The position numbers and the translations under genes were made by a program. Source: Prorocentrum cordatum (Eukaryota; Sar; Dinophyceae; Prorocentrales; Prorocentraceae). From it: a stretch of 64,000 nt of DNA. The stretch is taken from the NCBI GenBank assembly GCA_963575745.1, contig CAUYUJ010017893.1:624112-688111 (forward strand), in the 5' to 3' direction. Within the stretch, counting starts at the first letter, position 1. Each line of letters begins with the position of its first letter. This document shows, piece by piece, positions 1-64,000 of the stretch. Below the pieces are notes generated by a model. It was not told where the DNA came from. It ran no database searches and was given only the letters and a program-made list of their open reading frames with translations.

Positions 1-52
1 CGTGCAGGATTCGCGTTTCTGGCCGATCCACGTTTGCGCTGAACCCCATTAC

Positions 53-265
53 TAGAGGCCTCCTAGACGGTGACCGAGTAGATGGGGTCAGAGGTTCGCG
101 CCGCATCGCCGATGCATTGGCGATGTCGGCGATGCATCGGCGACGTGGGCGTGAAGAACATCGGGCGCCATATCGAGCGGATTTGCCGATGCATCGCCGA
201 TGCATCGGCGATGCGGCGCGAACCCCCGCCCCCCATCTGCTCCGATACAATCTGAAAGGCCTAGA
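53..265. repeat. ATCGGCG palindromic element, copy 1
   Basis: The unit opens with CTAGAGGCCTCC and closes with its rough reverse complement. Between them lie two arms rich in GCATCGGCGATG and its inverse around a conserved centre that reads GTGAAGAA. The same unit recurs at 12168, 49386, 55794 and 62021, with a fragment near 48363. It behaves as a dispersed inverted-repeat element of about 210 bp. No coding role is seen. Confidence 0.75.
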
Positions 266-471
266 GTCACAGTCGAAACCGATGATGAGCATGGGTAACT
301 CACCTTCCAAAGGGTACCCTTTCAGCCTTACCTCTTCGGCTCATCCGTACCACTTCCGATGGCCAGCCCCGCTCGAAGAGCTTCGTCATGGACCCCCAAG
401 GGACTCACACCCTTATCGCGCATCCTTACCATCAGTTTCGACTGTACGTGCGCCCCGAGCCAAACATCGGG

Positions 472-565
472 TCAGGCGCCCGGCGCGTCGCGGCTCAGGT
501 CGATGACGGGGTAATTCAGGTCGCCCCCGGGCAGCGCCTGGAAGCCCAGCAGCCGCGGTACGTGC
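472..565 (-). CDS. Gene 2, exon 6 (terminal exon)
   Basis: On the minus strand an AG acceptor (567-566) is followed by 1 nt that completes the previous codon, then 30 codons and a TGA at 474-472. The peptide begins HVPRLLGFQALPG and ends VIDLSRDAPGA. The acceptor phase fits the 2-nt end of exon 5 (3704-3783). Other frames here are not obviously coding. It is the C-terminal end of a protein I do not recognise. The call rests on phase and coding style, not on homology. Confidence 0.5.
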
Positions 566-1349
566 CTCGGTCGGGCCGCTCGGGGGGCCGTGCAGCTCGG
601 ATCTCACCATTGGGGGAGGGGACGGGGCAAAACTCCGGGAGGGGTCTCCCTGAGAACGACTGGGGGCTGTGAGGCCCACGGAGGGGGCCGCTGAGGCCCG
701 AGGGGCGCAGGTGGGGCCCAGAGGCAGGCCGGAGTGCTGGAGCGGGATTGGGCGCGAAGCAGCCGGGGCTCTGCTGGATCAGGCTCGTGAAAGAGCACGG
801 GCATACCAGCGCCGATGCCGAGCTCCACCTCCCAGGAGGTGCATCCTAAGGATGGGAGGGAGTGAGGGAGAGAAGAGTGGAAGAAGTGAGGAAGGGACGA
901 CTGGAGGGGAGTGAGGGAACACAAGTCTCCGTTGGTATGACTCCTACGATTCTGGTGCTTTTCGCTTACTTTGGCCCCTGGGGCCCGTTATTGGGCCCAG
1001 GGGCCATCGAACATGGTTCCGGGACAGAAACTACCCCCCTGGAAGGTCGGGCCCTCTGTTGGGATCATCGCGGGGATCATGGGCGGACAGCAAGGTGGGT
1101 TCTGCACTGCCTGACCCAGCCTGTGCGTGGGTTAGCCCCAAGGGACTCAGGTGGGGTATATCGCTCCGCCGAGCGAGCGGATCCCTCCTCAACCTCCACT
1201 TGTACCTGTATCACCTTAGGACACCCCCGCGGTGAATCCCACCAGCCCTTTAGGGCGTAGGTGGTCTAGGGAGTTTCCTCTGCCAACCCCCTTCTTCCCC
1301 TTCGGGGAGGGGTTTACCCCTCCCCTTACCCCTCCCCACTGACCTGGAC
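566..1349. other. Intron sequence, no gene seen
   Basis: GC-rich single-copy sequence. The one structure noted is a hairpin at about 972-1006 (TGGCCCCTGGGGCCC against its inverse, loop GTTATT). Open frames cross it on both strands without protein-like composition. Confidence 0.4.
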
Positions 1350-2360
1350 GGGGCCGGTCGCGAGGTGTCAGAGCGTCCAAGATGGCCCAAGACAGCTCCA
1401 AGAGCGAACAGGCGAGAAAACACAAAACATTGATTTTACCTAGGTGTTGGAAGGATTTTGGCATCTTGGGGGGGCCCAAGAGGCGACTCGAGGCACTCTG
1501 GAGGGGCGGGGCTAATAAGCAACCCCCCCTTCTTTGATAGATCTCCTCCAAGATGACCCAAAGAGCGCCCCGAAGGCTCCCAAGAGCGCCCCAAGAGCGC
1601 CTCAAGAGGGCCCCAAGAGACCCCAAGAGGCCCCCAAGAAGCCTCCAATACGTTACCAAGAGACCCCCAAGAGGCCCCAAGAGAGTCCAAGATGACCCAA
1701 GACGGCTCCAAGAGCGAAAAGGCGAGAAAGCAACAAACATTGATTTTACCTAGGTTTTGGAAGGATTTTGGCCTCTTGGGGCGCCCAAGAGGCGACTCGA
1801 GGCACTCTAGAGGGGCAACGCTAATTGGGGACCCCCTCTTCTCTGATCGATCTCCTCCAAGATGGCCCCAAGAGCGCCCCGAAGGCTCCCAAGAGCGCCC
1901 CAAGAGCGCCCCGAGAGCGCCCCAAGAGGCCCCAAGAGGCGCCCAAGAGGCCTCCAAGAGGCCCCCAAGAGACCCCCAAGAGGCCCAAGAGGCTCCCAAG
2001 ACGGGTCCAAGAGCGAAAAGGCGAGAAAACAAAAAACATTGATTTTACCTAGGTTTTGGAAGGATTTTGGCCTCTTGGGGGGGCCCAAGAGGCGACTCGA
2101 GGCACTCTAGAGGAGCAGCGCTAATTGGGGACCCCCCCTTCTTTGATAGATCTCCTCCAAGATGGCCCCAAGAGCGCCTCGAAGGCTCCCAAGAGCGCCC
2201 CAAGAGCGCCCCAAGAGGGCCCCAAGAGGCCCCAAGAGGCCCCCAAGAGGCCTCCAAGAGGCCCCCAAGAGACCCCCAAGAGGCCACAAGAGGCTCCCCG
2301 AGATACGCAAGAGGCCCCCGGGACCGCCAAGAGGCCCCAAGGACGGCCCAAGAGGCCCCC
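1350..2360. repeat. 300-bp satellite with CCAAGAGGCC subrepeats
   Basis: Three copies of a unit of about 300-306 bp start near 1431, 1736 and 2036 with GATTTTACCTAGG. Each holds TTTTGGCCTCTTGGGG, then ACTCGAGGCACTCTAGAGG, then a run of 10-15 bp subrepeats of the type CCAAGAGGCCCC. Long open frames on both strands here are Pro/Arg or Gly/Leu/Trp repeats and are artefacts. Related sequence occurs at 14520-15125 and 51950-52540. Confidence 0.85.
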
Positions 2361-2580
2361 AAGCTCGCAATTGTCCTCCTCCTCCTCCTCCTCTTTTCTT
2401 CCTCCTCCTCCCTCCTCCCCCTCCCCCTCCTCCTCCTCCTCCTCCTCCTCCTCCTCCTTTTCCTTTTCCTCCTTCTCGTCCTCCTCGTCCTCGCAGTCCT
2501 CCATCTCCTCCTCCTTCTATTCCTCCTCCTCCTCCTCCTCCTGCTCCTCCTCCTGCTCCTCCTCTTCCTCCTCCTACTCC
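2361..2580. repeat. TCC polypyrimidine tract
   Basis: Nearly uninterrupted CTCCTC on the plus strand. This is the first of more than a dozen such tracts in the window. Confidence 0.95.
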
Positions 2581-3556
2581 GACGACGACGGCTCCTCCTA
2601 CATCCTCCCCCTCTTGGGGTATATGGCGGCTCACCCCGCCCTTTGTTCTTCTGCATGCTCCCCCGCTTCCCTCATAACCTCCACTCCCCTGGGACTCATT
2701 TCTGGACGGGCTGGTGGGGATACGCGAAGCGTCTAGAATTGCACTCTCGGGGGACCTCGTCTGTCCCATCGTGGCCCTCTCCGCGTCGGATCCGTGTCGA
2801 ATCCATGCCAGCCTCGTCGGATCCGTGTCGAATCCGTGTCGAATCCGTGTCGATTCTACGCCAAATCTGCGTCGAGCCTGGATCGAGTCCGCGTCGGGCA
2901 CAAGAGAAGACACCAATCTGGGGGACAGGCGAGGTCCCCCGAAGATGCAACGGAGACCCCGTCTACCCTGACCGCATCTGTCGAATCAAGGCGAGCGAGA
3001 CGACGGCAAGTCAAAATCGGTCCCTCGAACCCTACTCAAGGGGCCCAGGGACACACACACACACCTATATATATATAAAACACACATAGAAAGATGCCCA
3101 ATATTTTTCCACATGTTTGGGTTTTTCGTCTTCCCCCCACTTCCCATATTTTCCTAACTTTCTGAGAGTCGACGATTAATTGTTTCTGTGGGTTGTCTTC
3201 CCTCCTGACATGCCCTCTCGGACCAGTTTTCCGAGCTGCGTCCAGCTGTGAAGACGGCCCCCCCCCCCGAAGGCCAACTACGAGTATCTACACTGGCCCC
3301 TCCCAGAAGGCCCATGTCTGGGGAAAGCAGAGGGTCCCGACACTGCTACTTCCCCCCGGACCTCTCCCGGGGTGCAGTCTGACCAGGATCTTCAAGCGAA
3401 TCCAGCCGTGGCGACGAGAGAGCCTCCCAGGAGGCCTCACCCAGAAGAAGTGAACACGAGGGAAGGGCAGCGGTGCCGTCGGTACCTGTCCCCGCCTTCG
3501 AAAACCACTGTCAGCCGCGTCGTCCGATTCAAATTCCCCCCCCCATTGGGATGTTA
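2581..3556. other. Intron sequence with short tandem repeats
   Basis: Between about 2785 and 2865 a TCGAATCCGTG-type unit repeats several times. A CA/TA microsatellite lies at about 3049-3090. I see no gene in the rest. Confidence 0.5.
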
Positions 3557-3698
3557 GGTCGGGCGTGTCCACCTACAGGCGGATTTTGCAAGACAGAATT
3601 TTAAATGGTGAAAATATTACATAAAAAAAGGAAAATGCTCAAAACATCGTCCCCTGACTATTCTTGTTGACTTATCCTCCTGTAGAGGACGCCCGACT
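3557..3698. mobile_element. TA-flanked MITE, copy 1
   Basis: The element starts GGTCGGGCGTGTCC and ends with the inverse GCCCGACT, with TA on both sides (3555-3556, 3699-3700). The AT-rich interior carries the family signature CATCGTCCCCTGACTATT near the right end. It is 142 bp long. TA target sites and short inverted ends suggest Tc1/mariner/pogo-type mobilisation; there is no coding capacity. Confidence 0.85.
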
Positions 3699-3703
3699 TA
3701 AGC

Positions 3704-3783
3704 GCAGCGGTGGGCCTCGGGAAGCCGCTCTGCCGCTGGAGCTGCAGCACGGCCTCCACCGTGCCCTTCGGCGCCGGCGGGTC
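3704..3783 (-). CDS. Gene 2, exon 5
   Basis: The acceptor TAG (3786-3784) is followed by codons reading DPPAPKGTVEAVLQLQRQSG, then FPRPTA, ending with two nucleotides of a codon before a GC donor (3703-3702). This end phase matches exon 6, whose first base completes the codon. The donor lies 2 bp from the TA flank of the MITE at 3557-3698. The peptide looks amphipathic and helical. Function unknown. The donor choice is inferred from phase. Confidence 0.45.
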
Positions 3784-4640
3784 CTATATAGGAGCGGAGG
3801 CCTGCTTTCTCGGGGGCGCGCAAGCATGGATGAGCGATCCATGGATCTGGCGCGCGGTCGCCAGGTCCATGGATCTGGCGCGCGGTCGCCTAATCCCTGC
3901 ATCGGGTGAGGTGCGCCCTCCCCAAAATGCGGCGGGTATGCCGCCTCTCGTGTGGCGGCGACAATCCGCGATCTTCCCCATGAGCCCACGGAAGCGGGAC
4001 CCGTCGCTAAGCCACGCCCCCTTGAGTCCATGTTTGCGATCGCCTCAGGAGGGAGGCGAGGGGGGAGGAGGCGGAGGAAGAGGCGCCCCACGCCCATCCG
4101 AGGCCCCTCGGATCCATGGTTGCGATCGCCTGAGGCTCTCGTCCGGCCGGGCTCGGGGCCGCTCTGCTCGGGGGCCAGCCCTCCCCCCGTCCTCTCCCCC
4201 ATCCCCGCCTCCACGCACTTCTCCTCCTCCTCCTCCTCCTCCTCCGCCTCCGCCTCCTCCTCCTCCTCCTCCTCCTTCTGGACAGTCCACCCGCACAGGA
4301 AAGAGGGGCAACCTTCTCAACGGGCACCCCTTGCATCCCTGCCCCTTCGGCCCGGGCTTAGCGACTTCTACTGGCCGACCTCGTTCGAGCGACGTCAGCT
4401 TTGGCCCTCCAGGGCCTCTGCGTCCCCACTGCGCATCCTTGTGATACGGGCCGACTGTACTCCGCCCTCCTCCTCTCCTCCTCCCCCTCCCGCCTCCCTC
4501 CTCCTCCCCCCTTTTCTCCTCCCACGACGAGGGAGGGGAGGGGGCAGGCTGGCGGAGGGGAGGGAAGGGTGGGGCGGGAGGAGGGAGGGACAGAGGAAGG
4601 AGAAGAAAGGAGTAGGAGGAGAAGGATGAGGACGAGAGCG
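3784..4640. other. Intron sequence, no gene seen
   Basis: A direct tandem of about 28 bp (CATGGATCTGGCGCGCGGTC) lies at 3839-3891. A CTC tract is at about 4218-4275 and a purine-rich stretch at about 4515-4640. No coding sequence is recognised. Confidence 0.5.
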
Positions 4641-4657
4641 CGATGTCCTAGATACAT

Positions 4658-5662
4658 CCCCACGAGGCGATCGCTTACCACTTCGACCAAATGATCGGCA
4701 TGATCGAGGCAGGCGAGATCAACATGGACACAGGAACGGACCCGGACCTCCGATCGAACACGACCAGGCCATGGCGAACGTAAAAGGAGCCCTCAACAGC
4801 TACTGCAAGTCCGAAGAGCTGCGGGAGGCATACCCTTTCCACATGATCCAGCGACAAAAGAGCCTGGCCAACTACGCCAACCACCAGCTGGCCCAGATAC
4901 TCGATTTCCAAGAGTTCCACGGCCGCGACGACATCCCTGAGCCAGCAGAAGTGGTACATCAGAAGAGGGACATCCCCATGATAATCAAGGTGGCCATATG
5001 ACACAACCCTACATCTACGCCGACGCCATTCCGTGTCACAAACCTTCAGAGGGAGACCTCAATCGAGGCAATGGTCAAGATGGCCGAACTGATCAACAAC
5101 CAGACCCCGTTGCCCCAGGACGACACACAGCCTCTTCAGAACCCACAGCCGACTCCCGACCCCCCGACCGTCTTCGACCTGATGCAGCCTAGTGACGAGC
5201 ACATCAGGACCGCCCCATGCCACGATCAACAGCTGGATCAGCAGCCGCCGACTCCACCACCAAAGGGAGCGGAGCTGACTTACAACACACTGGCAGACTC
5301 AGCGGATGTCGCGTTTCGGGGACCAAACTGACGGTGGCGGGACCGCACAGCACCAACCAGAACCACACCAGACCATGCAGCACATCACCCACGATGACTG
5401 CGATACAGAATCTACGATCCGCAATACTATCACTGACCACAACGCAGACCTGGACGCGTACGACATGGCTTGGGAATGAACGCCGCTGACGTTCCAGACC
5501 ACAGACGGACACCACGGCATCAACCACCACAGCGAACAGCAGGAGGTGGACAAGGAAATCCTCCCAGCCTACGGCCCCGATCCGTGGAAACCCTGGCCGA
5601 CCCTCGCAGACGCCGTCAAAGCGAACCAGCACGACCAACACGACCAAGCTACGGCGAATTAA
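4658..5662 (+). pseudogene. Decayed protein-coding remnant, plus strand
   Basis: Protein-like text runs through several plus-strand frames. One frame from 4658 gives AYHFDQMIGMIEAGEINMD. After a shift, 4741-5001 gives ALNSYCKSEELREAYPFHM and EVVHQKRDIPMIIKVAI before a stop. A Gln/Pro-rich stretch follows (5071-5331). From about 5388 a frame reads DHNADLDAYDMAWE, then an in-frame TGA, then EVDKEILPAYGPDPWKPW, ending at TAA 5660-5662. Frameshifts plus an in-frame stop argue for a dead gene, perhaps the Gag-like part of a retroelement. I do not recognise the family. Confidence 0.4.
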
Positions 5663-6778
5663 GAAACTGCCCCCTGATCACCCACGACACCGAGGCCCGC
5701 CTCGCAAGTGGACCGGCCTAACGGCGGCCGGTCAGTGCGCTATGTCCTCACACACCTACCTCGTGCTTCACAGCAGACAGGACCGCCAGCTGCTACCTAG
5801 CAATTCCAATATCTGCATGATTATTTCTACCGAAACATACGCACTCACAGTATGACGGAAGCAGCACAGCTGGTGGAATGATATTTCACCCTCTCTACGG
5901 CAGTACCCTACAGGGTGAACATCAGTGGCGACTGCGATCAACGTGGGTCCTTACGGGCCTTTCTCACCCACTTCGTGACACACCACTGGGACAGGCAGCA
6001 CAATACGGCGTGAACATCAGTGGCGATTGCGGTCACCTTCAGGCGATTGCAAATGAGTCACATGCTGAAGGCCTCCACCAACATCCAACCCTCCCCTCCT
6101 CCCGGCTCACCTGCTTGCAGCCCCGTCTCCCCCTACCGTACTCAACGAACCTCCTCAACACCCTCCTCTTCTGGTCGGGAAGAGGTTGGATTTACATACA
6201 TGGGCGGGGGAAGGAGCTCATACTCACCGCCGGCCCGCGGGCCGTCCTGGCAGGGGCCAGGGCGGCCGCGGCCATTCCGCAGCAAGCAAAAGGCCACGCC
6301 ACCTTCTCTGGATGGCACGCATCTCAATTTGTCCACCTACCTCCACTGGCCACGGCCCGTGTCCGGCAGCCGCGATGTCCATCGCCTGCCGCAGCAACAG
6401 AGGGAGGATGGGTCGGGGCGACGATCTGGGCGGGGAGAGTCACATCCACCGTCACCGCGCGTGCCACCGCCACGAAATTGGCAGAAACCACCCCACGCGG
6501 GGTGTACCCCCCCAAGCAGCCACCACTCCCGTGATCTGGGTGCCCCACTCTTGCCTCGGCGGGGGGGGAAACCAGCCATGGGGTTGGTGGCCGCTCAGGG
6601 GGGCTTCCTGTGCGCAGGGGGCGAGGCCCTTCTGCCATCTACCTTGGCTTGCGTGGCCGGCGCCGCCGCCACGCCGCCAGTGGGGGAGGGCCCACACCTC
6701 CCTCGCGCCGGGTGGACCCCCCCCCCAAGGCGGCCCAGAGGCCGACGTGCTGGGAACCCTACGCATGCGTGCAGGCGA
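5663..6778. other. Intron sequence, no gene seen
   Basis: Near 5915 and 6012 the string GTGAACATCAGTGGCGA appears twice, about 97 bp apart, so a short tandem duplication is present. The rest is GC-rich and shows no recognisable coding or repeat unit. Confidence 0.4.
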
Positions 6779-6960
6779 GGGAGGAGGAGGAGGAGGAGGA
6801 GGAGGAGGAGGAGGAGGAGGAGGAGGAAAGGGAGGAGGAGGAGGAGGAAAGGGGAGGAGGAGGAGGAGGAGAGGAGGAGGAGGAGGATGAGAGGAGGAGG
6901 AGGGGGAGGAGGAGGACGAGGAGGAGGAGGAGGCGGAGGAGGAGGAGGAGGAGGAGGATT
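6779..6960. repeat. GGA polypurine tract
   Basis: About 180 bp of almost pure GGA/GAGG on the plus strand. Open frames through it encode Gly, Glu or Arg runs and are not genes. Confidence 0.95.
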
Positions 6961-7204
6961 CCCCTGGGCAGGGGGAGAGGCCCTTGGGGCCCCCCTCCGC
7001 TGCAAGCGGCACCCCCAAAAAAGGAGGGGCCCGCGGAATCTTCTACCGCCTGCCGCCCACACCCGCCACCGCAACGCGCCTCGCCTTCTCCTCGCTTCCA
7101 CTCGGCTTAGCATGCCCCTTGTACAGGAGGAGCACCCCGAAATAGTCAAAAAACACGTAGACACTGGGGGCAATGTTTGGATTCTGTTTGACTTTGTTTG
7201 AAAT

Positions 7205-7665
7205 TTGTCCCAACCATCCTGCGGTGTTGGGTCCTCGTTTGGAAGAGACGGTGCCCCGCGCTCTCCTCTTCTCCTCCACGCTCTCCTCCTCACCCTCCTC
7301 CCTCTCCTCCCTCCTCCCTGCGTGTCACCCACCCAATACAGCGCTCCGTGGCCCCATAGGGAGCTCCACCGAAGCCCCCAGTGGGACCGCCCGCATGCGT
7401 CCCACACACCCAGTACAGCGTTTCGTGGCCCCCTCCTCCCTCCCCCCTTGCGTTTCACCCACCCAATACCGCGCTTCGTGGCCCCATAGGGAGCCCCACC
7501 GAAGGTCCCAGTGGGACCGCCCGCATGCGCCCCACGCACCCAATTGGGCATGACCACCCCCCCCGTACAGCGCTTCGCGGCCCCATAGGGAGCTCCACCG
7601 AAGCCCCCAGTGGGACCGCCCGCATGCGTCCCACACACCCAATTTGGCATGACCACCCACCCACG
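7205..7665 (-). repeat. Inverted arm of the 77-bp minisatellite
   Basis: About three units containing CCCCATAGGGAGCTCCACCG are the reverse complement of the array at 8680-11180. The outer flank (7205-7330, GTTGGGTCCTCGTTTGGAAG) also matches, inverted, the outer flank of that array near 11170-11265. The two arrays are therefore arms of one large inverted duplication around exon 4 of gene 2. Confidence 0.75.
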
Positions 7666-8320
7666 CCCCACGCCACGCCACGCCCCTTGCTTCCCTCCTT
7701 CGCATGCACCCCCGCCGCCAGCCTCACTGACCGCAGGTGGCACGCCAGCCCACCTCTTTTCATCAGGGCACCTCTGCCGAGGGGGACCCTGGGCACCCGC
7801 CAGAGCGCTGGCCCGCCAGGGCCCGGCGGCCCGCAGGAGCGGGGACCCGGCTCGACAACGAGAACAAACGGCACGAGGGCCCACACCTCGTTTTTTTGCT
7901 GCCGCCACCCACCGCCAACGCCACGCTGCCGCCCAGGTCTCCCCCGTGTCTCATCCTCCCGATGGTCGTTTGATGCGATTTGAAGTATGATGGTCTCTCC
8001 TTCGTCCTCCTCCCCCTCCTCCCGTCTTTCTGCGGGGCCCAGGTCCCCAATCTTTCCGTTGTATTACCACTTCCCCAGGGGGGCCCGACCAGGCTTCGCT
8101 GGGGAAGCGGCAAGGCCTGAAGACCTTCACGCCGTGAGGAACCGAGGAACCGAGGAGGTTGAGGAGGAGGAGGAGGAGGAGGAAGAGGAGGAAGAATGAA
8201 TGGGAAGCCCTCAAGGCCGTGAGGCGCACATACGCGAGGACGAGGAGGTTGGCGGTGGAGGAGCCCGCGAGACGAGGACAAGGAAAGGCCCGAGAAGCCG
8301 CGAGGAGAAGCGGGCGGCTC
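7666..8320. other. Intron sequence, no gene seen
   Basis: GC-rich sequence with a short GGA tract at about 8157-8197. Minus-strand frames continue open from exon 4 into this stretch but lose protein-like composition. Confidence 0.4.
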
Positions 8321-8599
8321 CCTGTGCGGCTTCACGAAGCTCATGACGTCGCTGCCGCAGGGCACCAGGCAGACCAGCCCGGCGAGCTTCTGCTGCGTGG
8401 CCCTGCTCCGCACCTCCACGTGCACGGGGGCGCAGCCCTCGCCGCCCCCGAAGAAGTCCATGATCTCCGCGATGCGCAGCGGCTTCCCACTCAGGTCCAC
8501 GACCGCGGCCGCGTCCTTGTCCTGGTACGTCGGCGGTCTGACCAGGTTCTCAACCACGTTGGCCTTGTACTCCTGCATCTGCAGGAACGCGATCCTCAC
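8321..8599 (-). CDS. Gene 2, exon 4
   Basis: The acceptor CTCAG (8604-8600) precedes GTGAGGATC. The exon reads VRIAFLQMQEYKANVVENL, then RPPTYQDKDAAAVVDLSG, then LRIAEIMDFFGGGEGC, then AGLVCLVPCGSDVMSFVK. It joins exon 3 in phase 0. Composition and regular alternation of hydrophobic residues make this the most protein-like sequence in the first 16 kb. The 3' end is uncertain: I placed it after CACAGG, but a site within the next 15 bp is possible. I recognise no domain. Confidence 0.6.
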
Positions 8600-8679
8600 C
8601 TGAGCGACGCCATCAAATTAGCCTGGCGAAGGACCCAACTATATGCAGTTGTGAGTCCCGCAGTTATGGGTATCGTCTC

Positions 8680-11180
8680 CAGTGGAGCTCCCTATGGACC
8701 ACGAAACGCTGTACTGGGTGGGGGGGGGGCGCATGCGAACTTTGTCACTGGCGCCTTCGGTGGAGCTCCCTACTGGACCACGAAGCGCTGTACTGGGGGA
8801 GGGAGAACTTTGCCACTGGGACCTTCGGTGGAGTCAGCGAAACGATGTACTGGGTGTGGGAAACGCTTACGGGCGGTAGCGTTGGGACCTTCGGTGGAGC
8901 GCCATATGGGGCCACGAAGCGCTGTACTGGGTGGGGGCGACGCATGTGGACTGTACAACTGGGGCCTTCGGTGATGCTCCCTACGACGCCACGAAGCGCT
9001 TTACTGGGTGGGGGACACGCAGGCGGACGGTTCCACGTGGGCCTCCTGTGAAGCTCCCTACGGGGCAACGAAACGTTGTGTGCTGGGCGGGGGAGGTGCA
9101 TGTGAAAGTGGTAATGAGCCTTCGGTGGAGCTCCCCATGGGGACACGAAGCGCTGTACTGGGTGGGGGGGACGAATGCGAACGGTGCCACTGGCGCCTTC
9201 GGAGGAGCTCCCTACTGGACCACGAAGCGCTGGACTGGGTGGGTGGGTGGTGGGGGCGAATGCGGGCGGTAGCACGTGGGCCTTCTGTGGGGCTGCCTGT
9301 GGGGCCACGGAGCTTTGTGTTCGGGGGGGGGGGGGGGGGGGGGGCGCCCGCGGGAGGTAACACTTGGGCCGTAGGTGGAGCCCCCTATGGGGCCACGGAG
9401 CGCTGTACTTCGTGGGGGGGGCGCATGCGAACTTTGTCACTGGGGCCCTCGGTGAAGCTCCCTATGGGGCCACGAGGCGCTGTACTGGGGGAGGGAGAAC
9501 TTTGCCACTGGGACCTTCGGTGGAGTCAGCGAAAAGCTGTACTGGGTGTAGGAAACGCTTACGGGCGGTAGCGTTGGGACCATCGGTGGAGCTCCCTATG
9601 GGGCCACGACGCGCTGTACTGGGTGGGGGCGACGCACGTAGACTGTACAACTGGGGCCTTCGGTGATGCTCCCTACGACGCCACGAAGCGCTTTACTGGG
9701 TGGGGGACACGCAGGCGGACGGTTCCACGTGGGCCTCCTGTGAAGCTCCCTACGGGGCAACGAACCGTTGCACTGGGCGGGGGTGACGCATGTGAAAGTG
9801 GTAATGAGCCTTCGGTGGAGCTCCCCATGGGGACACGAAGCGCTGTACTGGGTGGGGGGGGACGCATGCGGACGGTGCCACTGGCGCCCTCGGTGGAGCT
9901 CCCTACTGGACCACGAAGCGCTGGACTGGGTGGGGGGGGGGGGGGGGGGGGGGGCGAATGCGGGCGGTAGCACGTGGGCCTTCTGTGGGGCTGCCTGTGG
10001 GGCCACGGAGCTTTGTCTTCGGGGGGGGGGGGGGGGGCGCCCGCGGGCGGTAACACTTGGGCCCTAGGTGGGGCCCCCTATGGGGCCACGAAGCGCTGTA
10101 CTGGGCGGGGGCGACGCATCGCATGCGGGCGGTAACACTGGGCCCGTCGGTGGGGCTTCCTATGAGGCCACGACGCGCTGTACTGGTTGGGGGGACGCAT
10201 GCGGGCGATAGCGCTGGGCCCGTCGGTGGAGCTTCCTGTCGGACCACGGAGCGCTGCACTGGGTAGAGGGATGCATGCGGACGGTAGCACTGGGACCTTC
10301 GGTGGGGATCCCTGTGGGGCCACGGAACGCCGTACTGGGGGGTGGGGGGGCACATGCGGGCGGTAACGCTGGGACCTTCGGCGGAGCTCCCTATGAGGCC
10401 ACGGAACGCTGTACTGGGTGGGTGGGTCGCATGTGGGCGGTAACACTGAGGCCGTCGGTGGAGCGCCGAGACCACCAAGCGCTGCACTAGGGTGGGAGGA
10501 AAACGCATGCGGGCGGTAGCACTTGGGCCTTCGGTGCGGCTGCCCGTGGGGCCACGAGGCGCTGCCCTGGGTGCGGGTGACGCTTGCGGGCGGTAGCGTT
10601 GGGACCTTCGGTGGAGCTCTCTATGGGGCCACGAAGCGCTGGACTGGGTAGGGCGACGCATGCGGGCGGTAGCACTGGGGCGCCGGCGGAGCTTCCTATG
10701 GGGCCACAGAAGGCTGTACTGGGTGGGGGGGGGCGCATGCGGGCGGTAGCACTGGGCCCGTCGGTGACACTTCCTTTTGGGGCCACGAAGCGCTGCTGTA
10801 TTGGGTGGGGGGGACGCATGCGGGTGGTAGCACTGGGCCCGTCGGTGGAGCCACGAAATGTTGTACTGTGTGGGGGCGACGCATGCGGGCGGTAGCACTG
10901 GGACCTTCGGTGGAGCTCCCTATGGAACACGAAACACTGTACTGGGTGGGGGGACGCATGCGGGCAGTAGCACTGGGGCCGTCGGTGGAGCCCCCTACGG
11001 GGCCACGAAACGCTGTACTGGGCGGGAGGGACGCATGCGAGTGGTAGCACTGGGACCTTGGGTGAAGATCCCTATGGGGGCCACGAAACGCTGTACTGGG
11101 TGGGGGTGGACGCATGCGGGCGGTAGCACTTGGGCCTTCGGTGGAGCTCCCTACTGGGCCACGAAACGCTGTAAAGGGTG
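8680..11180 (+). repeat. Minisatellite array, about 77-bp unit
   Basis: About thirty degenerate units are seen, each with GGAGCTCCCTATGGGGCCAC, GCGCTGTACTGGGTGGGGG and GACGCATGCGGGCGGTAGCA. Runs of 20 or so G occur near 9325, 9950 and 10030. A longer block (about 8745-9290) is duplicated at about 9425-10010, showing higher-order duplication. Open frames of 100-400 codons are periodic and are not genes. Confidence 0.95.
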
Positions 11181-11434
11181 GGGAATCAATGGAAGGGGGA
11201 GGAGGGGGAGGAGGAAGGAACGCGGAGGGCTGTCTCTTCAAAACGAGAACCCAACGCCACATACTGGTTCGGAACCAATCTCACGCACGATGACATTAGC
11301 AGCCGTACGCGGTGGCTTGCGGGCCGCCAGAGCGGCACGCTACATCGGAAACGATGCCTTTTGAGCGCGACCTCGCGCGTGCAGCTTACGCGCGAATGTC
11401 CGCGCAGTCGATCCTGTTCTTTTGTGTGGCTGAC

Positions 11435-11515
11435 CTGCGCCTTGGGCATCTCCTTCCTGCCGTCCTCCATCAGCTTCCACTTGGGCTGGCCGAGCTCCTC
11501 GAAGTCGCCGTTGAC
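11435..11515 (-). CDS. Gene 2, exon 3
   Basis: This is an 81-nt exon with textbook borders: acceptor ATCAG before GTCAAC, and donor GCGCAG followed by GTCAGC. It encodes VNGDFEELGQPKWKLMEDGR and then KEMPKAQ, phase 0 at both ends. It joins exon 2 (ending VLHLQ) and exon 4 (starting VRIAFLQ) without frame change. The family is not recognised. Confidence 0.65.
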
Positions 11516-11616
11516 CTGATGTGTTCATACGCGCGCTCTCCGCCCGATCTCGAGGCGATCCGAAGACGATCTGAAGAGCGGAAACGTGTCGCTGGCTTTT
11601 TGAGTGTTATGCAGTA

Positions 11617-11792
11617 GGGGCCCGATCACAAGAAACCTTCCACAAGACACCCAACCCTGAGACCCCAACACGTCCATGGGTGTTTGGTGTGGGGAGCGTC
11701 ACGTTTTCCATAGCAAAACCATCGAAACCCAAGAAACCCAGGGCACCCTGGAGGCGAGCAGGGTGTTTCTTGGCATGGGTCTTCACTGTGTA
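11617..11792. mobile_element. 175-bp AAGAAACCC element, copy 1
   Basis: The unit begins with CACAAGAAACCTTCCACAAG and ends CAGGGTGTTTCTTGGCATGG, so its ends are imperfect inverted repeats around CCAAGAAAC. A hairpin near the right end pairs CAGGGCACCCTGG with the downstream CAGGGTG. Other copies are at 47822, 50995, 52710 and 58020. It is probably a MITE-like element. Confidence 0.75.
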
Positions 11793-12167
11793 CAATCCAA
11801 GCATGGCGACCAAAAGTCGTGTCAAGAACGCGAGCCCCTTCGCCAAAGGCCAGGTCCGACGGAGATACCCACAACGAAGCACGTGCGAAAATGGACAGGC
11901 CAAACACGCAGAACAGAAGGGCACTTCTCTGGAGAAACGGCTGCTCTTGACTCTCGTGCGCCAGCTCTACTCCAGGAGACTCACGGGACGACCGGCTGCG
12001 CAAAAACTGCCGCGGATGTAAGCCGGAGCACGGCAACTGCCTGCAACGGTGGAGAAGAACCCCACCTGAAGGGGGCAGCGGGACGCCGGGGAGGCATGAC
12101 AACGGGAGCAGCAGCAGCAGGAGCAGGACGAGCAAGGGGATCGCCAGCCCCGCCCAGAAGGGGCAGT

Positions 12168-12318
12168 GAGTAGAGGCCTCCCAGATGGGGTACGAGTAGA
12201 GAGGGCCCGAGTCGCATCGGGCCCCACATCGAGTCGCATCGCTGATGCCTCGGCGATGCGGCGCGATCCTGCGACCCCATCTGCGCGGACCACAGCTGGG
12301 ACGCCTACAGTCGAGCTT
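12168..12318. repeat. ATCGGCG palindromic element, shortened copy
   Basis: Starts GTAGAGGCCTCCCAGATGGG and keeps the GATGCGGCGCGATCC right arm, but the left arm is largely missing. Confidence 0.65.
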
Positions 12319-12454
12319 GATTGGAGAGGGTACGCCAGAGGACACAAGACCCTTTCGAGGGCCACGTGGCCGTAGGAATGGGAGAAGGCATGGGTCGCGA
12401 GGCACAGGACACCAGGGCACCCTTCGATCTGGCAGGGGGCCGACTGTAGAGTTA

Positions 12455-12535
12455 GGTCAGGCATGTCCTCCTACAGGCGGATTTTGGGCGAAAAATAAAT
12501 TACGCTACCCAGGAACCCCAGGTACTTATATTATG
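12455..12535. mobile_element. MITE left end only
   Basis: TTAGGTCAGGCATGTCC then CTACAGGCGGATTTTGG matches the family left end. I do not find the matching right end in the next 300 bp, so this is a truncated copy. Confidence 0.65.
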
Positions 12536-12589
12536 GCTGGAGTGATGGTAGCTGAAGTGAAGCATGTGAGAATGATGTTGGTGGCCATT

Positions 12590-13060
12590 CCCTGCGCACC
12601 CCCTGCGGTGTCGAGAAAGTGCCACGCCTGTTGCGCCCTGGACGACCGGCTCGGATAGCGGCCGTGCTCAGAGACCACCACCTGCGGACCCCCTAAGACT
12701 ACGAGAATATGCCACGCCTGCTCCGCCCTGGACGACCGGCTCGGATAGCGACCGCGCTCAGAAACAAAGACCTGCAACCCCTGTGAGGCGTCGAGAAAGT
12801 GCCACGCCTGCTATTCCCTGGACGACCGGCTCGGATAGCGGCCGCGCTCAGGGACCACCCCCTGCGCACCCCCTATGGTGTCGAGAATATGTCACGCCCG
12901 CTATGCCCTGGACGACCGGCTCGGATAGCGGCCGCGCTCAGAGATCACCCCCTGCGCACCCCGTTTGGCGTCGAGAATGTGCCATGCCTGCTATGCCCTG
13001 GGCGACCGTCACGGGTAGCGGCCGCACTCGGACACCACCCCGTGCGCACCTTTGACGAAC
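12590..13060 (+). repeat. 90-bp minisatellite, array A
   Basis: Five units carry GTGCCACGCCTGCT, CTGGACGACCGGCTCGGATA and GCGGCCGCGCTCAG. The same unit forms a longer array at 15235-16205. The long plus-strand frame here is a repeat translation. Confidence 0.9.
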
Positions 13061-13209
13061 AATCACTGGCGCGAGCAGGCCTGCGTGCAAACCCGAACGG
13101 ACTGAGCCGGCATGAGCCAGGGCGGCTACAAATGCTGGATGATCAAAGTGAGGGGGCTGAACCGAACGGTCATTCACTGTCCCTGGGTACGTGGCTGAAG
13201 TGGAATTCC

Positions 13210-14110
13210 GCGATGCGGATTCTTGTTGTTGTTGTTGTCGTTGTTGTTGTTGTTGCTGTTGTTGTGGTTGTTGGTTGTTTGTTGTTTGTTGTTGTCGTCG
13301 TCCCACCCGCGACCCACCCCGCGACCCACCCGCGACCCACCCCGCGACGCACCCGCGACCCACCCGCGACCTCACCCGCGACCCACCCGCGGCCCACAGC
13401 GCGACCCACCCGCGACCCACCCGCGACCCACCCCGCGACACGCCCGCGACCCACCCCGAGACCCACCCGGCGACCCACCCGCGACCCACCGGCGACCCAC
13501 CCGCGACCCACCCGCGACCCACCCCGCGACCCACCCGCGACCCACCCGCGACCCACACCCACGCGCGCGACCCACCCCGACCCACCAAAAAATGTTCGGC
13601 GCCTGCGGCGGGTTTCTTTTGCATTCGTTCTAGGTGGAGAACCTGCGACCCACCGGCGACCCAACCCGTGCCCGCGACCCACCCGCGACCCACAGCGACC
13701 CACCCGCGACCCACCCGCGACCCACCCCGCGATCCACCCCGCGATCCACCCAAAACTTTTGGCGCCTGCGGCAGACTTCTTTTGCATTCGTTCCAGGTGG
13801 AGAACCTGCGACCCACCCGCGACCCAAACCGCGTTCAGTGTACAACTCATTTTTTTTCTGCGCCTGCGGCGGGCTGTTTTTGAAATCCTTCCAGGTGGAG
13901 GTGGAGAGCCCGCGACCCACCCGCGACCCAAACTACGTTCACTGAACAAGTCAAAACTTCGGCGCCTGCGGCGGGTTTCTTTTGCATTCGTTCCAGGTGG
14001 AGAACCTGCGACCCAAACCGCGTTCAGTGTACAAATCAAAACTTGCGGCGCCTGCGGCGGGCTGTTTTTGCATTCCTTCCGGGTGGCCCACCAGCGATCC
14101 CCCCCGCCCT
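13210..14110. repeat. CGACCCACC minisatellite with a higher-order unit
   Basis: A GTT-rich microsatellite (about 13222-13300) is followed by CGCGACCCACC repeated many times. From about 13590 a longer unit alternates: GGCGCCTGCGGCGGGTTTCT, then CATTCGTTCCAGGTGGAGAA, then more CGACCCACC. The long frames of Thr/His/Pro or Gly/Arg/Val repeats are artefacts. Confidence 0.9.
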
Positions 14111-14124
14111 AAACTTGTCAGAGC

Positions 14125-14255
14125 ACGACGATGACGATGAGGATGAGGACGCGGACGAGGAAGATGAGGAGGAGGAGCAGGAGGAGGAGGAGGAGGGGGA
14201 GGAGGAGGAGGAGGAGGAGGAGGAGGAGGAGGAGGAGGAGGAGGAGGGCGCCATC
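14125..14255. repeat. GA-rich and GGA tract
   Basis: GACGATGACGATGAGG grades into GGAGGAGG. Simple sequence only. Confidence 0.9.
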
Positions 14256-14519
14256 GACAAGGAAGGTGAGGGCCACGAGGTCCGCTAGCTCGACGCCCGC
14301 GTCGCCCGCGCCCGCCCCCTCACTCTCATCCGCACTTGCGGGGTGCTACGGTAATTCGCCGGCCCAACGGGCCAGAGGCGTGCTAAGATCTCCGGTAACT
14401 GGTAAACAGTATTTCTGGTTCGCGCGCGCGGGGCGGCCCCTGGGGGTCCCTGGATCAAAAGTACCCCGAGAGGAGCCCAGGACACGCCCGGGACACGCCC
14501 GAGACACGCCCGGGACACT

Positions 14520-15125
14520 CCCCCAGATCCTACAGGATCGCCCCAAGAGGGCCCCAAGAGGCCCCCAACACAATCCAAGAGAGGTCCGAGACGCCCGAAG
14601 ATCGCTCCACGGCGCCCAAGATGGCCTCCAGACGGCCCAAGAGGTCTCCAAGATGACCCAACAAGCCTCCAAGATGCCCCAAGAGGCCTCCAGGAGCACT
14701 CCCAAGAGGGCCCCAAGAGGCAAACATCAATGTTTTTTCTTAGGTTTTGGACAGATTTGGGGGCGTTTCAACCTTTTCGGTTCCCCGACGCCCCTAAACG
14801 GCTCAAGAGGCCTCCAAGATCGCCCCAAGATGGCCCAAGAGGTCCTCAAAAGGGCCCCAAGACGGCCCAAGACGGCTCCAAGACGGCCCCAGAGGCCTCC
14901 AAGACGGCCCAAGAGGGCCCCAAGAACGCCCCAGACACGGTCCAAGAGAGGTCCGAGACGCCCGAAGATCGCTCCATGACGCCCAAGATGGCCTCCGGAC
15001 GGCCCAAGACCTCTCCAAGATGGCCCAAGAAGCCTCCCAGATGCCCCAAGAAGAGAACTCCCAAGAGGGCCCCAAGAAGCAACAAACTGTGCTTTTCCTT
15101 TGGTTTTGGACAGATTTATCGACAA
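14520..15125. repeat. CCAAGAGGCC satellite, second locus
   Basis: Two units of about 330 bp, each ending in TTTGGTTTTGGACAGATTT or a close variant, with CCCCAAGAGGCC and CCAAGATGGCC subrepeats. This is a diverged relative of the array at 1350-2360. Confidence 0.85.
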
Positions 15126-15234
15126 CTACACAGCTCCCGACGCCGCAGCTCCACACTGCAAACGACCACTTGGACAGGCGACCACGGTGCGACATTATGG
15201 GCCGGCGGAATGAGCGAAGCGATTAGATAACACT

Positions 15235-16205
15235 CACCTCGCCAGCGTTCCCCTGTGCCCTGAGCACGACCGGCACGGATAGCAAACTTGCGTACCGATG
15301 TGCCCTGAGCACCACCGTCACGGATAGAGGCCGCGCTTAAGGACCACCCCGTGCGTACCCCCTGTGGTGTCGGTCGAGAATATGCCATGCCTGCTATGCC
15401 CTGGACGACCGGCACGGATAGCGACCGCGCTCAATGACCACCCCCTGCGCACCCCCCATGGTGTCGGGAAAGTGCCACGCCTGCTACGCCCTGGACGACC
15501 GGCACGGATAGCGGCCGCGCTCAGAGACCACCTCCTGCGCACCCCCTATGGTGTCGAGAAAATGCCACTCCTGCCATGCCCTGGGCGTCCGGCACGGATA
15601 GCGGCCGCGCTCAGGGACCACCTCCTGCGCACCCCCCATGGTGACGGGAAAGTGCCACACCTGCCGTGCCCTGGACGACCGGCACGGATAGCGGCCGCGC
15701 TCAAGGACCACCCCCTGCGCACCCCCCATGGTGTCGAAAGTGCCACGCCTGCTACGCCCTGGACGACCGGCTCGGATAGCGGCCGCGCTCAGAGACCACC
15801 CCCTGCGCACTGCCCCTGGTGTCGAAAAAGTGCCACTCCTGCCGTGCCCTGGACGACCAGCTCGGATGGCGGCCGCGCTCAGGGACCACCTCCTGCGCAT
15901 CCCCTATGGTGTCGAGAAACTGCCGCTCCTGCCATGCCCTGGACGACCAGCACGGATAGCGGCCGCACTCAGGGACCACCCCGTGCGCACCCCCCATGGT
16001 GTCGGGAAAGTGCCACACCCGCTACGCCTGGACGACCAGCTTGGATGGTGGCCACGCTCAGGGACCACCTCGTGCGCACCCCGATGGTGTCGAACATGCC
16101 ACGCCTGCTAGTCTTGGCGACAGTGTCGTAGACATGCACTGTGTTCAGGGACCACCCCCAACGCACTCCCTCTGGTGTCGAGAAAATGCCACTCCTGCCG
16201 TGCCC
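15235..16205 (+). repeat. 90-bp minisatellite, array B
   Basis: About ten units of the array A type. Most carry GGCACGGATAGCGGCC instead of GGCTCGGATAGCGGCC, so the two arrays have drifted apart. Arrays A and B lie 2.2 kb apart in the same orientation. Confidence 0.9.
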
Positions 16206-16364
16206 TGCGCATCCTACACGTGCGATTTGTGTATGGCGTGTGATGTGTATGTGTATGATGCGTGTGCGGCCGTATCGGGACGTGTGCCTCATGTGGGTGC
16301 CCAATCTGTTGTGCATACGTCTTGGGTGTGTGATGCTATGAACGCGCCAGGCGTGCACTAGCGT

Positions 16365-16440
16365 TGTATGGTGTGTGTATGTGTGTGTATGTGTGTGTGT
16401 GAGTGTGTGTATATGCGTGCGGCTGCATGTAGACGCGTGT
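16365..16440. repeat. GT microsatellite
   Basis: GTGTGTATGTGTGTGTATG and related sequence. Confidence 0.9.
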
Positions 16441-16599
16441 CTGATGCATGTGCAGTGCATGTGTTGCGTGTGGGTGAAGGGAAGAAGGACGAGGAGTAGG
16501 AGAAAGGGGGAGGCGGGAGGTGAGGAAAACGCGGGTGCGACGCGGGTGGGAAGAAAACCATAATCCCACGAAACATGTGGGACAAATAATCATAACAAA

Positions 16600-16696
16600 T
16601 TCAAACATAGTCACAAAAGAAATTAACTAACAATCGTCCCCAGACCGTTTTCTTAATATTTTTGAATATTCCTCCTGTAGGGGGACATGCTCGACT
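16600..16696. mobile_element. MITE right half
   Basis: Carries the internal signature AATCGTCCCCAGACCG, then TTTTTGAATATTCCTCCTG and the right end GACATGCTCGACT. I find no left end. The right edge is about 30 bp from the donor of gene 2 exon 2. Confidence 0.7.
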
Positions 16697-16725
16697 CAAA
16701 TGTAGAGTCGGATGGGGGGCGCGAC

Positions 16726-16872
16726 CTGCAGGTGCAGAACACCCTGGGGGTCGCCACCCCGCCGCCACGCGGCCAGGACCTCGGGGAGCAGGCGCGCCAC
16801 CAACTGCTGCGCCAGCGCCCCCGGCTCCGCGCTCCACAGCCTCTCCGTCTTGACGACCTCCTTCTCCCAGTC
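16726..16872 (-). CDS. Gene 2, exon 2
   Basis: This 147-nt exon lies between acceptor CAAG (ending 16873) and donor CTGCAG followed by GTCGCG. It encodes DWEKEVVKTERLWSAEPG, ALAQQLVARLLPEVLAAW and RRGGDPQGVLHLQ, phase 0 at both ends. It is predicted to be helical and charged. It joins exon 1 (ending KCRE) and exon 3 (starting VNGDF) in frame. Function unknown. Confidence 0.6.
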
Positions 16873-17130
16873 CTTGCAGAGTGATCTCCCAATCCTGTCG
16901 TCACGACTTGTTTTACGGGAAGTTGGAGAGCCCCCCAAGGGGAAATAGGGTCCGGCTTCGTGTCCGTATCGTGGAGTGCGGGCGAGGCGAAGCTGCGTGG
17001 GCGCCCGAGAGGACTGACCCCGCCGTCGCTAGGGCGATTTGGATGCAGTCGGCCGCCCCTCCGCCCCCGGTGGGCGCGCGGTGGCCTGGGGTGTCCCGCC
17101 GTGGTGTCCTGTGGTATCACGTTGGTGTCA

Positions 17131-17285
17131 AGTCGGGCATGCTCCTCTACAGGAGGAACTTTCGAGAATGGTTATAAAACGTAGTCTAGGGACGATTGTT
17201 CGTGCTCCATAGACTAGTTTTGGATATGTTTCGGCTATGATATATTTTGGCTCCAAAACCCGCCTGCAGGAGGACATGCCCGACC
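17131..17285. mobile_element. MITE, reversed orientation
   Basis: AGTCGGGCATGCTCCTCTAC opens it and GAGGACATGCCCGACC closes it. The flanks read CA and TG, which could both be mutated TA sites. The interior contains GGGACGATTGTT, the family signature in reverse. Length 155 bp. Confidence 0.8.
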
Positions 17286-17579
17286 TGACGGTGGTGTCCA
17301 ACTGGTGCCCCTCGGTGTGCCGTCGGCGGTGGAGGTTGGGCGGTGGCCGGGGGCGGCCCGCCTCGGTGTATCGACAGTGAAAGTCGATCGCGAAGTCGAT
17401 GGCGAGATCGATAATGGGATCACTAGAATGGTGAGATCGATAATGGGAGCGACTTCGTCCCGATGTTCTCTTGTGGCTATTTGTTCTTCCTCTTCCTCTC
17501 CATGCTAACGCTCCTCCAGGTTCTAACTGTCGTTCAGTTGTTCCTGATGTACAACTCGCGGGGAAGAACCAACAGCATC

Positions 17580-17740
17580 AACATAAACAGTTGGCGTTCC
17601 GCGCGGACTTATTGGATCCGCGCTGGGCCCCCCCTGGCGGCGTTTCCGGCGCCGCCCCCGGCGCGCTACGCGTGCCAGGGAGGGGGGTCCAGCGCAGATC
17701 CAAGAAATCTGCGCAGATCGCCAACAGTTTATGTTTATGT
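17580..17740. mobile_element. ATAAAC palindromic element, copy 1
   Basis: Inverted ends ACATAAACAGTTGGCG and CGCCAACAGTTTATGT enclose CCGCGCGGA, GGATCCGCGCTGG and a GC-rich centre. About 160 bp. Relatives lie at 18190, 49925, 53105 and 54690. Confidence 0.75.
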
Positions 17741-18189
17741 GTTTTCTTCCTCTAGATAAATCAAAAGTGATCGCTGGTGGGATCGATGGTGGGACCGATC
17801 GATCAATTCATTGGTACTATAGGTGGCCGCAAGGTCGACAGCGGGGACGATAGTGGCATTGCATTGCGGCGCAGCGTCGTCATCACGCGTCGTCGCTAAC
17901 TCGAGGGCGCGTCACCAGCATCGTCATCATCACACCCACCACATTTGCCAGCAGTTGCTTCTCTCCCCCCCACAACACCTTATCACCCGAATTGCCGTCG
18001 TCCAAGTCAAAAGTGGGTTTGCCATGTGTCGGGCCCAAAGGCCCTCACTGATCGTTCCGGCTCGAGCCAGGGCGCCGAAAAATGGGGTCCGGGGCTCCAG
18101 TCGAGTTTTGCTGACGATGTCGCAGTTTACTATGGCGTCGGATCTCAGGGTTTTTGCGCGGGTGATGAAACAACACCGTCTCATATAGA

Positions 18190-18340
18190 GTAAAGGAAAA
18201 CCCGTGCGGATTTCTTGGATCGGCTGTAAGCCCCCATGGCGGCGGCTCCGGCGCCGCCCCTGGCGCGATGCACCCGCGAAAACGGGGAGTCCAGCTCCGA
18301 TCCGAAAAAATCGCGCGGATCTCAAAAAGTTTACGTTTAC
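18190..18340. mobile_element. ATAAAC palindromic element, copy 2
   Basis: GTGCGGATTTCTTGGATCGG on the left pairs loosely with CCGATCCGAAAAAATCGCGC on the right, followed by AAAGTTTACGTTTA. Confidence 0.65.
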
Positions 18341-18404
18341 GCCACCTCGCCTCTGCAGTCATCGGCAACGTGGGCACACTCAATGCAGACATAAATGCCG
18401 AAAA

Positions 18405-18485
18405 CCCAGACACCGACGTCGTGACTTTGTCACGACGGGAACCCCAAAGGCCCACGACAGGACCCCTTCCCCGGGGACCGGTCTT
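18405..18485. repeat. GTCGTGA/CCCGAG dispersed repeat
   Basis: GACGTCGTGACTTTGTCACG then CCTTCCCCGGGGACCGG then CACCCCGAGCCGTGTC. The same module recurs at 26985-27290, 59997, 60755, 61525 and 63340. It runs directly into the foldback arm at 18486. Confidence 0.6.
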
Positions 18486-19916
18486 TCACCCCGAGCCGTG
18501 TCTTGAAGGCCCCGAAGGCCGGCAAAGCCCGCAGAGGCCGCCGAACATACTAGCGAGAAGTCTCCCGTCGTGATTTGTTCATGCCTCGAGGGGGTTTGGG
18601 AACGCCCGAAAAGCGCGGCAACGTCCCTAGCATAGGCAAACGCTCGCGAGCTGGCAAAACTGACGGAGGAGGAGGAGGAGGAGGAGGAGGAGGAGGAGGA
18701 GGAGGAGGGGCCTGGCTCACGGACGGGAGCAGCCTGTATGTACAAAGGGCCTTTCCCGTGGGAGCTGGACTACGCGAGGCGCCAGTGCGACTAGCTGGAG
18801 GGTTTCTACAGCATGTGGACGCACGGCGACCACGGCTGGGGCTACGACGAGGTCGCGCAGGACGGGGCGCCCACTGCGGGCGGCGGCGCAGCCGCCGAGA
18901 CTGTCATCAACATTCAGCCCCAGCGGCCGCCGTGCAGGTGTCCCAATCCAGCGGTCAAGGGGTGGACCACACACGGAGCGAAGGTCGTGAAGCTGTCGCA
19001 GCAGGGGCAGCCGCCCACGCGGGGGATGGTGCAGCAGCAGCCGATGCAGTGCCCAAGCAGCAGCAACAACATAACGTACGACCAGGAGGCAGCACGCGCT
19101 GCAGGCTGGGGAGTTGGCATCGGCGCCCCGAGCAGCGGCAGCACGCAGAACACTGAGGGAGCCGAAGTGTGATAGCGGCACTGTTCCCAGCAGCAGGGCG
19201 CCGAAGAGCACGTTGCTCAGCAGCAGTAGCACGGTGCACAGCGGCAGTAGCACGGTGCTCAGCAGCAGTAGCACGGTGCTCTGCAGCACGGTGCTCATCA
19301 GGGGTTGCCATGCAGCACGGAGCATTCTAAAGTGCCAGCCTGAAGAGGACGAGGCGGGGGGGAGGGGCGGGAGTGTTGGGAGCGGGGAGTGAGGCGTGGA
19401 AAGTGGGGGAGTGTAGAGGTCCTCAGCAGGGGTCGCCCCGCCCCCGAGCAGGGGGGGCAGCCCCCCCTGCCCTGGTTTTTTATATGTTTTATTTATTTGT
19501 TGTTCTACCGAGGGCGGGGTCTCCCGCTGGAGGGGCAGGAGGACCCCCCTCCACTGAGAGGGGGCCTCGACGCCCCAGGCTGCCCCCCTGGAAGAAAGGG
19601 GGCTAGCATCCATATGCTACCCTAGGGGCCCTTTTCGAGGCGCAGTCCCAGCAGGGGCGCTCGAAGACCTGGACCCCCCACGGGCCTTTACCTTTACATT
19701 ACCTCCTCCTCCTCCTCCTCCTCCTCCTCCTCCTCCTCCTCCGTCAACTTTGTCAGCTCGCGAACGTTTGCCTATGCTAGGGACGTTGCCGCGCTTCTCG
19801 GGCGTTCCCAAACCCCTCGAAGCCTCGTGAAAAAAAATCACGACGGGAGACTTCTCGCTAGTATGTTCGGCGGCCTCTGCGGGCTTTGCCGGCCTTCGGG
19901 GCCTTCAAGACACGAC
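18486..19916. mobile_element. Foldback element with about 220-bp inverted arms
   Basis: The arm at 18486-18712 (TCTTGAAGGCCCCGAAGGCC through GCGAGAAGTCTCCCGTCGTG to a GGA run) is repeated inverted at about 19700-19916, ending in TCC. Between the arms, about 18740-19172 (+) holds protein-like text (FPWELDYARRQCD, an in-frame TAG, then LEGFYSMWTHGDHGWGYDEV), followed by CAGCAGTAGCACGGTG repeats at about 19215-19300. It lies directly downstream of the gene 2 exon 1 donor, so it forms the start of intron 1. Confidence 0.75.
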
Positions 19917-20313
19917 CTCCCTGCACTTGTTAATCGCCGCTGCGAGCTCGTCGATCTGCGTCTTGAGCAGCACCGTAGCGTGTGCCCGCCCCATCTCCTC
20001 GTGGCAGCTGAAGCTCTCCGAGGCGCAGATGCGAGCGAGCGTCATGGCGACTCGGCCCCGGCACCGTGTCCGAGTGCTGGAGCAGCTTCGGGAGGAGGTC
20101 GCCCGTGCCCTGCAGGGCGCAGTGCGCGGTGGCGAGGCGGTTGGCCACGGTGCCGAAGACGGCGCCCGTCACTCCGCTACCTCTGTCTGCCGCTTTCTGC
20201 ACAACGACGTCCTCCTTCGGCTTCGGCTGTGGTGTGTTCTCGCCGCCGCTCTGCTCCTGCTGCGCCTCTGCCGCCGCCGCCACCTTCTCCACTGGCTCGC
20301 TGTGGGAGGCCAT
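19917..20313 (-). CDS. Gene 2, exon 1, with ATG start
   Basis: The ATG at 20313 opens MASHSEPVEKVAAAAEAQQE, followed by a Gln/Pro/Lys-rich segment (PQPKPKEDVVVQKAAD). A structured part reads FGTVANRLATAHCALQGTGD and LLPKLLQHSD. At a CCCC homopolymer (20056-20059) the frame must shift by one base to continue as VAMTLARICASESFSCHEEM and LLKTQIDELAAAINKCRE. The exon ends GAG before GTCGTG. A sequencing or assembly indel, or a one-base mutation, would explain the shift. Function unknown. Confidence 0.55.
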
Positions 20314-20379
20314 CGTACTATCACTAGCACTGTCGCTGCTGCACGTGGAAAGAGACAGAGAAGCTCGCTCGCTGTCGAG

Positions 20380-21934
20380 GAAATAGCTGCGGATGGGGGA
20401 GGGCGTAGGTGGTTGGACGCCGGACCTCGCAGTCGGATTGCCCCCCCATTGTTGCTCCCTGTGGAGCGAAGCTGGCGTCGGGGATAGCCCCGTCGTACGC
20501 CGTCGTCTGGGTCGCTGCTACTGCCTGTGGTAGGTTGGGGGAGCCGAGGTGGGATCACAGACGCACCGCGGTCGCGTTGATGGTAATAAGTAACCTTTTG
20601 TGGTTCCCCCCCCCCGCGTAATAACGCACTGCCTCGGCGGCGGGGTTGATGAGTTGCGCTGCCAGTCGCGCGCGCCCACTGCCAGCGGGGGAAGAGGAAG
20701 GGTATCTGGGAAACAAAAGTTGATATAGTGGAGCGTTGACGGTCCGTCTGTAGTAACGGCATACTGTAATACATAAGAGACCAGCTTGCCTGTTATTTTC
20801 CATAGTCTGACAGTAATTCCTGGACCGTAAGTCGCGGTAGTAATTAGCGAGCTGGAGTAATGTAGCCACGTGCCCCCCGCGGGCTTGGGCCTGCCCGCGC
20901 AACTTAGTATATCGTTCCAGGTCGCTTCTGATATCTTTGGCGAGCTCTTCCTCTCGAGACTCTGGTGGGTCTGCTGGGGGCCAGGAGGTAGTGGGCCCCG
21001 ACCCGCTGTCCGCTTGGGCGCTCGCGGGGCCTGAGGCGCTGCTGCGGCGCCTGCGGCTGCTGGGCTGCGAGGCGTGCGGCTGGCAATCTACTGGCCGCGG
21101 CGCCGATTGAGCTGGGCCTCCGCGACCCGCTCGAGGCCGCCCGCCGGGCCCCTCAGCGGCCCCTCTCGGCGCCCAGGTATGCCAGCGCCAGCGCCGCGCC
21201 CTGCTTGAACACAGCTCCCCCTTGGACCCCATGGACTTGGTGATCTGGCCCTCCTCGATCTGCCGCTGGTGGATCGCCGCGCGAAACGAGGGGGCAGTGT
21301 TGATCGAGTAAAGGAGCTTCGCCCTGCGAATGCCCGTCTCCATGGCCTCGTCCGGGTGGCTCGGCGCTTTCCTGGATCTTGCGCTGCAGGAAGGCCTCGG
21401 TGATGAACGTCGCTCCGCACGGCTGCTCCAGCGGCTCGAGGGACTCCGTTAAGCTCCGGAGGACCCGCTGCGTCGACGGGTCGAGGTCCTGCTTGTTCTT
21501 GAACGCCTTCGTGAGCTCCTCGGCTAGCGTTGCCGCCGCGTGGCCGTGAGGTGGTCCGAGGCCGTGGCCCTTGCCCGCCGTCTTCACCTTCCTGCCGCAC
21601 TCGCTCTGTCTCGATCGGCGCCTGGGCCCAGTCCTCCAAGAGGGGCGCGAGCCGCTCTGGAGCGCGAGGCGCTGCAAGGCTCGAATGCTGCATCGTGGGT
21701 CTCCCTTGGCTCCGTGACCGTCGCGCCCTCCACCGCCTGGGTTGCCCTGCCCTCCTCCTGATCTGCTCCTGCGCCCGCGGCTGCGCCCTGTCCGCCTGTG
21801 TTCGCTTGCTTCTGCGCGCGGACGCGGGCCTCCTGCGGGGGCGGGCGCTTGGTGGCGATGATGCGCCTGTCCGCTGGCATCTCGTCGCCGCCGGGTGCTG
21901 TGCGCCGCTGCCCCCATTCGCCTTGCGGATCTGG
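20380..21934 (-). pseudogene. Downstream part of the LINE locus, or an unrelated gene fragment
   Basis: Below the zinc-finger end of the LINE, protein-like text continues in shifting minus-strand frames: ATLAEELTKAFKNKQDLD and RVLRSLTESLEPLEQPCG near 21420-21540, then RRAKLLYSINTAPSFRAAI and HQRQIEEGQITKSMGSKG near 21220-21330. Below about 21150 it is degraded. It may be the LINE 3' region or an older fragment. I do not recognise a domain. Confidence 0.35.
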
Positions 21935-24900
21935 TCAGGCCCCGCTAGATGCGTCCGAACGTGTGCGTGTGTGAAAGGCCTCGAGAACTTGAGCCTGGTG
22001 GGTACAGATAGGGCAAACTAACGTTCGTGGCTCCTGGGCAGGGTGGCCCCACTTCGAACGGCCCTGGTGACAGATGCCGTGGTAGTGGACCGATCTAGTA
22101 ACACGGTCGGTAGCTGTCTTGCGGTCAACACAAACACTTTGGCACCAGGGGCACTGGCATGTAGTTACGACTGGTGCCACCACAGGTCGCATATTGTGGG
22201 CTCCCCGTCGGCGGCCCGCTAGGGCCGCGTAGGTAGGGGAGCGTTGTCCGCAGGTAGTCTCGACCCCCTTCTGCATGTGTCGTAGCACGGTCACACCAGT
22301 AAGGTCGTGCCAACGCCTCCCCCTGTCCTTCCACCAGGTCCTCCTCCCGCCTGGTCAGAACATCCCAGTTTCTTCCAAAAATGCACGGGACCCTGGGGTC
22401 AGTTTGTAACCGGGAGTTTTTGCTCCGTGCTTCCCTCCTCAAAAATGGCAATGTCCGAATCCCTGCTCTCGTGCCATCCCATTCCCGTCCACCTGTGCTG
22501 GCGTCCGCAATTCTGTCGCAAACTGCGTTGTCCGGGGGGTAGTGTCTGGACGACCCAGCTCATGGCTGTTAGTCTCCGAATACCTCGTGGGACGTCGAGC
22601 CGAGAAGATCCGAATGCTGCGGTCAGCATTGCGCCATGCTCTTTGGAATGCTGGGCCAAACTCTGGTACCATCTCAATCGTCGTACAATAAACGACGCAC
22701 TCGTACGTTCCATGCGCCAATGACGAAATACATGTCGGAGGTTGTTGCGTCGTGTAGCTCCGTCCTCCCGTGCCCGCGACATCGCCTGGCATGCCAGCGC
22801 GCGTAGATACTTGCCCAGTACGCTGTCAATGGCGTTAGTATGGGTCGCAGTGACGACGAAGACTGCAAGGCCGCTGAATGCTGCACCTATGACGAAGGCC
22901 ATGAACAACAGCCGTTTGATTTGCCCGGGCGTCTCGCTGTTCCAGAAGGCGCCGAAATGTCGCCAGGCGATGCGCGCAGCAGCGATGCGCCTAGCGATTT
23001 CGCCCGAGATGCCCTGGCCAGCTGGGAGGCAAGGGCCGAGCATCCTCATCCCTCGCAGCGCTAGGCCTTTGAGCGTGGCGCTCCGTCGGGGCTCGCGAGT
23101 AATGCCATGGCCCTCTTGACCCATGATGTAAAGTATGTGGTTGGTCTTGCTGTGGTTGAGGCCCCGCCCCCCTTCTGCAGCGCTGCTGACAAGCGGTCAG
23201 TGGCGTCGTTGAGCTGATCCTCGACCTGGGTCGCACTCGCCTGTGGTGGGACGGTCTGTACGTGGGTGATGTCGCCCGTGAACGCGCCGAGGAAAATGCC
23301 TTGAATTGTGCCCCCCAACTGGGCCGCATGCGTCGCGCAACCATTGGTGGGGGTCGTTTCTTTCGGCAGCCCGCCACTGGCTCACGTAGATGTCGTTGGC
23401 GTCGTTGAATTGCCCGGGGCAAAGTGTAAAGCCCACTTGGGCGCCCGCGGTGCTCAGCCTCGGTTTGTCCGTCTGCGGTTTCGAGGCTGAGGGTGGAGTG
23501 GTCGATGGCAGCCATCGCAAAGCGCTGGTCGCGCTCGTGGGCGCTAATGAAGGCGACTGCCCGTAGAAGCGCCCTGATGGCGGCAGCAAATGCGTTGGTG
23601 CCGTCGTAGTTGGTTGTTACTGTGCTGACTCCACCCTGTGCCGCTCGCCATTGGGCAGCTTGTACGCAGAATATGTTGTTTTCTCTGCATCTGCGCGGTG
23701 GGCCGCCTTGGGCCCACGGTGGGCGGTCGGGCGGTGGCCCTCGCTGGTGGATGCCCGAGAGCCAGGCCATTCCGAAGGCGTCGTGTACGTGTAGTAGTCG
23801 TTGGCCAAGGACGCCTGGTCTGGGGTTGTGTTTTTTTCTCTGCCGAGAACGCCTGTGGACGGTGCCAATCTAGGGGGGTGGCCTGGCAGCTCCGGCACTG
23901 GGTGAGAAACTCGTTTAAGTAGTCCTAGTACTCGTAGTCCAGCTCGCTGATCTTGGTGGCTCCTAGTCCTGCGTAGGTGCCCCTGCCCACCCCGTAGGAT
24001 CATTGTGCCCGCGCATCCTCGTCGCACGTGGTGTGCTGCATGGTGCACCTCCCAAGTTCACTGCCCGTGGCCCATCGACACTTTTGCAACAGCTCCCTGC
24101 CCCTCTTGAACTTCCCCGAGGTAGTGTAGCGGGCTAAGTCCTCCTCGTCCTGTCTCCGCCCCGCTGCTACTATTCTACGCTCTTCTAGCTGGTCGGATAG
24201 CTGGGTCGGGTTGTGGGGGTGTAGCATGGGGTCTAGCATAATCCATGCGGGCTCGGTCGGGGCGCCCCAGGCTGGCCATGCCCGCCGTTTGCACGCTCGT
24301 TGGCAAAAACGTAGCATAACCCTTTTGTCGTCGGCAACCTGTCCGTGTAGTTCCGTGTCTAGGGGTAGTCTGTCTGCGGATTCGGCCGTGTAGTCGCGAT
24401 GCTGGGCTCGCTCGGGTGCTCGGTCGATCGGAATCGCTGTTGGTCCCCCGTCTAGCGCAGGTCGACTGACTTCTTCTAACCAGTACGCCGTGGCCCCGTT
24501 TGTTTTGGGTGTTAGGTAGTGCCTCTTTTTCGGGCCACGTCCGTTTCGTTGGCACTGGATTCGTAGTCGGCGCATCTCTGCGCAGTTGCGCTGCTGGTCG
24601 GCCTCCCATAGATTTCTGGACAATATGCGCCCTCCTCTCTTTCTCTACCTCTCTCTCTCTTACTGTCTTTAGGACGGCACTCAACTCCTTCAGTTCGGCC
24701 TGTACCTCATCGTACTCAATCGCTGAGCTCTCGTCGGTCAGACGTGATCGCAGCGCTCGTCGTTGCTCGAGCAATCGTAATCTCTGTTGCTTGGCCCTGT
24801 TAATCAGTTCGTCCAGTTCGTCGGTCGCATCCGTCTTCGCAAATGTGGTTAGTAGTGCCTTCCTTGCTGCGCCTCCTAGCAAGTCCCACGTAGTATCTGG

Positions 24901-25860
24901 AGTCGGCTCTGCAAGGGCCTCCTCCCGCCTGTCCCTTCCCACCGCCCGCGCCTCCTGGTTCAGCTGTTGTGTCAGCTGGCCGCGCTTGTGACCGCTGCGC
25001 AGGCAGTCCATCAGCCCATCCCTGAATAGTCTCTGTTGTAAGCGGGTGCGGGGTGGGAAGGCGGTGGCGGTGGCGGAGGCGAAGAGGGTGAGGCCAATTG
25101 GGACGTCGTCGCGGTGGCCTCGTACCTTGATCTTCTGTAGTCGTTTGCCTGACAGGTGTGGTACTTCGCACCGTTTTACTAAGGGAAGGCTACCTGTAGG
25201 GATAACAATGTTGTCCGCCGCGCTGTTCCCAGAGTGGCCGTAGTAGTACGTAGCCCCGACGTTGTAATGGGTGGTGACGATGCTGAAATCGCTGGTTTCG
25301 CACATTTCTCTGAAGCGGGCCCCGTTGTGGTTTTCAACCTTAGGTTGGCGGGGGCCCGCTGTGGAGCATTTGCTGCAAACGATGGAACCGTCAAGTTCCC
25401 CATGGCAGCCGATATTGCTGTTGACGTCGCCCCTCAGCACCACTGTAGCGCGGCATCCTCGTTCATGTGTACTTTCTTCCAACTAGTGGGTAAGACTGTC
25501 AGCCAGCAGAGAGTAGTACCGCTGATGGGTAGGGGGCTTAGTAGCATACGTAGAAAGCGTAGTCGTAGTGGGTCGTAGTTAGTCGGGCTCCTGCCACACG
25601 TCCCTGGAGGTAGTTGGGTGGGGTGTAGATCTCGCGGATGGCTCTCTCGAGGGGAGGTAATTACGTTGCACAGCCTCTGGTCCTGCCCAGCGACACGTAC
25701 CACTGAGTAGTATGACGTCCCAGCTGTGGAGCTCGGCACTGATATCTTCCAGTCGTTCCACTGTACCGGCCTCCAGTGGGTTGTAGTAGCAAGTTTTCAT
25801 CGTACGATGGTGACGGACGCCGCCATGAGGCCCCCCAGTTTCCCTGCTCCCGAAGCCTGT
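21935..25860 (-). pseudogene. LINE (non-LTR retrotransposon) remnant
   Basis: From upstream to downstream on the minus strand it shows: an endonuclease N-terminus at 25580-25820 (CYYNPLEAGTVERLEDI, then SWDVILLSGT); the endonuclease core at 25050-25480 with RGDVNSNIG and a GHRDDVPIGLTL stretch where SDH is expected; a helical linker at 24000-24900; and RT pieces with YDGTNAF (motif A) and FTGDITHV where YADD is expected. After RT comes ETPGQIKRLLFMAFVIGAAF and RRLRWYQSLAQHSKEHG at 22650-23000, then paired zinc fingers (CPWC...HYHGIC, CPIC...FHTRTR) at 21960-22190. At least five frame changes and the lost catalytic Asp show it is dead. Confidence 0.8.
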
Positions 25861-25944
25861 GGTCTGGGGGCGCAACGGTGCTGCTGTACAGTTGTACGTG
25901 AGGTGCGGTCGGTATGATTTGTGACCCCCCCTTGCAGCGACCTA

Positions 25945-26120
25945 GGAGGAGGAGGAGGAGGAGGAGGAGGAGGAGGAGGAGGAGGAGGAGGAGGAGGAGG
26001 AGGAGGAGGAGGAGGAGGAGGAGGAGAGAGGAGGAGGAGGAGGAGGAGGTGGAGGAAGAGGAGGAGGAGGAGGAGAAGGAGGAGGAGGAGGAGGAGGAGA
26101 AAAAGGATGAGGAGGAGGAG
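25945..26120. repeat. GGA polypurine tract at the LINE 5' end
   Basis: About 170 bp of almost uninterrupted GGA, lying just upstream of the first recognisable LINE codons. Confidence 0.95.
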
Positions 26121-26283
26121 GGGGACGTGTCTTGGTAACCTGGACACGTGCCGCCGCGTGCGAGCGAGCCGGAGGGCGCGGGAAGACGTGGGGCCAAGCG
26201 CGGCCGGCCCCTCTGCCGCGTCGGCGCGGGCCCGTGGCTCCAGACGCCGCGTACGCTGGCGGCGCGCAGAGAGGGTAGAGTTA

Positions 26284-26455
26284 GGTCGGGCGTGTCGGGC
26301 TACAGGGGGACTTACGGCAAAAAATGATACATACCCAATCCATATTACAAAATAGTTATATTCATTAAAAATGGAGAACCAATAAAAACGTCCCCCGATG
26401 TTTTGTTTGACTGTTTCTGAAATATCATGCCTCCTGTAGAGGGGTAGGCCCGATT
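26284..26455. mobile_element. MITE copy
   Basis: TTAGGTCGGGCGTGTC on the left, AGGCCCGATTTA on the right, TA on both sides, and CCCCCGATGTTTTG inside. At 172 bp it is the longest copy. Confidence 0.8.
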
Positions 26456-26598
26456 TACGGGTAGGGGGAGGGGTGCAGGCTTCTTAGGAGGAGGCTGCTT
26501 CTCAGAAGTCCCCGGCCTGACATCTGCAGACCAGGCCCGCGCCCTCTGAGAAGTGCAGGGATGCTTCTGAGACGCCTTCCCCCCTCCCCCTAAACTTA

Positions 26599-26754
26599 GG
26601 TCGGGCGTGTCCCCTGCAGGCAGATTCTGGACGTAAAATACAACGTACCCCGAAAATGCAAAAATCAAAAAAGCAAAGATGGTCAAACAGTCATCCCCAG
26701 ACTATTTTTTCTACTATTTTTAAAAATTCCTCCCCTGCAGGGACACGCCCGCCT
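26599..26754. mobile_element. MITE copy
   Basis: GGTCGGGCGTGTCCCC on the left and GACACGCCCGCCT on the right, TA flanks at 26597-26598 and 26755-26756. The interior keeps AGTCATCCCCAGACTATT. It lies 143 bp from the previous copy. Confidence 0.85.
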
Positions 26755-26984
26755 TAACCCGAAACCCCCATCTGCGCGTGGGCGCGTGCAGCGCTGCTGC
26801 ACGCGCCGCCCCGCCTCGCGCTCGAGTCCTCGCACCAGGGCGCGGGCCGAGCTCTGCGCCAGCTTCCCGCCCCGCGGCCCCGGCGCTGGCCAGTCCAGGG
26901 GTTGCCGGGCGGGCCGCGCCCCTGGACCCACCCCCTCGATCGAAGCGCGAAAAAATCGCGACCGGCGGCTCTTCCCTATCTTCA

Positions 26985-27290
26985 GCCTCTGGGGGCCCTC
27001 TCCGGGCTTCGGGACTGTCAAAAAACGACTCAGGATGAGAAGCCGGTGCCAGGGAGTGGGTCCCGGCCTCTGGGGGTCGCGTCATGAAAAAATTGCGACG
27101 TCCGGGGTCTGGGCACGGAGGTCGGGACCTGTTCCCTGGGTCTGGCTTTTCATCCCGAGTCGTTTTTTGACCACCCCGAAGCCCCCAGACCCCTGGCGTC
27201 ATGATCTTCTCGTGACGCGAACACCCCACGGACGTCGGGACCTGTTCCCCACGACCGGCTTGTCGTTTTTGTGACGGCCCCGCGAGGCCC
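26985..27290. repeat. Inverted pair of the GTCGTGA/CCCGAG repeat
   Basis: GTCAAAAAACGACTCAGGAT near 27017 is mirrored by ATCCCGAGTCGTTTTTTGAC near 27151-27170, with GTCCCGGCCTCTGGGGGTCG between them. A further degraded copy follows to about 27290. Confidence 0.7.
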
Positions 27291-27390
27291 GGTAAAGGCC
27301 CCAGGAGGTCGAAAATAATAAAAAATGTCCTCCTCGTGCTTTTTTTGTCACAGCGCGCGGGGCTCCACCGATCGTTGGCGGCATCGCGGG

Positions 27391-27492
27391 CTCCTTGTTG
27401 TCCGGCTCCAGGCCCCAGCCCCTGCGGAACGCCGCCGCCGCCTCCCGCAGGCGCCCCGCCTGTCTCAGCGCGCAGCCCCGGCGGAAGTGGCC
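27391..27492 (-). CDS. Gene 1, TPR exon (one 34-residue repeat)
   Basis: After an AG acceptor at 27494-27493 the exon reads GHFRRGCALRQAGRLREAAA, then AFRRGWGLEPDNKE: 34 codons, the length of one tetratricopeptide repeat, with the usual pattern (G at 6, A at 8, A near 20, P near 30). Joined to the exon at 54911-55093 it gives PEWPKGHFRRGCAL, which parallels the DWPKGYSRKGAAL type seen in STI1/HOP co-chaperones. A following GC donor at CCC/GCGATG or a site 3 bp earlier is possible. Predicted role: Hsp70/Hsp90 co-chaperone-like TPR scaffold. Confidence 0.6.
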
Positions 27493-27610
27493 CTCGCGAT
27501 GGGGGGGGCGGCGACGTTTTTTGTTCGTTGGAAGACGAGGTTTGATGTAGTTCCCATCGTACCAATTTTGGAGAAAGGAAGAAAAGGAAGAGGAAAAAGA
27601 AAGGATTGAA

Positions 27611-27852
27611 CGCCACACACACACACACACACACACTCAGGCCCACAAGAAGGAGCATTGGGAAGGGCAAGGAGGTGAAGGCGTTGCAAATGTGGGTGTG
27701 GGCTGTCGGACCCCAAGGGGGAGGGCTCCCAGTCGAGCTGGGGCCCGCGTCAGACAACAGACTCCCGTAGGCCCCCCCACGGAAATCCACCCCGAGGAAT
27801 GCGAAAGGGGAGCGCTGTGGGGCCCTCCTGTCTCATAATTTGCGCATCCGCC

Positions 27853-27885
<33 letters not shown>

Positions 27886-28135
27886 GCATCATCATCATCA
27901 TCATCAACAACAACATCAGCACCAACATCAACATCAACATCATCATAATTACCTTCACCATCATCATCATCATCATCATCATCCTCATCATCATCATATT
28001 GGTCAGCATCTTCATCAGAATCCGCATCATCCATTCTCTTCGCAATTAGATCGTTTTCGTACCCATCGCTAACTATAATTTGTCGTCATCGTCGGCATCA
28101 CAAGCATTATCATCGTCATCGTTAACCGAATCATC
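27611..28135. repeat. CA microsatellite and ATC array
   Basis: A CA run lies at 27613-27636. From about 27853 to 28030 the plus strand is nearly all ATC with ACATCA interruptions, with a degraded continuation to about 28135. Frames of Ile or Asp are artefacts. Confidence 0.9.
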
Positions 28136-28232
28136 AAAGACATTGTGATTGTGCCTGTAATACGCGTATATGTTCAAGTTTCCTTCTGCTGCCACGCTTT
28201 TCTGCGGCCACGCTTCAGAACCGTCTTCGGCC

Positions 28233-29066
28233 ATGGGCAACCCCCCCTGGGGATCCAAGCAGTACAGGGAGTAGCTCGACGCTAACAACGAGCGGCGGGC
28301 GAAAGAACGGGTGGAGAAGTTCCTCAAGCAGCCGCGGACACGAGCGGTCCTACTCAAGACAGGGGGCCAAACTGCCACGAAGCTGCGGGCTCAGGCTCTC
28401 GAGTACCGACAGCAAGCCGGCGACTTGAGGACAGGCAACATGGAATCGCAACAACACCAACAACAACAACAACAACAACCTGGCGGCACGTCCGTTTCTG
28501 TGCTCCCGCGAAGGGCGACCGCCTTTCGAACCCACTTCTTCTCGCCAGGCCGCACTCTTTCGTTTGCGGGGCATGCAGAATCTGACGCGCCGCCTTGCAT
28601 ATGTTGACGGTGCGTCTTCTGTTGCGTCAGGAAGCGGTAAAACAAACACTACCGCGACAAGGGCACGGCGGAGGCAGACCTGAGAGCCGTGACGCGGCAG
28701 AGAGACCAGCTGAGGGAGCAGAACAGGAGGCTGACGAACAAGCTGGCTGCCGCCGAGAAGAAGGCTGACGAGCTTGAAAAAAACACAGCACTGCCACCTC
28801 TGAGAAGCGCTACTGGAAAAGGTGGTGGGCCAGCTTCAAAATCTGGGCCCCCGACCACCTGCCGCGGAAACTCGCAAAGCGAGTTTTTGGGGTGGCAGAA
28901 AACGGCCCGCCGAAGGAGCACGCTAGTGACTGGGGCTACGCGCCGCCGCGCAGCTGCTGACTTCAAAAAAGCAACAACACAAACAGACAGGGGCGACGGC
29001 GACGGCAGAGGGAGAAGCGGGAGAGGGCGCCGAGGGCCGAAGTCGTCACCAATGTATTCTGGGTGA
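28233..29066 (+). pseudogene. Coiled-coil protein gene, interrupted
   Basis: An ATG at 28233 opens MGNPPWGSKQYRE, an in-frame TAG, then LDANNERRAKERVEKFLKQP and TGGQTATKLRAQALEYRQQ. After a CAACAA run the frame loses quality and meets two stops (near 28605 and 28638). It resumes in the same frame as HYRDKGTAEADLRAVTRQRD, QLREQNRRLTNKLAAAEKK and ADELEKN, a clear coiled coil, ending TGA at 29064-29066. The middle 170 bp could be an intron or an insertion. The TAG may be a mutated Trp codon. I cannot name the family. Confidence 0.45.
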
Positions 29067-29084
29067 GGGCCCGCGATGTTCCTG

Positions 29085-29775
29085 GGCATCCCAAAAAGGG
29101 ATGCCCCCAACGCAGCGATTATTGACGGCATCCCAAACAAAAGGTGCCGTCAAACAATTTGGGGCGCCGTTGATAAGAGGCGCCCCAAAAAAAGGGATGC
29201 CCTCAGCGCGGCGATGTTTGAGGGCATCCCAAACAAGGGTGCCGTCAAACAGTTTGGGGTGTTGCTGTTAAGGGGCATCCCAAAAAAGGATGCCCTCGAC
29301 GCAGCGATGTTTGAGGGCATCCCAAACAAGGGTGCCGTCAAACAATAGGGGTGGTGTTGATAAGAGGCACCCCAAAAACGGATGCCCTCAACGCAGCGAT
29401 GTTTGAAGGCATCCCAAACAAGGATGCCGTCAAACAGTTTGGGGTGTTGTTGTTAAGGGGCATCCCAAAAAAGGATGCCCTCGACGCAGCGATGTTCGAG
29501 GGCATCCCAAACAAGGGTGCCGTCAAACAGTTTGGGGTGTTGCTGATAAGGGGCATCCCAAAAAAGGATGCCCTCAACGCAACGATGTTTGAGGGCATCC
29601 CAAACAAGGGTGCCGTCAAACAGTGTGGGGTGTTGTTGGCAAGGGGCATCCCAAATACGGGTGCCCTCAACGCAGCGATGTTGGAAGACATCCCAAACGA
29701 AGATGCCGTCAAACATTTTGGGGTGTTGCTTGGTAAACGCAGCGATGTTTGAGAGGATCCCAAACAAGGGTACCG
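29085..29775. repeat. 93-bp tandem repeat encoding a 31-residue peptide repeat
   Basis: About seven units, each with two inverted motifs: GGGCATCCCAAAAAAGGATG can pair with its own CATCC end, and TTTGAGGGCATCCCAAACAA follows. Because 93 is a multiple of three, one plus-strand frame stays open from 29351 to 29752 and repeats GIPKKDALDAAMFEGIPNKG. An opposite-strand frame is open too. I see no start context and treat it as non-coding. Confidence 0.85.
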
Positions 29776-30164
29776 TCAAACAGCTTTGGGAGGGAAGCCC
29801 AACAACGGGGCGCAGGAAAACGCAGATGGAACACGGTGCAATGACAGGGGCCAGTAATAACCCAACAAGGGACTCGAGAGGGCACCCAACTGGGATCGTT
29901 GCGAGTTTTGTGAGATTCTTGCTAGCGTTAGCGAGTTTTGTGAGCTGTGGAATGCCACTGAGAAGGATTCGTCGACATACCAATCTCCTCGCTCCACTGC
30001 GAAGTCCAGGGGGCGCAAGCTCAAGTAAGTAGCGCTGCCGTAACCTTGCAGCTTGCAGAAAACAGGAACAATTGGCATGCGGATTGCTGGTAGCGGTCAC
30101 GCGCTTTGAGCAGCACTCTCATGAGTTATATGCTCGCGATTAGCTCTATGGCAGCCGAAGGAAG

Positions 30165-30265
30165 GCTTGGCGGGGGGCGGGGGAGGCGGAGGAGGAGGAG
30201 GAGGAGGAGGAGGAGGAAAAGAAGAGGAGAAGGAAGAGGAGAAGGCAGAGGAACAGGAGGGGGAG
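30165..30265. repeat. GGA polypurine tract
   Basis: GGAGGAGG grading into GAAGAGGAGAAGG. Confidence 0.9.
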
Positions 30266-30297
30266 GAAGAGGCAAAACAGTGGGAGGGAGGGGAAAA

Positions 30298-30605
30298 CAG
30301 GAAGAACATGAACAAACAACATGACAAACCTTGTGTTTTTCACATGGTAAATTTAGAGAAAGCAGCGGAACCTGTGACTGTCGCTCTTGTTTCAAGTGTT
30401 TCTTATTTGTCCATGTGAAAACACAGGGTTGTGTTTGTTTCTCATGTTTTTCCTGTTTTCCTCCTCCCTCCCCTGAACGCCCTGGGGTCTCTCAACGGCC
30501 CGCGGCCTGTCATCCCAGCAGAACGAAAGAGGGACAACAGGAAGCACATGAAAAAAACAAGCAACACCCTGTGTTTTCACATGGAAAATAGGAAAAGCAG
30601 CGAAA
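30298..30605. repeat. Direct and inverted repeat triplet
   Basis: A unit with AACATGAACAAACAAC and CTTGTGTTTTTCACATGG at 30298-30370 recurs at about 30536-30605, and an inverted version (CATGTGAAAACACAGGG) sits between them at about 30410-30470. The last two can fold into a long hairpin. Confidence 0.7.
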
Positions 30606-30894
30606 TCTGTAACGGTGTTTCTTGTTTTTCCTGTTGTTCCTGTTTTCCTCCTCCGACCCTCTAGCGTCCTGAAGCGTCCGATCCGCCTACGGACCATCCG
30701 CCCAGAATGCGATTGCCTCGGGCCCAGGCCTCAGGTGATTACCATCCAATTCGGATAGGGTGTGTTGCCAAATCATATTACACAGAGCGGATCACTGATC
30801 CAAATGATTCGTTCGTTGTTTGTGAAAGAAGAGGGCCCCACAGCGTTCCTTTCTCAGGAATGCAGGGGTCGCAAAGGTAGGGGTGCTAGTTTTA

Positions 30895-31039
30895 GGTCGG
30901 GCGTGTCCTCCTACAGGCGGAATTGGGAAGAGAAAGGTAATCCAAAATTAATCAAAGAGAATTCAAGTAAGGAAAAATCGTACTCTGACTACTCTTTACT
31001 GTTTTGAAGCATTCTGCCTGTAGATGGATCGGCCCAACT
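30895..31039. mobile_element. MITE copy abutting the large element
   Basis: GGTCGGGCGTGTCCTCCTAC on the left and GGATCGGCCCAACT on the right. Its right TA (31040-31041) is also the left flank of the 16.6 kb element. Length 145 bp. Confidence 0.8.
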
Positions 31040-31041
31040 TA

Positions 31042-31147
31042 AACGTAATCCGAAAGCCCTTATAACGGCGACGAGGCGACGATCGAAAGCAGTGCCCCGG
31101 CACTGCTTTGAACGCGTTCAAAGCAGTGCCCCGGCACTGCTTTGAAC
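31042..31147. repeat. Left terminal inverted repeat with paired palindromes
   Basis: The outer part (AGCCCTTATAACGGCGACGA at 31055-31074) matches the right end. Palindrome 1 (31085-31113) has a worn left arm. Palindrome 2 (31116-31147) is perfect in its 15-bp arms with a CC spacer. Confidence 0.85.
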
Positions 31148-33395
31148 GTATGATATGATGATATGATGATGATTATGATTGATGATGATGATGATATTTC
31201 CAGCGTACACTGTCCGCAACTGCGGCAATCAACATCATGCTCCACTTGCCCGCAACTGCGGCCATCACCAACGCTGCCCCTCGAAGCTCCGCGGAGGGCG
31301 CTCGGCAGGTCGCCCGCTCGAGCCCCACTCGACTTCACGCTGAGGAGGCGAGCCCTCAGGGGCATTGTCCGCAACTGCGGCATGATCAGAGGCCACCACT
31401 GCGCGCCATCAGCGCCCCATTCGCTCGAGCTCCAGTCCCACCAGGACCAGCCCTGCCATCTCGTGGCGGGACTGCGCGCCTCCCATGCGCCGCTGCCGCT
31501 GGCGTCCCAGGACCCAGCCGCCACTGCGGCACAAGAAGGGGTCGCATCGTCGCCGTTGGCAGCTTGCGGCGGTGGCGTGTTCCCAGCTCGCTCAGCCCCA
31601 GCGTCTCTCCCCGCAACAGCGGTTCCCATCTGGGGTCGGACGCCCTTCCCCGCAACTGCGGTGTCCGCGTAGCTGCCCTTCTTGCCGCCCTTCTTGCCGC
31701 CCTTCCTGCCGCCCTTCCTGCGTTCCAACCTCGCGGCGAGTCTTTCAGGTGACCTGCGGCACGTAATGTGCGTGAAAGCCACCAGAGGGAAGTGCGCTCC
31801 GTGCCTCGCCCTGCCGAAGGCGCCATGCCATATCTTGTCGTCGAGGTTGCCCTGCTTCACTCTGAAGGGATGGCGCACCTAATCGTCGCGTTCCCTGCGC
31901 GCCATCCTTTGCTCGAACTCCGCAACTGCGGTCAAGGATTCGCCAGATGGCGTCAGGAAGGCGCGCGTCTTGTTTTCAACGGGCTCAGCCTTGGGCACGT
32001 AAGTCTGAAGCATCTTCCCAGGGCCATTCGTGTAGTCGAAGACAGGGAAAGACGGATCATGCTGGGTCGTCAAGAATCCGCCCTCACGGTCGTGCAGAAC
32101 ACTCAGGCCATGGAGAAGCTTGTACTGCCCAGGACAGCTTATGAACAAAATCGCCATGCTGTCTGCCCTGGGCTGGCCGCCTGCTGTCTTCCAGGGGGTC
32201 CACGCGGCGACGTCCACAGTCAGGCCGCAATTGCGGCACCAGGACACAAGCTGGAACATGCACATGTTGAAGTCCCCCATGCAGACCTTCACGTCCCATT
32301 CCCTGACGTAGGCGACGAACCAGTTGAAGAACTCATGGAGCTTCGTGACGCCCCAGTCTTGGTTGGCCAAGCTGTGGTGGACGTGCACCGCCATGACGTT
32401 GAAGGAGCCCCCCAAATGGGTCACGGCCTGGTCCAGGTGGACGCGCACCACCATCGCCCAGGAGTACTTGTTGTGCAGCTTTGGCGCAGGAGCCTCCGCA
32501 ACTGCGGACGGTTTCTTCTTCTTCTTCTTCGTTTTGGACTTCTCCTGCTTGTGGAAGAGTCTCGCAAAGTCTACGTGTTCAATGTGGCCGCCACTGCGGT
32601 CCCTCATGCCAACAATGAGGGTCCCTGATGGCTCGCCGCCCTTAACGCACAGGTAGTTGCATTGAGTCCGACTCCGAAACCTATCGTCCGCAACTGCGGC
32701 TGCACTGTCCCTCGCGTCGTGCTCCCCACTGAGTACCGCGCAGGTCTCGTCGTCGCACTCGCAGAGGGCGATGATCTGGGCAGGGTTCGCGCGGAGCTGC
32801 GCCCACTCGTCCGCGCGTTTCGTGGGTCTAGCTGCAGTAAAAAAAGACAAAGTTAAAAAACAAAAAAAAACAAAAAATAAATATAAGCGAAAAAAAAAAA
32901 AAAAAAGGGAAAAAAAATAAAAAACTAGAAGTAAAAGAAAAATAAAAAAAAAAAAAGATAAAAAAAAAAAAAAGCTGCTGTCCCCTCCGAAATTGCCACG
33001 AAGATCCGACCCGTTCCCGCTTCGAACTCCTTTTTCTCCCCCATGCGTCGACAGACTCTTGTTTTTCCGACAATTGCTTTCTCGTTGATGGGCACACCTT
33101 CCATGGTCTCCGCGACGACAAAACTCTCTCGATTTGGGAGGTCACGTGCTGCCTGCAACTGCGGCTCCCGCACCTCCCCCCGGGACACAGGCCCTCGACA
33201 GCGTGAGGCAGGCCGAGATTTTAAAAAAAAAAAAAATAAATAAAGATAAACAACAAACGCGACGGTGCTGTCGCCATCTTGCGTCCGCTGGTCGTCGTCA
33301 TCATCTGCAACTGCGGCTTCCTCGTCTTTGCCTCCCTCCTCCTCCTCAGCGTTGTGGATGAACACCGTTCTGGCGAATCGAGGTCCACGGTCCAT
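31060..33395 (-). CDS. Endonuclease/exonuclease/phosphatase-family protein, probably spliced
   Basis: The core exon (32828 to about 31882) reads PAQIIALCECDDET (candidate metal-binding Glu), FNVMAVHVHHSLANQDWG (candidate His) and VCMGDFNM at 32263-32283, the classic GDFN motif. In frame, after a TAG at 31881-31879, it continues to ARHGAHFPLVAFTHI, which sits where the SDHxPL motif is expected. An ATG at 33395 opens a likely first exon (MDRGPRFARTVFIHNAEEEE), with SFVVAETMEGVPINEKAIVG in a second. Poly-T tracts at about 33218-33240 and 32829-32990 then look like introns, the second ending TACTGCAG. The frame stays open into the terminal repeat (TAA at 31062-31060). Likely a nuclease serving the element. 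Confidence 0.55.
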
Positions 33396-33761
33396 ACTCC
33401 CTGAGGATGCGCTCGGGCGCGCGGGCGGCCACATGCTTGCGTCTTCGCGTGCGCCACCTCGAGCCACGGTGGCTACGGAAATGGATCTTGAATGGGCATG
33501 GGGTCGGATGGAGGGAGGAGACAAAGAGGATTCGAGGAGTGGCAGAAGGAGGGCGAGGACTCAAAGGAACCGAAAGAACAACAAATGAACTGGCGGAGAA
33601 GCAGAAGGAGGGCGACGATTGCAAGGGACTGTGAAAGGATTATTTTCACAGCAGCAGGAAGACCGCAACTGCGGTTTTGCCTCATCTCCTGCCCGCGCGG
33701 GAGCCGCTTGGAAAAACAACTTCCCTCTGGACTTCCTGTGGGTCCGCAACTGCGGCCTGCA

Positions 33762-36700
33762 TCACGCTAGGGCTGGGATTACCAGCGCCATTTGCCCTCC
33801 CAGGGTTCTCACTGTTTCCGAATGCACGAACAGCGACAGCGCCGAACGGTTCCCAGACGCCGCGTCGTTCTCGACTTTTTGCAGCCACCCAGCAAACGTG
33901 AGCGGCCATTGCTCCTTGTGCTGCTTGCACATCTCCTCGTCCCAATGCGTCTTGAACCATGCCCACTCCCCCCTCTGCTCGTCTGAGAGGACGCCTTTTC
34001 CGCGAGCCAGGCGATCCAGAGCTGCCATCCTGATTTTCTTGATCTTGAACTCCTCGGGATTCCACTGCGCCAGGGCGTGTTTGTTAGCCAAAGCCGTTTC
34101 CACCGCAACTGCGGCCTCCTTCTTTGCCCTCAAGGCGGCCTCGGCCTCTCGAATCTGCTTCTTGAGATCGTGCAACGCCTTCGTCCTGTCGTTCGCTTCC
34201 AGAGCCAGGCGCCGCTTTTTCGCCGCCACTGCGGCTTCTTGGTCTCGCTGGGCAGTCAACGCTCGTAGGACCTCGTTGTCCTCCCGCGCCAGCTCTCTCA
34301 ACCGCTTCTTTTGTTTGTGTCGTTGCTGTCGGCAATCCTGCGCTAGTTTATCCATGCCCACTTGGCGCAGCATATCTTCCGCCTCGCGGAGCGTTTCTGC
34401 CAAGGACGTCGCCACTGCCACCTGCTCGGCCGCCTCTGCGTCGACCACGCAGTCCATGGATACCGAGGATCCTTGAGGCCCAGGTGCCGCAACTGCGGCA
34501 TCGCAATGTTCCGCAAGAGCCTCGGCCCACGAGGCCTCCTCTTGCTCTTCGTCCTCCTCGTGCTCCTCGTGCACCTCCTCCTCCTCCTCCTCCCCGCCCT
34601 CCTCATCGCCCTCCTCGTGGCCTGGCTCCTGGCCTAGCGCTTCGTCGCCGAGCTTCTCCAACACGGAATCTGTGGCGTCGTGTTTCTCGTATTCGTGTAA
34701 GAGACGCAGCACGTCATTGTAGGACCATTTCAAACGTTTCTGCTCGCATTCTTCCCTCACCTCCGCGACTGCGGTGTCCACTTTTGCTCGCAGCCCCCCT
34801 GCTTCCCAGAGTTCCGCCGCCTCTCGGCAAATCTCGAGATCTCCTGACTTGTCGAAGGGCGCTCGAATTCCCACTTTCAGGAAACCTTTCGCGGCGTCCA
34901 AGTGCAACTGCACATTCTCCAACACTGACAGCATCAAGTCGGCGCAATCGGAACGCCGCAACTGCGGCACGTGCTTCCCCAACGCCATTTGCTGCACCAG
35001 CGCTTTGGTCTCGAGGGCAATGTACCGGCGCTTCACGTGCTGGTTCAAGTCCGTGTCCACGGGCTGCGCAACTGCGGTCGCCCCCCCGCCGTGAATGATC
35101 AGCACGTAGCCGCGCTGCCAGGCGAGTCTCCGCACAGCGTCTGATTTGTGCGGGGAATGGTCGTCGGCCATGAGGATGCGCCACTTTCCCCGCAACTGCG
35201 GGTCGTCGGGCCAGGCCCGCAAGTGCCGCTGCAAGAATGATACAACGTCGTCTGCGCGGTAGGACCCCTTCTCGGACGTCGCCGTGCTCACCCAAGACGG
35301 ATAGCCGCGACTGCGGGCATGTGCGGCCAAGCCCTCAGCGATGACAGATCCCCCCTTGAACATTAGCTCCGCCGGCGGTGGTCCGCAACTGCGGATGTCC
35401 TCCGCGTCGCTCGACACCGTCAGGTTCGCTGTCCACCGAGCCCTGCTGTCGTCATGCGCCTCGACAAGCGGGACAATGCCACCCTTCACAGCCAAGGTCG
35501 GCTTCGAGGCCGACGACGACTCGTTGTGGTGAAAGGGCGACTGGTCCCAGTTCAGGATGTGCGGGTCGTACCCCAGAAGCTCCTCTGCAGCTGCGCGGAC
35601 CCTGGCCACGTTCAAGATCATAGTCTCAAAACGAGATTGGAGCAACCATTTTGGCACCTTGTACTTGCGGTTCGGCTTCTTCATGCTCAGGCCGTAGGAG
35701 CGCCGCCACTTCACCCACCACCGAGGCCGCAACTGCGGCACCATCGGTTTGCCTCCCCGCTTCATTGTCTCCACGCAGTAGTCCGCGACGAGTTGCTTCG
35801 CCTTCGTAACCAGCAGGGATTGGGAGAACCTGGCCAACATCTTGGGCCTCTCCTCCGCAACTGCGGTTCGCTTGGCCACCGCCTTCCAGTCCACGGAGTA
35901 CCTCATGTGGGACCACCACTCGTACAGAGCGGCTTCCAGCCATGGAGCCTTGTTCGGGCGCCCTTGGTTGCCCCGCGCGCGGCGTCGGCCATGCACGCCC
36001 GCCGTGCCATGTCCACCTTGTGTGCGCCAGTTTTGAAACCACTTGGAGACGGCCTGGCGCTGCTGGACGACCCCCATGCCCTTCGGCCACGTGAACCGCC
36101 CGCAAAAAGACGCGATTGAATTCCGTGGCAGAACGCCCTCGCCCATCCAACCACAACTGCGTGCGTGCGCCTCCAGTTCTTTGCAAACCAGTTCGCGGTC
36201 TCTGAGCATGTGCGGGCACACGCGCCGCTTCTGTTCCGCAACTTCGGGTTTTGGGCGTGCGCTGGCCAGTGCGTGCGCCCTGATCTGCTCCTCCTGCAAC
36301 GCCTCGGGCATAGCCTCAGCCATGGCAAGCAATATACCCATGTCCTGCACGCCCGTCTGCCACTCTAACGCCGCCATGAGAGCGGGGCGTGGCGCGCTCG
36401 CCTCTCTCGGCGCCTCTGCTGGTTCGCCCTCGCCCTCGGAGTCGTGCAGGACCATGGGTCCAGCAGGGCCGCTGGCCCCGCAACTGCGGTACGCCCGCAC
36501 CTCCTCCAAGGTTAGTTCCTGCGTGACAACGAGCATGTCGTGCAACCACGGTTCGTCCCAGCGGCGCACCCCGAAATCGTACAGTTCCTCCCGAAGCCAT
36601 TTGCGCGTCTCGGCATTTTGCGGTTTCTGCAACATCATCGCCATAAGGTCAATGCCGCAGTTTCCATCGCAAACAGTCCCTAGGACCCATTGTCCCAGAG

Positions 36701-37877
36701 GACCGTAGAACCTGTTCAACGCGTCCGCCCCCTCAGAGCACACGCCACCCACCGCAACTGCGGCCACCCAGTGGCGCACCTCATGGAGAGGGTTCTCGGG
36801 AGTCACGGGCCTGAGTTCCACCGTTGTCCATTCCCCGAACAGATCCTCAGCAGCGGCGAGTACGCACGCCACGCCGTCGACGGCGCATGGCTCAGTGCAC
36901 TTCTCCTTTGCCCAAGGCATGTAGAAGTCAAGGAGGTCCTTGCGGTTCTCGCCTTCCCACACGTAAGGTCGACGCCCGAACCGCAAGGCAAACAGCATGA
37001 AAGCTGAATACCCTATGTAGGAATTCTCGGACAGAATCTGCCTCAGGAGAGCCATCACGACGTCAGGCACCGTCGCCGCCACTGCGGCCTGGATCTTTGG
37101 CGCGTCTTCCACAGGTACACCTTTCTCTGGCGCCAGGGGTGGCGCCGCGACTCGTGGCCGCAAGGCGTCGCCAACAGGCGCCGCAACTCGTGCTGCAGCC
37201 TTTGGGTCTGGGCACGGGAAGAATGCGACCTGCGTCTTCGACCAGTTCTCTGGCAGCGGCCGCGCTGGTGGCAAGCGTGCTGGAAGTGGTGTGTCTTTGT
37301 CCGCTTCCACTCCCTCAGGAGCTTCAACCGCAATCGCGGTCTCCTGCGCAGCAGGCGGGTCTGGTGTTGCGTGCACTTGAGCTGGAGGAGCTGGAGGGAC
37401 TGCTGCTGCGGGTGCTTCGGGCACAGGGGCTGCTGGAGGTTTGGGTTCTGCGGGTGCTTCTGGTGCTGGAGCTGCGTGTCCTTCTTGCGCAGGAGCTGCG
37501 AGTTCTGCTGGTGTTGCTGGTGCTATGTGTGCAGGGGCCGAGGGAGCCGCAACTGCGGTGCCGCCTGGAGCCGCAACTGCGGGGGGTGGCGTCGCGCCCG
37601 GTCGCCAAGCAGACGGCCGCAAATGAAAGCGAGGCGGCTCAACAAGGCCGTACTGCGACGCGGGCCACTTCGCTAGGCACGGAAAATCCGCACATGCGTG
37701 CACCTTTATCTTCTTGGGGCACGGAACGCCGCTACTGCGGCCCAAGATGTTGGCGAGCCCAGTGGTGCCATACTTCGTTTTCCTCGGTGCGCAGCCGCTG
37801 TCGTAATGGAGCCACTCCACCTCGAAATGCGTTCCGTCCTCCTCGCCATACCATGTCCGCCCCACGGGAACATCCAT
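33762..37877 (-). CDS. CENP-B/pogo-like DDE transposase, 1371 residues
   Basis: ATG at 37877. Residues 1-90 form an unknown N-terminal domain (TWYGEEDGTHFEVEWLHYDSG); 95-260 are Ala/Pro-rich. Around 404-407, VCDGNCGIDLMAMML resembles the OTU-protease DGNC motif. About 600-760 is a helix-turn-helix region of CENP-B/Tc5 style ending in RWWVKWRRSYGLSMKK. The catalytic core has LNWDQSPFHH (D778), RILMADDHSPHKSD (D905/D906) and AVAQPVDTDLNQHVKRRY (D941), a DD35D spacing as in the DDE_1/pogo group. An acidic run and a long coiled coil follow (1100-1290). Size is about twice a normal pogo transposase. All three acidic residues are present, so it may be active. Confidence 0.85.
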   Translation of the reverse strand: MDVPVGRTWYGEEDGTHFEVEWLHYDSGCAPRKTKYGTTGLANILGRSSGVPCPKKIKVHACADFPCLAKWPASQYGLVEPPRFHLRPSAWRPGATPPPAVAAPGGTAVAAPSAPAHIAPATPAELAAPAQEGHAAPAPEAPAEPKPPAAPVPEAPAAAVPPAPPAQVHATPDPPAAQETAIAVEAPEGVEADKDTPLPARLPPARPLPENWSKTQVAFFPCPDPKAAARVAAPVGDALRPRVAAPPLAPEKGVPVEDAPKIQAAVAATVPDVVMALLRQILSENSYIGYSAFMLFALRFGRRPYVWEGENRKDLLDFYMPWAKEKCTEPCAVDGVACVLAAAEDLFGEWTTVELRPVTPENPLHEVRHWVAAVAVGGVCSEGADALNRFYGPLGQWVLGTVCDGNCGIDLMAMMLQKPQNAETRKWLREELYDFGVRRWDEPWLHDMLVVTQELTLEEVRAYRSCGASGPAGPMVLHDSEGEGEPAEAPREASAPRPALMAALEWQTGVQDMGILLAMAEAMPEALQEEQIRAHALASARPKPEVAEQKRRVCPHMLRDRELVCKELEAHARSCGWMGEGVLPRNSIASFCGRFTWPKGMGVVQQRQAVSKWFQNWRTQGGHGTAGVHGRRRARGNQGRPNKAPWLEAALYEWWSHMRYSVDWKAVAKRTAVAEERPKMLARFSQSLLVTKAKQLVADYCVETMKRGGKPMVPQLRPRWWVKWRRSYGLSMKKPNRKYKVPKWLLQSRFETMILNVARVRAAAEELLGYDPHILNWDQSPFHHNESSSASKPTLAVKGGIVPLVEAHDDSRARWTANLTVSSDAEDIRSCGPPPAELMFKGGSVIAEGLAAHARSRGYPSWVSTATSEKGSYRADDVVSFLQRHLRAWPDDPQLRGKWRILMADDHSPHKSDAVRRLAWQRGYVLIIHGGGATAVAQPVDTDLNQHVKRRYIALETKALVQQMALGKHVPQLRRSDCADLMLSVLENVQLHLDAAKGFLKVGIRAPFDKSGDLEICREAAELWEAGGLRAKVDTAVAEVREECEQKRLKWSYNDVLRLLHEYEKHDATDSVLEKLGDEALGQEPGHEEGDEEGGEEEEEEVHEEHEEDEEQEEASWAEALAEHCDAAVAAPGPQGSSVSMDCVVDAEAAEQVAVATSLAETLREAEDMLRQVGMDKLAQDCRQQRHKQKKRLRELAREDNEVLRALTAQRDQEAAVAAKKRRLALEANDRTKALHDLKKQIREAEAALRAKKEAAVAVETALANKHALAQWNPEEFKIKKIRMAALDRLARGKGVLSDEQRGEWAWFKTHWDEEMCKQHKEQWPLTFAGWLQKVENDAASGNRSALSLFVHSETVRTLGGQMALVIPALA

Positions 37878-38252
37878 GATCGGTCGCGTGGCGAACGACT
37901 CGGGCCGGGCACTCGGCTGCGGGCTACAGAACTAGGAAGAGGGAGGGGAGGAGGGAGGAGCAACTGAAGACGATGCGGAGGGGCGAAGAAGGAGGTACTT
38001 TTCAACAACGCCCGCGCGGAAGCCCCAATCATCGCGCGCACAGGGTTTCGATGCTTCACTCCATGCTTCTCTAAGAAAAACGCTCGCCCACACAAGTTGG
38101 CGCACTAAGGCGTGCACCCGTGGAACACCCTAAACCTTCCGCCTGCCTCCTCACACCGCCTCGCCCTCCGCGTGTTCACGCGCACCCAGCCACCCCGCAA
38201 CTGCGGGCACTCAGTAGCCCCACCGCAACTGCGGCCCATACGGCTTCGGGCC

Positions 38253-39251
38253 TCAGTCGAACAGACTGGGGATTTGGAGCTCGAGGTAATCCAGAGCCGC
38301 TTGCTTGCGCTGGTGCTGCGTCATGCCCTCCCACTCGTAGTCGTAGCCCTTCACCGACTGCGCCGACTGCCACTTCTTCTTTGTAAGTTTCTTCACATCC
38401 ATCTCGATCCTTTTGCCCTTGTTGGCACACTCTCGCGTGATGGTCGCGACCCAAGCGCCCTTGAAGTCCCAAACGACGGTGAAGCCAGAGCCGCTCCCCT
38501 GCGCCACGAGGGGGTCGACCTCCTTTTGCTTCGCCAGCGGGGTGGCAGGGTCAACCGCCGTTGCCCAGTCCCTGTCCGCCACTGCGGCCTCGTCCTTGTC
38601 GCCGTCGCCGATGTCGGGGACACCGCCGAGGCTCACGTCGTCCACGATCATGTCGATCAGCCACCCAAGGTCTGCAGCGTCCAGCCACAACGTCCTCCGC
38701 TTGAAGCTGGCCACCCGCACGTTTCGAACGGCCGTGTCGTGCGGAAACTTCATGGGGCTCTTTGCGGGCATCTGTACAGAGTGCACAGTGGCTATGGCCG
38801 ACTCCACGGCCTCGCCCCTGGGCAGGCCAGTAGTCGCCGCACGCGTTCCAGTCTTCTGCTTCTTGGCGCTGGTCGGGGTCGCTGCCTGCTTCTTCGTGGC
38901 GTCCGTGGGGCTGACCAGGGCCGACATGGGGTCATCTGCTTCGTCCCCCGCGTCGCCGTCGCTCTCATCGTCCGCAACTGCGGCGCCGCCCTGCTTCGCG
39001 ACTTCTTTCTTCAGCGCGTCCCAGGCCTTGGAGGCCTTCAAGGCCCCTGCGGTCGGTTTACCTTTGGCGCACACCTTGAGCAGCCAAGCCTTTTGCATGT
39101 TCACGTGCACGAAAGTTATCTCTCCGAGGGGCCATGCGTGGAGCACCTTGACATCCTTTTCGGGGACGGGGGTGGTCTGCGCAAGCCAACCTCCACGGAT
39201 GCACAAGACCTTCTCAACGCACACAGGGCTCCATTCGCTCGAAGTCGGCAT
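38253..39251 (-). CDS. Element protein D, unknown, 332 residues
   Basis: I chose the ATG at 39251 (MPTSSEWSPVCVEKVLCIRG) because the open frame upstream is only a GGCCCTCCAGG minisatellite. The N-terminal 90 residues look folded (EKDVKVLHAWPLGEITFVHV). The middle is acidic then Lys-rich (KKQAATPTSAKKQKTG, a possible nuclear signal). The C-terminal half includes RTLWLDAADLGWLIDMIVDD, GFTVVWDFKGAWVATITREC and ends LDYLELQIPSLFD. No known domain is recognised. It lies 375 bp upstream of the transposase gene on the same strand. Confidence 0.65.
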   Translation of the reverse strand: MPTSSEWSPVCVEKVLCIRGGWLAQTTPVPEKDVKVLHAWPLGEITFVHVNMQKAWLLKVCAKGKPTAGALKASKAWDALKKEVAKQGGAAVADDESDGDAGDEADDPMSALVSPTDATKKQAATPTSAKKQKTGTRAATTGLPRGEAVESAIATVHSVQMPAKSPMKFPHDTAVRNVRVASFKRRTLWLDAADLGWLIDMIVDDVSLGGVPDIGDGDKDEAAVADRDWATAVDPATPLAKQKEVDPLVAQGSGSGFTVVWDFKGAWVATITRECANKGKRIEMDVKKLTKKKWQSAQSVKGYDYEWEGMTQHQRKQAALDYLELQIPSLFD

Positions 39252-39389
39252 GTGTGCTACTGCGCTGGACACAGCCGCAACTGCGGGCAAGGCGGGGGTG
39301 CGGGCAGTGGGGCCGCGCGCGGTTGAGCCAGATGGCGAGCTGAACGCCTCCCTGGAGGGCCTCCCTCGGTCCCTGCGATCCTCGCGCCT

Positions 39390-39615
39390 CCCTGGAGGGC
39401 CTCCGCCCTCAGAATGCTTCAAAGCAGTGCCGCGGCACTGCTTTGAAGCATTCTGAGGGCGGAGGCCCTCCAGGGCCTCCGCCCTCAGCCCAGGGCCCTC
39501 CAGGCCCTCCAGGGCCTCCAGGGAGGCCCTCCAGGGCCTCCAGGGCCCTCCAGGGCCTCCAGGGCCCTCCAGGCCCTCCAGGGCGGAGGCCCTCCAGGGC
39601 CTCCAGGGAGGGAGG
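39390..39615. repeat. Perfect 86-bp palindrome followed by a GGCCCTCCA minisatellite
   Basis: Bases 39390-39475 are a perfect palindrome centred between 39432 and 39433. Its core is CAAAGCAGTGCC and its inverse, the same core as the terminal palindromes. From 39476 to about 39615 GGCCCTCCAGG-type repeats follow. The palindrome sits between genes C and D of the element. Confidence 0.85.
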
Positions 39616-39931
39616 GAGGGAGTGAGGAAATGAGTAGTTTCGGCTTCCAACTTGGGAGGAAGGGGAGAAAGGAGGAGGAGAGAGGGAGGAAGTGGAGGAA
39701 GGGCGAGGGAGGAGAGGGAGAAGGGAGGGAGGAGGTCCGTTTCGAACCTCCGTGCTCGATCGTCAGCGGTCCGCTACTGCGGCATCAGCTAACAGAAGCA
39801 GTGACACTGCAAACTACACGAGCGCTCCGCAACAGCGGTCACGCGTGCGCCCCCCCCTTCGGCCTGTTGCCCGCAACTGCGGTCACGCGAGCAAGCCGCC
39901 CTGACTGCCGCCACTGCGGCTTCTTAATTAA

Positions 39932-42358
39932 TTAGAGCGACATCTTCCCGCTTTCGTCGAACCCTTTCTTCGATTTCTTCGGCGCGGGCTGGCCCGAAGG
40001 CTTCCCTTTGGCCCTCTTGGCCGCGTCCGTCTTCCACGTCTCCTCGGCCGCCTTCTTCTTCGGTGCGGTTTTGGGTCTCGCCTCCCACAGGAGCTCTTCT
40101 CCTTTCTTCACGGCCGTGGTATTCACCAGCACAGGGACATTCACGGCGAGCACGACCCCGCCTGTCCCAGGCACGCACACCGCCAATTCTTTCGTCTCCA
40201 GCTCCATGTTGATGCGCGCAACTGCGCTTTCATTACGGCTGTTTCTCTGCTGGATCTCCTGTTCCGTGACTCTGTTGACTGCCCAGAAGACGTGCATTGT
40301 CTCTTGCGCATCCCACTTCCATGCTCTCAACCGCACATCGTGGTCAGCCACGTCGGCGGGCGTCTTGTCCGCAGGCGGCTTGAACTCGGGGTGCAAGTAG
40401 AAGGTCGTGGGCGTGGCCCCATTTGGATCTCCTTTCACCCAGACTTGCACGGCCACCCTCTCGGGGTGCGTGCTTGCGGCGTGCACCTTGGATGCCTTTG
40501 GGACGCACGGCCACAACTCGATGCATTTTTCGTCGTTTGCAGCGGTTGCCTTGACGGTGCGTTTCTCTGTGTCAGCGTCTTGCAACACCTCTACTTGCGC
40601 TTCCGCAACTGCGGACATGTGGCGCGCCCAAAGGCACAGCAACACTGCGCTGACCAAAGCAGGCTCCCGCCCCAGCTCCTTCGCTGCCGCTGAACGCCTC
40701 CATTCGGCGATTGGCAAAGGGAAGGATCCGCGTGGAATGGCCGTCGTGTCCCTGCTGCGCTGGTGGTTCGTTGGTAATTGCGTCGTGGGGTCAAAGGAAA
40801 TGACCGTCGGCATCAACTCGTGCTCCTCTGCGGAAGCCTTTGTCTTCCCCGCCACTGCGGGCTCATTCGGTTCTGGGCGCGGCAACGCGTTGAAATCGAA
40901 CCAATCGGGCTTCCCGCCTCGGACTCCCACTTCGCCGAGGGCCTTCTCAAGGGCGTCCCGATTGGACTTCGGCTCCACCTTCCCCGTGGCCTCCGCGCAA
41001 GCGCGGAGGAGCGCCTGACGATGTCCTGGGATACTTCGTTCCTTGACGTGGGTGTCCTTCAGGTACTGCATGAAGCCGTCTGCGGTCAGTATGCACAGGT
41101 TCGCCTTGAACTCGATCGCCTTCTCAGGGCCCATGCCGTCGATGGCCTTGCTCAGCGTGAACAAGTACAAACGGAGAGCCGAGTTCATGTCGATGAGGAA
41201 GTCTCGGAACTCCTTCTTCTTCCACGATTGTTCTGGGTCAGGGCACCACACAGGAGTGTCAACGCCCCTCTTCCTCGCAGGCGCGTTCCTGTAGCATCGC
41301 ATCACCACGGCAACCTTGACCCACGGCACTTCGTCGGGAAGCTCGCTGGCTGCCCCGAAGGCACCGAGCCGAAGGGCCCTTCTCCTGGAGTTCACGTAGA
41401 CCTCGCAGAACTGGAGCAGCAAGGGGATGAACTGCGCTTTCGTGCTCCCGAGCCCAACAACGAACGAGAACAGCTCAATGAAGTCTGGGTCCTGAACGAC
41501 TCGATCGAGTTCGTGCATGACGGGGAGCTTGACCTTTTCAAAGGCAACCTGATCCGCAACTGCGGCGTGCAGCTCCGCGTCAACAGCCTTGCACAGAACA
41601 CGGAGCGCGGTGAGTTCAGTCGTTCGCAACGCAAAATCGGCTCCTTTATTGAGGGACTGGCTGATGAGCGAAGCACCAGTGGGTTCCTCGTCCATGATTT
41701 TCCAGCTAAGCACTTCCATGAGCATACCCCCCTGCACGAGTTTCTTAGCGACAGGGTCATGTTCCGCCACTGCGGCCATGTCGAGATTGCCGTCCTTATC
41801 GAGCACGCGCTTCAGCCTCGCGCTCTCGTCCTCCGTGAACTCCATGCCTTGGGGGATGGGCCACTTGGCTCCCAGGGCGCACGCCCGCAACACGAGGCAC
41901 AAGTGGGAGTGCGAACACGTCCCATACGCAACGTCTGTTCCGCAACTGCGGTCGAAGCACGCAGCGAGGTGGCCGGTCGCTTTTTCCAGATTGTACTCTG
42001 TGTACGTCTGGAACTTCGGGTCCTCCTTTTTTCTCAGCACCAGCTCTTGTGCTGGGTACATCTGAACGCAGACACCTTCGTGGTCAGCTTCGGCTTGCGT
42101 GAATCCAGCCAGGAAGATTTTCACAGCGAGTTCCCGAACCCTTTCCTGCTGAGGGTAGTGCCCGCCTCGGTTGCCCGTGTGCGGGGCGAGCATGAGCACA
42201 GGGAGGCGCACCTTGTCCCCTGTCCTGAATCTAGACCTCAAGGCGTTGGCCCTCTGAAAGATCCCTTGCGTTCCGCCTGGAACTGCGGCTGTCTCGTCCG
42301 CCACTGCGGCTTTCTTGTCCGCCACTGCGGCATTATCTGTGCCGACGCTGTCGTTCAT
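39932..42358 (-). CDS. Element protein C, unknown, 808 residues
   Basis: The ATG at 42358 opens MNDSVGTDNAAVADKKAAVA; the frame is open a little further upstream. Residues 30-110 (LPVLMLAPHTGNRGGHYP, then ERVRELAVKIFLAGFTQAEA) recall the entry segment of ParB-like nuclease domains, but this is weak. The centre is helical (DPDFIELFSFVVGLGSTKAQ, FRDFLIDMNSALRLYLFTLS). The tail is Lys-rich (KKKAAEETWKTDAAKRAKG) and may bind nucleic acid. The signature 12-mer appears at its 5' end as repeated AAVAD. Family unknown. Confidence 0.7.
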   Translation of the reverse strand: MNDSVGTDNAAVADKKAAVADETAAVPGGTQGIFQRANALRSRFRTGDKVRLPVLMLAPHTGNRGGHYPQQERVRELAVKIFLAGFTQAEADHEGVCVQMYPAQELVLRKKEDPKFQTYTEYNLEKATGHLAACFDRSCGTDVAYGTCSHSHLCLVLRACALGAKWPIPQGMEFTEDESARLKRVLDKDGNLDMAAVAEHDPVAKKLVQGGMLMEVLSWKIMDEEPTGASLISQSLNKGADFALRTTELTALRVLCKAVDAELHAAVADQVAFEKVKLPVMHELDRVVQDPDFIELFSFVVGLGSTKAQFIPLLLQFCEVYVNSRRRALRLGAFGAASELPDEVPWVKVAVVMRCYRNAPARKRGVDTPVWCPDPEQSWKKKEFRDFLIDMNSALRLYLFTLSKAIDGMGPEKAIEFKANLCILTADGFMQYLKDTHVKERSIPGHRQALLRACAEATGKVEPKSNRDALEKALGEVGVRGGKPDWFDFNALPRPEPNEPAVAGKTKASAEEHELMPTVISFDPTTQLPTNHQRSRDTTAIPRGSFPLPIAEWRRSAAAKELGREPALVSAVLLCLWARHMSAVAEAQVEVLQDADTEKRTVKATAANDEKCIELWPCVPKASKVHAASTHPERVAVQVWVKGDPNGATPTTFYLHPEFKPPADKTPADVADHDVRLRAWKWDAQETMHVFWAVNRVTEQEIQQRNSRNESAVARINMELETKELAVCVPGTGGVVLAVNVPVLVNTTAVKKGEELLWEARPKTAPKKKAAEETWKTDAAKRAKGKPSGQPAPKKSKKGFDESGKMSL

Positions 42359-42599
42359 ATCTGTGCCGACGCTGTCCGCCACTGCGGCCCGGAGCTCCGA
42401 TATGGCGGACTATGGCACGACGTCCGTCGCTCAGGGTGGAGGCGTGTGTGCCAGGAGCCCAACGACCTGCTGAGCCGAATGCCTGCGGACGACTGAAGGC
42501 TCAGTTTTAATCCAAAATATCGGGCGAGAGCTTGGGGGGGGCGCAGGCTGGAGGAGGGAGGGGGGTGCAAGCTGGAGGAGGACGAGGAGGGGAAGGGGA

Positions 42600-42840
42600 A
42601 GGAGAGCTAGGACGGAGGTGGCGGGGGGATGCGGCCTGGAGGAGGACGAGGAGGGAGGAGGGAGGAGGGAGGAGGGAGGAGGGAGGAGGGAGGAGGGACG
42701 ACGACGACGACGACTGCTGACGACAGACGACAGACTTGACGACGACGACGACCGACGACGACTGCTGACGACAGACGACAGACGCGACGACGACGACGGC
42801 AGCGACGACGACGAGGACGGACGACGACGATGATGATGAC
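42600..42840. repeat. GGAGGAGG then GAC tracts
   Basis: GGAGGAGG (to about 42695) is followed by ACGACGACG and a near-tandem of about 55 bp, CTGACGACAGACGACAGAC. It lies in the spacer between genes B and C. Confidence 0.9.
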
Positions 42841-43058
42841 CCAGCGCGCGCACACTTATTGCAAACTGCGGCTTCGCAACCGCGTGCTCTCCTATTATAC
42901 GCAACCGCAACTGCGGCTTGCAACCGCAACCCCGCAACTGCGGGCTATCCTACACCGCAACATGCACTCCATCGCTAATGGGATGCACTACGCAGGCAGC
43001 AGGCGCCCAGTAGTACCGAGCTCTGTTCCGCAACTGCGGCTCCTCGGTCTTGCCGCAC

Positions 43059-44885
43059 TCACCGCTCGTCCGCAACTGCGGCAGATCGCGGCTCTTCGTG
43101 CTTCCGCTTGCTCGCCCGACTTGCGCGTCCGTGGCCGACGAAGACGATGTTTTGGTGGATGCCCTCGCACCAGTGCGTGCTGAAGGTCTTCTCGTTGAGC
43201 TCCTTCTGAATGACCTTGCCGATTGGGGGCAGCGCTGCCAAGCCGAGCTTTTCTCTGACTCCGCTACTGCGGTCAGGGTCATCCTCCCACTTGGGCATGT
43301 ACTTCGCTGGGACCCAGCGCCGAGAGATGATGGAGTCGCTTGTTCGATGCATCCAATCAGGGAGCCACTGGGGATCGTTCTTCGACGGCCTCCCTGCAAA
43401 ATCCAGGTTGTAGTCCGCAATGCGCACGTCGCACGGGCCAATGGGGAGGACGTAATTCGGATGCATGACGCGTGTGCCCTCCACAATGCCTCCGAACAGG
43501 GCGGGTCCAGCCCTGAACACCACCCCCACCGGGCAGGTGTAGCTGGCTCCGCAACTGCGGCCAAATGCTGCGAGCTGCTCAGGCGGGATGTCAAACAGGC
43601 CGCACAAGAACCGCACATCATTTTTATGGATGGAAGCAACCGCGTCCTTGAAGAAACCTGGCTGCCACGCTGTTTGTTCTGTTTGCGTGATCTTCTGTTG
43701 GAGACGTTCGGTGACTGCGTGTCTGGACACGACGGCAAAACGGATCACCGCGGCAGGATTCATGTCGGAGCCCTTCAGGCGAAAGCGCAGGATCGTGACG
43801 GCGTGGGTGGCCCCAACAACATGACCCGCAACTGCGGTCTCTGCGATGATGTGCGGGCGCACGAGCACCACGCCCGTGTCTCTGAACAGGGCAACCGTCG
43901 TCCAGTAAGGCTCCGCGGTGTTGTTTTTCAAAATGACAGCGTCTTCGACGGCAGTCCTGAGTCCAACGGGAACGTCGTAGCTGCAAGCGCCTTCGACGTT
44001 CCCCGTGCGGAACAGCTCGGGGTCCCATACGACGAAGACGACCGCCGCAGTTTGGTGCAAGATGCACCTGAAGACATCTTCCTTTGTTGCCACCTTCGTG
44101 ATGACCACCACGTTGAACACCAAAGCGATGGTGGACGGAACCCGATTGCCGTCTGCTGTACGAAGGAATCCTTCGTTCCACTTGGGGCGTTCCCCAAAGT
44201 AGTTTATCCCTGGAGGGGACCTGGTCCGCTGCTTCTTCCGCGGTGCTCCCGCATCTTCCCGCAACTGCGGTTCCGACGGAGGCCCCGCGCGACCCCGCGA
44301 CTGCGGTTCTGACAGCGGCGAGTCTTCCGTGGGAGGCGGCCTTTTCCTCGGCCGCGAATCGGCCGAGGCGGTTGTCTCGGCGGCTTTCTCCTGGGAGGCG
44401 GCCTCGTCTTCGGGTTGGGCGCCTCGTTTGGACTCGGCTGCGAGCAGCACGGCCGAGGGCGCGCTGCTCCCAGATGAGCCGCGCGCGGCACCTGGCTCGC
44501 CGGCCACCCCCGCAACTGCGGTCTCGGTGGCGGCTCCCGTCACTGCTGGTTGGTCCTGCTGCTTCGTCGGCGTCTGCGCCCGAGGCCCCCATTTTGCCTT
44601 GGGGGTCAAGTGCGCCCTGCGCAACTGCGCCTCTTCGCGCCTCCCACCAGCAGAGCTCCCACTCGCAGCGCTTATCGGCGGCGGCGGCCGATATTCCCGC
44701 GAGGAGCTAGACGACTGCGGGGAGGCCTCGCGCGGCGGTCGCTCGGGGCTTCCGCTACTGCGGTCCTCCGTCGGCTCCGCGACTGCGGCATCCGCGGCAG
44801 CCCCTTGCAGGCCGAACCTTTCCCGCAGTTGCTGCTTCAGCTCGGCGAACCGCTTGTCGACCTCGGCTTTGCGACCTGGGTCCAT
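43059..44885 (-). CDS. Element protein B, unknown, 608 residues
   Basis: The ATG at 44885 opens MDPGRKAEVDKRFAELKQQL, a short coiled coil. Residues 45-235 are Ser/Pro/Glu-rich and likely disordered, ending in RKKQRTRSPPG. From about 240 the protein is folded: IALVFNVVVITKVATKEDVF, LHQTAAVVFVVWDPELF, VVGATHAVTILRFRLKG, KNDVRFLCGLFDIPPEQLAA, then GPCDVRIADYNLDFAGRPSK. The order of strands and the FLCGLFDIP segment faintly echo the endonuclease fold of the EEP gene, but no catalytic set is evident. Family unknown. Confidence 0.7.
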   Translation of the reverse strand: MDPGRKAEVDKRFAELKQQLRERFGLQGAAADAAVAEPTEDRSSGSPERPPREASPQSSSSSREYRPPPPISAASGSSAGGRREEAQLRRAHLTPKAKWGPRAQTPTKQQDQPAVTGAATETAVAGVAGEPGAARGSSGSSAPSAVLLAAESKRGAQPEDEAASQEKAAETTASADSRPRKRPPPTEDSPLSEPQSRGRAGPPSEPQLREDAGAPRKKQRTRSPPGINYFGERPKWNEGFLRTADGNRVPSTIALVFNVVVITKVATKEDVFRCILHQTAAVVFVVWDPELFRTGNVEGACSYDVPVGLRTAVEDAVILKNNTAEPYWTTVALFRDTGVVLVRPHIIAETAVAGHVVGATHAVTILRFRLKGSDMNPAAVIRFAVVSRHAVTERLQQKITQTEQTAWQPGFFKDAVASIHKNDVRFLCGLFDIPPEQLAAFGRSCGASYTCPVGVVFRAGPALFGGIVEGTRVMHPNYVLPIGPCDVRIADYNLDFAGRPSKNDPQWLPDWMHRTSDSIISRRWVPAKYMPKWEDDPDRSSGVREKLGLAALPPIGKVIQKELNEKTFSTHWCEGIHQNIVFVGHGRASRASKRKHEEPRSAAVADER

Positions 44886-45550
44886 GGCGTGGCCGCGCGC
44901 GGCCCCCGTCCGACGGGGGAACTGCGGCCGGCTTGGGAGAGGAAGGACAACGAGGGAGACGGCGGGGATGAGGACGAGGAAGGCGAAGAGGAGGATGGAG
45001 AGGACGCGACGGAAGAGGATGGCGCGAAGAGCTCAGACGAGGGTGAAAGGAGCAAGGGGACTGCGACGAGGATGACGGGGCAGAAACGGAGGAGGAGGAA
45101 TCAACAAAGTCCGCAACTGCGGCCCTCGGGGGGGACTGCGACGAGGACGACGGGAAATGACTCGGCCAACGGAGGCGGGCTACGGCCAACGGAAGGAACT
45201 GCGACGAGGAGGAAAGGCGGAGGGAGGAGACTGCGACGAGGACGACGGGGAAGGGGCGACGAGGACGACGAACAACTGCGGATCCATCTGTTTAAGTACC
45301 TGTCTCCGCAACTGCGGCCGCGCTAATTAACGTCACGAGTGCTTCAACGGAGGTGATGCGCGCCCGAAGCACCTAATTACAGCGGTCAGTCGTGGGAGCG
45401 CCGCAACTGCGGCCAAGCTGCATGAAGTCGCTAGAAGGCAGCGCCGCAACTGCGGCCGAAAGCGCGCATAGTGAGTCAAACGAGCGCGGCGTCACGCGAT
45501 CGGTCCCCGCAACTGCGGTTCCATGGCTGCGCAATCCCGCAACTGCGGTG

Positions 45551-46717
45551 TCAAGGCTGCGCGGACCACCGCGGTTGCAGCTGCGCCCCCTTGCTCGCGT
45601 CGAACCGCCCAGGATTCGGATGGGCGTGCAGCATCTTCCAGAACGTGAACGTTCCGTGGCCATCGCTCTTGCCGAGACCTGCCCTCGGGCCCCGCACGGG
45701 ATGCGAGTGCGGCTCCACCTCATACGTGTTGAACTTCGGGCTAGACCAGGATGGGTGGACGCGAATGCCCGAGCCGTCGTCGCGGATGAGGACGAAATCC
45801 CACTGGGGCAGAGGGATTCTTTGCGCCTGTCCTCTGTCCACCCCTTTCGTGTGCCTCATGTTGTCGAGACTGCTAGGGCACGGGCGGCACTCGCAGCGGA
45901 CCAACCCGCGACTGCGGTCATTGTCAGGGCCGCACACGACGCGCAGCATTGTAGGTCCATCCATCTGCGCGACCATCTCCAGCCAAGACCACGGCACTTT
46001 GACAGTGTGGTCCCAGTCCCAATCCCTGTTGTCCTGCGCCTTCCCCTTTGCGCGGTACTTAAGGATCTTCGAAATTTCCTCCGCAACTGCGGTACCTCCG
46101 AAGACGGGCGTGCGGCTGCCGAAAGGGTTTTCTCGGTCTTCGTACTCGTCTCGGAACCACTTCAAGGCCGCGTTGTGCTGCTTATAATTGCCGTTCCAGT
46201 TCGCCCTGAAGTTCTCGAAGAATTCCAACTTGAAAATTGGCAGCGGCTCATTGCGCACAATTTGAAACAGCGCAACTGCGCCTTGTTCTTCGCGCCCTGG
46301 GGGAAGCAGGGGACCGCCTCCTTTGCCCGCCGCTGTTGCGGCCGCGGGCTCCGCGGCAGGAGAACCTGCCGAGGCACTCGAGCGGCCACCTTCCCATGCA
46401 TTCCACCAGCCACCCTCGTCGTCCCACCAGCGGGCGCCCTCCATTCCCCAACCCTCGCATCCGTTGCCGCCCCATCCGCCGCCCTCCCATCCGCGACTGC
46501 GGTCACTTCCGTCGCCGCCATCCTGCGCTTTTCCTCTCCATCCGCCAAGAGAATCTCCGCCGCCCCAGCCGCCACTGCGGTCACCTCCGCCGCCGTATCC
46601 GCCACTGCGGCCGCCCCAACCCCCACTTGTTCCCCAACCGCCGCCGCTGCTCTTTGAAGAATCCGCAACTGCGGCCCGTGTTTCCTCTTCCGCTTTGTCA
46701 TCCCACCCTGCACGCAT
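45551..46717 (-). CDS. Element protein A, unknown, Gly/Trp-rich N-terminus, 388 residues
   Basis: I chose the ATG at 46717 (MRAGWDDKAEEETRAAV). The frame is open to 46921, but that extension is partly translated GAGGAG microsatellite. Residues 20-130 are Gly/Trp/Ser-rich (WGTSGGWGGRSGGYGGGGD), like RNA-binding low-complexity regions. The C-terminal part is compact: IFKLEFFENFRANWNGNYKQ, HTVKVPWSWLEMVAQMDGP, LPQWDFVLIRDDGSGIRVHP. It is the first gene of the array when read on the minus strand. Family unknown. Confidence 0.6.
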   Translation of the reverse strand: MRAGWDDKAEEETRAAVADSSKSSGGGWGTSGGWGGRSGGYGGGGDRSGGWGGGDSLGGWRGKAQDGGDGSDRSRGWEGGGWGGNGCEGWGMEGARWWDDEGGWWNAWEGGRSSASAGSPAAEPAAATAAGKGGGPLLPPGREEQGAVALFQIVRNEPLPIFKLEFFENFRANWNGNYKQHNAALKWFRDEYEDRENPFGSRTPVFGGTAVAEEISKILKYRAKGKAQDNRDWDWDHTVKVPWSWLEMVAQMDGPTMLRVVCGPDNDRSRGLVRCECRPCPSSLDNMRHTKGVDRGQAQRIPLPQWDFVLIRDDGSGIRVHPSWSSPKFNTYEVEPHSHPVRGPRAGLGKSDGHGTFTFWKMLHAHPNPGRFDASKGAQLQPRWSAQP

Positions 46718-46799
46718 CTCTGCCCCGACTGCAGGCCGCGGAGGCGGGCGCGAGCCCGCCCAACCGCCGTGAAACCTACCGTCGGCGCGGGCTTGAGCC

Positions 46800-47400
46800 G
46801 AACGTGCATGGAGGAGGAGGATGAGGAGGAGGAGGGTGAATGTGAGGAGGATGATGCGTTCCTGGGAGGTGTGCCTTCGCGTGCAACACAAGAGCCCTGA
46901 GAATTCCTGAGGCCCCTCCAACAGCCAAGGACGCGGATGACAAGAAAGTCGAGAAGATTGGGAACCGATTGAGGATTAAGAGGCGTGCGACGAAAGGGAT
47001 GATGATGACGAAGAGGAAGATCAGTGAAGGGGAGGAGCGGACAGGAATTATGGAGGAGTGATAGCAGAGGAGGAAGAGGGGGAAGGGGGAGGAGGAGGAG
47101 GAGGAGGAGGAGGGAGAGGAAAAGGGGGAGGAGGAGGAGGAGGAAGAAGGTGAGGAGGAGGAGGAGGAGGAGGAGGAGGAGGAGGAGGAAGAGGAGGAGG
47201 AGGAGGAGGAGGAGGAGGAAGAGGAGGAGGACGACGACGACGAGGAGGAGGAGGAGGAGGAGAGGGAGAAGGAGAACGGGGACAGGAGGACAAGGACGGA
47301 GAAATATAACAAATGAGGGGGAGGAGGCGGAGGAGGAGGAGGACGAGGAGGAGAAGCAGGAAGAGGAGGAGGAGAGGGGGGAGGAAGAGTGCGCGTGAGA
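46800..47400. repeat. GGA-rich region inside the right end
   Basis: GAGGATGAGGAGG near 46810, then nearly pure GGA from about 47088 to 47260 and GGAGGACGAGG to 47400. Frames here are low-complexity. Confidence 0.9.
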
Positions 47401-47523
47401 CTGGGAGAACGAGGTAATTAATTAGAGAGGGAACGGGGGAGGAGGGAGGACAAGGAAGAGCATACAGCGACGAGAAGAGGAGAAGGAACAGACGAAGGCT
47501 CCTGCTGATCGCATTTCCGCATC

Positions 47524-47633
47524 GTTCAAAGCAGTGCCGGGGCACTGCTTTGAACGACTGGTGATGTTCAAAGCAGTTCCCCGGCACTGTGTTCCATCGT
47601 CGCCGTTATAAGGGCTATTGGATTAGGGGTCGT
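47524..47633. repeat. Right terminal inverted repeat with paired palindromes
   Basis: Palindrome 47524-47555 has perfect 15-bp arms with a GG spacer. A second (47566-47595) is worn. The outer part CGCCGTTATAAGGGCT ends at 47616 and GGATTAGGGGTCGT leads to the TA at 47634-47635. Confidence 0.85.
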
Positions 47634-47821
47634 TAAGGTATGGGTGCTCGTTGTCAACTCGTCGAAGGCGTGCGGAGCGCGGCCATCCCTGCTCGACCCG
47701 TCGCTGCGGCAGCTGCAAAAAGCGGAGCGAAAGGTCTCCACGCGCACAAGGAGGGCCTCGTCAGCCGACGACCTGCGATTTGGCAAGCGCATGCAGCAGA
47801 CAGTGGCCCGTGGCCTACAGT

Positions 47822-47998
47822 AGGGGCCCGACCACAAGAGACCTTCCACAAGAAACCCAGCCCCTGCAACCCCAGGACGTCCATGGATGTTCGGTGTGGA
47901 AGCGTCGTGCTTTCCATAGCAGAACCATCGAAACTCAAGAAGTCCAGGTCACCCTGGAGGCAAGCAAGGTGTTTCTTGGCATGGACCCCCACTGTAAT
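47822..47998. mobile_element. 175-bp AAGAAACCC element, copy 2
   Basis: CCGACCACAAGAGACCTTCC to GGTGTTTCTTGGCATGGACC, 87% or so like copy 1 by eye, including GACGTCCATGGATGTTCGG. Confidence 0.75.
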
Positions 47999-47999
47999 T

Positions 48000-49385
48000 A
48001 GGGCAAGCTCATGCAGCAGACCGCGGCTTATGAGAGCGCGAGTGCGCAACACAAATACCGAATCGCGGTGGGAAGTCGAACGTGCGCGAAGGGCACCAAC
48101 TGAAATATTCTGTCGGTTCCCAAGCTCCGGGGATGTGATGTTCTCGATGCCAAGATGTCTCACCGATGTCGGCTTCCGGGGCCTGTCATCGGGCACCTAA
48201 GGGACACTCAGCAACGGATCGGGGGCAAAAAACTACCCCTGGGAAAAGGGGTCGGGACCTCTGGGACGCGCGCTCAAAACAACATGCCGTCGGATGGCTG
48301 GGTTTCAAGCACAATGCGAGACTCCGAGGGGCAACGATGTGGGGGGGCAGGCACAGGGGGGAACAAATCGACCTGGAATCGGCGATGCATCGCCGATAGG
48401 TCGGCGACAGGTCCCCGCTAGTGAGTTTGCACGCTCCTGGGCAGGTTTGGGCCATAGGGCGCCCCCATCGGCGATCCATGGGCGATTGGGGGTCGTCCCC
48501 AGACCCCCCCAGGCCCTCCAAGATAGCCTGGAAGAGACCCCCCCCGAAATGAGACCCCCCTCCCTTTATTACGAAATCTGGAGTACCCCCCCATTGACGA
48601 TCCCGCCCAAACGATGCCCCTGAGACACTGCGAGAATCCCTTGCATCCAGAAGGACACGGTCGACGATGGGGAGCGTCCAAAGCGGGGGGCGTCCAGGAG
48701 AGGAGGTAGCAAATCACGGCCCAAGGAACATGCACGGCCCAGGAGGGTGCCATGAGAAAAGGGGCTATGAAATCTGCAGAGATGTCATGGTCCCCGCCAT
48801 GATATCAACCGGCAGCCAGACCCAGTCATCACCGAAGACGAAGCCAGGACGAGGATAAAATTGGGTGAGGATGAATCGGGGATTTCTGAGATCTGGCGGT
48901 TCTGGAGGAGATCTCGGGCGCCGCGGCCTTCTCAACGACGCTGCGGAACGCTCTGAGAGCGTTCCGGAACGCTCTGGAACGGAGTTATCCTCGTCCTTGC
49001 CCCGTCCTGTGCACTCCCCTCTCGCCAGCCCCGGGACGGCGACACTCGTGGCTCCGACCGGAGATCGCGGCGACTGAACGCTCGCGGGAGGCTGCCAGAC
49101 CGAGACGAGGCTGTCTGCGCTTCGGGGAGGCGAGCCGATGTTGGGCCAGGTCCGGGACCCAAGAAACCCGAAGCTCTGGTGCGTGAGCGCCGCGGCGAGC
49201 AGCGCCAGTGTCGAGAGCTCACGCGCGCGCGCCTGCGCGCCCTTCCCGGCCTGCCTGCGCTGCCCTTCTCTCCGATTGTGTGCCCCCTGCACTCCCTTCT
49301 TGCCCTGGCCGCGCTCGCTCGGCCCGCTCGATCGGCCAGTCGCCAGGGGCAGCGGCGATGTCGACGCTCCACTGAGAGCGGTCAA
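48000..49385. other. Intron sequence, weak coding text on the minus strand
   Basis: About 48363-48480 carries a fragment of the ATCGGCG element. On the minus strand 49385-49080 reads LSTLALLAAALTHQSFGFLG, which looks protein-like, but the in-phase join of the flanking TPR exons leaves no room for an exon here. It may be another gene fragment. The rest shows nothing recognisable. Confidence 0.3.
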
Positions 49386-49597
49386 CTAGAGGCCTCCTCG
49401 ATGGGGTCGGAGTAGATACGCGCCGCATCGGCGATGCATCGGCGATACACCGGCGACGCGTCGTCGACGCGGGCGATGCAGCGGCGACGACGGCGTGGAG
49501 GAAATCGGGCTCCAAACCAGACCGCATCGGCGATGCCTCGGCGATGCGGCGCGATGCTCCGACCCCATCTGCTCCAACCCCATGTAGGAGGCCTAGA
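49386..49597. repeat. ATCGGCG palindromic element, full copy
   Basis: ACTAGAGGCCTCCTCGATGG at the left and CCATGTAGGAGGCCTAG at the right are inverted. The centre reads GAGGAAATCGGGCTCC. Confidence 0.8.
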
Positions 49598-49652
49598 TCA
49601 ACTCACTTGCCTTCGGCGTGTGCCGCCATCGCAGCCCCGTCGGCTGGAGCTA

Positions 49653-49805
49653 GGTCGGGCATGTCCCCCTACAGGCGGATTCTGGAAGAAAAATGAAAAA
49701 TAGTGGAACAAATTCAAAAAAACTGAAACCAGCAAGAAATCGTCCCCATACTAATTGTTTGCGACTGCTTTGGAATATTCTCCCTCTAGAGGGGCATGCC
49801 CGACT
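49653..49805. mobile_element. MITE copy
   Basis: GGTCGGGCATGTCCCCCTAC and GGGGCATGCCCGACT with TA flanks; 153 bp. The interior holds AATCGTCCCCATACTAAT. Confidence 0.85.
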
Positions 49806-49924
49806 TAAGGCTGGAATCATCGATGAGCTGGAAGGAACAAAACGTGTGCGTGCTCGCGAGGCGTCTGCGGCACTCGCAGTTCTCAAAATCGCCCTCCTCT
49901 GAGAGCCTCGCCCACCCGGGCGCT

Positions 49925-50042
49925 TCATCACTAACCAGGGATCGGCGCTCGACCCCCTTCCCTGGCGCGCGGAGCCACAGCCAGGGGGCCCCAGCGCCGA
50001 TCCGAGAAATCCGCGCGGACCTCCGAGCTATTATGTTTATGT
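49925..50042. mobile_element. ATAAAC palindromic element, left end worn
   Basis: GGGATCGGCGCTCGACCCCC pairs with GGGGCCCCAGCGCCGATCC. The right end continues GAGAAATCCGCGCGGAC to ATTATGTTTATGT. Confidence 0.65.
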
Positions 50043-50461
50043 CAATGTTCGCTCTCTTAATTCGGCAAGCGAGGACACGAGAATTCCAGGAAGCGGTCGA
50101 GGAAAATGATACACGGAGCAGACGAGGAGCAGGCGTCGGAAGAGAGGAGTGGTAGGAATGGGGGTGCCCTTCTCTGCCCAGGCTCACACAACTGGTGCCA
50201 TAGCGGGAGGTCAAGTAGTGGGTCGCGTTGTGCAGCGTTGAAAGGCCAGTGCTCCGTACCCAGGTAGAAGAAAGGAAACCCACGATTCGAAAATGCCACG
50301 TCGCTCTCGAACGAAACGGCACGTAAACGCTTAAAGAACGAGGAGCGGGGAGAGGGAGGAACGGGGAGAGCACAGTGAAGGAGGAGCGGGGAAAAGGTTG
50401 AGGGAATGGCCAGCTGGGGTCTCGCCAATCTCTCTTTCCCTCACTGTCTTCTTGTTTGTTT

Positions 50462-50505
50462 CTCTCTCTCTCTCTCTGAGTCTCTCTCTCTCTCTCTCGT
50501 CCTGT
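50462..50505. repeat. CT microsatellite
   Basis: TCTCTCTCTCTCTCTGAG then TCTCTCTCTCTCTC. Confidence 0.95.
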
Positions 50506-50994
50506 GTGTGTTCACGTGATCCGTGGCCACCCGACACTCTCCCTCCGACAGCAGGCGCTGTACTGCGTGCTGCCTGTGGGCTGGCACCCGGCCGCCGACA
50601 CTTGTTTCGAGGCGGCGTCTGGTGCCCCGGCTGCCTGGCCATGGCAACTTCGGACCCCCGGCAGCCGCTCGGGGCGCTCTGCTCTCCCGGAAGACGTCCG
50701 TGACCTGGCGCAGCTTCTGGAGAGCACTCCGAGGCCAGAGGCCCTCCGGGGGCCCACGGAGGCGCCGGGAGAAGCTCGAGCCTCGGTCGACGCCTGCCGG
50801 GGGAACGCCCACTCCTTGGCTTCCGCCGACGTGTTCCTTTTTGACGCGCCGCCCCAGAGGCTCCGACGCCCTCCCAAGGGGGGTAGAATGTCTCGTCAAG
50901 GGCTCGGATGTTCATGGCATGGTCTGGGGGGCCTGGCAGTGGGCCTCCGAGGGCGGAATCAGAACAAAACGCTGGGTTTGAACAATACAGCGGA
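50506..50994. other. GC-rich stretch open in most frames
   Basis: Several frames on both strands lack stops for 100 or more codons, and none has a clear advantage. A short segment (ATGTCTCGTCAAGGGCTCGG at about 50888) recurs in altered form at about 51167. I do not call a gene. Confidence 0.3.
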
Positions 50995-51170
50995 GGCCAG
51001 TCCAGAAGAAAGCTTCCACAAGAAACCCAACTCTGAGACCCCAAGACGTCCATAGATCTTTAGTGTGGGAACGTCACGCTTTCCACAGCAAAGGCATCGA
51101 CACCCCAGAAACCCAGGGCACCCTGGAGGCAAGCAGGGTGTTTCTTGGCATGGGCATCCACTGCAAAATG
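50995..51170. mobile_element. 175-bp AAGAAACCC element, copy 3
   Basis: AGCTTCCACAAGAAACCC to GTGTTTCTTGGCATGGGCAT, with GGGAACGTCACGCTTTCC in the middle. Confidence 0.75.
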
Positions 51171-51249
51171 TCTCGTCCCGGAATCGGATCTTCATGGCAT
51201 GGCCCGTGTACGGCCCGACAGCGGGTCTCAGAGGCCGAAGTAGCGAAAC

Positions 51250-51900
51250 ACAACGCTACAGTCAACCCGCATCATAAAGATGCAAGGGGAGCATTTTTTC
51301 ATTCGGCGTTTCGACATTGGGCGGAAGGGGGGGGAGAGGAGGGTGGGTCTCGCTCTGGACCTCTGCTCAATGCGACTGTCTGCAGCAGTGCGTCCAGTGG
51401 GAGGGGGACCCCCCCTGCCTGGAACAGGCGCCAGCAACAGCCAAGATCTACTCCATAGGGGGGGAGGGCAAGGCGGGGTGCGAGGGCTCGCGCCGATCGG
51501 CACAACCGTGAGCAAGACAGCGATCACCAGGTCGGCGCTGCTCGAGCGAGGCTGGCCGGCGACAGCCGCCGAGGATGGGCCGAAGGGGCAGGGCTGCGAT
51601 GGGGTACCCCAGGGGAAGGTGGCCCAGCCTGACTGTGCGGGTTGCCTGCCGTCTGCCGGCCCCCTGCTCGTGGGGGGGGGAGGGAGGCGACTCCACTTCC
51701 AGAGGTTCCCGAGGCGACTCCACTTCCACTCCACTTCTCGATGTCCAGAGGACATCGAGAGGAAGAAGAGGAAAAACGATAGAGAAAAAGCTCGGGAACC
51801 TCTGGAAGGGGAGACGGCGGGAGGGAGGCGTGTGAGACGATTGGCTGCTCCCCTCCCCTGCACTTGGTGTCTGAGGTCCGCCTCGGAGGGACGGGGCCCC
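51250..51900. repeat. Dispersed repeat shared with the window end
   Basis: GTCAACCCGCATCATAAAGA near 51258 and GCGGGTTGCCTGCCGTCTG near 51637, then GCTCCCCTCCCCTGCA and CGGAGGGACGGGGCC, recur in the same order at 63705-64000. The copy here is longer, so one carries an insertion or deletion. Confidence 0.6.
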
Positions 51901-51949
51901 CCCGGGGGGGGCGGGTGGGGGCTCGAGCCCCCGAGCGCAGCCCCCGGCG

Positions 51950-52540
51950 CCTCCAGAACCCCTCCAGAGCGCCAGGACGGCCCAAGAGTGCCCAACCAAA
52001 AGCACCACGACAATCCACATGGCCCAAGGTAGGCCCACGACGATCCCAGATGGCCTCGAGACGGCCGACGTGGCCCCCACGACGGCCTACAAGTGCTCCC
52101 AGAGGACCGCCGAGAGAGGCCTGTGGCGCACCCTTCGTCCCATACGTAAGCGTCTGGCATGTTTCGACTTCACGGCGTCCAAGACTGCCCAAGGGGCCGC
52201 AAGATCGTCCCAAGATGGCCCCTGAGAGCGCCAGGAGCGCTCCAAGACGGTCCAGGAGAAACCTAAGAGGACCCCCAGAGGGCGCCAAGACGGCCCAAGG
52301 GGCCTCGAAGGCGGCCAAGCAGGGCCCCAAGAGGGGCAATACGAACTGACATCTCGAGCCTTTCCCGCCGTGATCGCCCCGAGAGCCCACAGGCCTCCAA
52401 GAGGCCTCCAAGAGGCCTCCAAGAGGACCCCGAGACGCTCCCAGGAAGCCCCCGAAGAGGCCCCCCCAGAGAGCCGACGAGATGCCCTCCGAGAGGCCCC
52501 CGGAGAGGCACTCCAGGAGACCCTCACCTGCACTCCCCGC
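51950..52540. repeat. CCAAGAGGCC/CCAAGATGGCC satellite, third locus
   Basis: Short subrepeats such as CCCAAGATGGCCCC and CCTCCAAGAGG over about 590 bp. It lacks the GATTTTACCTAGG spacer of the 1.4-2.4 kb array. Confidence 0.75.
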
Positions 52541-52709
52541 GGCTGCTGACCTGGGCCCCGGCACGCCAGGGCCTGAGGCCCGCGCCTCACCTGCACTCCC
52601 CGTGGCTGCCGGGCCCCCCAGGCCAGGCACGGTGGCGCGACCCTGCACGACTTCATCACTGCCGTGGGGGCCGGCGGAAGGGCGCAGGCCTCTGCATCAT
52701 ACCCTGGAG

Positions 52710-52845
52710 GCCAGGCCACAAGAAACCCAGCCCTGAGACCCCAGGACGTCCGTGGATTTGAGGTGTGGGAAGGTCACGCTTTCTTTACCCAAGGAACACA
52801 GGGCACCCTGGAGGCAAGCAGGGTGCTTCTTGGCATGGCATGGGC
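52710..52845. mobile_element. 175-bp AAGAAACCC element, copy 4, shortened
   Basis: GCCACAAGAAACCCAGCCCT to GGGTGCTTCTTGGCATGG, missing about 40 bp of the left and middle. Confidence 0.75.
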
Positions 52846-53104
52846 CCCGACGGTACGGTCGGAGATCTGGGCCAGATGAACCTCAGGTCCTGCAGATCAT
52901 CGCCACTCGGGCGCCCAGAGGCCGGTGGAAACACGCTCTGTCGGAGCAGGGCGAGCTGCAGCAACGGCAGCTCCACCTCGGTTCCCGGACCCCCCCCGGG
53001 GCCCAAACGCCACGGCTTGCCAACTACCCTTATCCCAACTATAGAAGATATGTTTTTTTTATTATAACAAAGCCATGTGTGTCTCCTTTGTTTAAACAAG
53101 AAAT

Positions 53105-53165
53105 AAGGCATACACATCAGTTTTTGGCGCTCCGCACGGGTTTCTTGAGTCTGCGTTGGACCCCC
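53105..53165. mobile_element. ATAAAC element fragment
   Basis: GTTTTTGGCGCTCCGCACGG then GTTTCTTGAGTCTGCGTTGG and ACCCCCCTCCC match the left half of the family. Confidence 0.55.
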
Positions 53166-53344
53166 CTCCCTTGAGCGCGTTTGTTGATGTTCGGCGACGA
53201 TGACGGGCGTCAAGGGGGGGAGGGGGGCGGGGGGGGTGTATGACGTAACGCCCGCCCCCGCCGTGTGGCTTCGGCACCACAGCCGCGCCCGCGCGCACGA
53301 CGCGACGAGCGACAAGCGACGACGACGACAACGATGCGAGCAGC

Positions 53345-53700
53345 ATGTAGGTGGCGATCTGCCACATTGCGCCAGTGTACATCACAGCGCTCGCATGCAC
53401 CACAACGCTCGCGTACACCACAGCGCCTGCGTACACCGCAACAGTCGTGTGCAACGCAGCGCCTGGGTACACCTGAGTGTGCTTGCGTACACTACAGCGC
53501 GGGTGTACATTCGTACACCGCAGCAACCACGTGCAACACAACGCAGGTGTACACCACAATGCTTGCGTGCACCGCCGCGCCTGTGCACGCCACAGCGCCT
53601 GTCTACACCACAGCATCCGCGTGCAACGCAGCGCTGGTGTACACCACAGTGCCTGCGTGCATAGGACAGGTAGAAGGAGCATGTACGTGAGGATCTGTTG
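53345..53700 (+). repeat. About 19-bp minisatellite, left arm
   Basis: Units of the type GTACACCACAGCGCCTGC are repeated about 15 times after GTAGGTGGCGATCTGCCAC. It is the inverted partner of 54060-54345. Confidence 0.85.
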
Positions 53701-54059
53701 CGGACAACTAAACACCACGCCAGGAAAGTGCTAACAATCCAATGCGTTCTTCCCTCCTCCCTCCTCCTCCATTTCCACCTCTTGTTCCTCCTCCTACTCT
53801 GCCTCCTTGCCCCCTGTTGTGCGGGTTGGCGCTACATCGCACGTGCGCATCTCAGCGTGCACCGCGGAATAGTCTTTTGAATCGGTCCACTTGGTTCTCG
53901 GACGCTCAATTTAAGTGGAGCCTCCTCGATGCAAATCGGAAAAGTTAGGGTGATGCGGGCGGATTCGGGAGGACTCGTAGATTCCAGCGGCGCTCCTTTG
54001 TCAATAAGGATTCCTTTCTATTGTTTTCTGTGGAATCAAAAGGATTTCCTTTAACATTC

Positions 54060-54345
54060 CATGTGCAACAAAAGTGCTGTGTTGCATACTGCTGCTGTGG
54101 TGCACACGGGCGCCGTGGTGAACCCTGGTGCTATGTTGCACATGGCTGATGTGGCGTACGCAAGCGCTGTGGTGTATACAAGAACTGTTGTGCCCGCAGG
54201 CACGGTGGCACAAACTGACGCTGTGTTGCACGCGGCTGCTGTGGTGTACGTAGGCGGTGTGGTGTACACAGGTGCTGCGGTGCACGCAAGCACTGTGGTG
54301 TAAACAGGCGTTGTGGCGTTGTGGTGCAGATCGCCACGTACATGC
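54060..54345 (-). repeat. About 19-bp minisatellite, right arm, inverted
   Basis: GTGGTGTACACAGGTGCTG units end in GCAGATCGCCACGTACATGC, the inverse of the left arm's leader. The two arms are 360 bp apart and could form a large cruciform. Confidence 0.8.
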
Positions 54346-54479
54346 TGGTGCTACCCATCCTCCGTCATTCCTAGGCATTCCCAGACGCCGCCACTCCCCC
54401 CCCAGATGATTGCCGTCAGCGGCCCGGAATAATAAACAGGCTCCAGCCGCGCCCGCGCGCACGACGACGATGAGTGACG

Positions 54480-54539
54480 AGCGACGAGCCACGATCGACG
54501 AAGAGGAGCGACGACGACGACGACGTTGACGACAACGAC

Positions 54540-54587
<48 letters not shown>

Positions 54588-54595
54588 TGCGGACC
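54480..54595. repeat. ACG trinucleotide tract
   Basis: ACGACGACG, nearly uninterrupted from about 54508 to 54588. The preceding CCGCGCCCGCGCGCACGACG also occurs at about 53283. Confidence 0.9.
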
Positions 54596-54689
54596 AAACT
54601 CCTATGCGGATTCCTACGCGGACACCTGCGCGGATCCCAATGCGCACGGCGGCAGTGCCCGGAGCGCACTGGGAGGGGAGCGTTACGTC

Positions 54690-54842
54690 ATAGGGGGGGG
54701 GAGCGGGGGCCATGACGCCCGTCATGCCCCACGCAATAAAAAACAGGCTCCTGGCGCGCAGGAGCGGCGCCAGAGGCGCCGCCAAGTGGGGCCCAGCGCA
54801 GATCGGAGAAATACGCGCGCAGCGCCAAAAGTTTTGTCGATG
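54690..54842. mobile_element. ATAAAC palindromic element, copy next to the TPR exon
   Basis: GGGGCCCAGCGCAGATCGGA then GAAATACGCGCGCAGCGCC and AAAAGTTTTGTCGATGTGG match the right half; the left half is more diverged. It begins about 70 bp inside the intron downstream of the TPR exon. Confidence 0.6.
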
Positions 54843-54910
54843 TGGTTCTTGCGTCTTCGAACGCTGGTCCAACACACATCCTGAAGATCACCGCCCCTCA
54901 GGCGCCAGGC

Positions 54911-55093
54911 CTTGGGCCACTCCGGGGCGATCTCCACACACCGCCCCGCGTCCGCGATGGCGGCCTCCGCGCTGCCGGCCTGCAGGTGCGCCGCGGAGCG
55001 GTTCGAGTGCAGCGTGTGGCGTTCCGCGTCCGCGCGGGGCGCCGCCGCGATGGCGGCGGTATACTGCGCGACGGCGCCCGCGAAGTCCTTGTC
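54911..55093 (-). CDS. Gene 1, TPR exon (STI1/HOP-like)
   Basis: The acceptor is a good pyrimidine tract (CTTCTTCTCCTCTGAG) ending at 55094. The exon encodes DKDFAGAVAQYTAAIAAAP, then LHSNRSAAHLQAGSAEAAI and CVEIAPEWPK: 61 codons, phase 0. The NRSAA and PEWPK motifs are hallmarks of STI1/HOP-type TPR1 domains, which hold Hsp70 or Hsp90 C-termini in the cytosol. It ends AAG before GCCTGG, a GC donor, and joins in frame to 27391-27492 to complete the third helix pair. The residues expected just before DKDF are missing, so a small upstream exon remains to be found. Confidence 0.7.
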
Positions 55094-55119
55094 CTCAGAG
55101 GAGAAGAAGATCGGGCATT

Positions 55120-55305
55120 GGTAGAACTGGGTTTAGTAGAACCTGGTTTAGTGATCTGTACGGGGGGCGCCCCCCCGTCCAATTTCCACTAACCGGAACT
55201 GCCGTCACCCGAAAAAACACCAGCTATGGCAAACCTGGTTTAGTGATTCTGGCCACTTCAAAGGCTCCGGGGCCCTACCACTAACCGGGTCCCCTTACCT
55301 GGGGT
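55120..55305. repeat. Two TTTAGTG hairpins
   Basis: ACCTGGTTTAGTG pairs with CACTAACCGG in two adjacent units (about 55140-55197 and 55230-55294), each with a GC-rich loop. A degraded third copy with GTGGCTTAGTG lies near 57108. Confidence 0.6.
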
Positions 55306-55342
55306 CCTGTCCATACCCGAGAAGGTTCGGGTTGACCCAAAA

Positions 55343-55574
55343 GGGGGTCCAGCCCAGCGACAAGGGGGTGGTGCAATAGATTTGGTGCAATATATCTGTG
55401 GGGTTGCAATACACTTGGGGCGTGCAATACATTCTGGGACGCAAATGTATTGCTGGATTTTCGCGTGAAATGCATTACTTGCAATACATTGCAATACAGT
55501 TCTCTGGCGCAACACATTTGCAATACCATTGCCCCTAATCTATTGCACCACCCACCCCCTTTCAGCTGGACCCC
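55343..55574. mobile_element. 232-bp inverted-repeat element, AT-rich
   Basis: The left end GGGGGTCCAGC and GGGGGTGGTGCAATAGATT are mirrored by AATCTATTGCACCACCCACC and AGCTGGACCCC at the right. The interior is rich in TGCAATACA repeats. It is unlike the other families here and I find one copy only. Confidence 0.75.
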
Positions 55575-55793
55575 ATGTTGGGCCACTGGGAAAGATCTGC
55601 CACCGAGCCGCGAGGTAGGTACGAGTTGGGGCGCCCTCAGGTCCACTACACTCTGCAGGGCTCCCGATCCGAAGATCTCTCAAACATGTTCGGGGGGCTT
55701 CCGGCGCGCCTCCCGCGGCTCCGGGGCCCTTCCCGCACTGCTCGTTCGGGGCCACGAGCGCACCAAAACGGGTCACGAGGGCCCCGAGAGGCC

Positions 55794-56005
55794 TGAGGAT
55801 CGCGCCGCATCGCCGATTCATCGCAAATACATCGGCGATGCATCGGCGAGGCACCAGCGACGTCGGCGGTGCATCGGCGCCGTCGGCGTGAAGAAAGTCG
55901 GGCTCCACATCAAGCTTCATCGCCGATGTATCGGCGATGCGGCGCGATCCTCCGACCCCATCTGCTCGGACCCCATCTGGGAGGCCACGAGAGAGGCCTC
56001 TGAAC
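55794..56005. repeat. ATCGGCG palindromic element, full copy
   Basis: GGATCGCGCCGCATCGCCGA on the left, GATGCGGCGCGATCCTCCGA on the right, and GTGAAGAAAGTCGGGCTCC in the centre. Confidence 0.8.
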
Positions 56006-56284
56006 TACAACCCAGGCAGGGTGGCCGAATGAGCCGAAGGCCAGCAGACTCCTATTTATGTGTGCCGATGCCGCTGGGCTGCGCGTCCTGCAGAGCCCCC
56101 GTCGCCACGGCTGGCTCCTCCTTGAGATTCTGCTCAGACTGCCCCCCCCGAGAGGTCCGGGAAGTAACCGAGACAGCTCTTTAAAACCCCGCCCCCAATC
56201 GTGGAACCGACTTATCCGCTCGACGCCCTTATTGACCCACTGGGGTGCCACCAATAATCATTGGGAAATCAGTATTTCTCTGCG

Positions 56285-56440
56285 GCACTCGCCGCGCAAC
56301 AACGACGACGACGACGATTACGACGAGCGTAACAACTACGATGATGACGACTACGGCTACGATTACGACGACTACGAGGAGGAGGAGGAGGAGGAGGAAG
56401 AGCAGCAGTAGGAGGAGGAGCAGGAGGAGGAGGAGGGGCG
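56285..56440. repeat. Mixed ACG/ACT and GGA tract
   Basis: ACGACGACGACGATTACGAC grades into GAGGAGGAGGAGG and GAGGAGGAGCAGG. Confidence 0.85.
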
Positions 56441-56543
56441 GAGTTCTTCCCCCGCCGAGCGAAACAACAAAGGGGCAGAAGGGGGGATCCCCCCCAAACT
56501 CGGGACCTCCCGAGGCCAACGCTGCCCGCCCTCCCCTCCTCGC

Positions 56544-56606
56544 CTCCCCGCGTCCTTCATGCACTGCGCCCCGCTCCGCCTCGCCTCCGCGACCAGCTCC
56601 TCCCAC
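56544..56606 (-). CDS. Gene 1, candidate exon upstream of the TPR
   Basis: After acceptor CCCGCAG the 63-nt segment reads (one base) WEELVAEARRSGAQCMKDAG (two bases), then a GC donor. It is charged, helical text of the kind that leads into a TPR1 domain (compare KxxGN entries). The phase does not fit the next exon directly, so at least one short exon would be needed between. Support is composition and position only. Confidence 0.35.
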
Positions 56607-57644
56607 CTGCGGGCAGCTCCCTGGGCCCCGTCGCGCCGTGCGCAGGGCACCCTATGGGGAACGGCCTCGGGGCCGCTCCCCGGCCTCCGCCCGGGGGCCC
56701 CCCGCCGGGCACCGGGACCGTGACACCCGAGCAGAAGTGAGAAGCTGGGAGGCGCGAAGTGGCAGGGAGCGATGCCTTGAGGGCAGGACATCCACCCCCG
56801 CAATGCTCACCCCGCCCCGACAAGCGAGGCCGTTCAGGAAACGCCCCCAGGGAGGGGATCGAACAGGGCAGGGCTGTTTAGAACACGCCCAGGGCCGTTC
56901 AGTAAGCGTCGGTTGTCGGGTCGGGGTGGCTTTTCTTCCCTTGGAAAAATGGTGGGGGAAAAGAGGTGCCCTTCTCAAGCCCCAAAGGCTCCCGCTCGGG
57001 GCCCGAAAGGGCCCCTTTAGGGGCCCTAAGGGGCTCCTTTCTGCAGCCCTCGCTGCCCCCCCCCCCCCCCCCATGTATCGGGGATGGACAGAACCCCATT
57101 TAGCAAAACGTGGCTTAGTGAGAACGACCTCGGGCCCAAACCTGGCGGGCGCAAGCCTGGAAAATGACGGCCGCGGCACCCTCTCGAGAACCGAACACGG
57201 ACAACTCACCAATCGACGTGTCAGAGGGGGGGGTCTGTCCACCCCAAATCTAACGCCTCCCCTTTACTCGGACTCGGACTCGGACTCGGCTCCGCGCGTG
57301 TGGCGCCGTGAAGGCTCGGCGCCTCCCTTCTACGCGCCCCACAAGGAGCCGGTCCTGGGGAAGGGGTCGGGTGTTTGGGAGTCGGCATTGCGAGACGTCA
57401 CGACGTCGGGAATCTGGGGAGACGAGCAGGCGAAGAGCAGAGCAGCACATAAGCTTTTCCGCCCTCGGGAGCCCCTGTCCCACGACAGCTGGGACTTCTA
57501 TACATACATACATATATATATATGTATATATATATAATATGTAGACACACACCTGCCGCCGTGGAAGAGAAACTTCCCAGCCGCCCTGGGACAGGCGAGC
57601 AGTATGGTGGCAACCCATGGGGCCTCACCGTTCTTCACCCCCTT
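56607..57644. other. Intron sequence, no gene seen
   Basis: Contains a poly-C run at about 57056-57072, a CTCGGA tandem near 57270-57290 and a TATATA palindrome at about 57500-57540. GC-rich frames are open but uninformative. Confidence 0.4.
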
Positions 57645-57812
57645 AGACCCGGGGGGGGGGGGAGGACAGTGGATCTGGGGGGAGGAGGAGGGGGAGGAGG
57701 AGGGGGAGGAGGAGGAGGAGAGGGAGAGGATAGAGGAGGAAGGAGGAGGGAGGAGGAGGGAGGAGGAGGAGGGGAGGAGGAGGGAGGAGGAGGGGGAGGA
57801 CAGTGGATCTGG
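57645..57812. repeat. GGA polypurine tract
   Basis: GGGGAGGAGGAGGGGGAGG and similar, flanked on both sides by ACAGTGGATCTGGGGGG, so the tract sits between direct repeats. Confidence 0.9.
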
Positions 57813-58019
57813 GGGGACAACCAGGAGCCTGACATCGACGATGCACGGCCGCCAGGGCGGCGGCAGGATCCCGAGATGGGGAAACCGCCCACGGATCTGG
57901 GGCACCCCCCGGGCCCCGATCGGCGGCGGAATGGGCGACTGCGGGCTTGGTGCCCCCCCCCGCCTGAGCCCCTTCCCCCCCCCCCCCCCAGCGATCCTCG
58001 ACGTCTGGCTTTCGGGTCC

Positions 58020-58202
58020 TGCGGTGGAGGTCCGACCACGAGAAGCCCTCCACAAGAAACCCAACCCTGAGACCCCAGGACGTCCATCGATTCTTTGGGG
58101 TGGGAGCATCACGCCTCCCACCAGCAAAGCCATCGAAACAAAGGAAACCCAGGGCACCCTGGAGGCAAGCAGGGTGTTTCTTGGCATTGGGCCTCCACTG
58201 TA
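58020..58202. mobile_element. 175-bp AAGAAACCC element, copy 5 (best ends)
   Basis: GCGGTGGAGGTCCGACCACG at the left and GGCATTGGGCCTCCACTGTA at the right show the inverted ends GTGGAGG...CCTCCAC clearly. Confidence 0.8.
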
Positions 58203-58970
58203 CCTCGAGCCTCCGGCGAACTCGCGTCTCCGACGGCCCTTCGGGACAACCTGGGCACCTCTGGATGCCCCTCGGCGAGGCGCACCCGCTGGAGGGGGGC
58301 ACCCCGAGGCCGGAAACAATCGGGAAGGGTAGGCGAGAACGTCCAGAAAACCTCTGACCTCGGAAAACACCTGCGCAGTGAAGCACACACATACACACAC
58401 GCACATTGGGCCAACAGTTTGGGTCACCGCGGTGTTGTTACGGAGATAAGGGGGGTCAGAAGGGGATGCCATGCAGGGTAAGATCTGGCCAAACTGGCTT
58501 CTAAATGGGTTGGGAATGTCTCAAGTTGGCTGGATGGGTGGTACAATGCCTACACGCAGGCGCAACCCCCTTAGCCCCGATCCTAGCCTCAATAAGCCTC
58601 TTAGGGCACTTCCAACCCACTTATGAACTGAGTTAGGCCATGTAAGCCACCTCGGCGGTACCTGATAAGCCCGATATCCCCTTAGCTACCACCGCGGTGT
58701 CGCTTAAAACCGAAGAAACCGTAGGAGAACCGAGCACCTCCAGATGCCTCTCGACGAGGCGCAGCTGCTGGAGACCACCCCGAGGCTGGTAACCGTCCGA
58801 GAAGACTCTGCGAAGAGGTACTGGAAACCTTTACTGAACCTCGAACGACACATGCCGGTGGAAGCACACACAGATACACATACACACCTTTTGGCCTCGC
58901 GGCCACGCGAGCGGCGGCGCGAGCGCTCGGCGGGCTCAGATCACGCGGCGTGAGGACACAGGATCCGCGC
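58203..58970. other. Intron or upstream sequence, no gene seen
   Basis: A segment with AGGCGCACCCGCTGGAGG near 58275 and AGGCGCAGCTGCTGGAGACC near 58759 is a diverged direct repeat, each followed by CCGAGAACG or CCGAGAAGA and a stretch of ACACACA. Otherwise nothing recognisable. Confidence 0.4.
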
Positions 58971-58974
58971 ATGG

Positions 58975-59185
58975 GGATCGGGGGGAAGGAGGAGGAGGAG
59001 GAGGAGGAGGAGGAGGAGGAGGAGGAGGACGAGGAGGGGGAGGAGGAGGAGGAGGAGGAGGGGGGGGGAGGAGGACGAGGAGGGGGGGAGGAGGAGGAGG
59101 AGGAGGAGGAGGAGAGGAGAGGAGGAGGAGGAGGAGGAGGGGAGGAGGAGGCAGGAGGAGGAGAGAGGAGGAGAAGGCCGGATAG
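58975..59185. repeat. GGA polypurine tract
   Basis: About 210 bp of GGA with G-run interruptions. Confidence 0.95.
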
Positions 59186-59314
59186 AGGGCGACGAGGAGG
59201 AGCGGGGGAGAGGCGGTAAGCACCGCGCACGGCACGCCGAGAAGGTCGAGGCGCAGCATGGGTGCCGCAGAAGGCAGGCCGCGTGGGAAGAAGCGACGGG
59301 CAGAGCCCAACCAA

Positions 59315-59568
59315 GCACGCACACACACACACACACACACCACACGCACACGCACACGCACACACACACACGCACACATGAACACATACACACACACACA
59401 CACACACGCACGCACGCACGCACGCACGCACGCATACACATACACACACAAACACAAACACAAAACACACACACATACACACACGCACACACACATACAC
59501 ACAAACACAAACACAAACACAAGCGCACACACACACGATCACACAAGCACACACACACACACACGCAC

Positions 59569-59657
<89 letters not shown>

Positions 59658-59680
59658 CACACATACACACGCGGTTCGGC
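59315..59680. repeat. CA and GCAC microsatellite
   Basis: CACACACA grades into ACGCACGCACGC (about 59566-59644) and back to CACACA. Long Cys/Val or Thr/His frames here are artefacts. Confidence 0.95.
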
Positions 59681-59996
59681 CTCGCAGCCCTGCGCGCACC
59701 GACAGGGCAGGCACAAATCGTAGAACAGCAGCCGCACGCGCGAGCGTCTTGAAGCGCCCGAGCCCTGCAGACTGCTTCGGGTCCAGCAGCAGCCGCCCGC
59801 CACAGCGAACACACATCCCGAGGACCCTCGCCTAAAGAGCGGCGGAGCCCCTGGAAAACCCTGATCGCGCCACTGGCACCCCTGCCGCTTTCGATCTGGA
59901 AGACGGATCCAGACATTCGAACATCGATAACTCCAGGGAACATTTGTATGATCCCGCCTGGGCCCCGAACTCTCTCTTATCTCCAGGGTCCAGGGG

Positions 59997-60165
59997 ATTA
60001 TTCTCACCAGCGCATGGTCCCAGACCCCCGACGTCGTGATTATGTCATGACGCGACCTCTTAGAGGTCTGGACCCCTCCCCCGGGACCCGTTTCTCATCC
60101 CGGGTCGCGTTTTGACGGCCCCGAGTCCCGGGAAGGGCACCCGGAGGCCGAACATAGCGCAAAAC
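59997..60165. repeat. GTCGTGA/CCCGAG repeat
   Basis: CCCGACGTCGTGATTATGTC, CCCCGGGACCCGTTTCTCATCC, then GTTTTGACGGCCCCGAG. Confidence 0.7.
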
Positions 60166-60754
60166 CTCTTCCGCGGTGATTTCTTCCAGGAGGAAGAAGG
60201 AAAGGCGACACCAACACCAACAGGGCGAGGAGATGCGCGGAGGCAAGGGGGGTCTACCTGGCGGTATGGTCCCCCCTCTCTCGCTCGAGACATCCCCAGT
60301 CTCGCGCTCGGGAAGGCATCGTGGACCTCCTCGCTGGAGGTGGGCCCCCTGGTGGTGTTAGCATCGCTTCTCCTCCCTCCGATTCCAGACTCGAGGGCGT
60401 CTGGGCTTTCACGGTGCGCGCCCCGCGGCCACCCCGCCGCGCCCTCCGCCGGCGCCTCCTCCGCGGCCGGCGCCGCGGCGGCGGGCGGCGGCGGCGGCAC
60501 CGCGGGCGCCAGGACCCGGGTGCCGCTCAGGGCCCGGTAGAGGCCGTGCACCGCCGTCCTGGCGGCGCGGCGGGGAGGGGCGCCGGGCCCGGGGCTCCGA
60601 CGCCGCGAAGCAGTGGCAACAAACATGTGTAGGCACCCGCGCCCGGAGCCCACCTGTATCCGCGTCCTTTCTCTCGGGCCGGATCGAGGTGTGAGGGCCC
60701 CAGGACCCGAGAGAAGGCGAAAGCGCCCGGCTCGAAAAAAGTGAGGCGCCAGGA
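60166..60754. other. GC-rich stretch, possible exon on the minus strand
   Basis: After CGCCGCCAG the minus strand near 60555-60420 reads VHGLYRALSGTRVLAPAV, then a Pro/Ala run. It could belong to gene 1 or be chance in GC-rich DNA. I do not call it. Confidence 0.2.
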
Positions 60755-60895
60755 TCTCCAGACCCCCGACGCCATGATTTTTTTCTTCATGGCGCGACCC
60801 CCAGAGGTCCGGACGTCCGTTCCCCAGGACCGGCTCTTCATCCCGAGTCGTTTTCTGACGGCCCCGAGGCCGGGCGCGGGCCCCCATGAAGCCGT
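60755..60895. repeat. GTCGTGA/CCCGAG repeat
   Basis: CAGACCCCCGACGCCATGAT then CCAGGACCGGCTCTTCATCC and GTCGTTTTCTGACGGCC. Confidence 0.7.
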
Positions 60896-61156
60896 TAACA
60901 TGGCGAAACGCGCCCGACGTCGTGGTTATTTTTCGGGACTCGAGGGGGTCTGGGCCTCCTGGGGGGGGCGGGGGCACCGCGCGGCCGTGCGCCCGGCCGC
61001 GGGCCCGAGCTCCCCGGGCCCCGCGGGGGGGGGGGGCCCTCGCCCGGCAGCGGGGCCCGCGCCTCGGGGGTGCCATGCCGTGCCCCCTCGGAGGCGGGCC
61101 CGGAGCCCCTCGCGTGGGGAGGAAACATCACGACGGGAGGTTCGTCGCCACGGTTC

Positions 61157-61308
61157 GGTCGGGCCTGCCCCCCTACAGGGGGGATCTGGGGCGAAGCATT
61201 TGAAAAATACAAAACAACACCCGCACGACCAAGGAAAGTCAAAACATCGTCCCCTGATTATTCTTGGACTATTTTTGAATATCCCTCCTGTAGAGGGACA
61301 GGCCCGAC
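61157..61308. mobile_element. MITE copy
   Basis: GGTCGGGCCTGCCCCCCTAC and GGGACAGGCCCGAC; interior ACATCGTCCCCTGATTATTC. The left flank is TC rather than TA. 152 bp. Confidence 0.8.
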
Positions 61309-61524
61309 TAAACGCTACGGTGTGGGCAGTGGATAAAGAGCCCTCAGATCTAAGGAATCCAGGGTCTGGAAGCCAGGGGAACTCCAATCGTGCATCGCCC
61401 ATGGATATCACTGCCGCCCTCATTGGATAAGGAATCCTCCAGGGTCTGGCGCCTCCTGGGACTATTCCTTAACAAACGCCTCCACCGTATTCTCAGCCTC
61501 TGCAAAGCGCCCTCACCGGCCATC

Positions 61525-61640
61525 GGGACCAACCCAAGAACGACTCGGGATGAAAAACCAGTCCCGGGGAAGGGGTCCAGACCTCTAAGAGGTCGCGTCA
61601 TGACAGAATCACGACGTCGGGGGTCTGGGGAGGGACTCCT
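61525..61640. repeat. GTCGTGA/CCCGAG repeat, inverted
   Basis: GAACGACTCGGGATGAAAAA, then CGGGGAAGGGGTCC and CATGACAGAATCACGACGTC. Confidence 0.7.
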
Positions 61641-62020
61641 CGAGGTCGGCATCGAGACCGGGTGATGCCACTCGAAGGGGCTGGGCGAGGTTTTCAGGCT
61701 GGCAGAACAGGGGGGCGGGGGGTCTACTTAGACCTCCACAGGGTTGCAAGGCCAATGCGCTGCGGAAGAGGGCTCGCCATCGTCGTCGGGCGTTCATCAG
61801 GGGGAGCGATCAATCGATCAATGGAGGGGCGTAAAAGAAGGTGCACCCTTATTGCCCTTTTCGGGCCCCAAGCGCACCTTGCTTAACCCCCCCATGTGTC
61901 AGACCCCCATTGATTAATCCAAGAAGGACCCCTAACCCTTTGGGAGGGGACCTAAGTTAGGAGAGCCAAAAACATTAAGTATAGGGGGTCTTTGCTGCAG
62001 AGGCCACGTCTGCACTGTGT

Positions 62021-62265
62021 TATGAAAGGCCTCTTGGATGGGGTCTCAGTAGATGGGGTCGGAGGATCGTGCCGCATCGCCGATGCATCGGTGATGCACC
62101 GGCGACGCATCGGGGATGCACCGGCGACGCATCGTCGACGTCGGCGACGCATCGGCGACGTCGACGTGAAGCAAATCGGGCTCCACATCGAGCCGCATCG
62201 GCGACGCATCGGCGATGTGGCGCGATCCTCCGACCCCACCTCCATCTGGGCCTCGAGTTCTCAGG
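62021..62265. repeat. ATCGGCG palindromic element, longest copy
   Basis: AAAGGCCTCTTGGATGGGGT on the left. The arms hold several extra GATGCACCGGCGACG units, so the element has grown by internal tandem duplication. Confidence 0.8.
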
Positions 62266-62505
62266 GTTAGGGGCTCTCTTGCTCTCGATGCCCCATCACT
62301 CGATGCCCGACGGTGTCGGCCCCGACCCTCGCGGCCCTCGCCGGGCCCGGGACCGTCGACAGCGACGGCGCTCGGGACGGGACGGGACGCCGGGGGGCCC
62401 CGCGCGGGCCCTCCGGCGTGCGGGAGGCACGCAGAGGCAGCGTCCAGGCACCGTGCCACGTCTGGACACCGTGTCCGCACCAACGCGGAGATTACCCCTG
62501 ACTGA

Positions 62506-62704
62506 GAAGGCGAAAACCCGCCCCCACCCCCAGTTCCGACTCCACCCCCGAACCCGCGATTCAAGGAGTCGGGACTGGGGGTGGGGGTAGGTTTTCGGGG
62601 TCCTGGAAGGGAGAAAACCCACCCCCACCCCCAGTCCTGACCCCTTGAATCGCCGGCTCGGGGATGGGCGTTGGGACTTGGGGCGGGGGTGGGTTTTCGC
62701 CTTC
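62506..62704. repeat. Nested CCCCCACCCCCAG palindrome
   Basis: GAAGGCGAAAACCCGCCCCC on the left is the inverse of GGGGGTGGGTTTTCGCCTTC on the right. Between them a second inverted pair (GACTGGGGGTGGGGGTAGG and CCACCCCCACCCCCAGTC) is nested. Confidence 0.75.
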
Positions 62705-62818
62705 CGACTGATACCCCGGCGACGCAAGGCTTCCACGCAAGTGGGGGGGGGGCCCAGGGCTCTGGTCGTGATTCTTTGCGATGTTGCATTCCTTTTGCAA
62801 CGTCGGACCTCAGGTCAG

Positions 62819-62973
62819 GTCGGGCCTGTCCCCCTACAAGGGGATTTTGGGCGAACAGTCAAAGGTAGGAACAAACATACTCCAAAAATGCTAAAAAATA
62901 CTCGGAAAAAGCGTCCCCATATCATGTATTTACTATTTTTGAATATTCCTCCTGTAGAGGGACAGGCGCGACT
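62819..62973. mobile_element. MITE copy
   Basis: GGTCGGGCCTGTCCCCCTAC and GGGACAGGCGCGACT, flanks CA and TA; 155 bp. Confidence 0.8.
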
Positions 62974-63040
62974 TACGTTTGCCGTGTATTGGGCCTCTGT
63001 AGTGGGTTGCTTGAAGTACCCCAAGCCCAGGGTGCCATTA

Positions 63041-63195
63041 GGTCGGGCATGTCCCCGTACAGGGGGATTTTGGACGAACAGTTGAAAAACAAGCCCCAAG
63101 AACCCCACCAATCTTCAAAAATTGCCAAAACATCGTCCTCAGAGTATGTTTGTACTATTTTTGAACATTCCCCCTGTAGAGGGACACGCCCGACT
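63041..63195. mobile_element. MITE copy
   Basis: GGTCGGGCATGTCCCCGTAC and GGGACACGCCCGACT with TA on both sides; 155 bp. It lies 67 bp from the previous copy in the same orientation. Confidence 0.85.
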
Positions 63196-63339
63196 TAAAG
63201 GTACCCCCAGGATTCTCGGGGTGGCCCAGACGGCCTCCGGGGCACCCCTCACGAGGCCCAGAGGGCACTGGGGGGCCCCAAGAGGGAGCGAGAAGCTGGG
63301 GGCACCTTGGGCCAGGGGCACTTCTAGGACCGCCCACCT

Positions 63340-63435
63340 CTGGGACCTTTTGCCGGACCCCGCGACCGTCAACAGAACGACTCAGGATGAAGAGACGGTC
63401 CTGGGGAAGGGGTCGGGACGTCCACGGACCCCGTA
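63340..63435. repeat. GTCGTGA/CCCGAG repeat, inverted fragment
   Basis: GACCGTCAACAGAACGACTC then GGTCCTGGGGAAGGGGTCGG. Confidence 0.6.
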
Positions 63436-63541
63436 TTGCGAAAGCGGGGTATCGCAAAGTCCGTACATCTACGAGCATGATGCGCATGTTCCGTAGATTC
63501 GACGAGAAAATCACATGTGGGGTAAATGAATTATGTAACTA

Positions 63542-63695
63542 GGTCGGGCATGTCCTCTGATAGGCGGACTTTGGAGGAAACGTAACGAATAGTCCCAAAT
63601 TGCTGAACACTAATCCAGAGAGCACGAAACACCGTCCCCAGACTACTTTGTTGACCATTCTCGCATGTTCCTCCTGTAGCGGGACATGCCCGACC
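63542..63695. mobile_element. MITE copy with matching TA ends
   Basis: GGTCGGGCATGTCC opens and GGACATGCCCGACC closes: the outer 14 bp are perfectly inverted and TA lies on each side. 154 bp. It is the best-preserved pair of ends in the window. Confidence 0.85.
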
Positions 63696-63704
63696 TAATT
63701 CTGC

Positions 63705-64000
63705 AGTCGATACCGTCAACCCGTATCATAGGGATGCGCGGTAAGGATGCATGGGCCATGGAGGCCCATGTGAACGTTTTTCGCACGCGGTTGGCCAGCG
63801 CAAGTCGCTAAGGATGGGCCGAGGAGGCTGGGTGCAAGGGTACCCTTGGGAAGGTTGCTCCTCCTTACTATGCGGGTTAACTGCAGTCTGTCGACCCCCG
63901 CTTGTCGCGGGGGGAGAAGGCGTATGAGATGATTTGCTGTTCCCCTCCCCCTGCAATTGGGTTCAGCAATCCGACTCGGAGGGACGGGCCCGGGGTGGGC
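63705..64000. repeat. Dispersed repeat shared with 51250-51900
   Basis: CGTCAACCCGTATCATAGGG, ATGCGGGTTAACTGCAGTCT, GCTGTTCCCCTCCCCCTGCA and CGGAGGGACGGGCCC occur in the same order as at 51250-51900. The window ends inside it. Confidence 0.6.

Follow-up and report, generated by a model that had tools for sequence, protein, structure and literature searches.

The window, which is the whole 64,000-nucleotide stretch of DNA analysed here, contains a complete Tc1/mariner-type transposon, and that transposon carries 67 copies of a 12-bp tag, all in one orientation. The tags are kept by selection at the nucleic-acid level, inside genes too; they are conserved site by site between copies of the element, and their stems undergo changes on both sides that preserve pairing. 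The 12-mers may mark the element as self, each acting as a tiny hairpin that is read single-stranded, most likely in sense RNA, by a protein of the element, a reading to which we give a probability of about 0.45.

The transposon and its parts are located as follows.

31048..47623, minus strand: whole Tc1/mariner-type transposon, complete, 16,576 bp (terminal inverted repeats, TA flanks, paralogues)
31046..31047, unstranded: left TA flank, target-site duplication (flank inspection)
47624..47625, unstranded: right TA flank, target-site duplication (flank inspection)
31048..31074, plus strand: left terminal inverted repeat, ATCCGAAAGCCCTTATAACGGCGACGA (end comparison)
47597..47623, minus strand: right terminal inverted repeat, reverse strand ATCCAATAGCCCTTATAACGGCGACGA (end comparison)
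31081..31148, unstranded: 34-bp palindrome CGTTCAAAGCAGTGCCCCGGCACTGCTTTGAACG, two adjoining copies, imperfect at 31081-31114 and perfect at 31115-31148
39416..39449, unstranded: 34-bp palindrome, central copy; an internal copy is also present in C226 and C15
47523..47598, unstranded: 34-bp palindrome, right end, two copies, at 47523-47556 and, degenerate, at 47565-47598
45551..46921, minus strand: ORF, 456 aa, no assigned function (ORF list; paralogues)
43059..44885, minus strand: ORF, 608 aa, no assigned function (ORF list; paralogues)
39932..42382, minus strand: ORF, 816 aa, no assigned function (ORF list; paralogues)
38253..39650, minus strand: ORF, 465 aa, no assigned function (ORF list; paralogues)
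33762..37877, minus strand: ORF, 1371 aa, putative DDE transposase (ORF list; paralogues; weak DDE_3/DDE_1 match)
31879..32850, minus strand: ORF, 323 aa, no assigned function, contains CMGDFN (ORF list; paralogues)

The sequence-only reading had placed the element at 31214..46674, which is the span of the tag array; the element itself runs over 31048-47623. TA is found at six of the seven ends examined (window, C84, C4, C15, C226), including both sides of the window copy, and the C226 copy has TA beside one end and TC beside the other. Terminal inverted repeats are present in the window copy and in C226, which likewise has two 34-bp palindrome copies near each end. The TA flanks, the inverted repeats and the DDE-like ORF with its QPVD motif resemble those of Tc1/mariner-pogo DNA transposons, whereas the length of 16.6 kb, the five further conserved ORFs, the tag array and the paired subterminal 34-bp palindromes with an additional central one do not.

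All six conserved ORFs lie on the minus strand. The transposase is weakly DDE-like, matching Pfam DDE_3 at 0.0024 and DDE_1 at 0.022 at best, each in two of three paralogues; these are the best values over three members, and the scores of the window protein itself are below the curated cut-offs. Pfam scans of the six window ORFs gave no match at 0.01, and the scan results for the ORFs include no CENP-B DNA-binding domain. Sequence and profile searches of the PDB, confined to the transposase ORF, returned nothing useful, and single-sequence structure models reached a mean pLDDT of 36 and 38, which is uninformative at that level. The CMGDFN motif, which we take to be reminiscent of endonuclease/exonuclease/phosphatase folds, was matched by no search. 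An Rfam scan gave 19 matches, mostly of microRNA type and at the 34-bp palindromes, and none reached the gathering score.

The tags and their variants in the window are listed next.

31214..46674, plus strand: array of 67 oriented candidate hairpin tags, CCGCNACTGCGG (12-bp sites, motif scan)
Tag starts 1-34, plus strand (motif scan): 31214, 31250, 31369, 31518, 31650, 31920, 32496, 32588, 32688, 33663, 33744, 34103, 34223, 34487, 34763, 34956, 35190, 35305, 35383, 35727, 35855, 36478, 36752, 37076, 37547, 37571, 37729, 38195, 38223, 38576, 38972, 39275, 39771, 39871
Tag starts 35-67, plus strand (motif scan): 39908, 40603, 40849, 41554, 41764, 41940, 42298, 42319, 42376, 42905, 42932, 43028, 43070, 43261, 43549, 43826, 44259, 44295, 44510, 44752, 44777, 45111, 45306, 45401, 45444, 45507, 45537, 45906, 46081, 46491, 46569, 46599, 46663
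40216..40227, plus strand: variant tag with outer pair swapped, GCGCAACTGCGC, in all five copies compared
44619..44630, plus strand: variant tag GCGCAACTGCGC, also in C303, C226 and C577
46270..46281, plus strand: variant tag GCGCAACTGCGC, also in C303
35066..35077, plus strand: site one base short, GCGCAACTGCGG, same word in C226

The sequence-only reading had described a 12-mer with one-base variants that recurs about every 225 bp across the element, in one orientation and regardless of reading frame, and that is absent outside it. The oriented, element-wide motif is real and stronger than this description, with 67 occurrences of CCGCNACTGCGG on the plus strand of the window element and none on the minus strand. 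The word CCGCAACTGCGG has 44 matches on the plus strand of the window and none on the minus strand, all within 31214-46674 (the last at 46663-46674), and the exact tag word has no match in the 47 kb of the window outside the element. With one mismatch allowed there are 74 matches on the plus strand, all inside the element, and four on the minus strand; these four include the self-complementary CCGCAATTGCGG at 32225 and one match outside the element, at 14330. The word itself needed amendment: the fifth base is loosely constrained, which leaves CCGCNACTGCGG as the conserved word, and the outer base pair is swappable (GCGCNACTGCGC). Coding sites differ in their fifth base, although A dominates the spacer sites in the window and C226; the variation among coding sites led us to reject pairing between the fifth and eighth bases.

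Spacing averages 234 bp (median 192), close to the 225 bp of the sequence-only reading, and reading frame is indeed ignored, with 28 sites read as AVA, 13 as RSxG and 5 as PQLR, and the other 21 in none of the six ORFs. The ORFs hold 46 of the 67 sites, at a density of 3.8 per kb, against 4.8 per kb in the rest of the element. When the synonymous codons of the six ORFs were shuffled in 200 runs, the mean was 1.05 sites and the maximum 4, against the 46 observed, which rules out a chance origin. The GCGCAACTGCGG site coincides with the putative catalytic aspartate, where the protein sequence is TAVAQPVD, the frame having been assigned manually.

The whole 4.1-Gb genome contains 10,869 forward and 9,622 reverse exact matches, compared with 462 and 457 for a control in which the pattern is read backwards; tag pairs within 30 bp number 1,214 and 1,041, compared with 0 and 0. 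The exact-match counts lead to an estimate of some 450-500 element equivalents, and the genome matches listed first comprise strand-uniform clusters and scattered singles. This genome yielded seven more copies, complete or almost so, which carry 427 forward tags and 0 reverse ones in total (58/0 in C226, 41/0 in C15, 62/0 in C303, 67/0 in C577, 67/0 in C384, 64/0 in C744 and 68/0 in C1336). C182 and C4 are small fragments, and two other stretches, C165 and C1021, have 2 sites each and no element. A search for relatives in viral contigs matched 68 stretches, with 0 confirmed, and tag pairs there occur in 28 stretches, none of which has more than its 2 sites; these were taken as unrelated. In the literature searched, the 12-mer does not occur as text, and none of the listed titles and abstract openings describes the element.

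A host-wide motif was rejected on the window and whole-genome counts; as far as examined, a single transposon family carries the tag. Although HIP1, DNA uptake sequences, Chi and KOPS are likewise short, over-represented and in some cases strand-oriented, they mark host genomes, and the analogy with HIP1 and uptake sequences offered by the sequence-only reading is thus unsupported. Of the three functions guessed at there, a self-marking tag or an RNA hairpin would seem to fit best.

Tag sites fall at the same places in copies down to 58% identity. The window and C226 share 46 columns (of 67 and 58 sites), the window and C15 share 23 (of 67 and 41) and C226 and C15 share 22 (of 58 and 41), against slide-control means of 0.12-0.19 and a maximum of 3. 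In C226, 69.5% identical overall, 45 of the 67 aligned window sites are unchanged, fifth base aside, while 12 have one mismatch, 5 have two or more, 3 have a partial gap and 2 a clean 12-base gap. The more distant C15, where just 23 of 67 are intact (32 are mismatched, 7 have a partial gap and 5 a 12-base gap), counts against the preferred reading. These aligned counts indicate that, of the two routes contrasted in the sequence-only reading, sites are gained and lost mostly by point change; insertion of the whole 12-mer as their main source was rejected on the same alignments.

We read the tag as a putative 4-bp hairpin, CCGC-AGUN-GCGG on the sense strand. Its arms change together: alternative stems that still pair occur at 13-15 distinct positions (9-11 GCGC/GCGC, 2 TCGC/GCGA, 1 CCGT/ACGG and 1 CAGC/GCTG), and at the 5 of these that have an orthologous consensus site, and only there, a both-sided change is demonstrable. 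At the outer pair, three copies yield 16 double mutants, each of which keeps a Watson-Crick pair, and 9 single ones. Against the preferred reading, covariation is strong at this pair only: pairs 2-11 and 4-9 show a single event apiece and 3-10 none, and the sequence of pairs 2-11 and 3-10 hardly varies. Double changes remain paired in 14 of 14 cases in the motif and in 10 of 15 in a control of other-loop hairpins, which covers nine pairwise comparisons with lineages shared among them. Counts of pair changes that do not require a kept partner site give many unpaired doubles in the motif, for example 20 unpaired and 15 paired between the window and C15, as the loss of sites would predict. When 4-bp hairpins of the window element are counted whatever their loop, nACT occurs 71 times and other loops 1.67 times on average, and the loop bases ACT are conserved between copies. 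A 4-bp stem is short, which counts against a hairpin.

The 12-mer folds with the same stability on either strand, -5.0 kcal/mol for sense and for antisense, so stability does not account for the orientation, and single changes that keep a wobble pair favour neither strand (8 sense, 6 antisense, a test that lacked power). The first tag at the gene 3′ end lies 59-157 bp from the inner palindrome in 4 of 4 copies with that end located; at the gene 5′ end the distance is 222-1534 bp (4 copies). In all three copies tested, purines are abundant in the 5′ flank of the tags on the sense side. The polarity of the tags along the element would be compatible with RNA.

In the preferred reading, each hairpin would consist of four base pairs (consensus CCGC/GCGG) and a tetraloop that is NACT on the plus strand and becomes AGUN when the element's genes are transcribed, with about 70 such tags set every few hundred bases along the gene-bearing stretch, in coding and spacer DNA alike. 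The reader may be encoded by one of the five conserved ORFs that have no assigned function, or it may be the transposase, and it would recognize loop plus stem of a single-stranded nucleic acid, most likely sense RNA. In this way the element could distinguish its own molecules from those of the host, whether to export them, to protect them from silencing or to act preferentially on its own copies. That RNA rather than DNA is read, that the reader is encoded by the element and that a benefit is gained, we infer. A fuller version is a shade more tentative: an element-wide nucleic-acid identity code, in which some 70 oriented, loop-specific micro-hairpins would be read on single-stranded transcripts by a self-encoded protein and held by selection among element lineages, at a cost in codon and amino-acid freedom.

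Dispersed RNA packaging signals, for example those of phage MS2 (PMC6281560, PMC4751978), are numerous short hairpins that share a recognition feature and are distributed through a genome on one strand. The tags, here read from DNA sequence, likewise appear as common-loop hairpins all on one strand, but their carrier is a DNA transposon, their word is single and near-invariant instead of a loose consensus, and no capsid is known. Yeast Rnt1p reads AGNN-tetraloop hairpins whose stems are longer than the 4-bp stem of the tag; the sense loop AGUN would fit AGNN, but the third loop base of the tag is fixed and the tag is not known to be cleaved.

The main rival, rather unlikely though with a close precedent, is self-marking of duplex DNA, in which an element protein binds the double-stranded 12-mers throughout the element, so as to prevent silencing or to package the chromatin, like VANC21 on VANDAL21; a full parallel would involve a VANC-family protein that both binds the tag and strips methylation from DNA. 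As described in the parts of PMC5735166 used here, the VANC21 anti-silencing motif YAGTATTAY of VANDAL21, an Arabidopsis Mutator-like transposon, is short, dense, uniformly oriented, family-specific and tied to element success. The tags are similarly short, dense, of single orientation and enriched in one transposon family, the half-sites CCGC/GCGG suit a dimer, and pairs 2-11 and 3-10 are near-invariant, as in sequence recognition. That arrays of one orientation can serve duplex-DNA binding, as the VANC21 motifs show (PMC5735166), counts against single-stranded reading. A dimer, however, predicts independent half-site changes, whereas at the outer pair the doubles, all paired, exceed the singles. 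VANC21 motifs are also mainly non-coding, form tandem repeats that are subject to turnover, multiply by tandem duplication, and are not described as hairpins in those parts of PMC5735166. The tags, in contrast, have paired stems, occur in spacers as well as in three frames of coding sequence, and are conserved as orthologous single sites: in the alignment with C226, 45 of 67 are intact despite diverged flanks. The tagged element also differs from VANDAL21 in superfamily and kingdom.

It is quite improbable that the hairpin instead forms in single-stranded DNA, as a priming or loading signal for one-strand copying or as a polarity mark for a DNA motor (like primase sites, KOPS or Chi), in replication or movement. 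The single orientation, the spacing of roughly every 200-300 bp and the stem pairing would suit such a role, but the TA flanks and the DDE-like ORF suggest a double-stranded cut-and-paste intermediate, and the Pfam scans of the ORFs revealed no helicase, primase or HUH protein.

Between the window and C577, 7 of 219 motif bases in spacers have changed, against 1236 of 2945 outside; for C15 the figures are 58 of 164 and 1499 of 2891, so that spacer sites are less protected in this distant copy, which also counts against the preferred reading. In the comparison with C84 (98%), 8 of 319 motif bases have changed against 85 of 5436 outside, at face value no protection, but one absent or misaligned site explains most of these, and with it set aside there is 1 clean motif change against about 5 expected. 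Private changes in four near-identical copies affect 6 of 747 motif bases and 132 of 14,046 others, and the majority base of the four copies differs from C303 at 9 of 720 motif bases and 1114 of 13,509 others (p 0.003 for the table of private changes and divergence, with columns that contain N or lie five or fewer bases from a gap dropped). An ordinary private mutation rate together with a divergence 6.6 times lower in the motif argues for selection on element lineages and not for mutation bias. Very little probability is thereby left for a mutational or conversion artefact, in which, with no function involved, quasipalindrome correction keeps the arms alike or copying spreads the word. Such correction can create paired double changes, and other-loop hairpins also give them (10 of 15), but the loop bases ACT are conserved too and gains of sites by whole insertion are rare; for conservation as such, this account is already contradicted.

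Four-fold degenerate positions are protected inside genes: 3 of 96 have changed in the motif and 426 of 1225 outside it relative to C577 (p 2e-13), 2 of 107 and 130 of 1721 relative to C303, 4 of 94 and 426 of 1245 relative to C226, and 7 of 75 and 504 of 922 relative to C15. Selection for the peptides AVA, RSxG and PQLR, for which only the prevalence of the AVA frame (28 of 46 coding sites) speaks, is refuted by these conserved bases, and the three frames and the 21 sites outside ORFs stand against it as well.

To our knowledge, how mobile elements tell self from host is mostly an open question, the VANC proteins being the one worked-out case we know of. The tag is visible in sequence, short and near-invariant; it must compete with protein coding, which makes it possible to measure how strong selection is, and 12-mers suffice for binding tests. 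The oriented tags suggest that a mobile element may recognize its own RNA or DNA by a way not yet known. If duplex binding were true, this would be a VANC-like system in another kingdom; if the RNA-hairpin reading is true, it would be a new kind of transposon biology.

The 12-bp hairpin word (the tag) lies in a Tc1/mariner-type transposon (the element) whose six ORFs are all on the - strand of the window. The terminal inverted repeats read ATCC.A.AGCCCTTATAACGGCGACGA, and TA adjoins the element on both sides. The GC content of the window is 62%, and that of the published Prorocentrum cordatum assembly is 59.7% (PMC10666404).

Features in window coordinates
8838-11183: 77-bp tandem repeat (CGAAGCGCTGTACTGGGTGGG...), about 30 copies
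12590-13050, 15301-16207: similar 90-bp repeat (TGCCCTGGACGACCGG...) in two arrays separated by about 2.3 kb
29084-29736: 93-bp repeat, seven copies, with GGGCATCC/GGATGCCC elements; outside the transposon, close by
31048-47623, ORFs on - strand: complete transposon, 16,576 bp, with terminal inverted repeats and TA flanks
31081-31148: two 34-bp palindromes, close to one end
39416-39449: one 34-bp palindrome, central
47523-47598: two 34-bp palindromes, close to the other end

The 34-bp palindromes vary in sequence among lineages and mostly keep their self-complementarity; they may be sites for the transposase or form an RNA hairpin that is processed. Paralogous copies of the element on contigs C226 and C15 have matches to all six ORF products, so the ORFs are real genes. 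The largest appears to encode a DDE-like domain, matched weakly by the Pfam families DDE_3 and DDE_1, and QPVD and MADDH motifs were spotted by eye. For the remaining five products, Pfam gave no family match at E 0.01.

As the sequence-only reading had claimed, the exact word CCGCAACTGCGG is confined to the element within the window, where it occurs 44 times on the + strand and never on the - strand. The single orientation also holds: with any fifth base allowed, the forward and reverse counts are 67 and 0 in the window element, and no reverse copy was found in seven other copies, named by contig (forward counts: C226, 58; C15, 41; C303, 62; C577, 67; C384, 67; C744, 64, with 1,400 N; C1336, 68). 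These copies are a non-random sample, since they were picked where motif matches cluster; C15 lacks a located 3' end and the C577 sequence lacks the 5' end. Across 4.13 Gb in 21,875 contigs, the exact word occurs 20,491 times, versus 919 for a reversed control (about 22 times commoner), and close pairs number 2,255 versus 0. Among the matches listed, the genomic places are strand-uniform runs and isolated singles, and none of eight 3-kb stretches around the first listed matches holds a second mismatch-free site. At 40-44 exact sites in each element, the genome-wide excess would amount to an estimated 450-500 or so element equivalents.

Three copies share about 99% identity with the window copy (99.0% in C384, 99.2% in C1336 and about 99.7% in C744 with N left out), and, among the matches listed, tag pairs of the window subfamily with near-identical spacers occur on contigs C372, C384, C420, C456, C459, C547, C744, C1074, C1194, C1296 and C1336, which together suggest recent amplification. 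On contig C669 (L052:5165-5750), four tags in a single orientation lie within 600 bp; nucleotide matches between this stretch and the transposon are short and weak, and protein matches are absent, so that it may be a small derivative that is non-autonomous, or another element that carries the same tag. Separately, 28 viral contig stretches (L009-L036) each have one pair of CCGCAACTGCGG words, spanning exactly 33 bp in 27 of them, with no further sites in any. A search for homologues in viral contigs confirmed none.

Tags occupy the same alignment columns in C226 (69.5% identical overall) and C15 (58%), and the flanks of these shared tags diverge at the background level. Within the motif, four-fold degenerate third positions in ORFs rarely differ.

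Changed positions, motif versus elsewhere
C303: four-fold degenerate third positions in ORFs, 2/107 versus 7.6%; spacer bases, 3/220 versus 403/3614
C577: four-fold, 3/96 versus 35%; spacer, 7/219 versus 1236/2945
C226: four-fold, 4/94 versus 34%; spacer, 7/208 versus 1674/3604
C15 (distant): four-fold, 7/75 versus 55%; spacer, 58/164 versus 1499/2891 (weaker protection)

What is constrained is thus the nucleic acid rather than the protein. In a comparison of four near-identical copies (the window, C384, C744 and C1336), mutations present in just one of them hit the motif at an ordinary rate (6/747 versus 132/14,046 elsewhere), whereas divergence of the four from the C303 lineage is low there (9/720 versus 1114/13,509). 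For the two-by-two table of these counts p is 0.003, from few motif changes (six private). The single window-C84 pair gave no clear result on motif protection. New motif mutations therefore arise unhindered, and lineages carrying them fail to spread, the hallmark of a role in transposition or persistence.

The tag is an inverted repeat of 4 bp with the centre NACT. Its loop is constant at ACT: nACT hairpins number 71 in the window, 64 in C226 and 50 in C15, versus a mean of 1.5-2.6 for other loops. At the fifth base, A predominates in spacers (window, 18/21; C226, 17/20), and the base is more varied at coding sites and in C15. At the outer pair, where all other motif positions are kept, three copies show 16 double changes versus 9 single, and all 16 doubles are Watson-Crick (14 G-C, 2 T-A). 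Alternative paired stems occur at 16 aligned places across five copies (window, C303, C226, C577 and C15), or 15 after merging 44549 and 44586, one site split by alignment, and down to 13 if the crowded places at 46270-46330 are two sites. Five such stems align to a consensus site of another lineage, four in C15 (window 37729, 41940, 43826 and 44510) and one in C303 (45401, CAGC/GCTG); at 44510, C226 and C577 have a half-way state, GCGC/GCGG. Among motif sites where both copies retain the loop plus three or more pairs, no both-sided change breaks a pair. However, pairs 2-11 and 3-10 mostly have single changes or none, control hairpins with other loops have 10 paired and 5 unpaired double changes (some, we suspect, stemming from the 34-bp palindromes), and the stem comparisons share lineages. 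On this balance, we consider the outer pair well supported as paired, and pairing of the stem as a whole likely.

Computed folding of the 12-mer gives -5.0 kcal/mol for both sense and antisense, so hairpin stability does not pick the strand. On the sense strand, the three positions just 5' of the hairpin tend to be purines in the three copies tested. The first tag lies 59-157 bp inward of the left inner palindrome, at the 3' end of the genes (four copies where located), and 222-1534 bp inward of the right one, at their 5' end (four copies); this spacing, from few copies, would fit transcript tags with a tag-free promoter region.

Most likely, the strand-fixed, loop-specific hairpin tags RNA of the element itself: spread over genes and spacers, the hairpins would mark that RNA and would be bound by one of the element's proteins. 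The main rival is binding in duplex DNA, in the manner of VANC21, the Arabidopsis VANDAL21 anti-silencing protein, whose motifs are, like the tag, arrayed in one orientation (PMC5735166). Such binding would account for the orientation and density of the tags but leaves both their coupled arms and their placement in coding sequence unexplained, and we consider it less likely. A role in single-stranded DNA, which would account for the hairpin but has no known intermediate, is less likely still.

We know of no transposon with such tags running through its genes, and a literature search covering titles and abstract openings returned none; for that reason, the tag system would seem to be new in kind if the tag does mark RNA. 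If duplex binding were instead true, it would be a variant of the VANC kind, and less novel.
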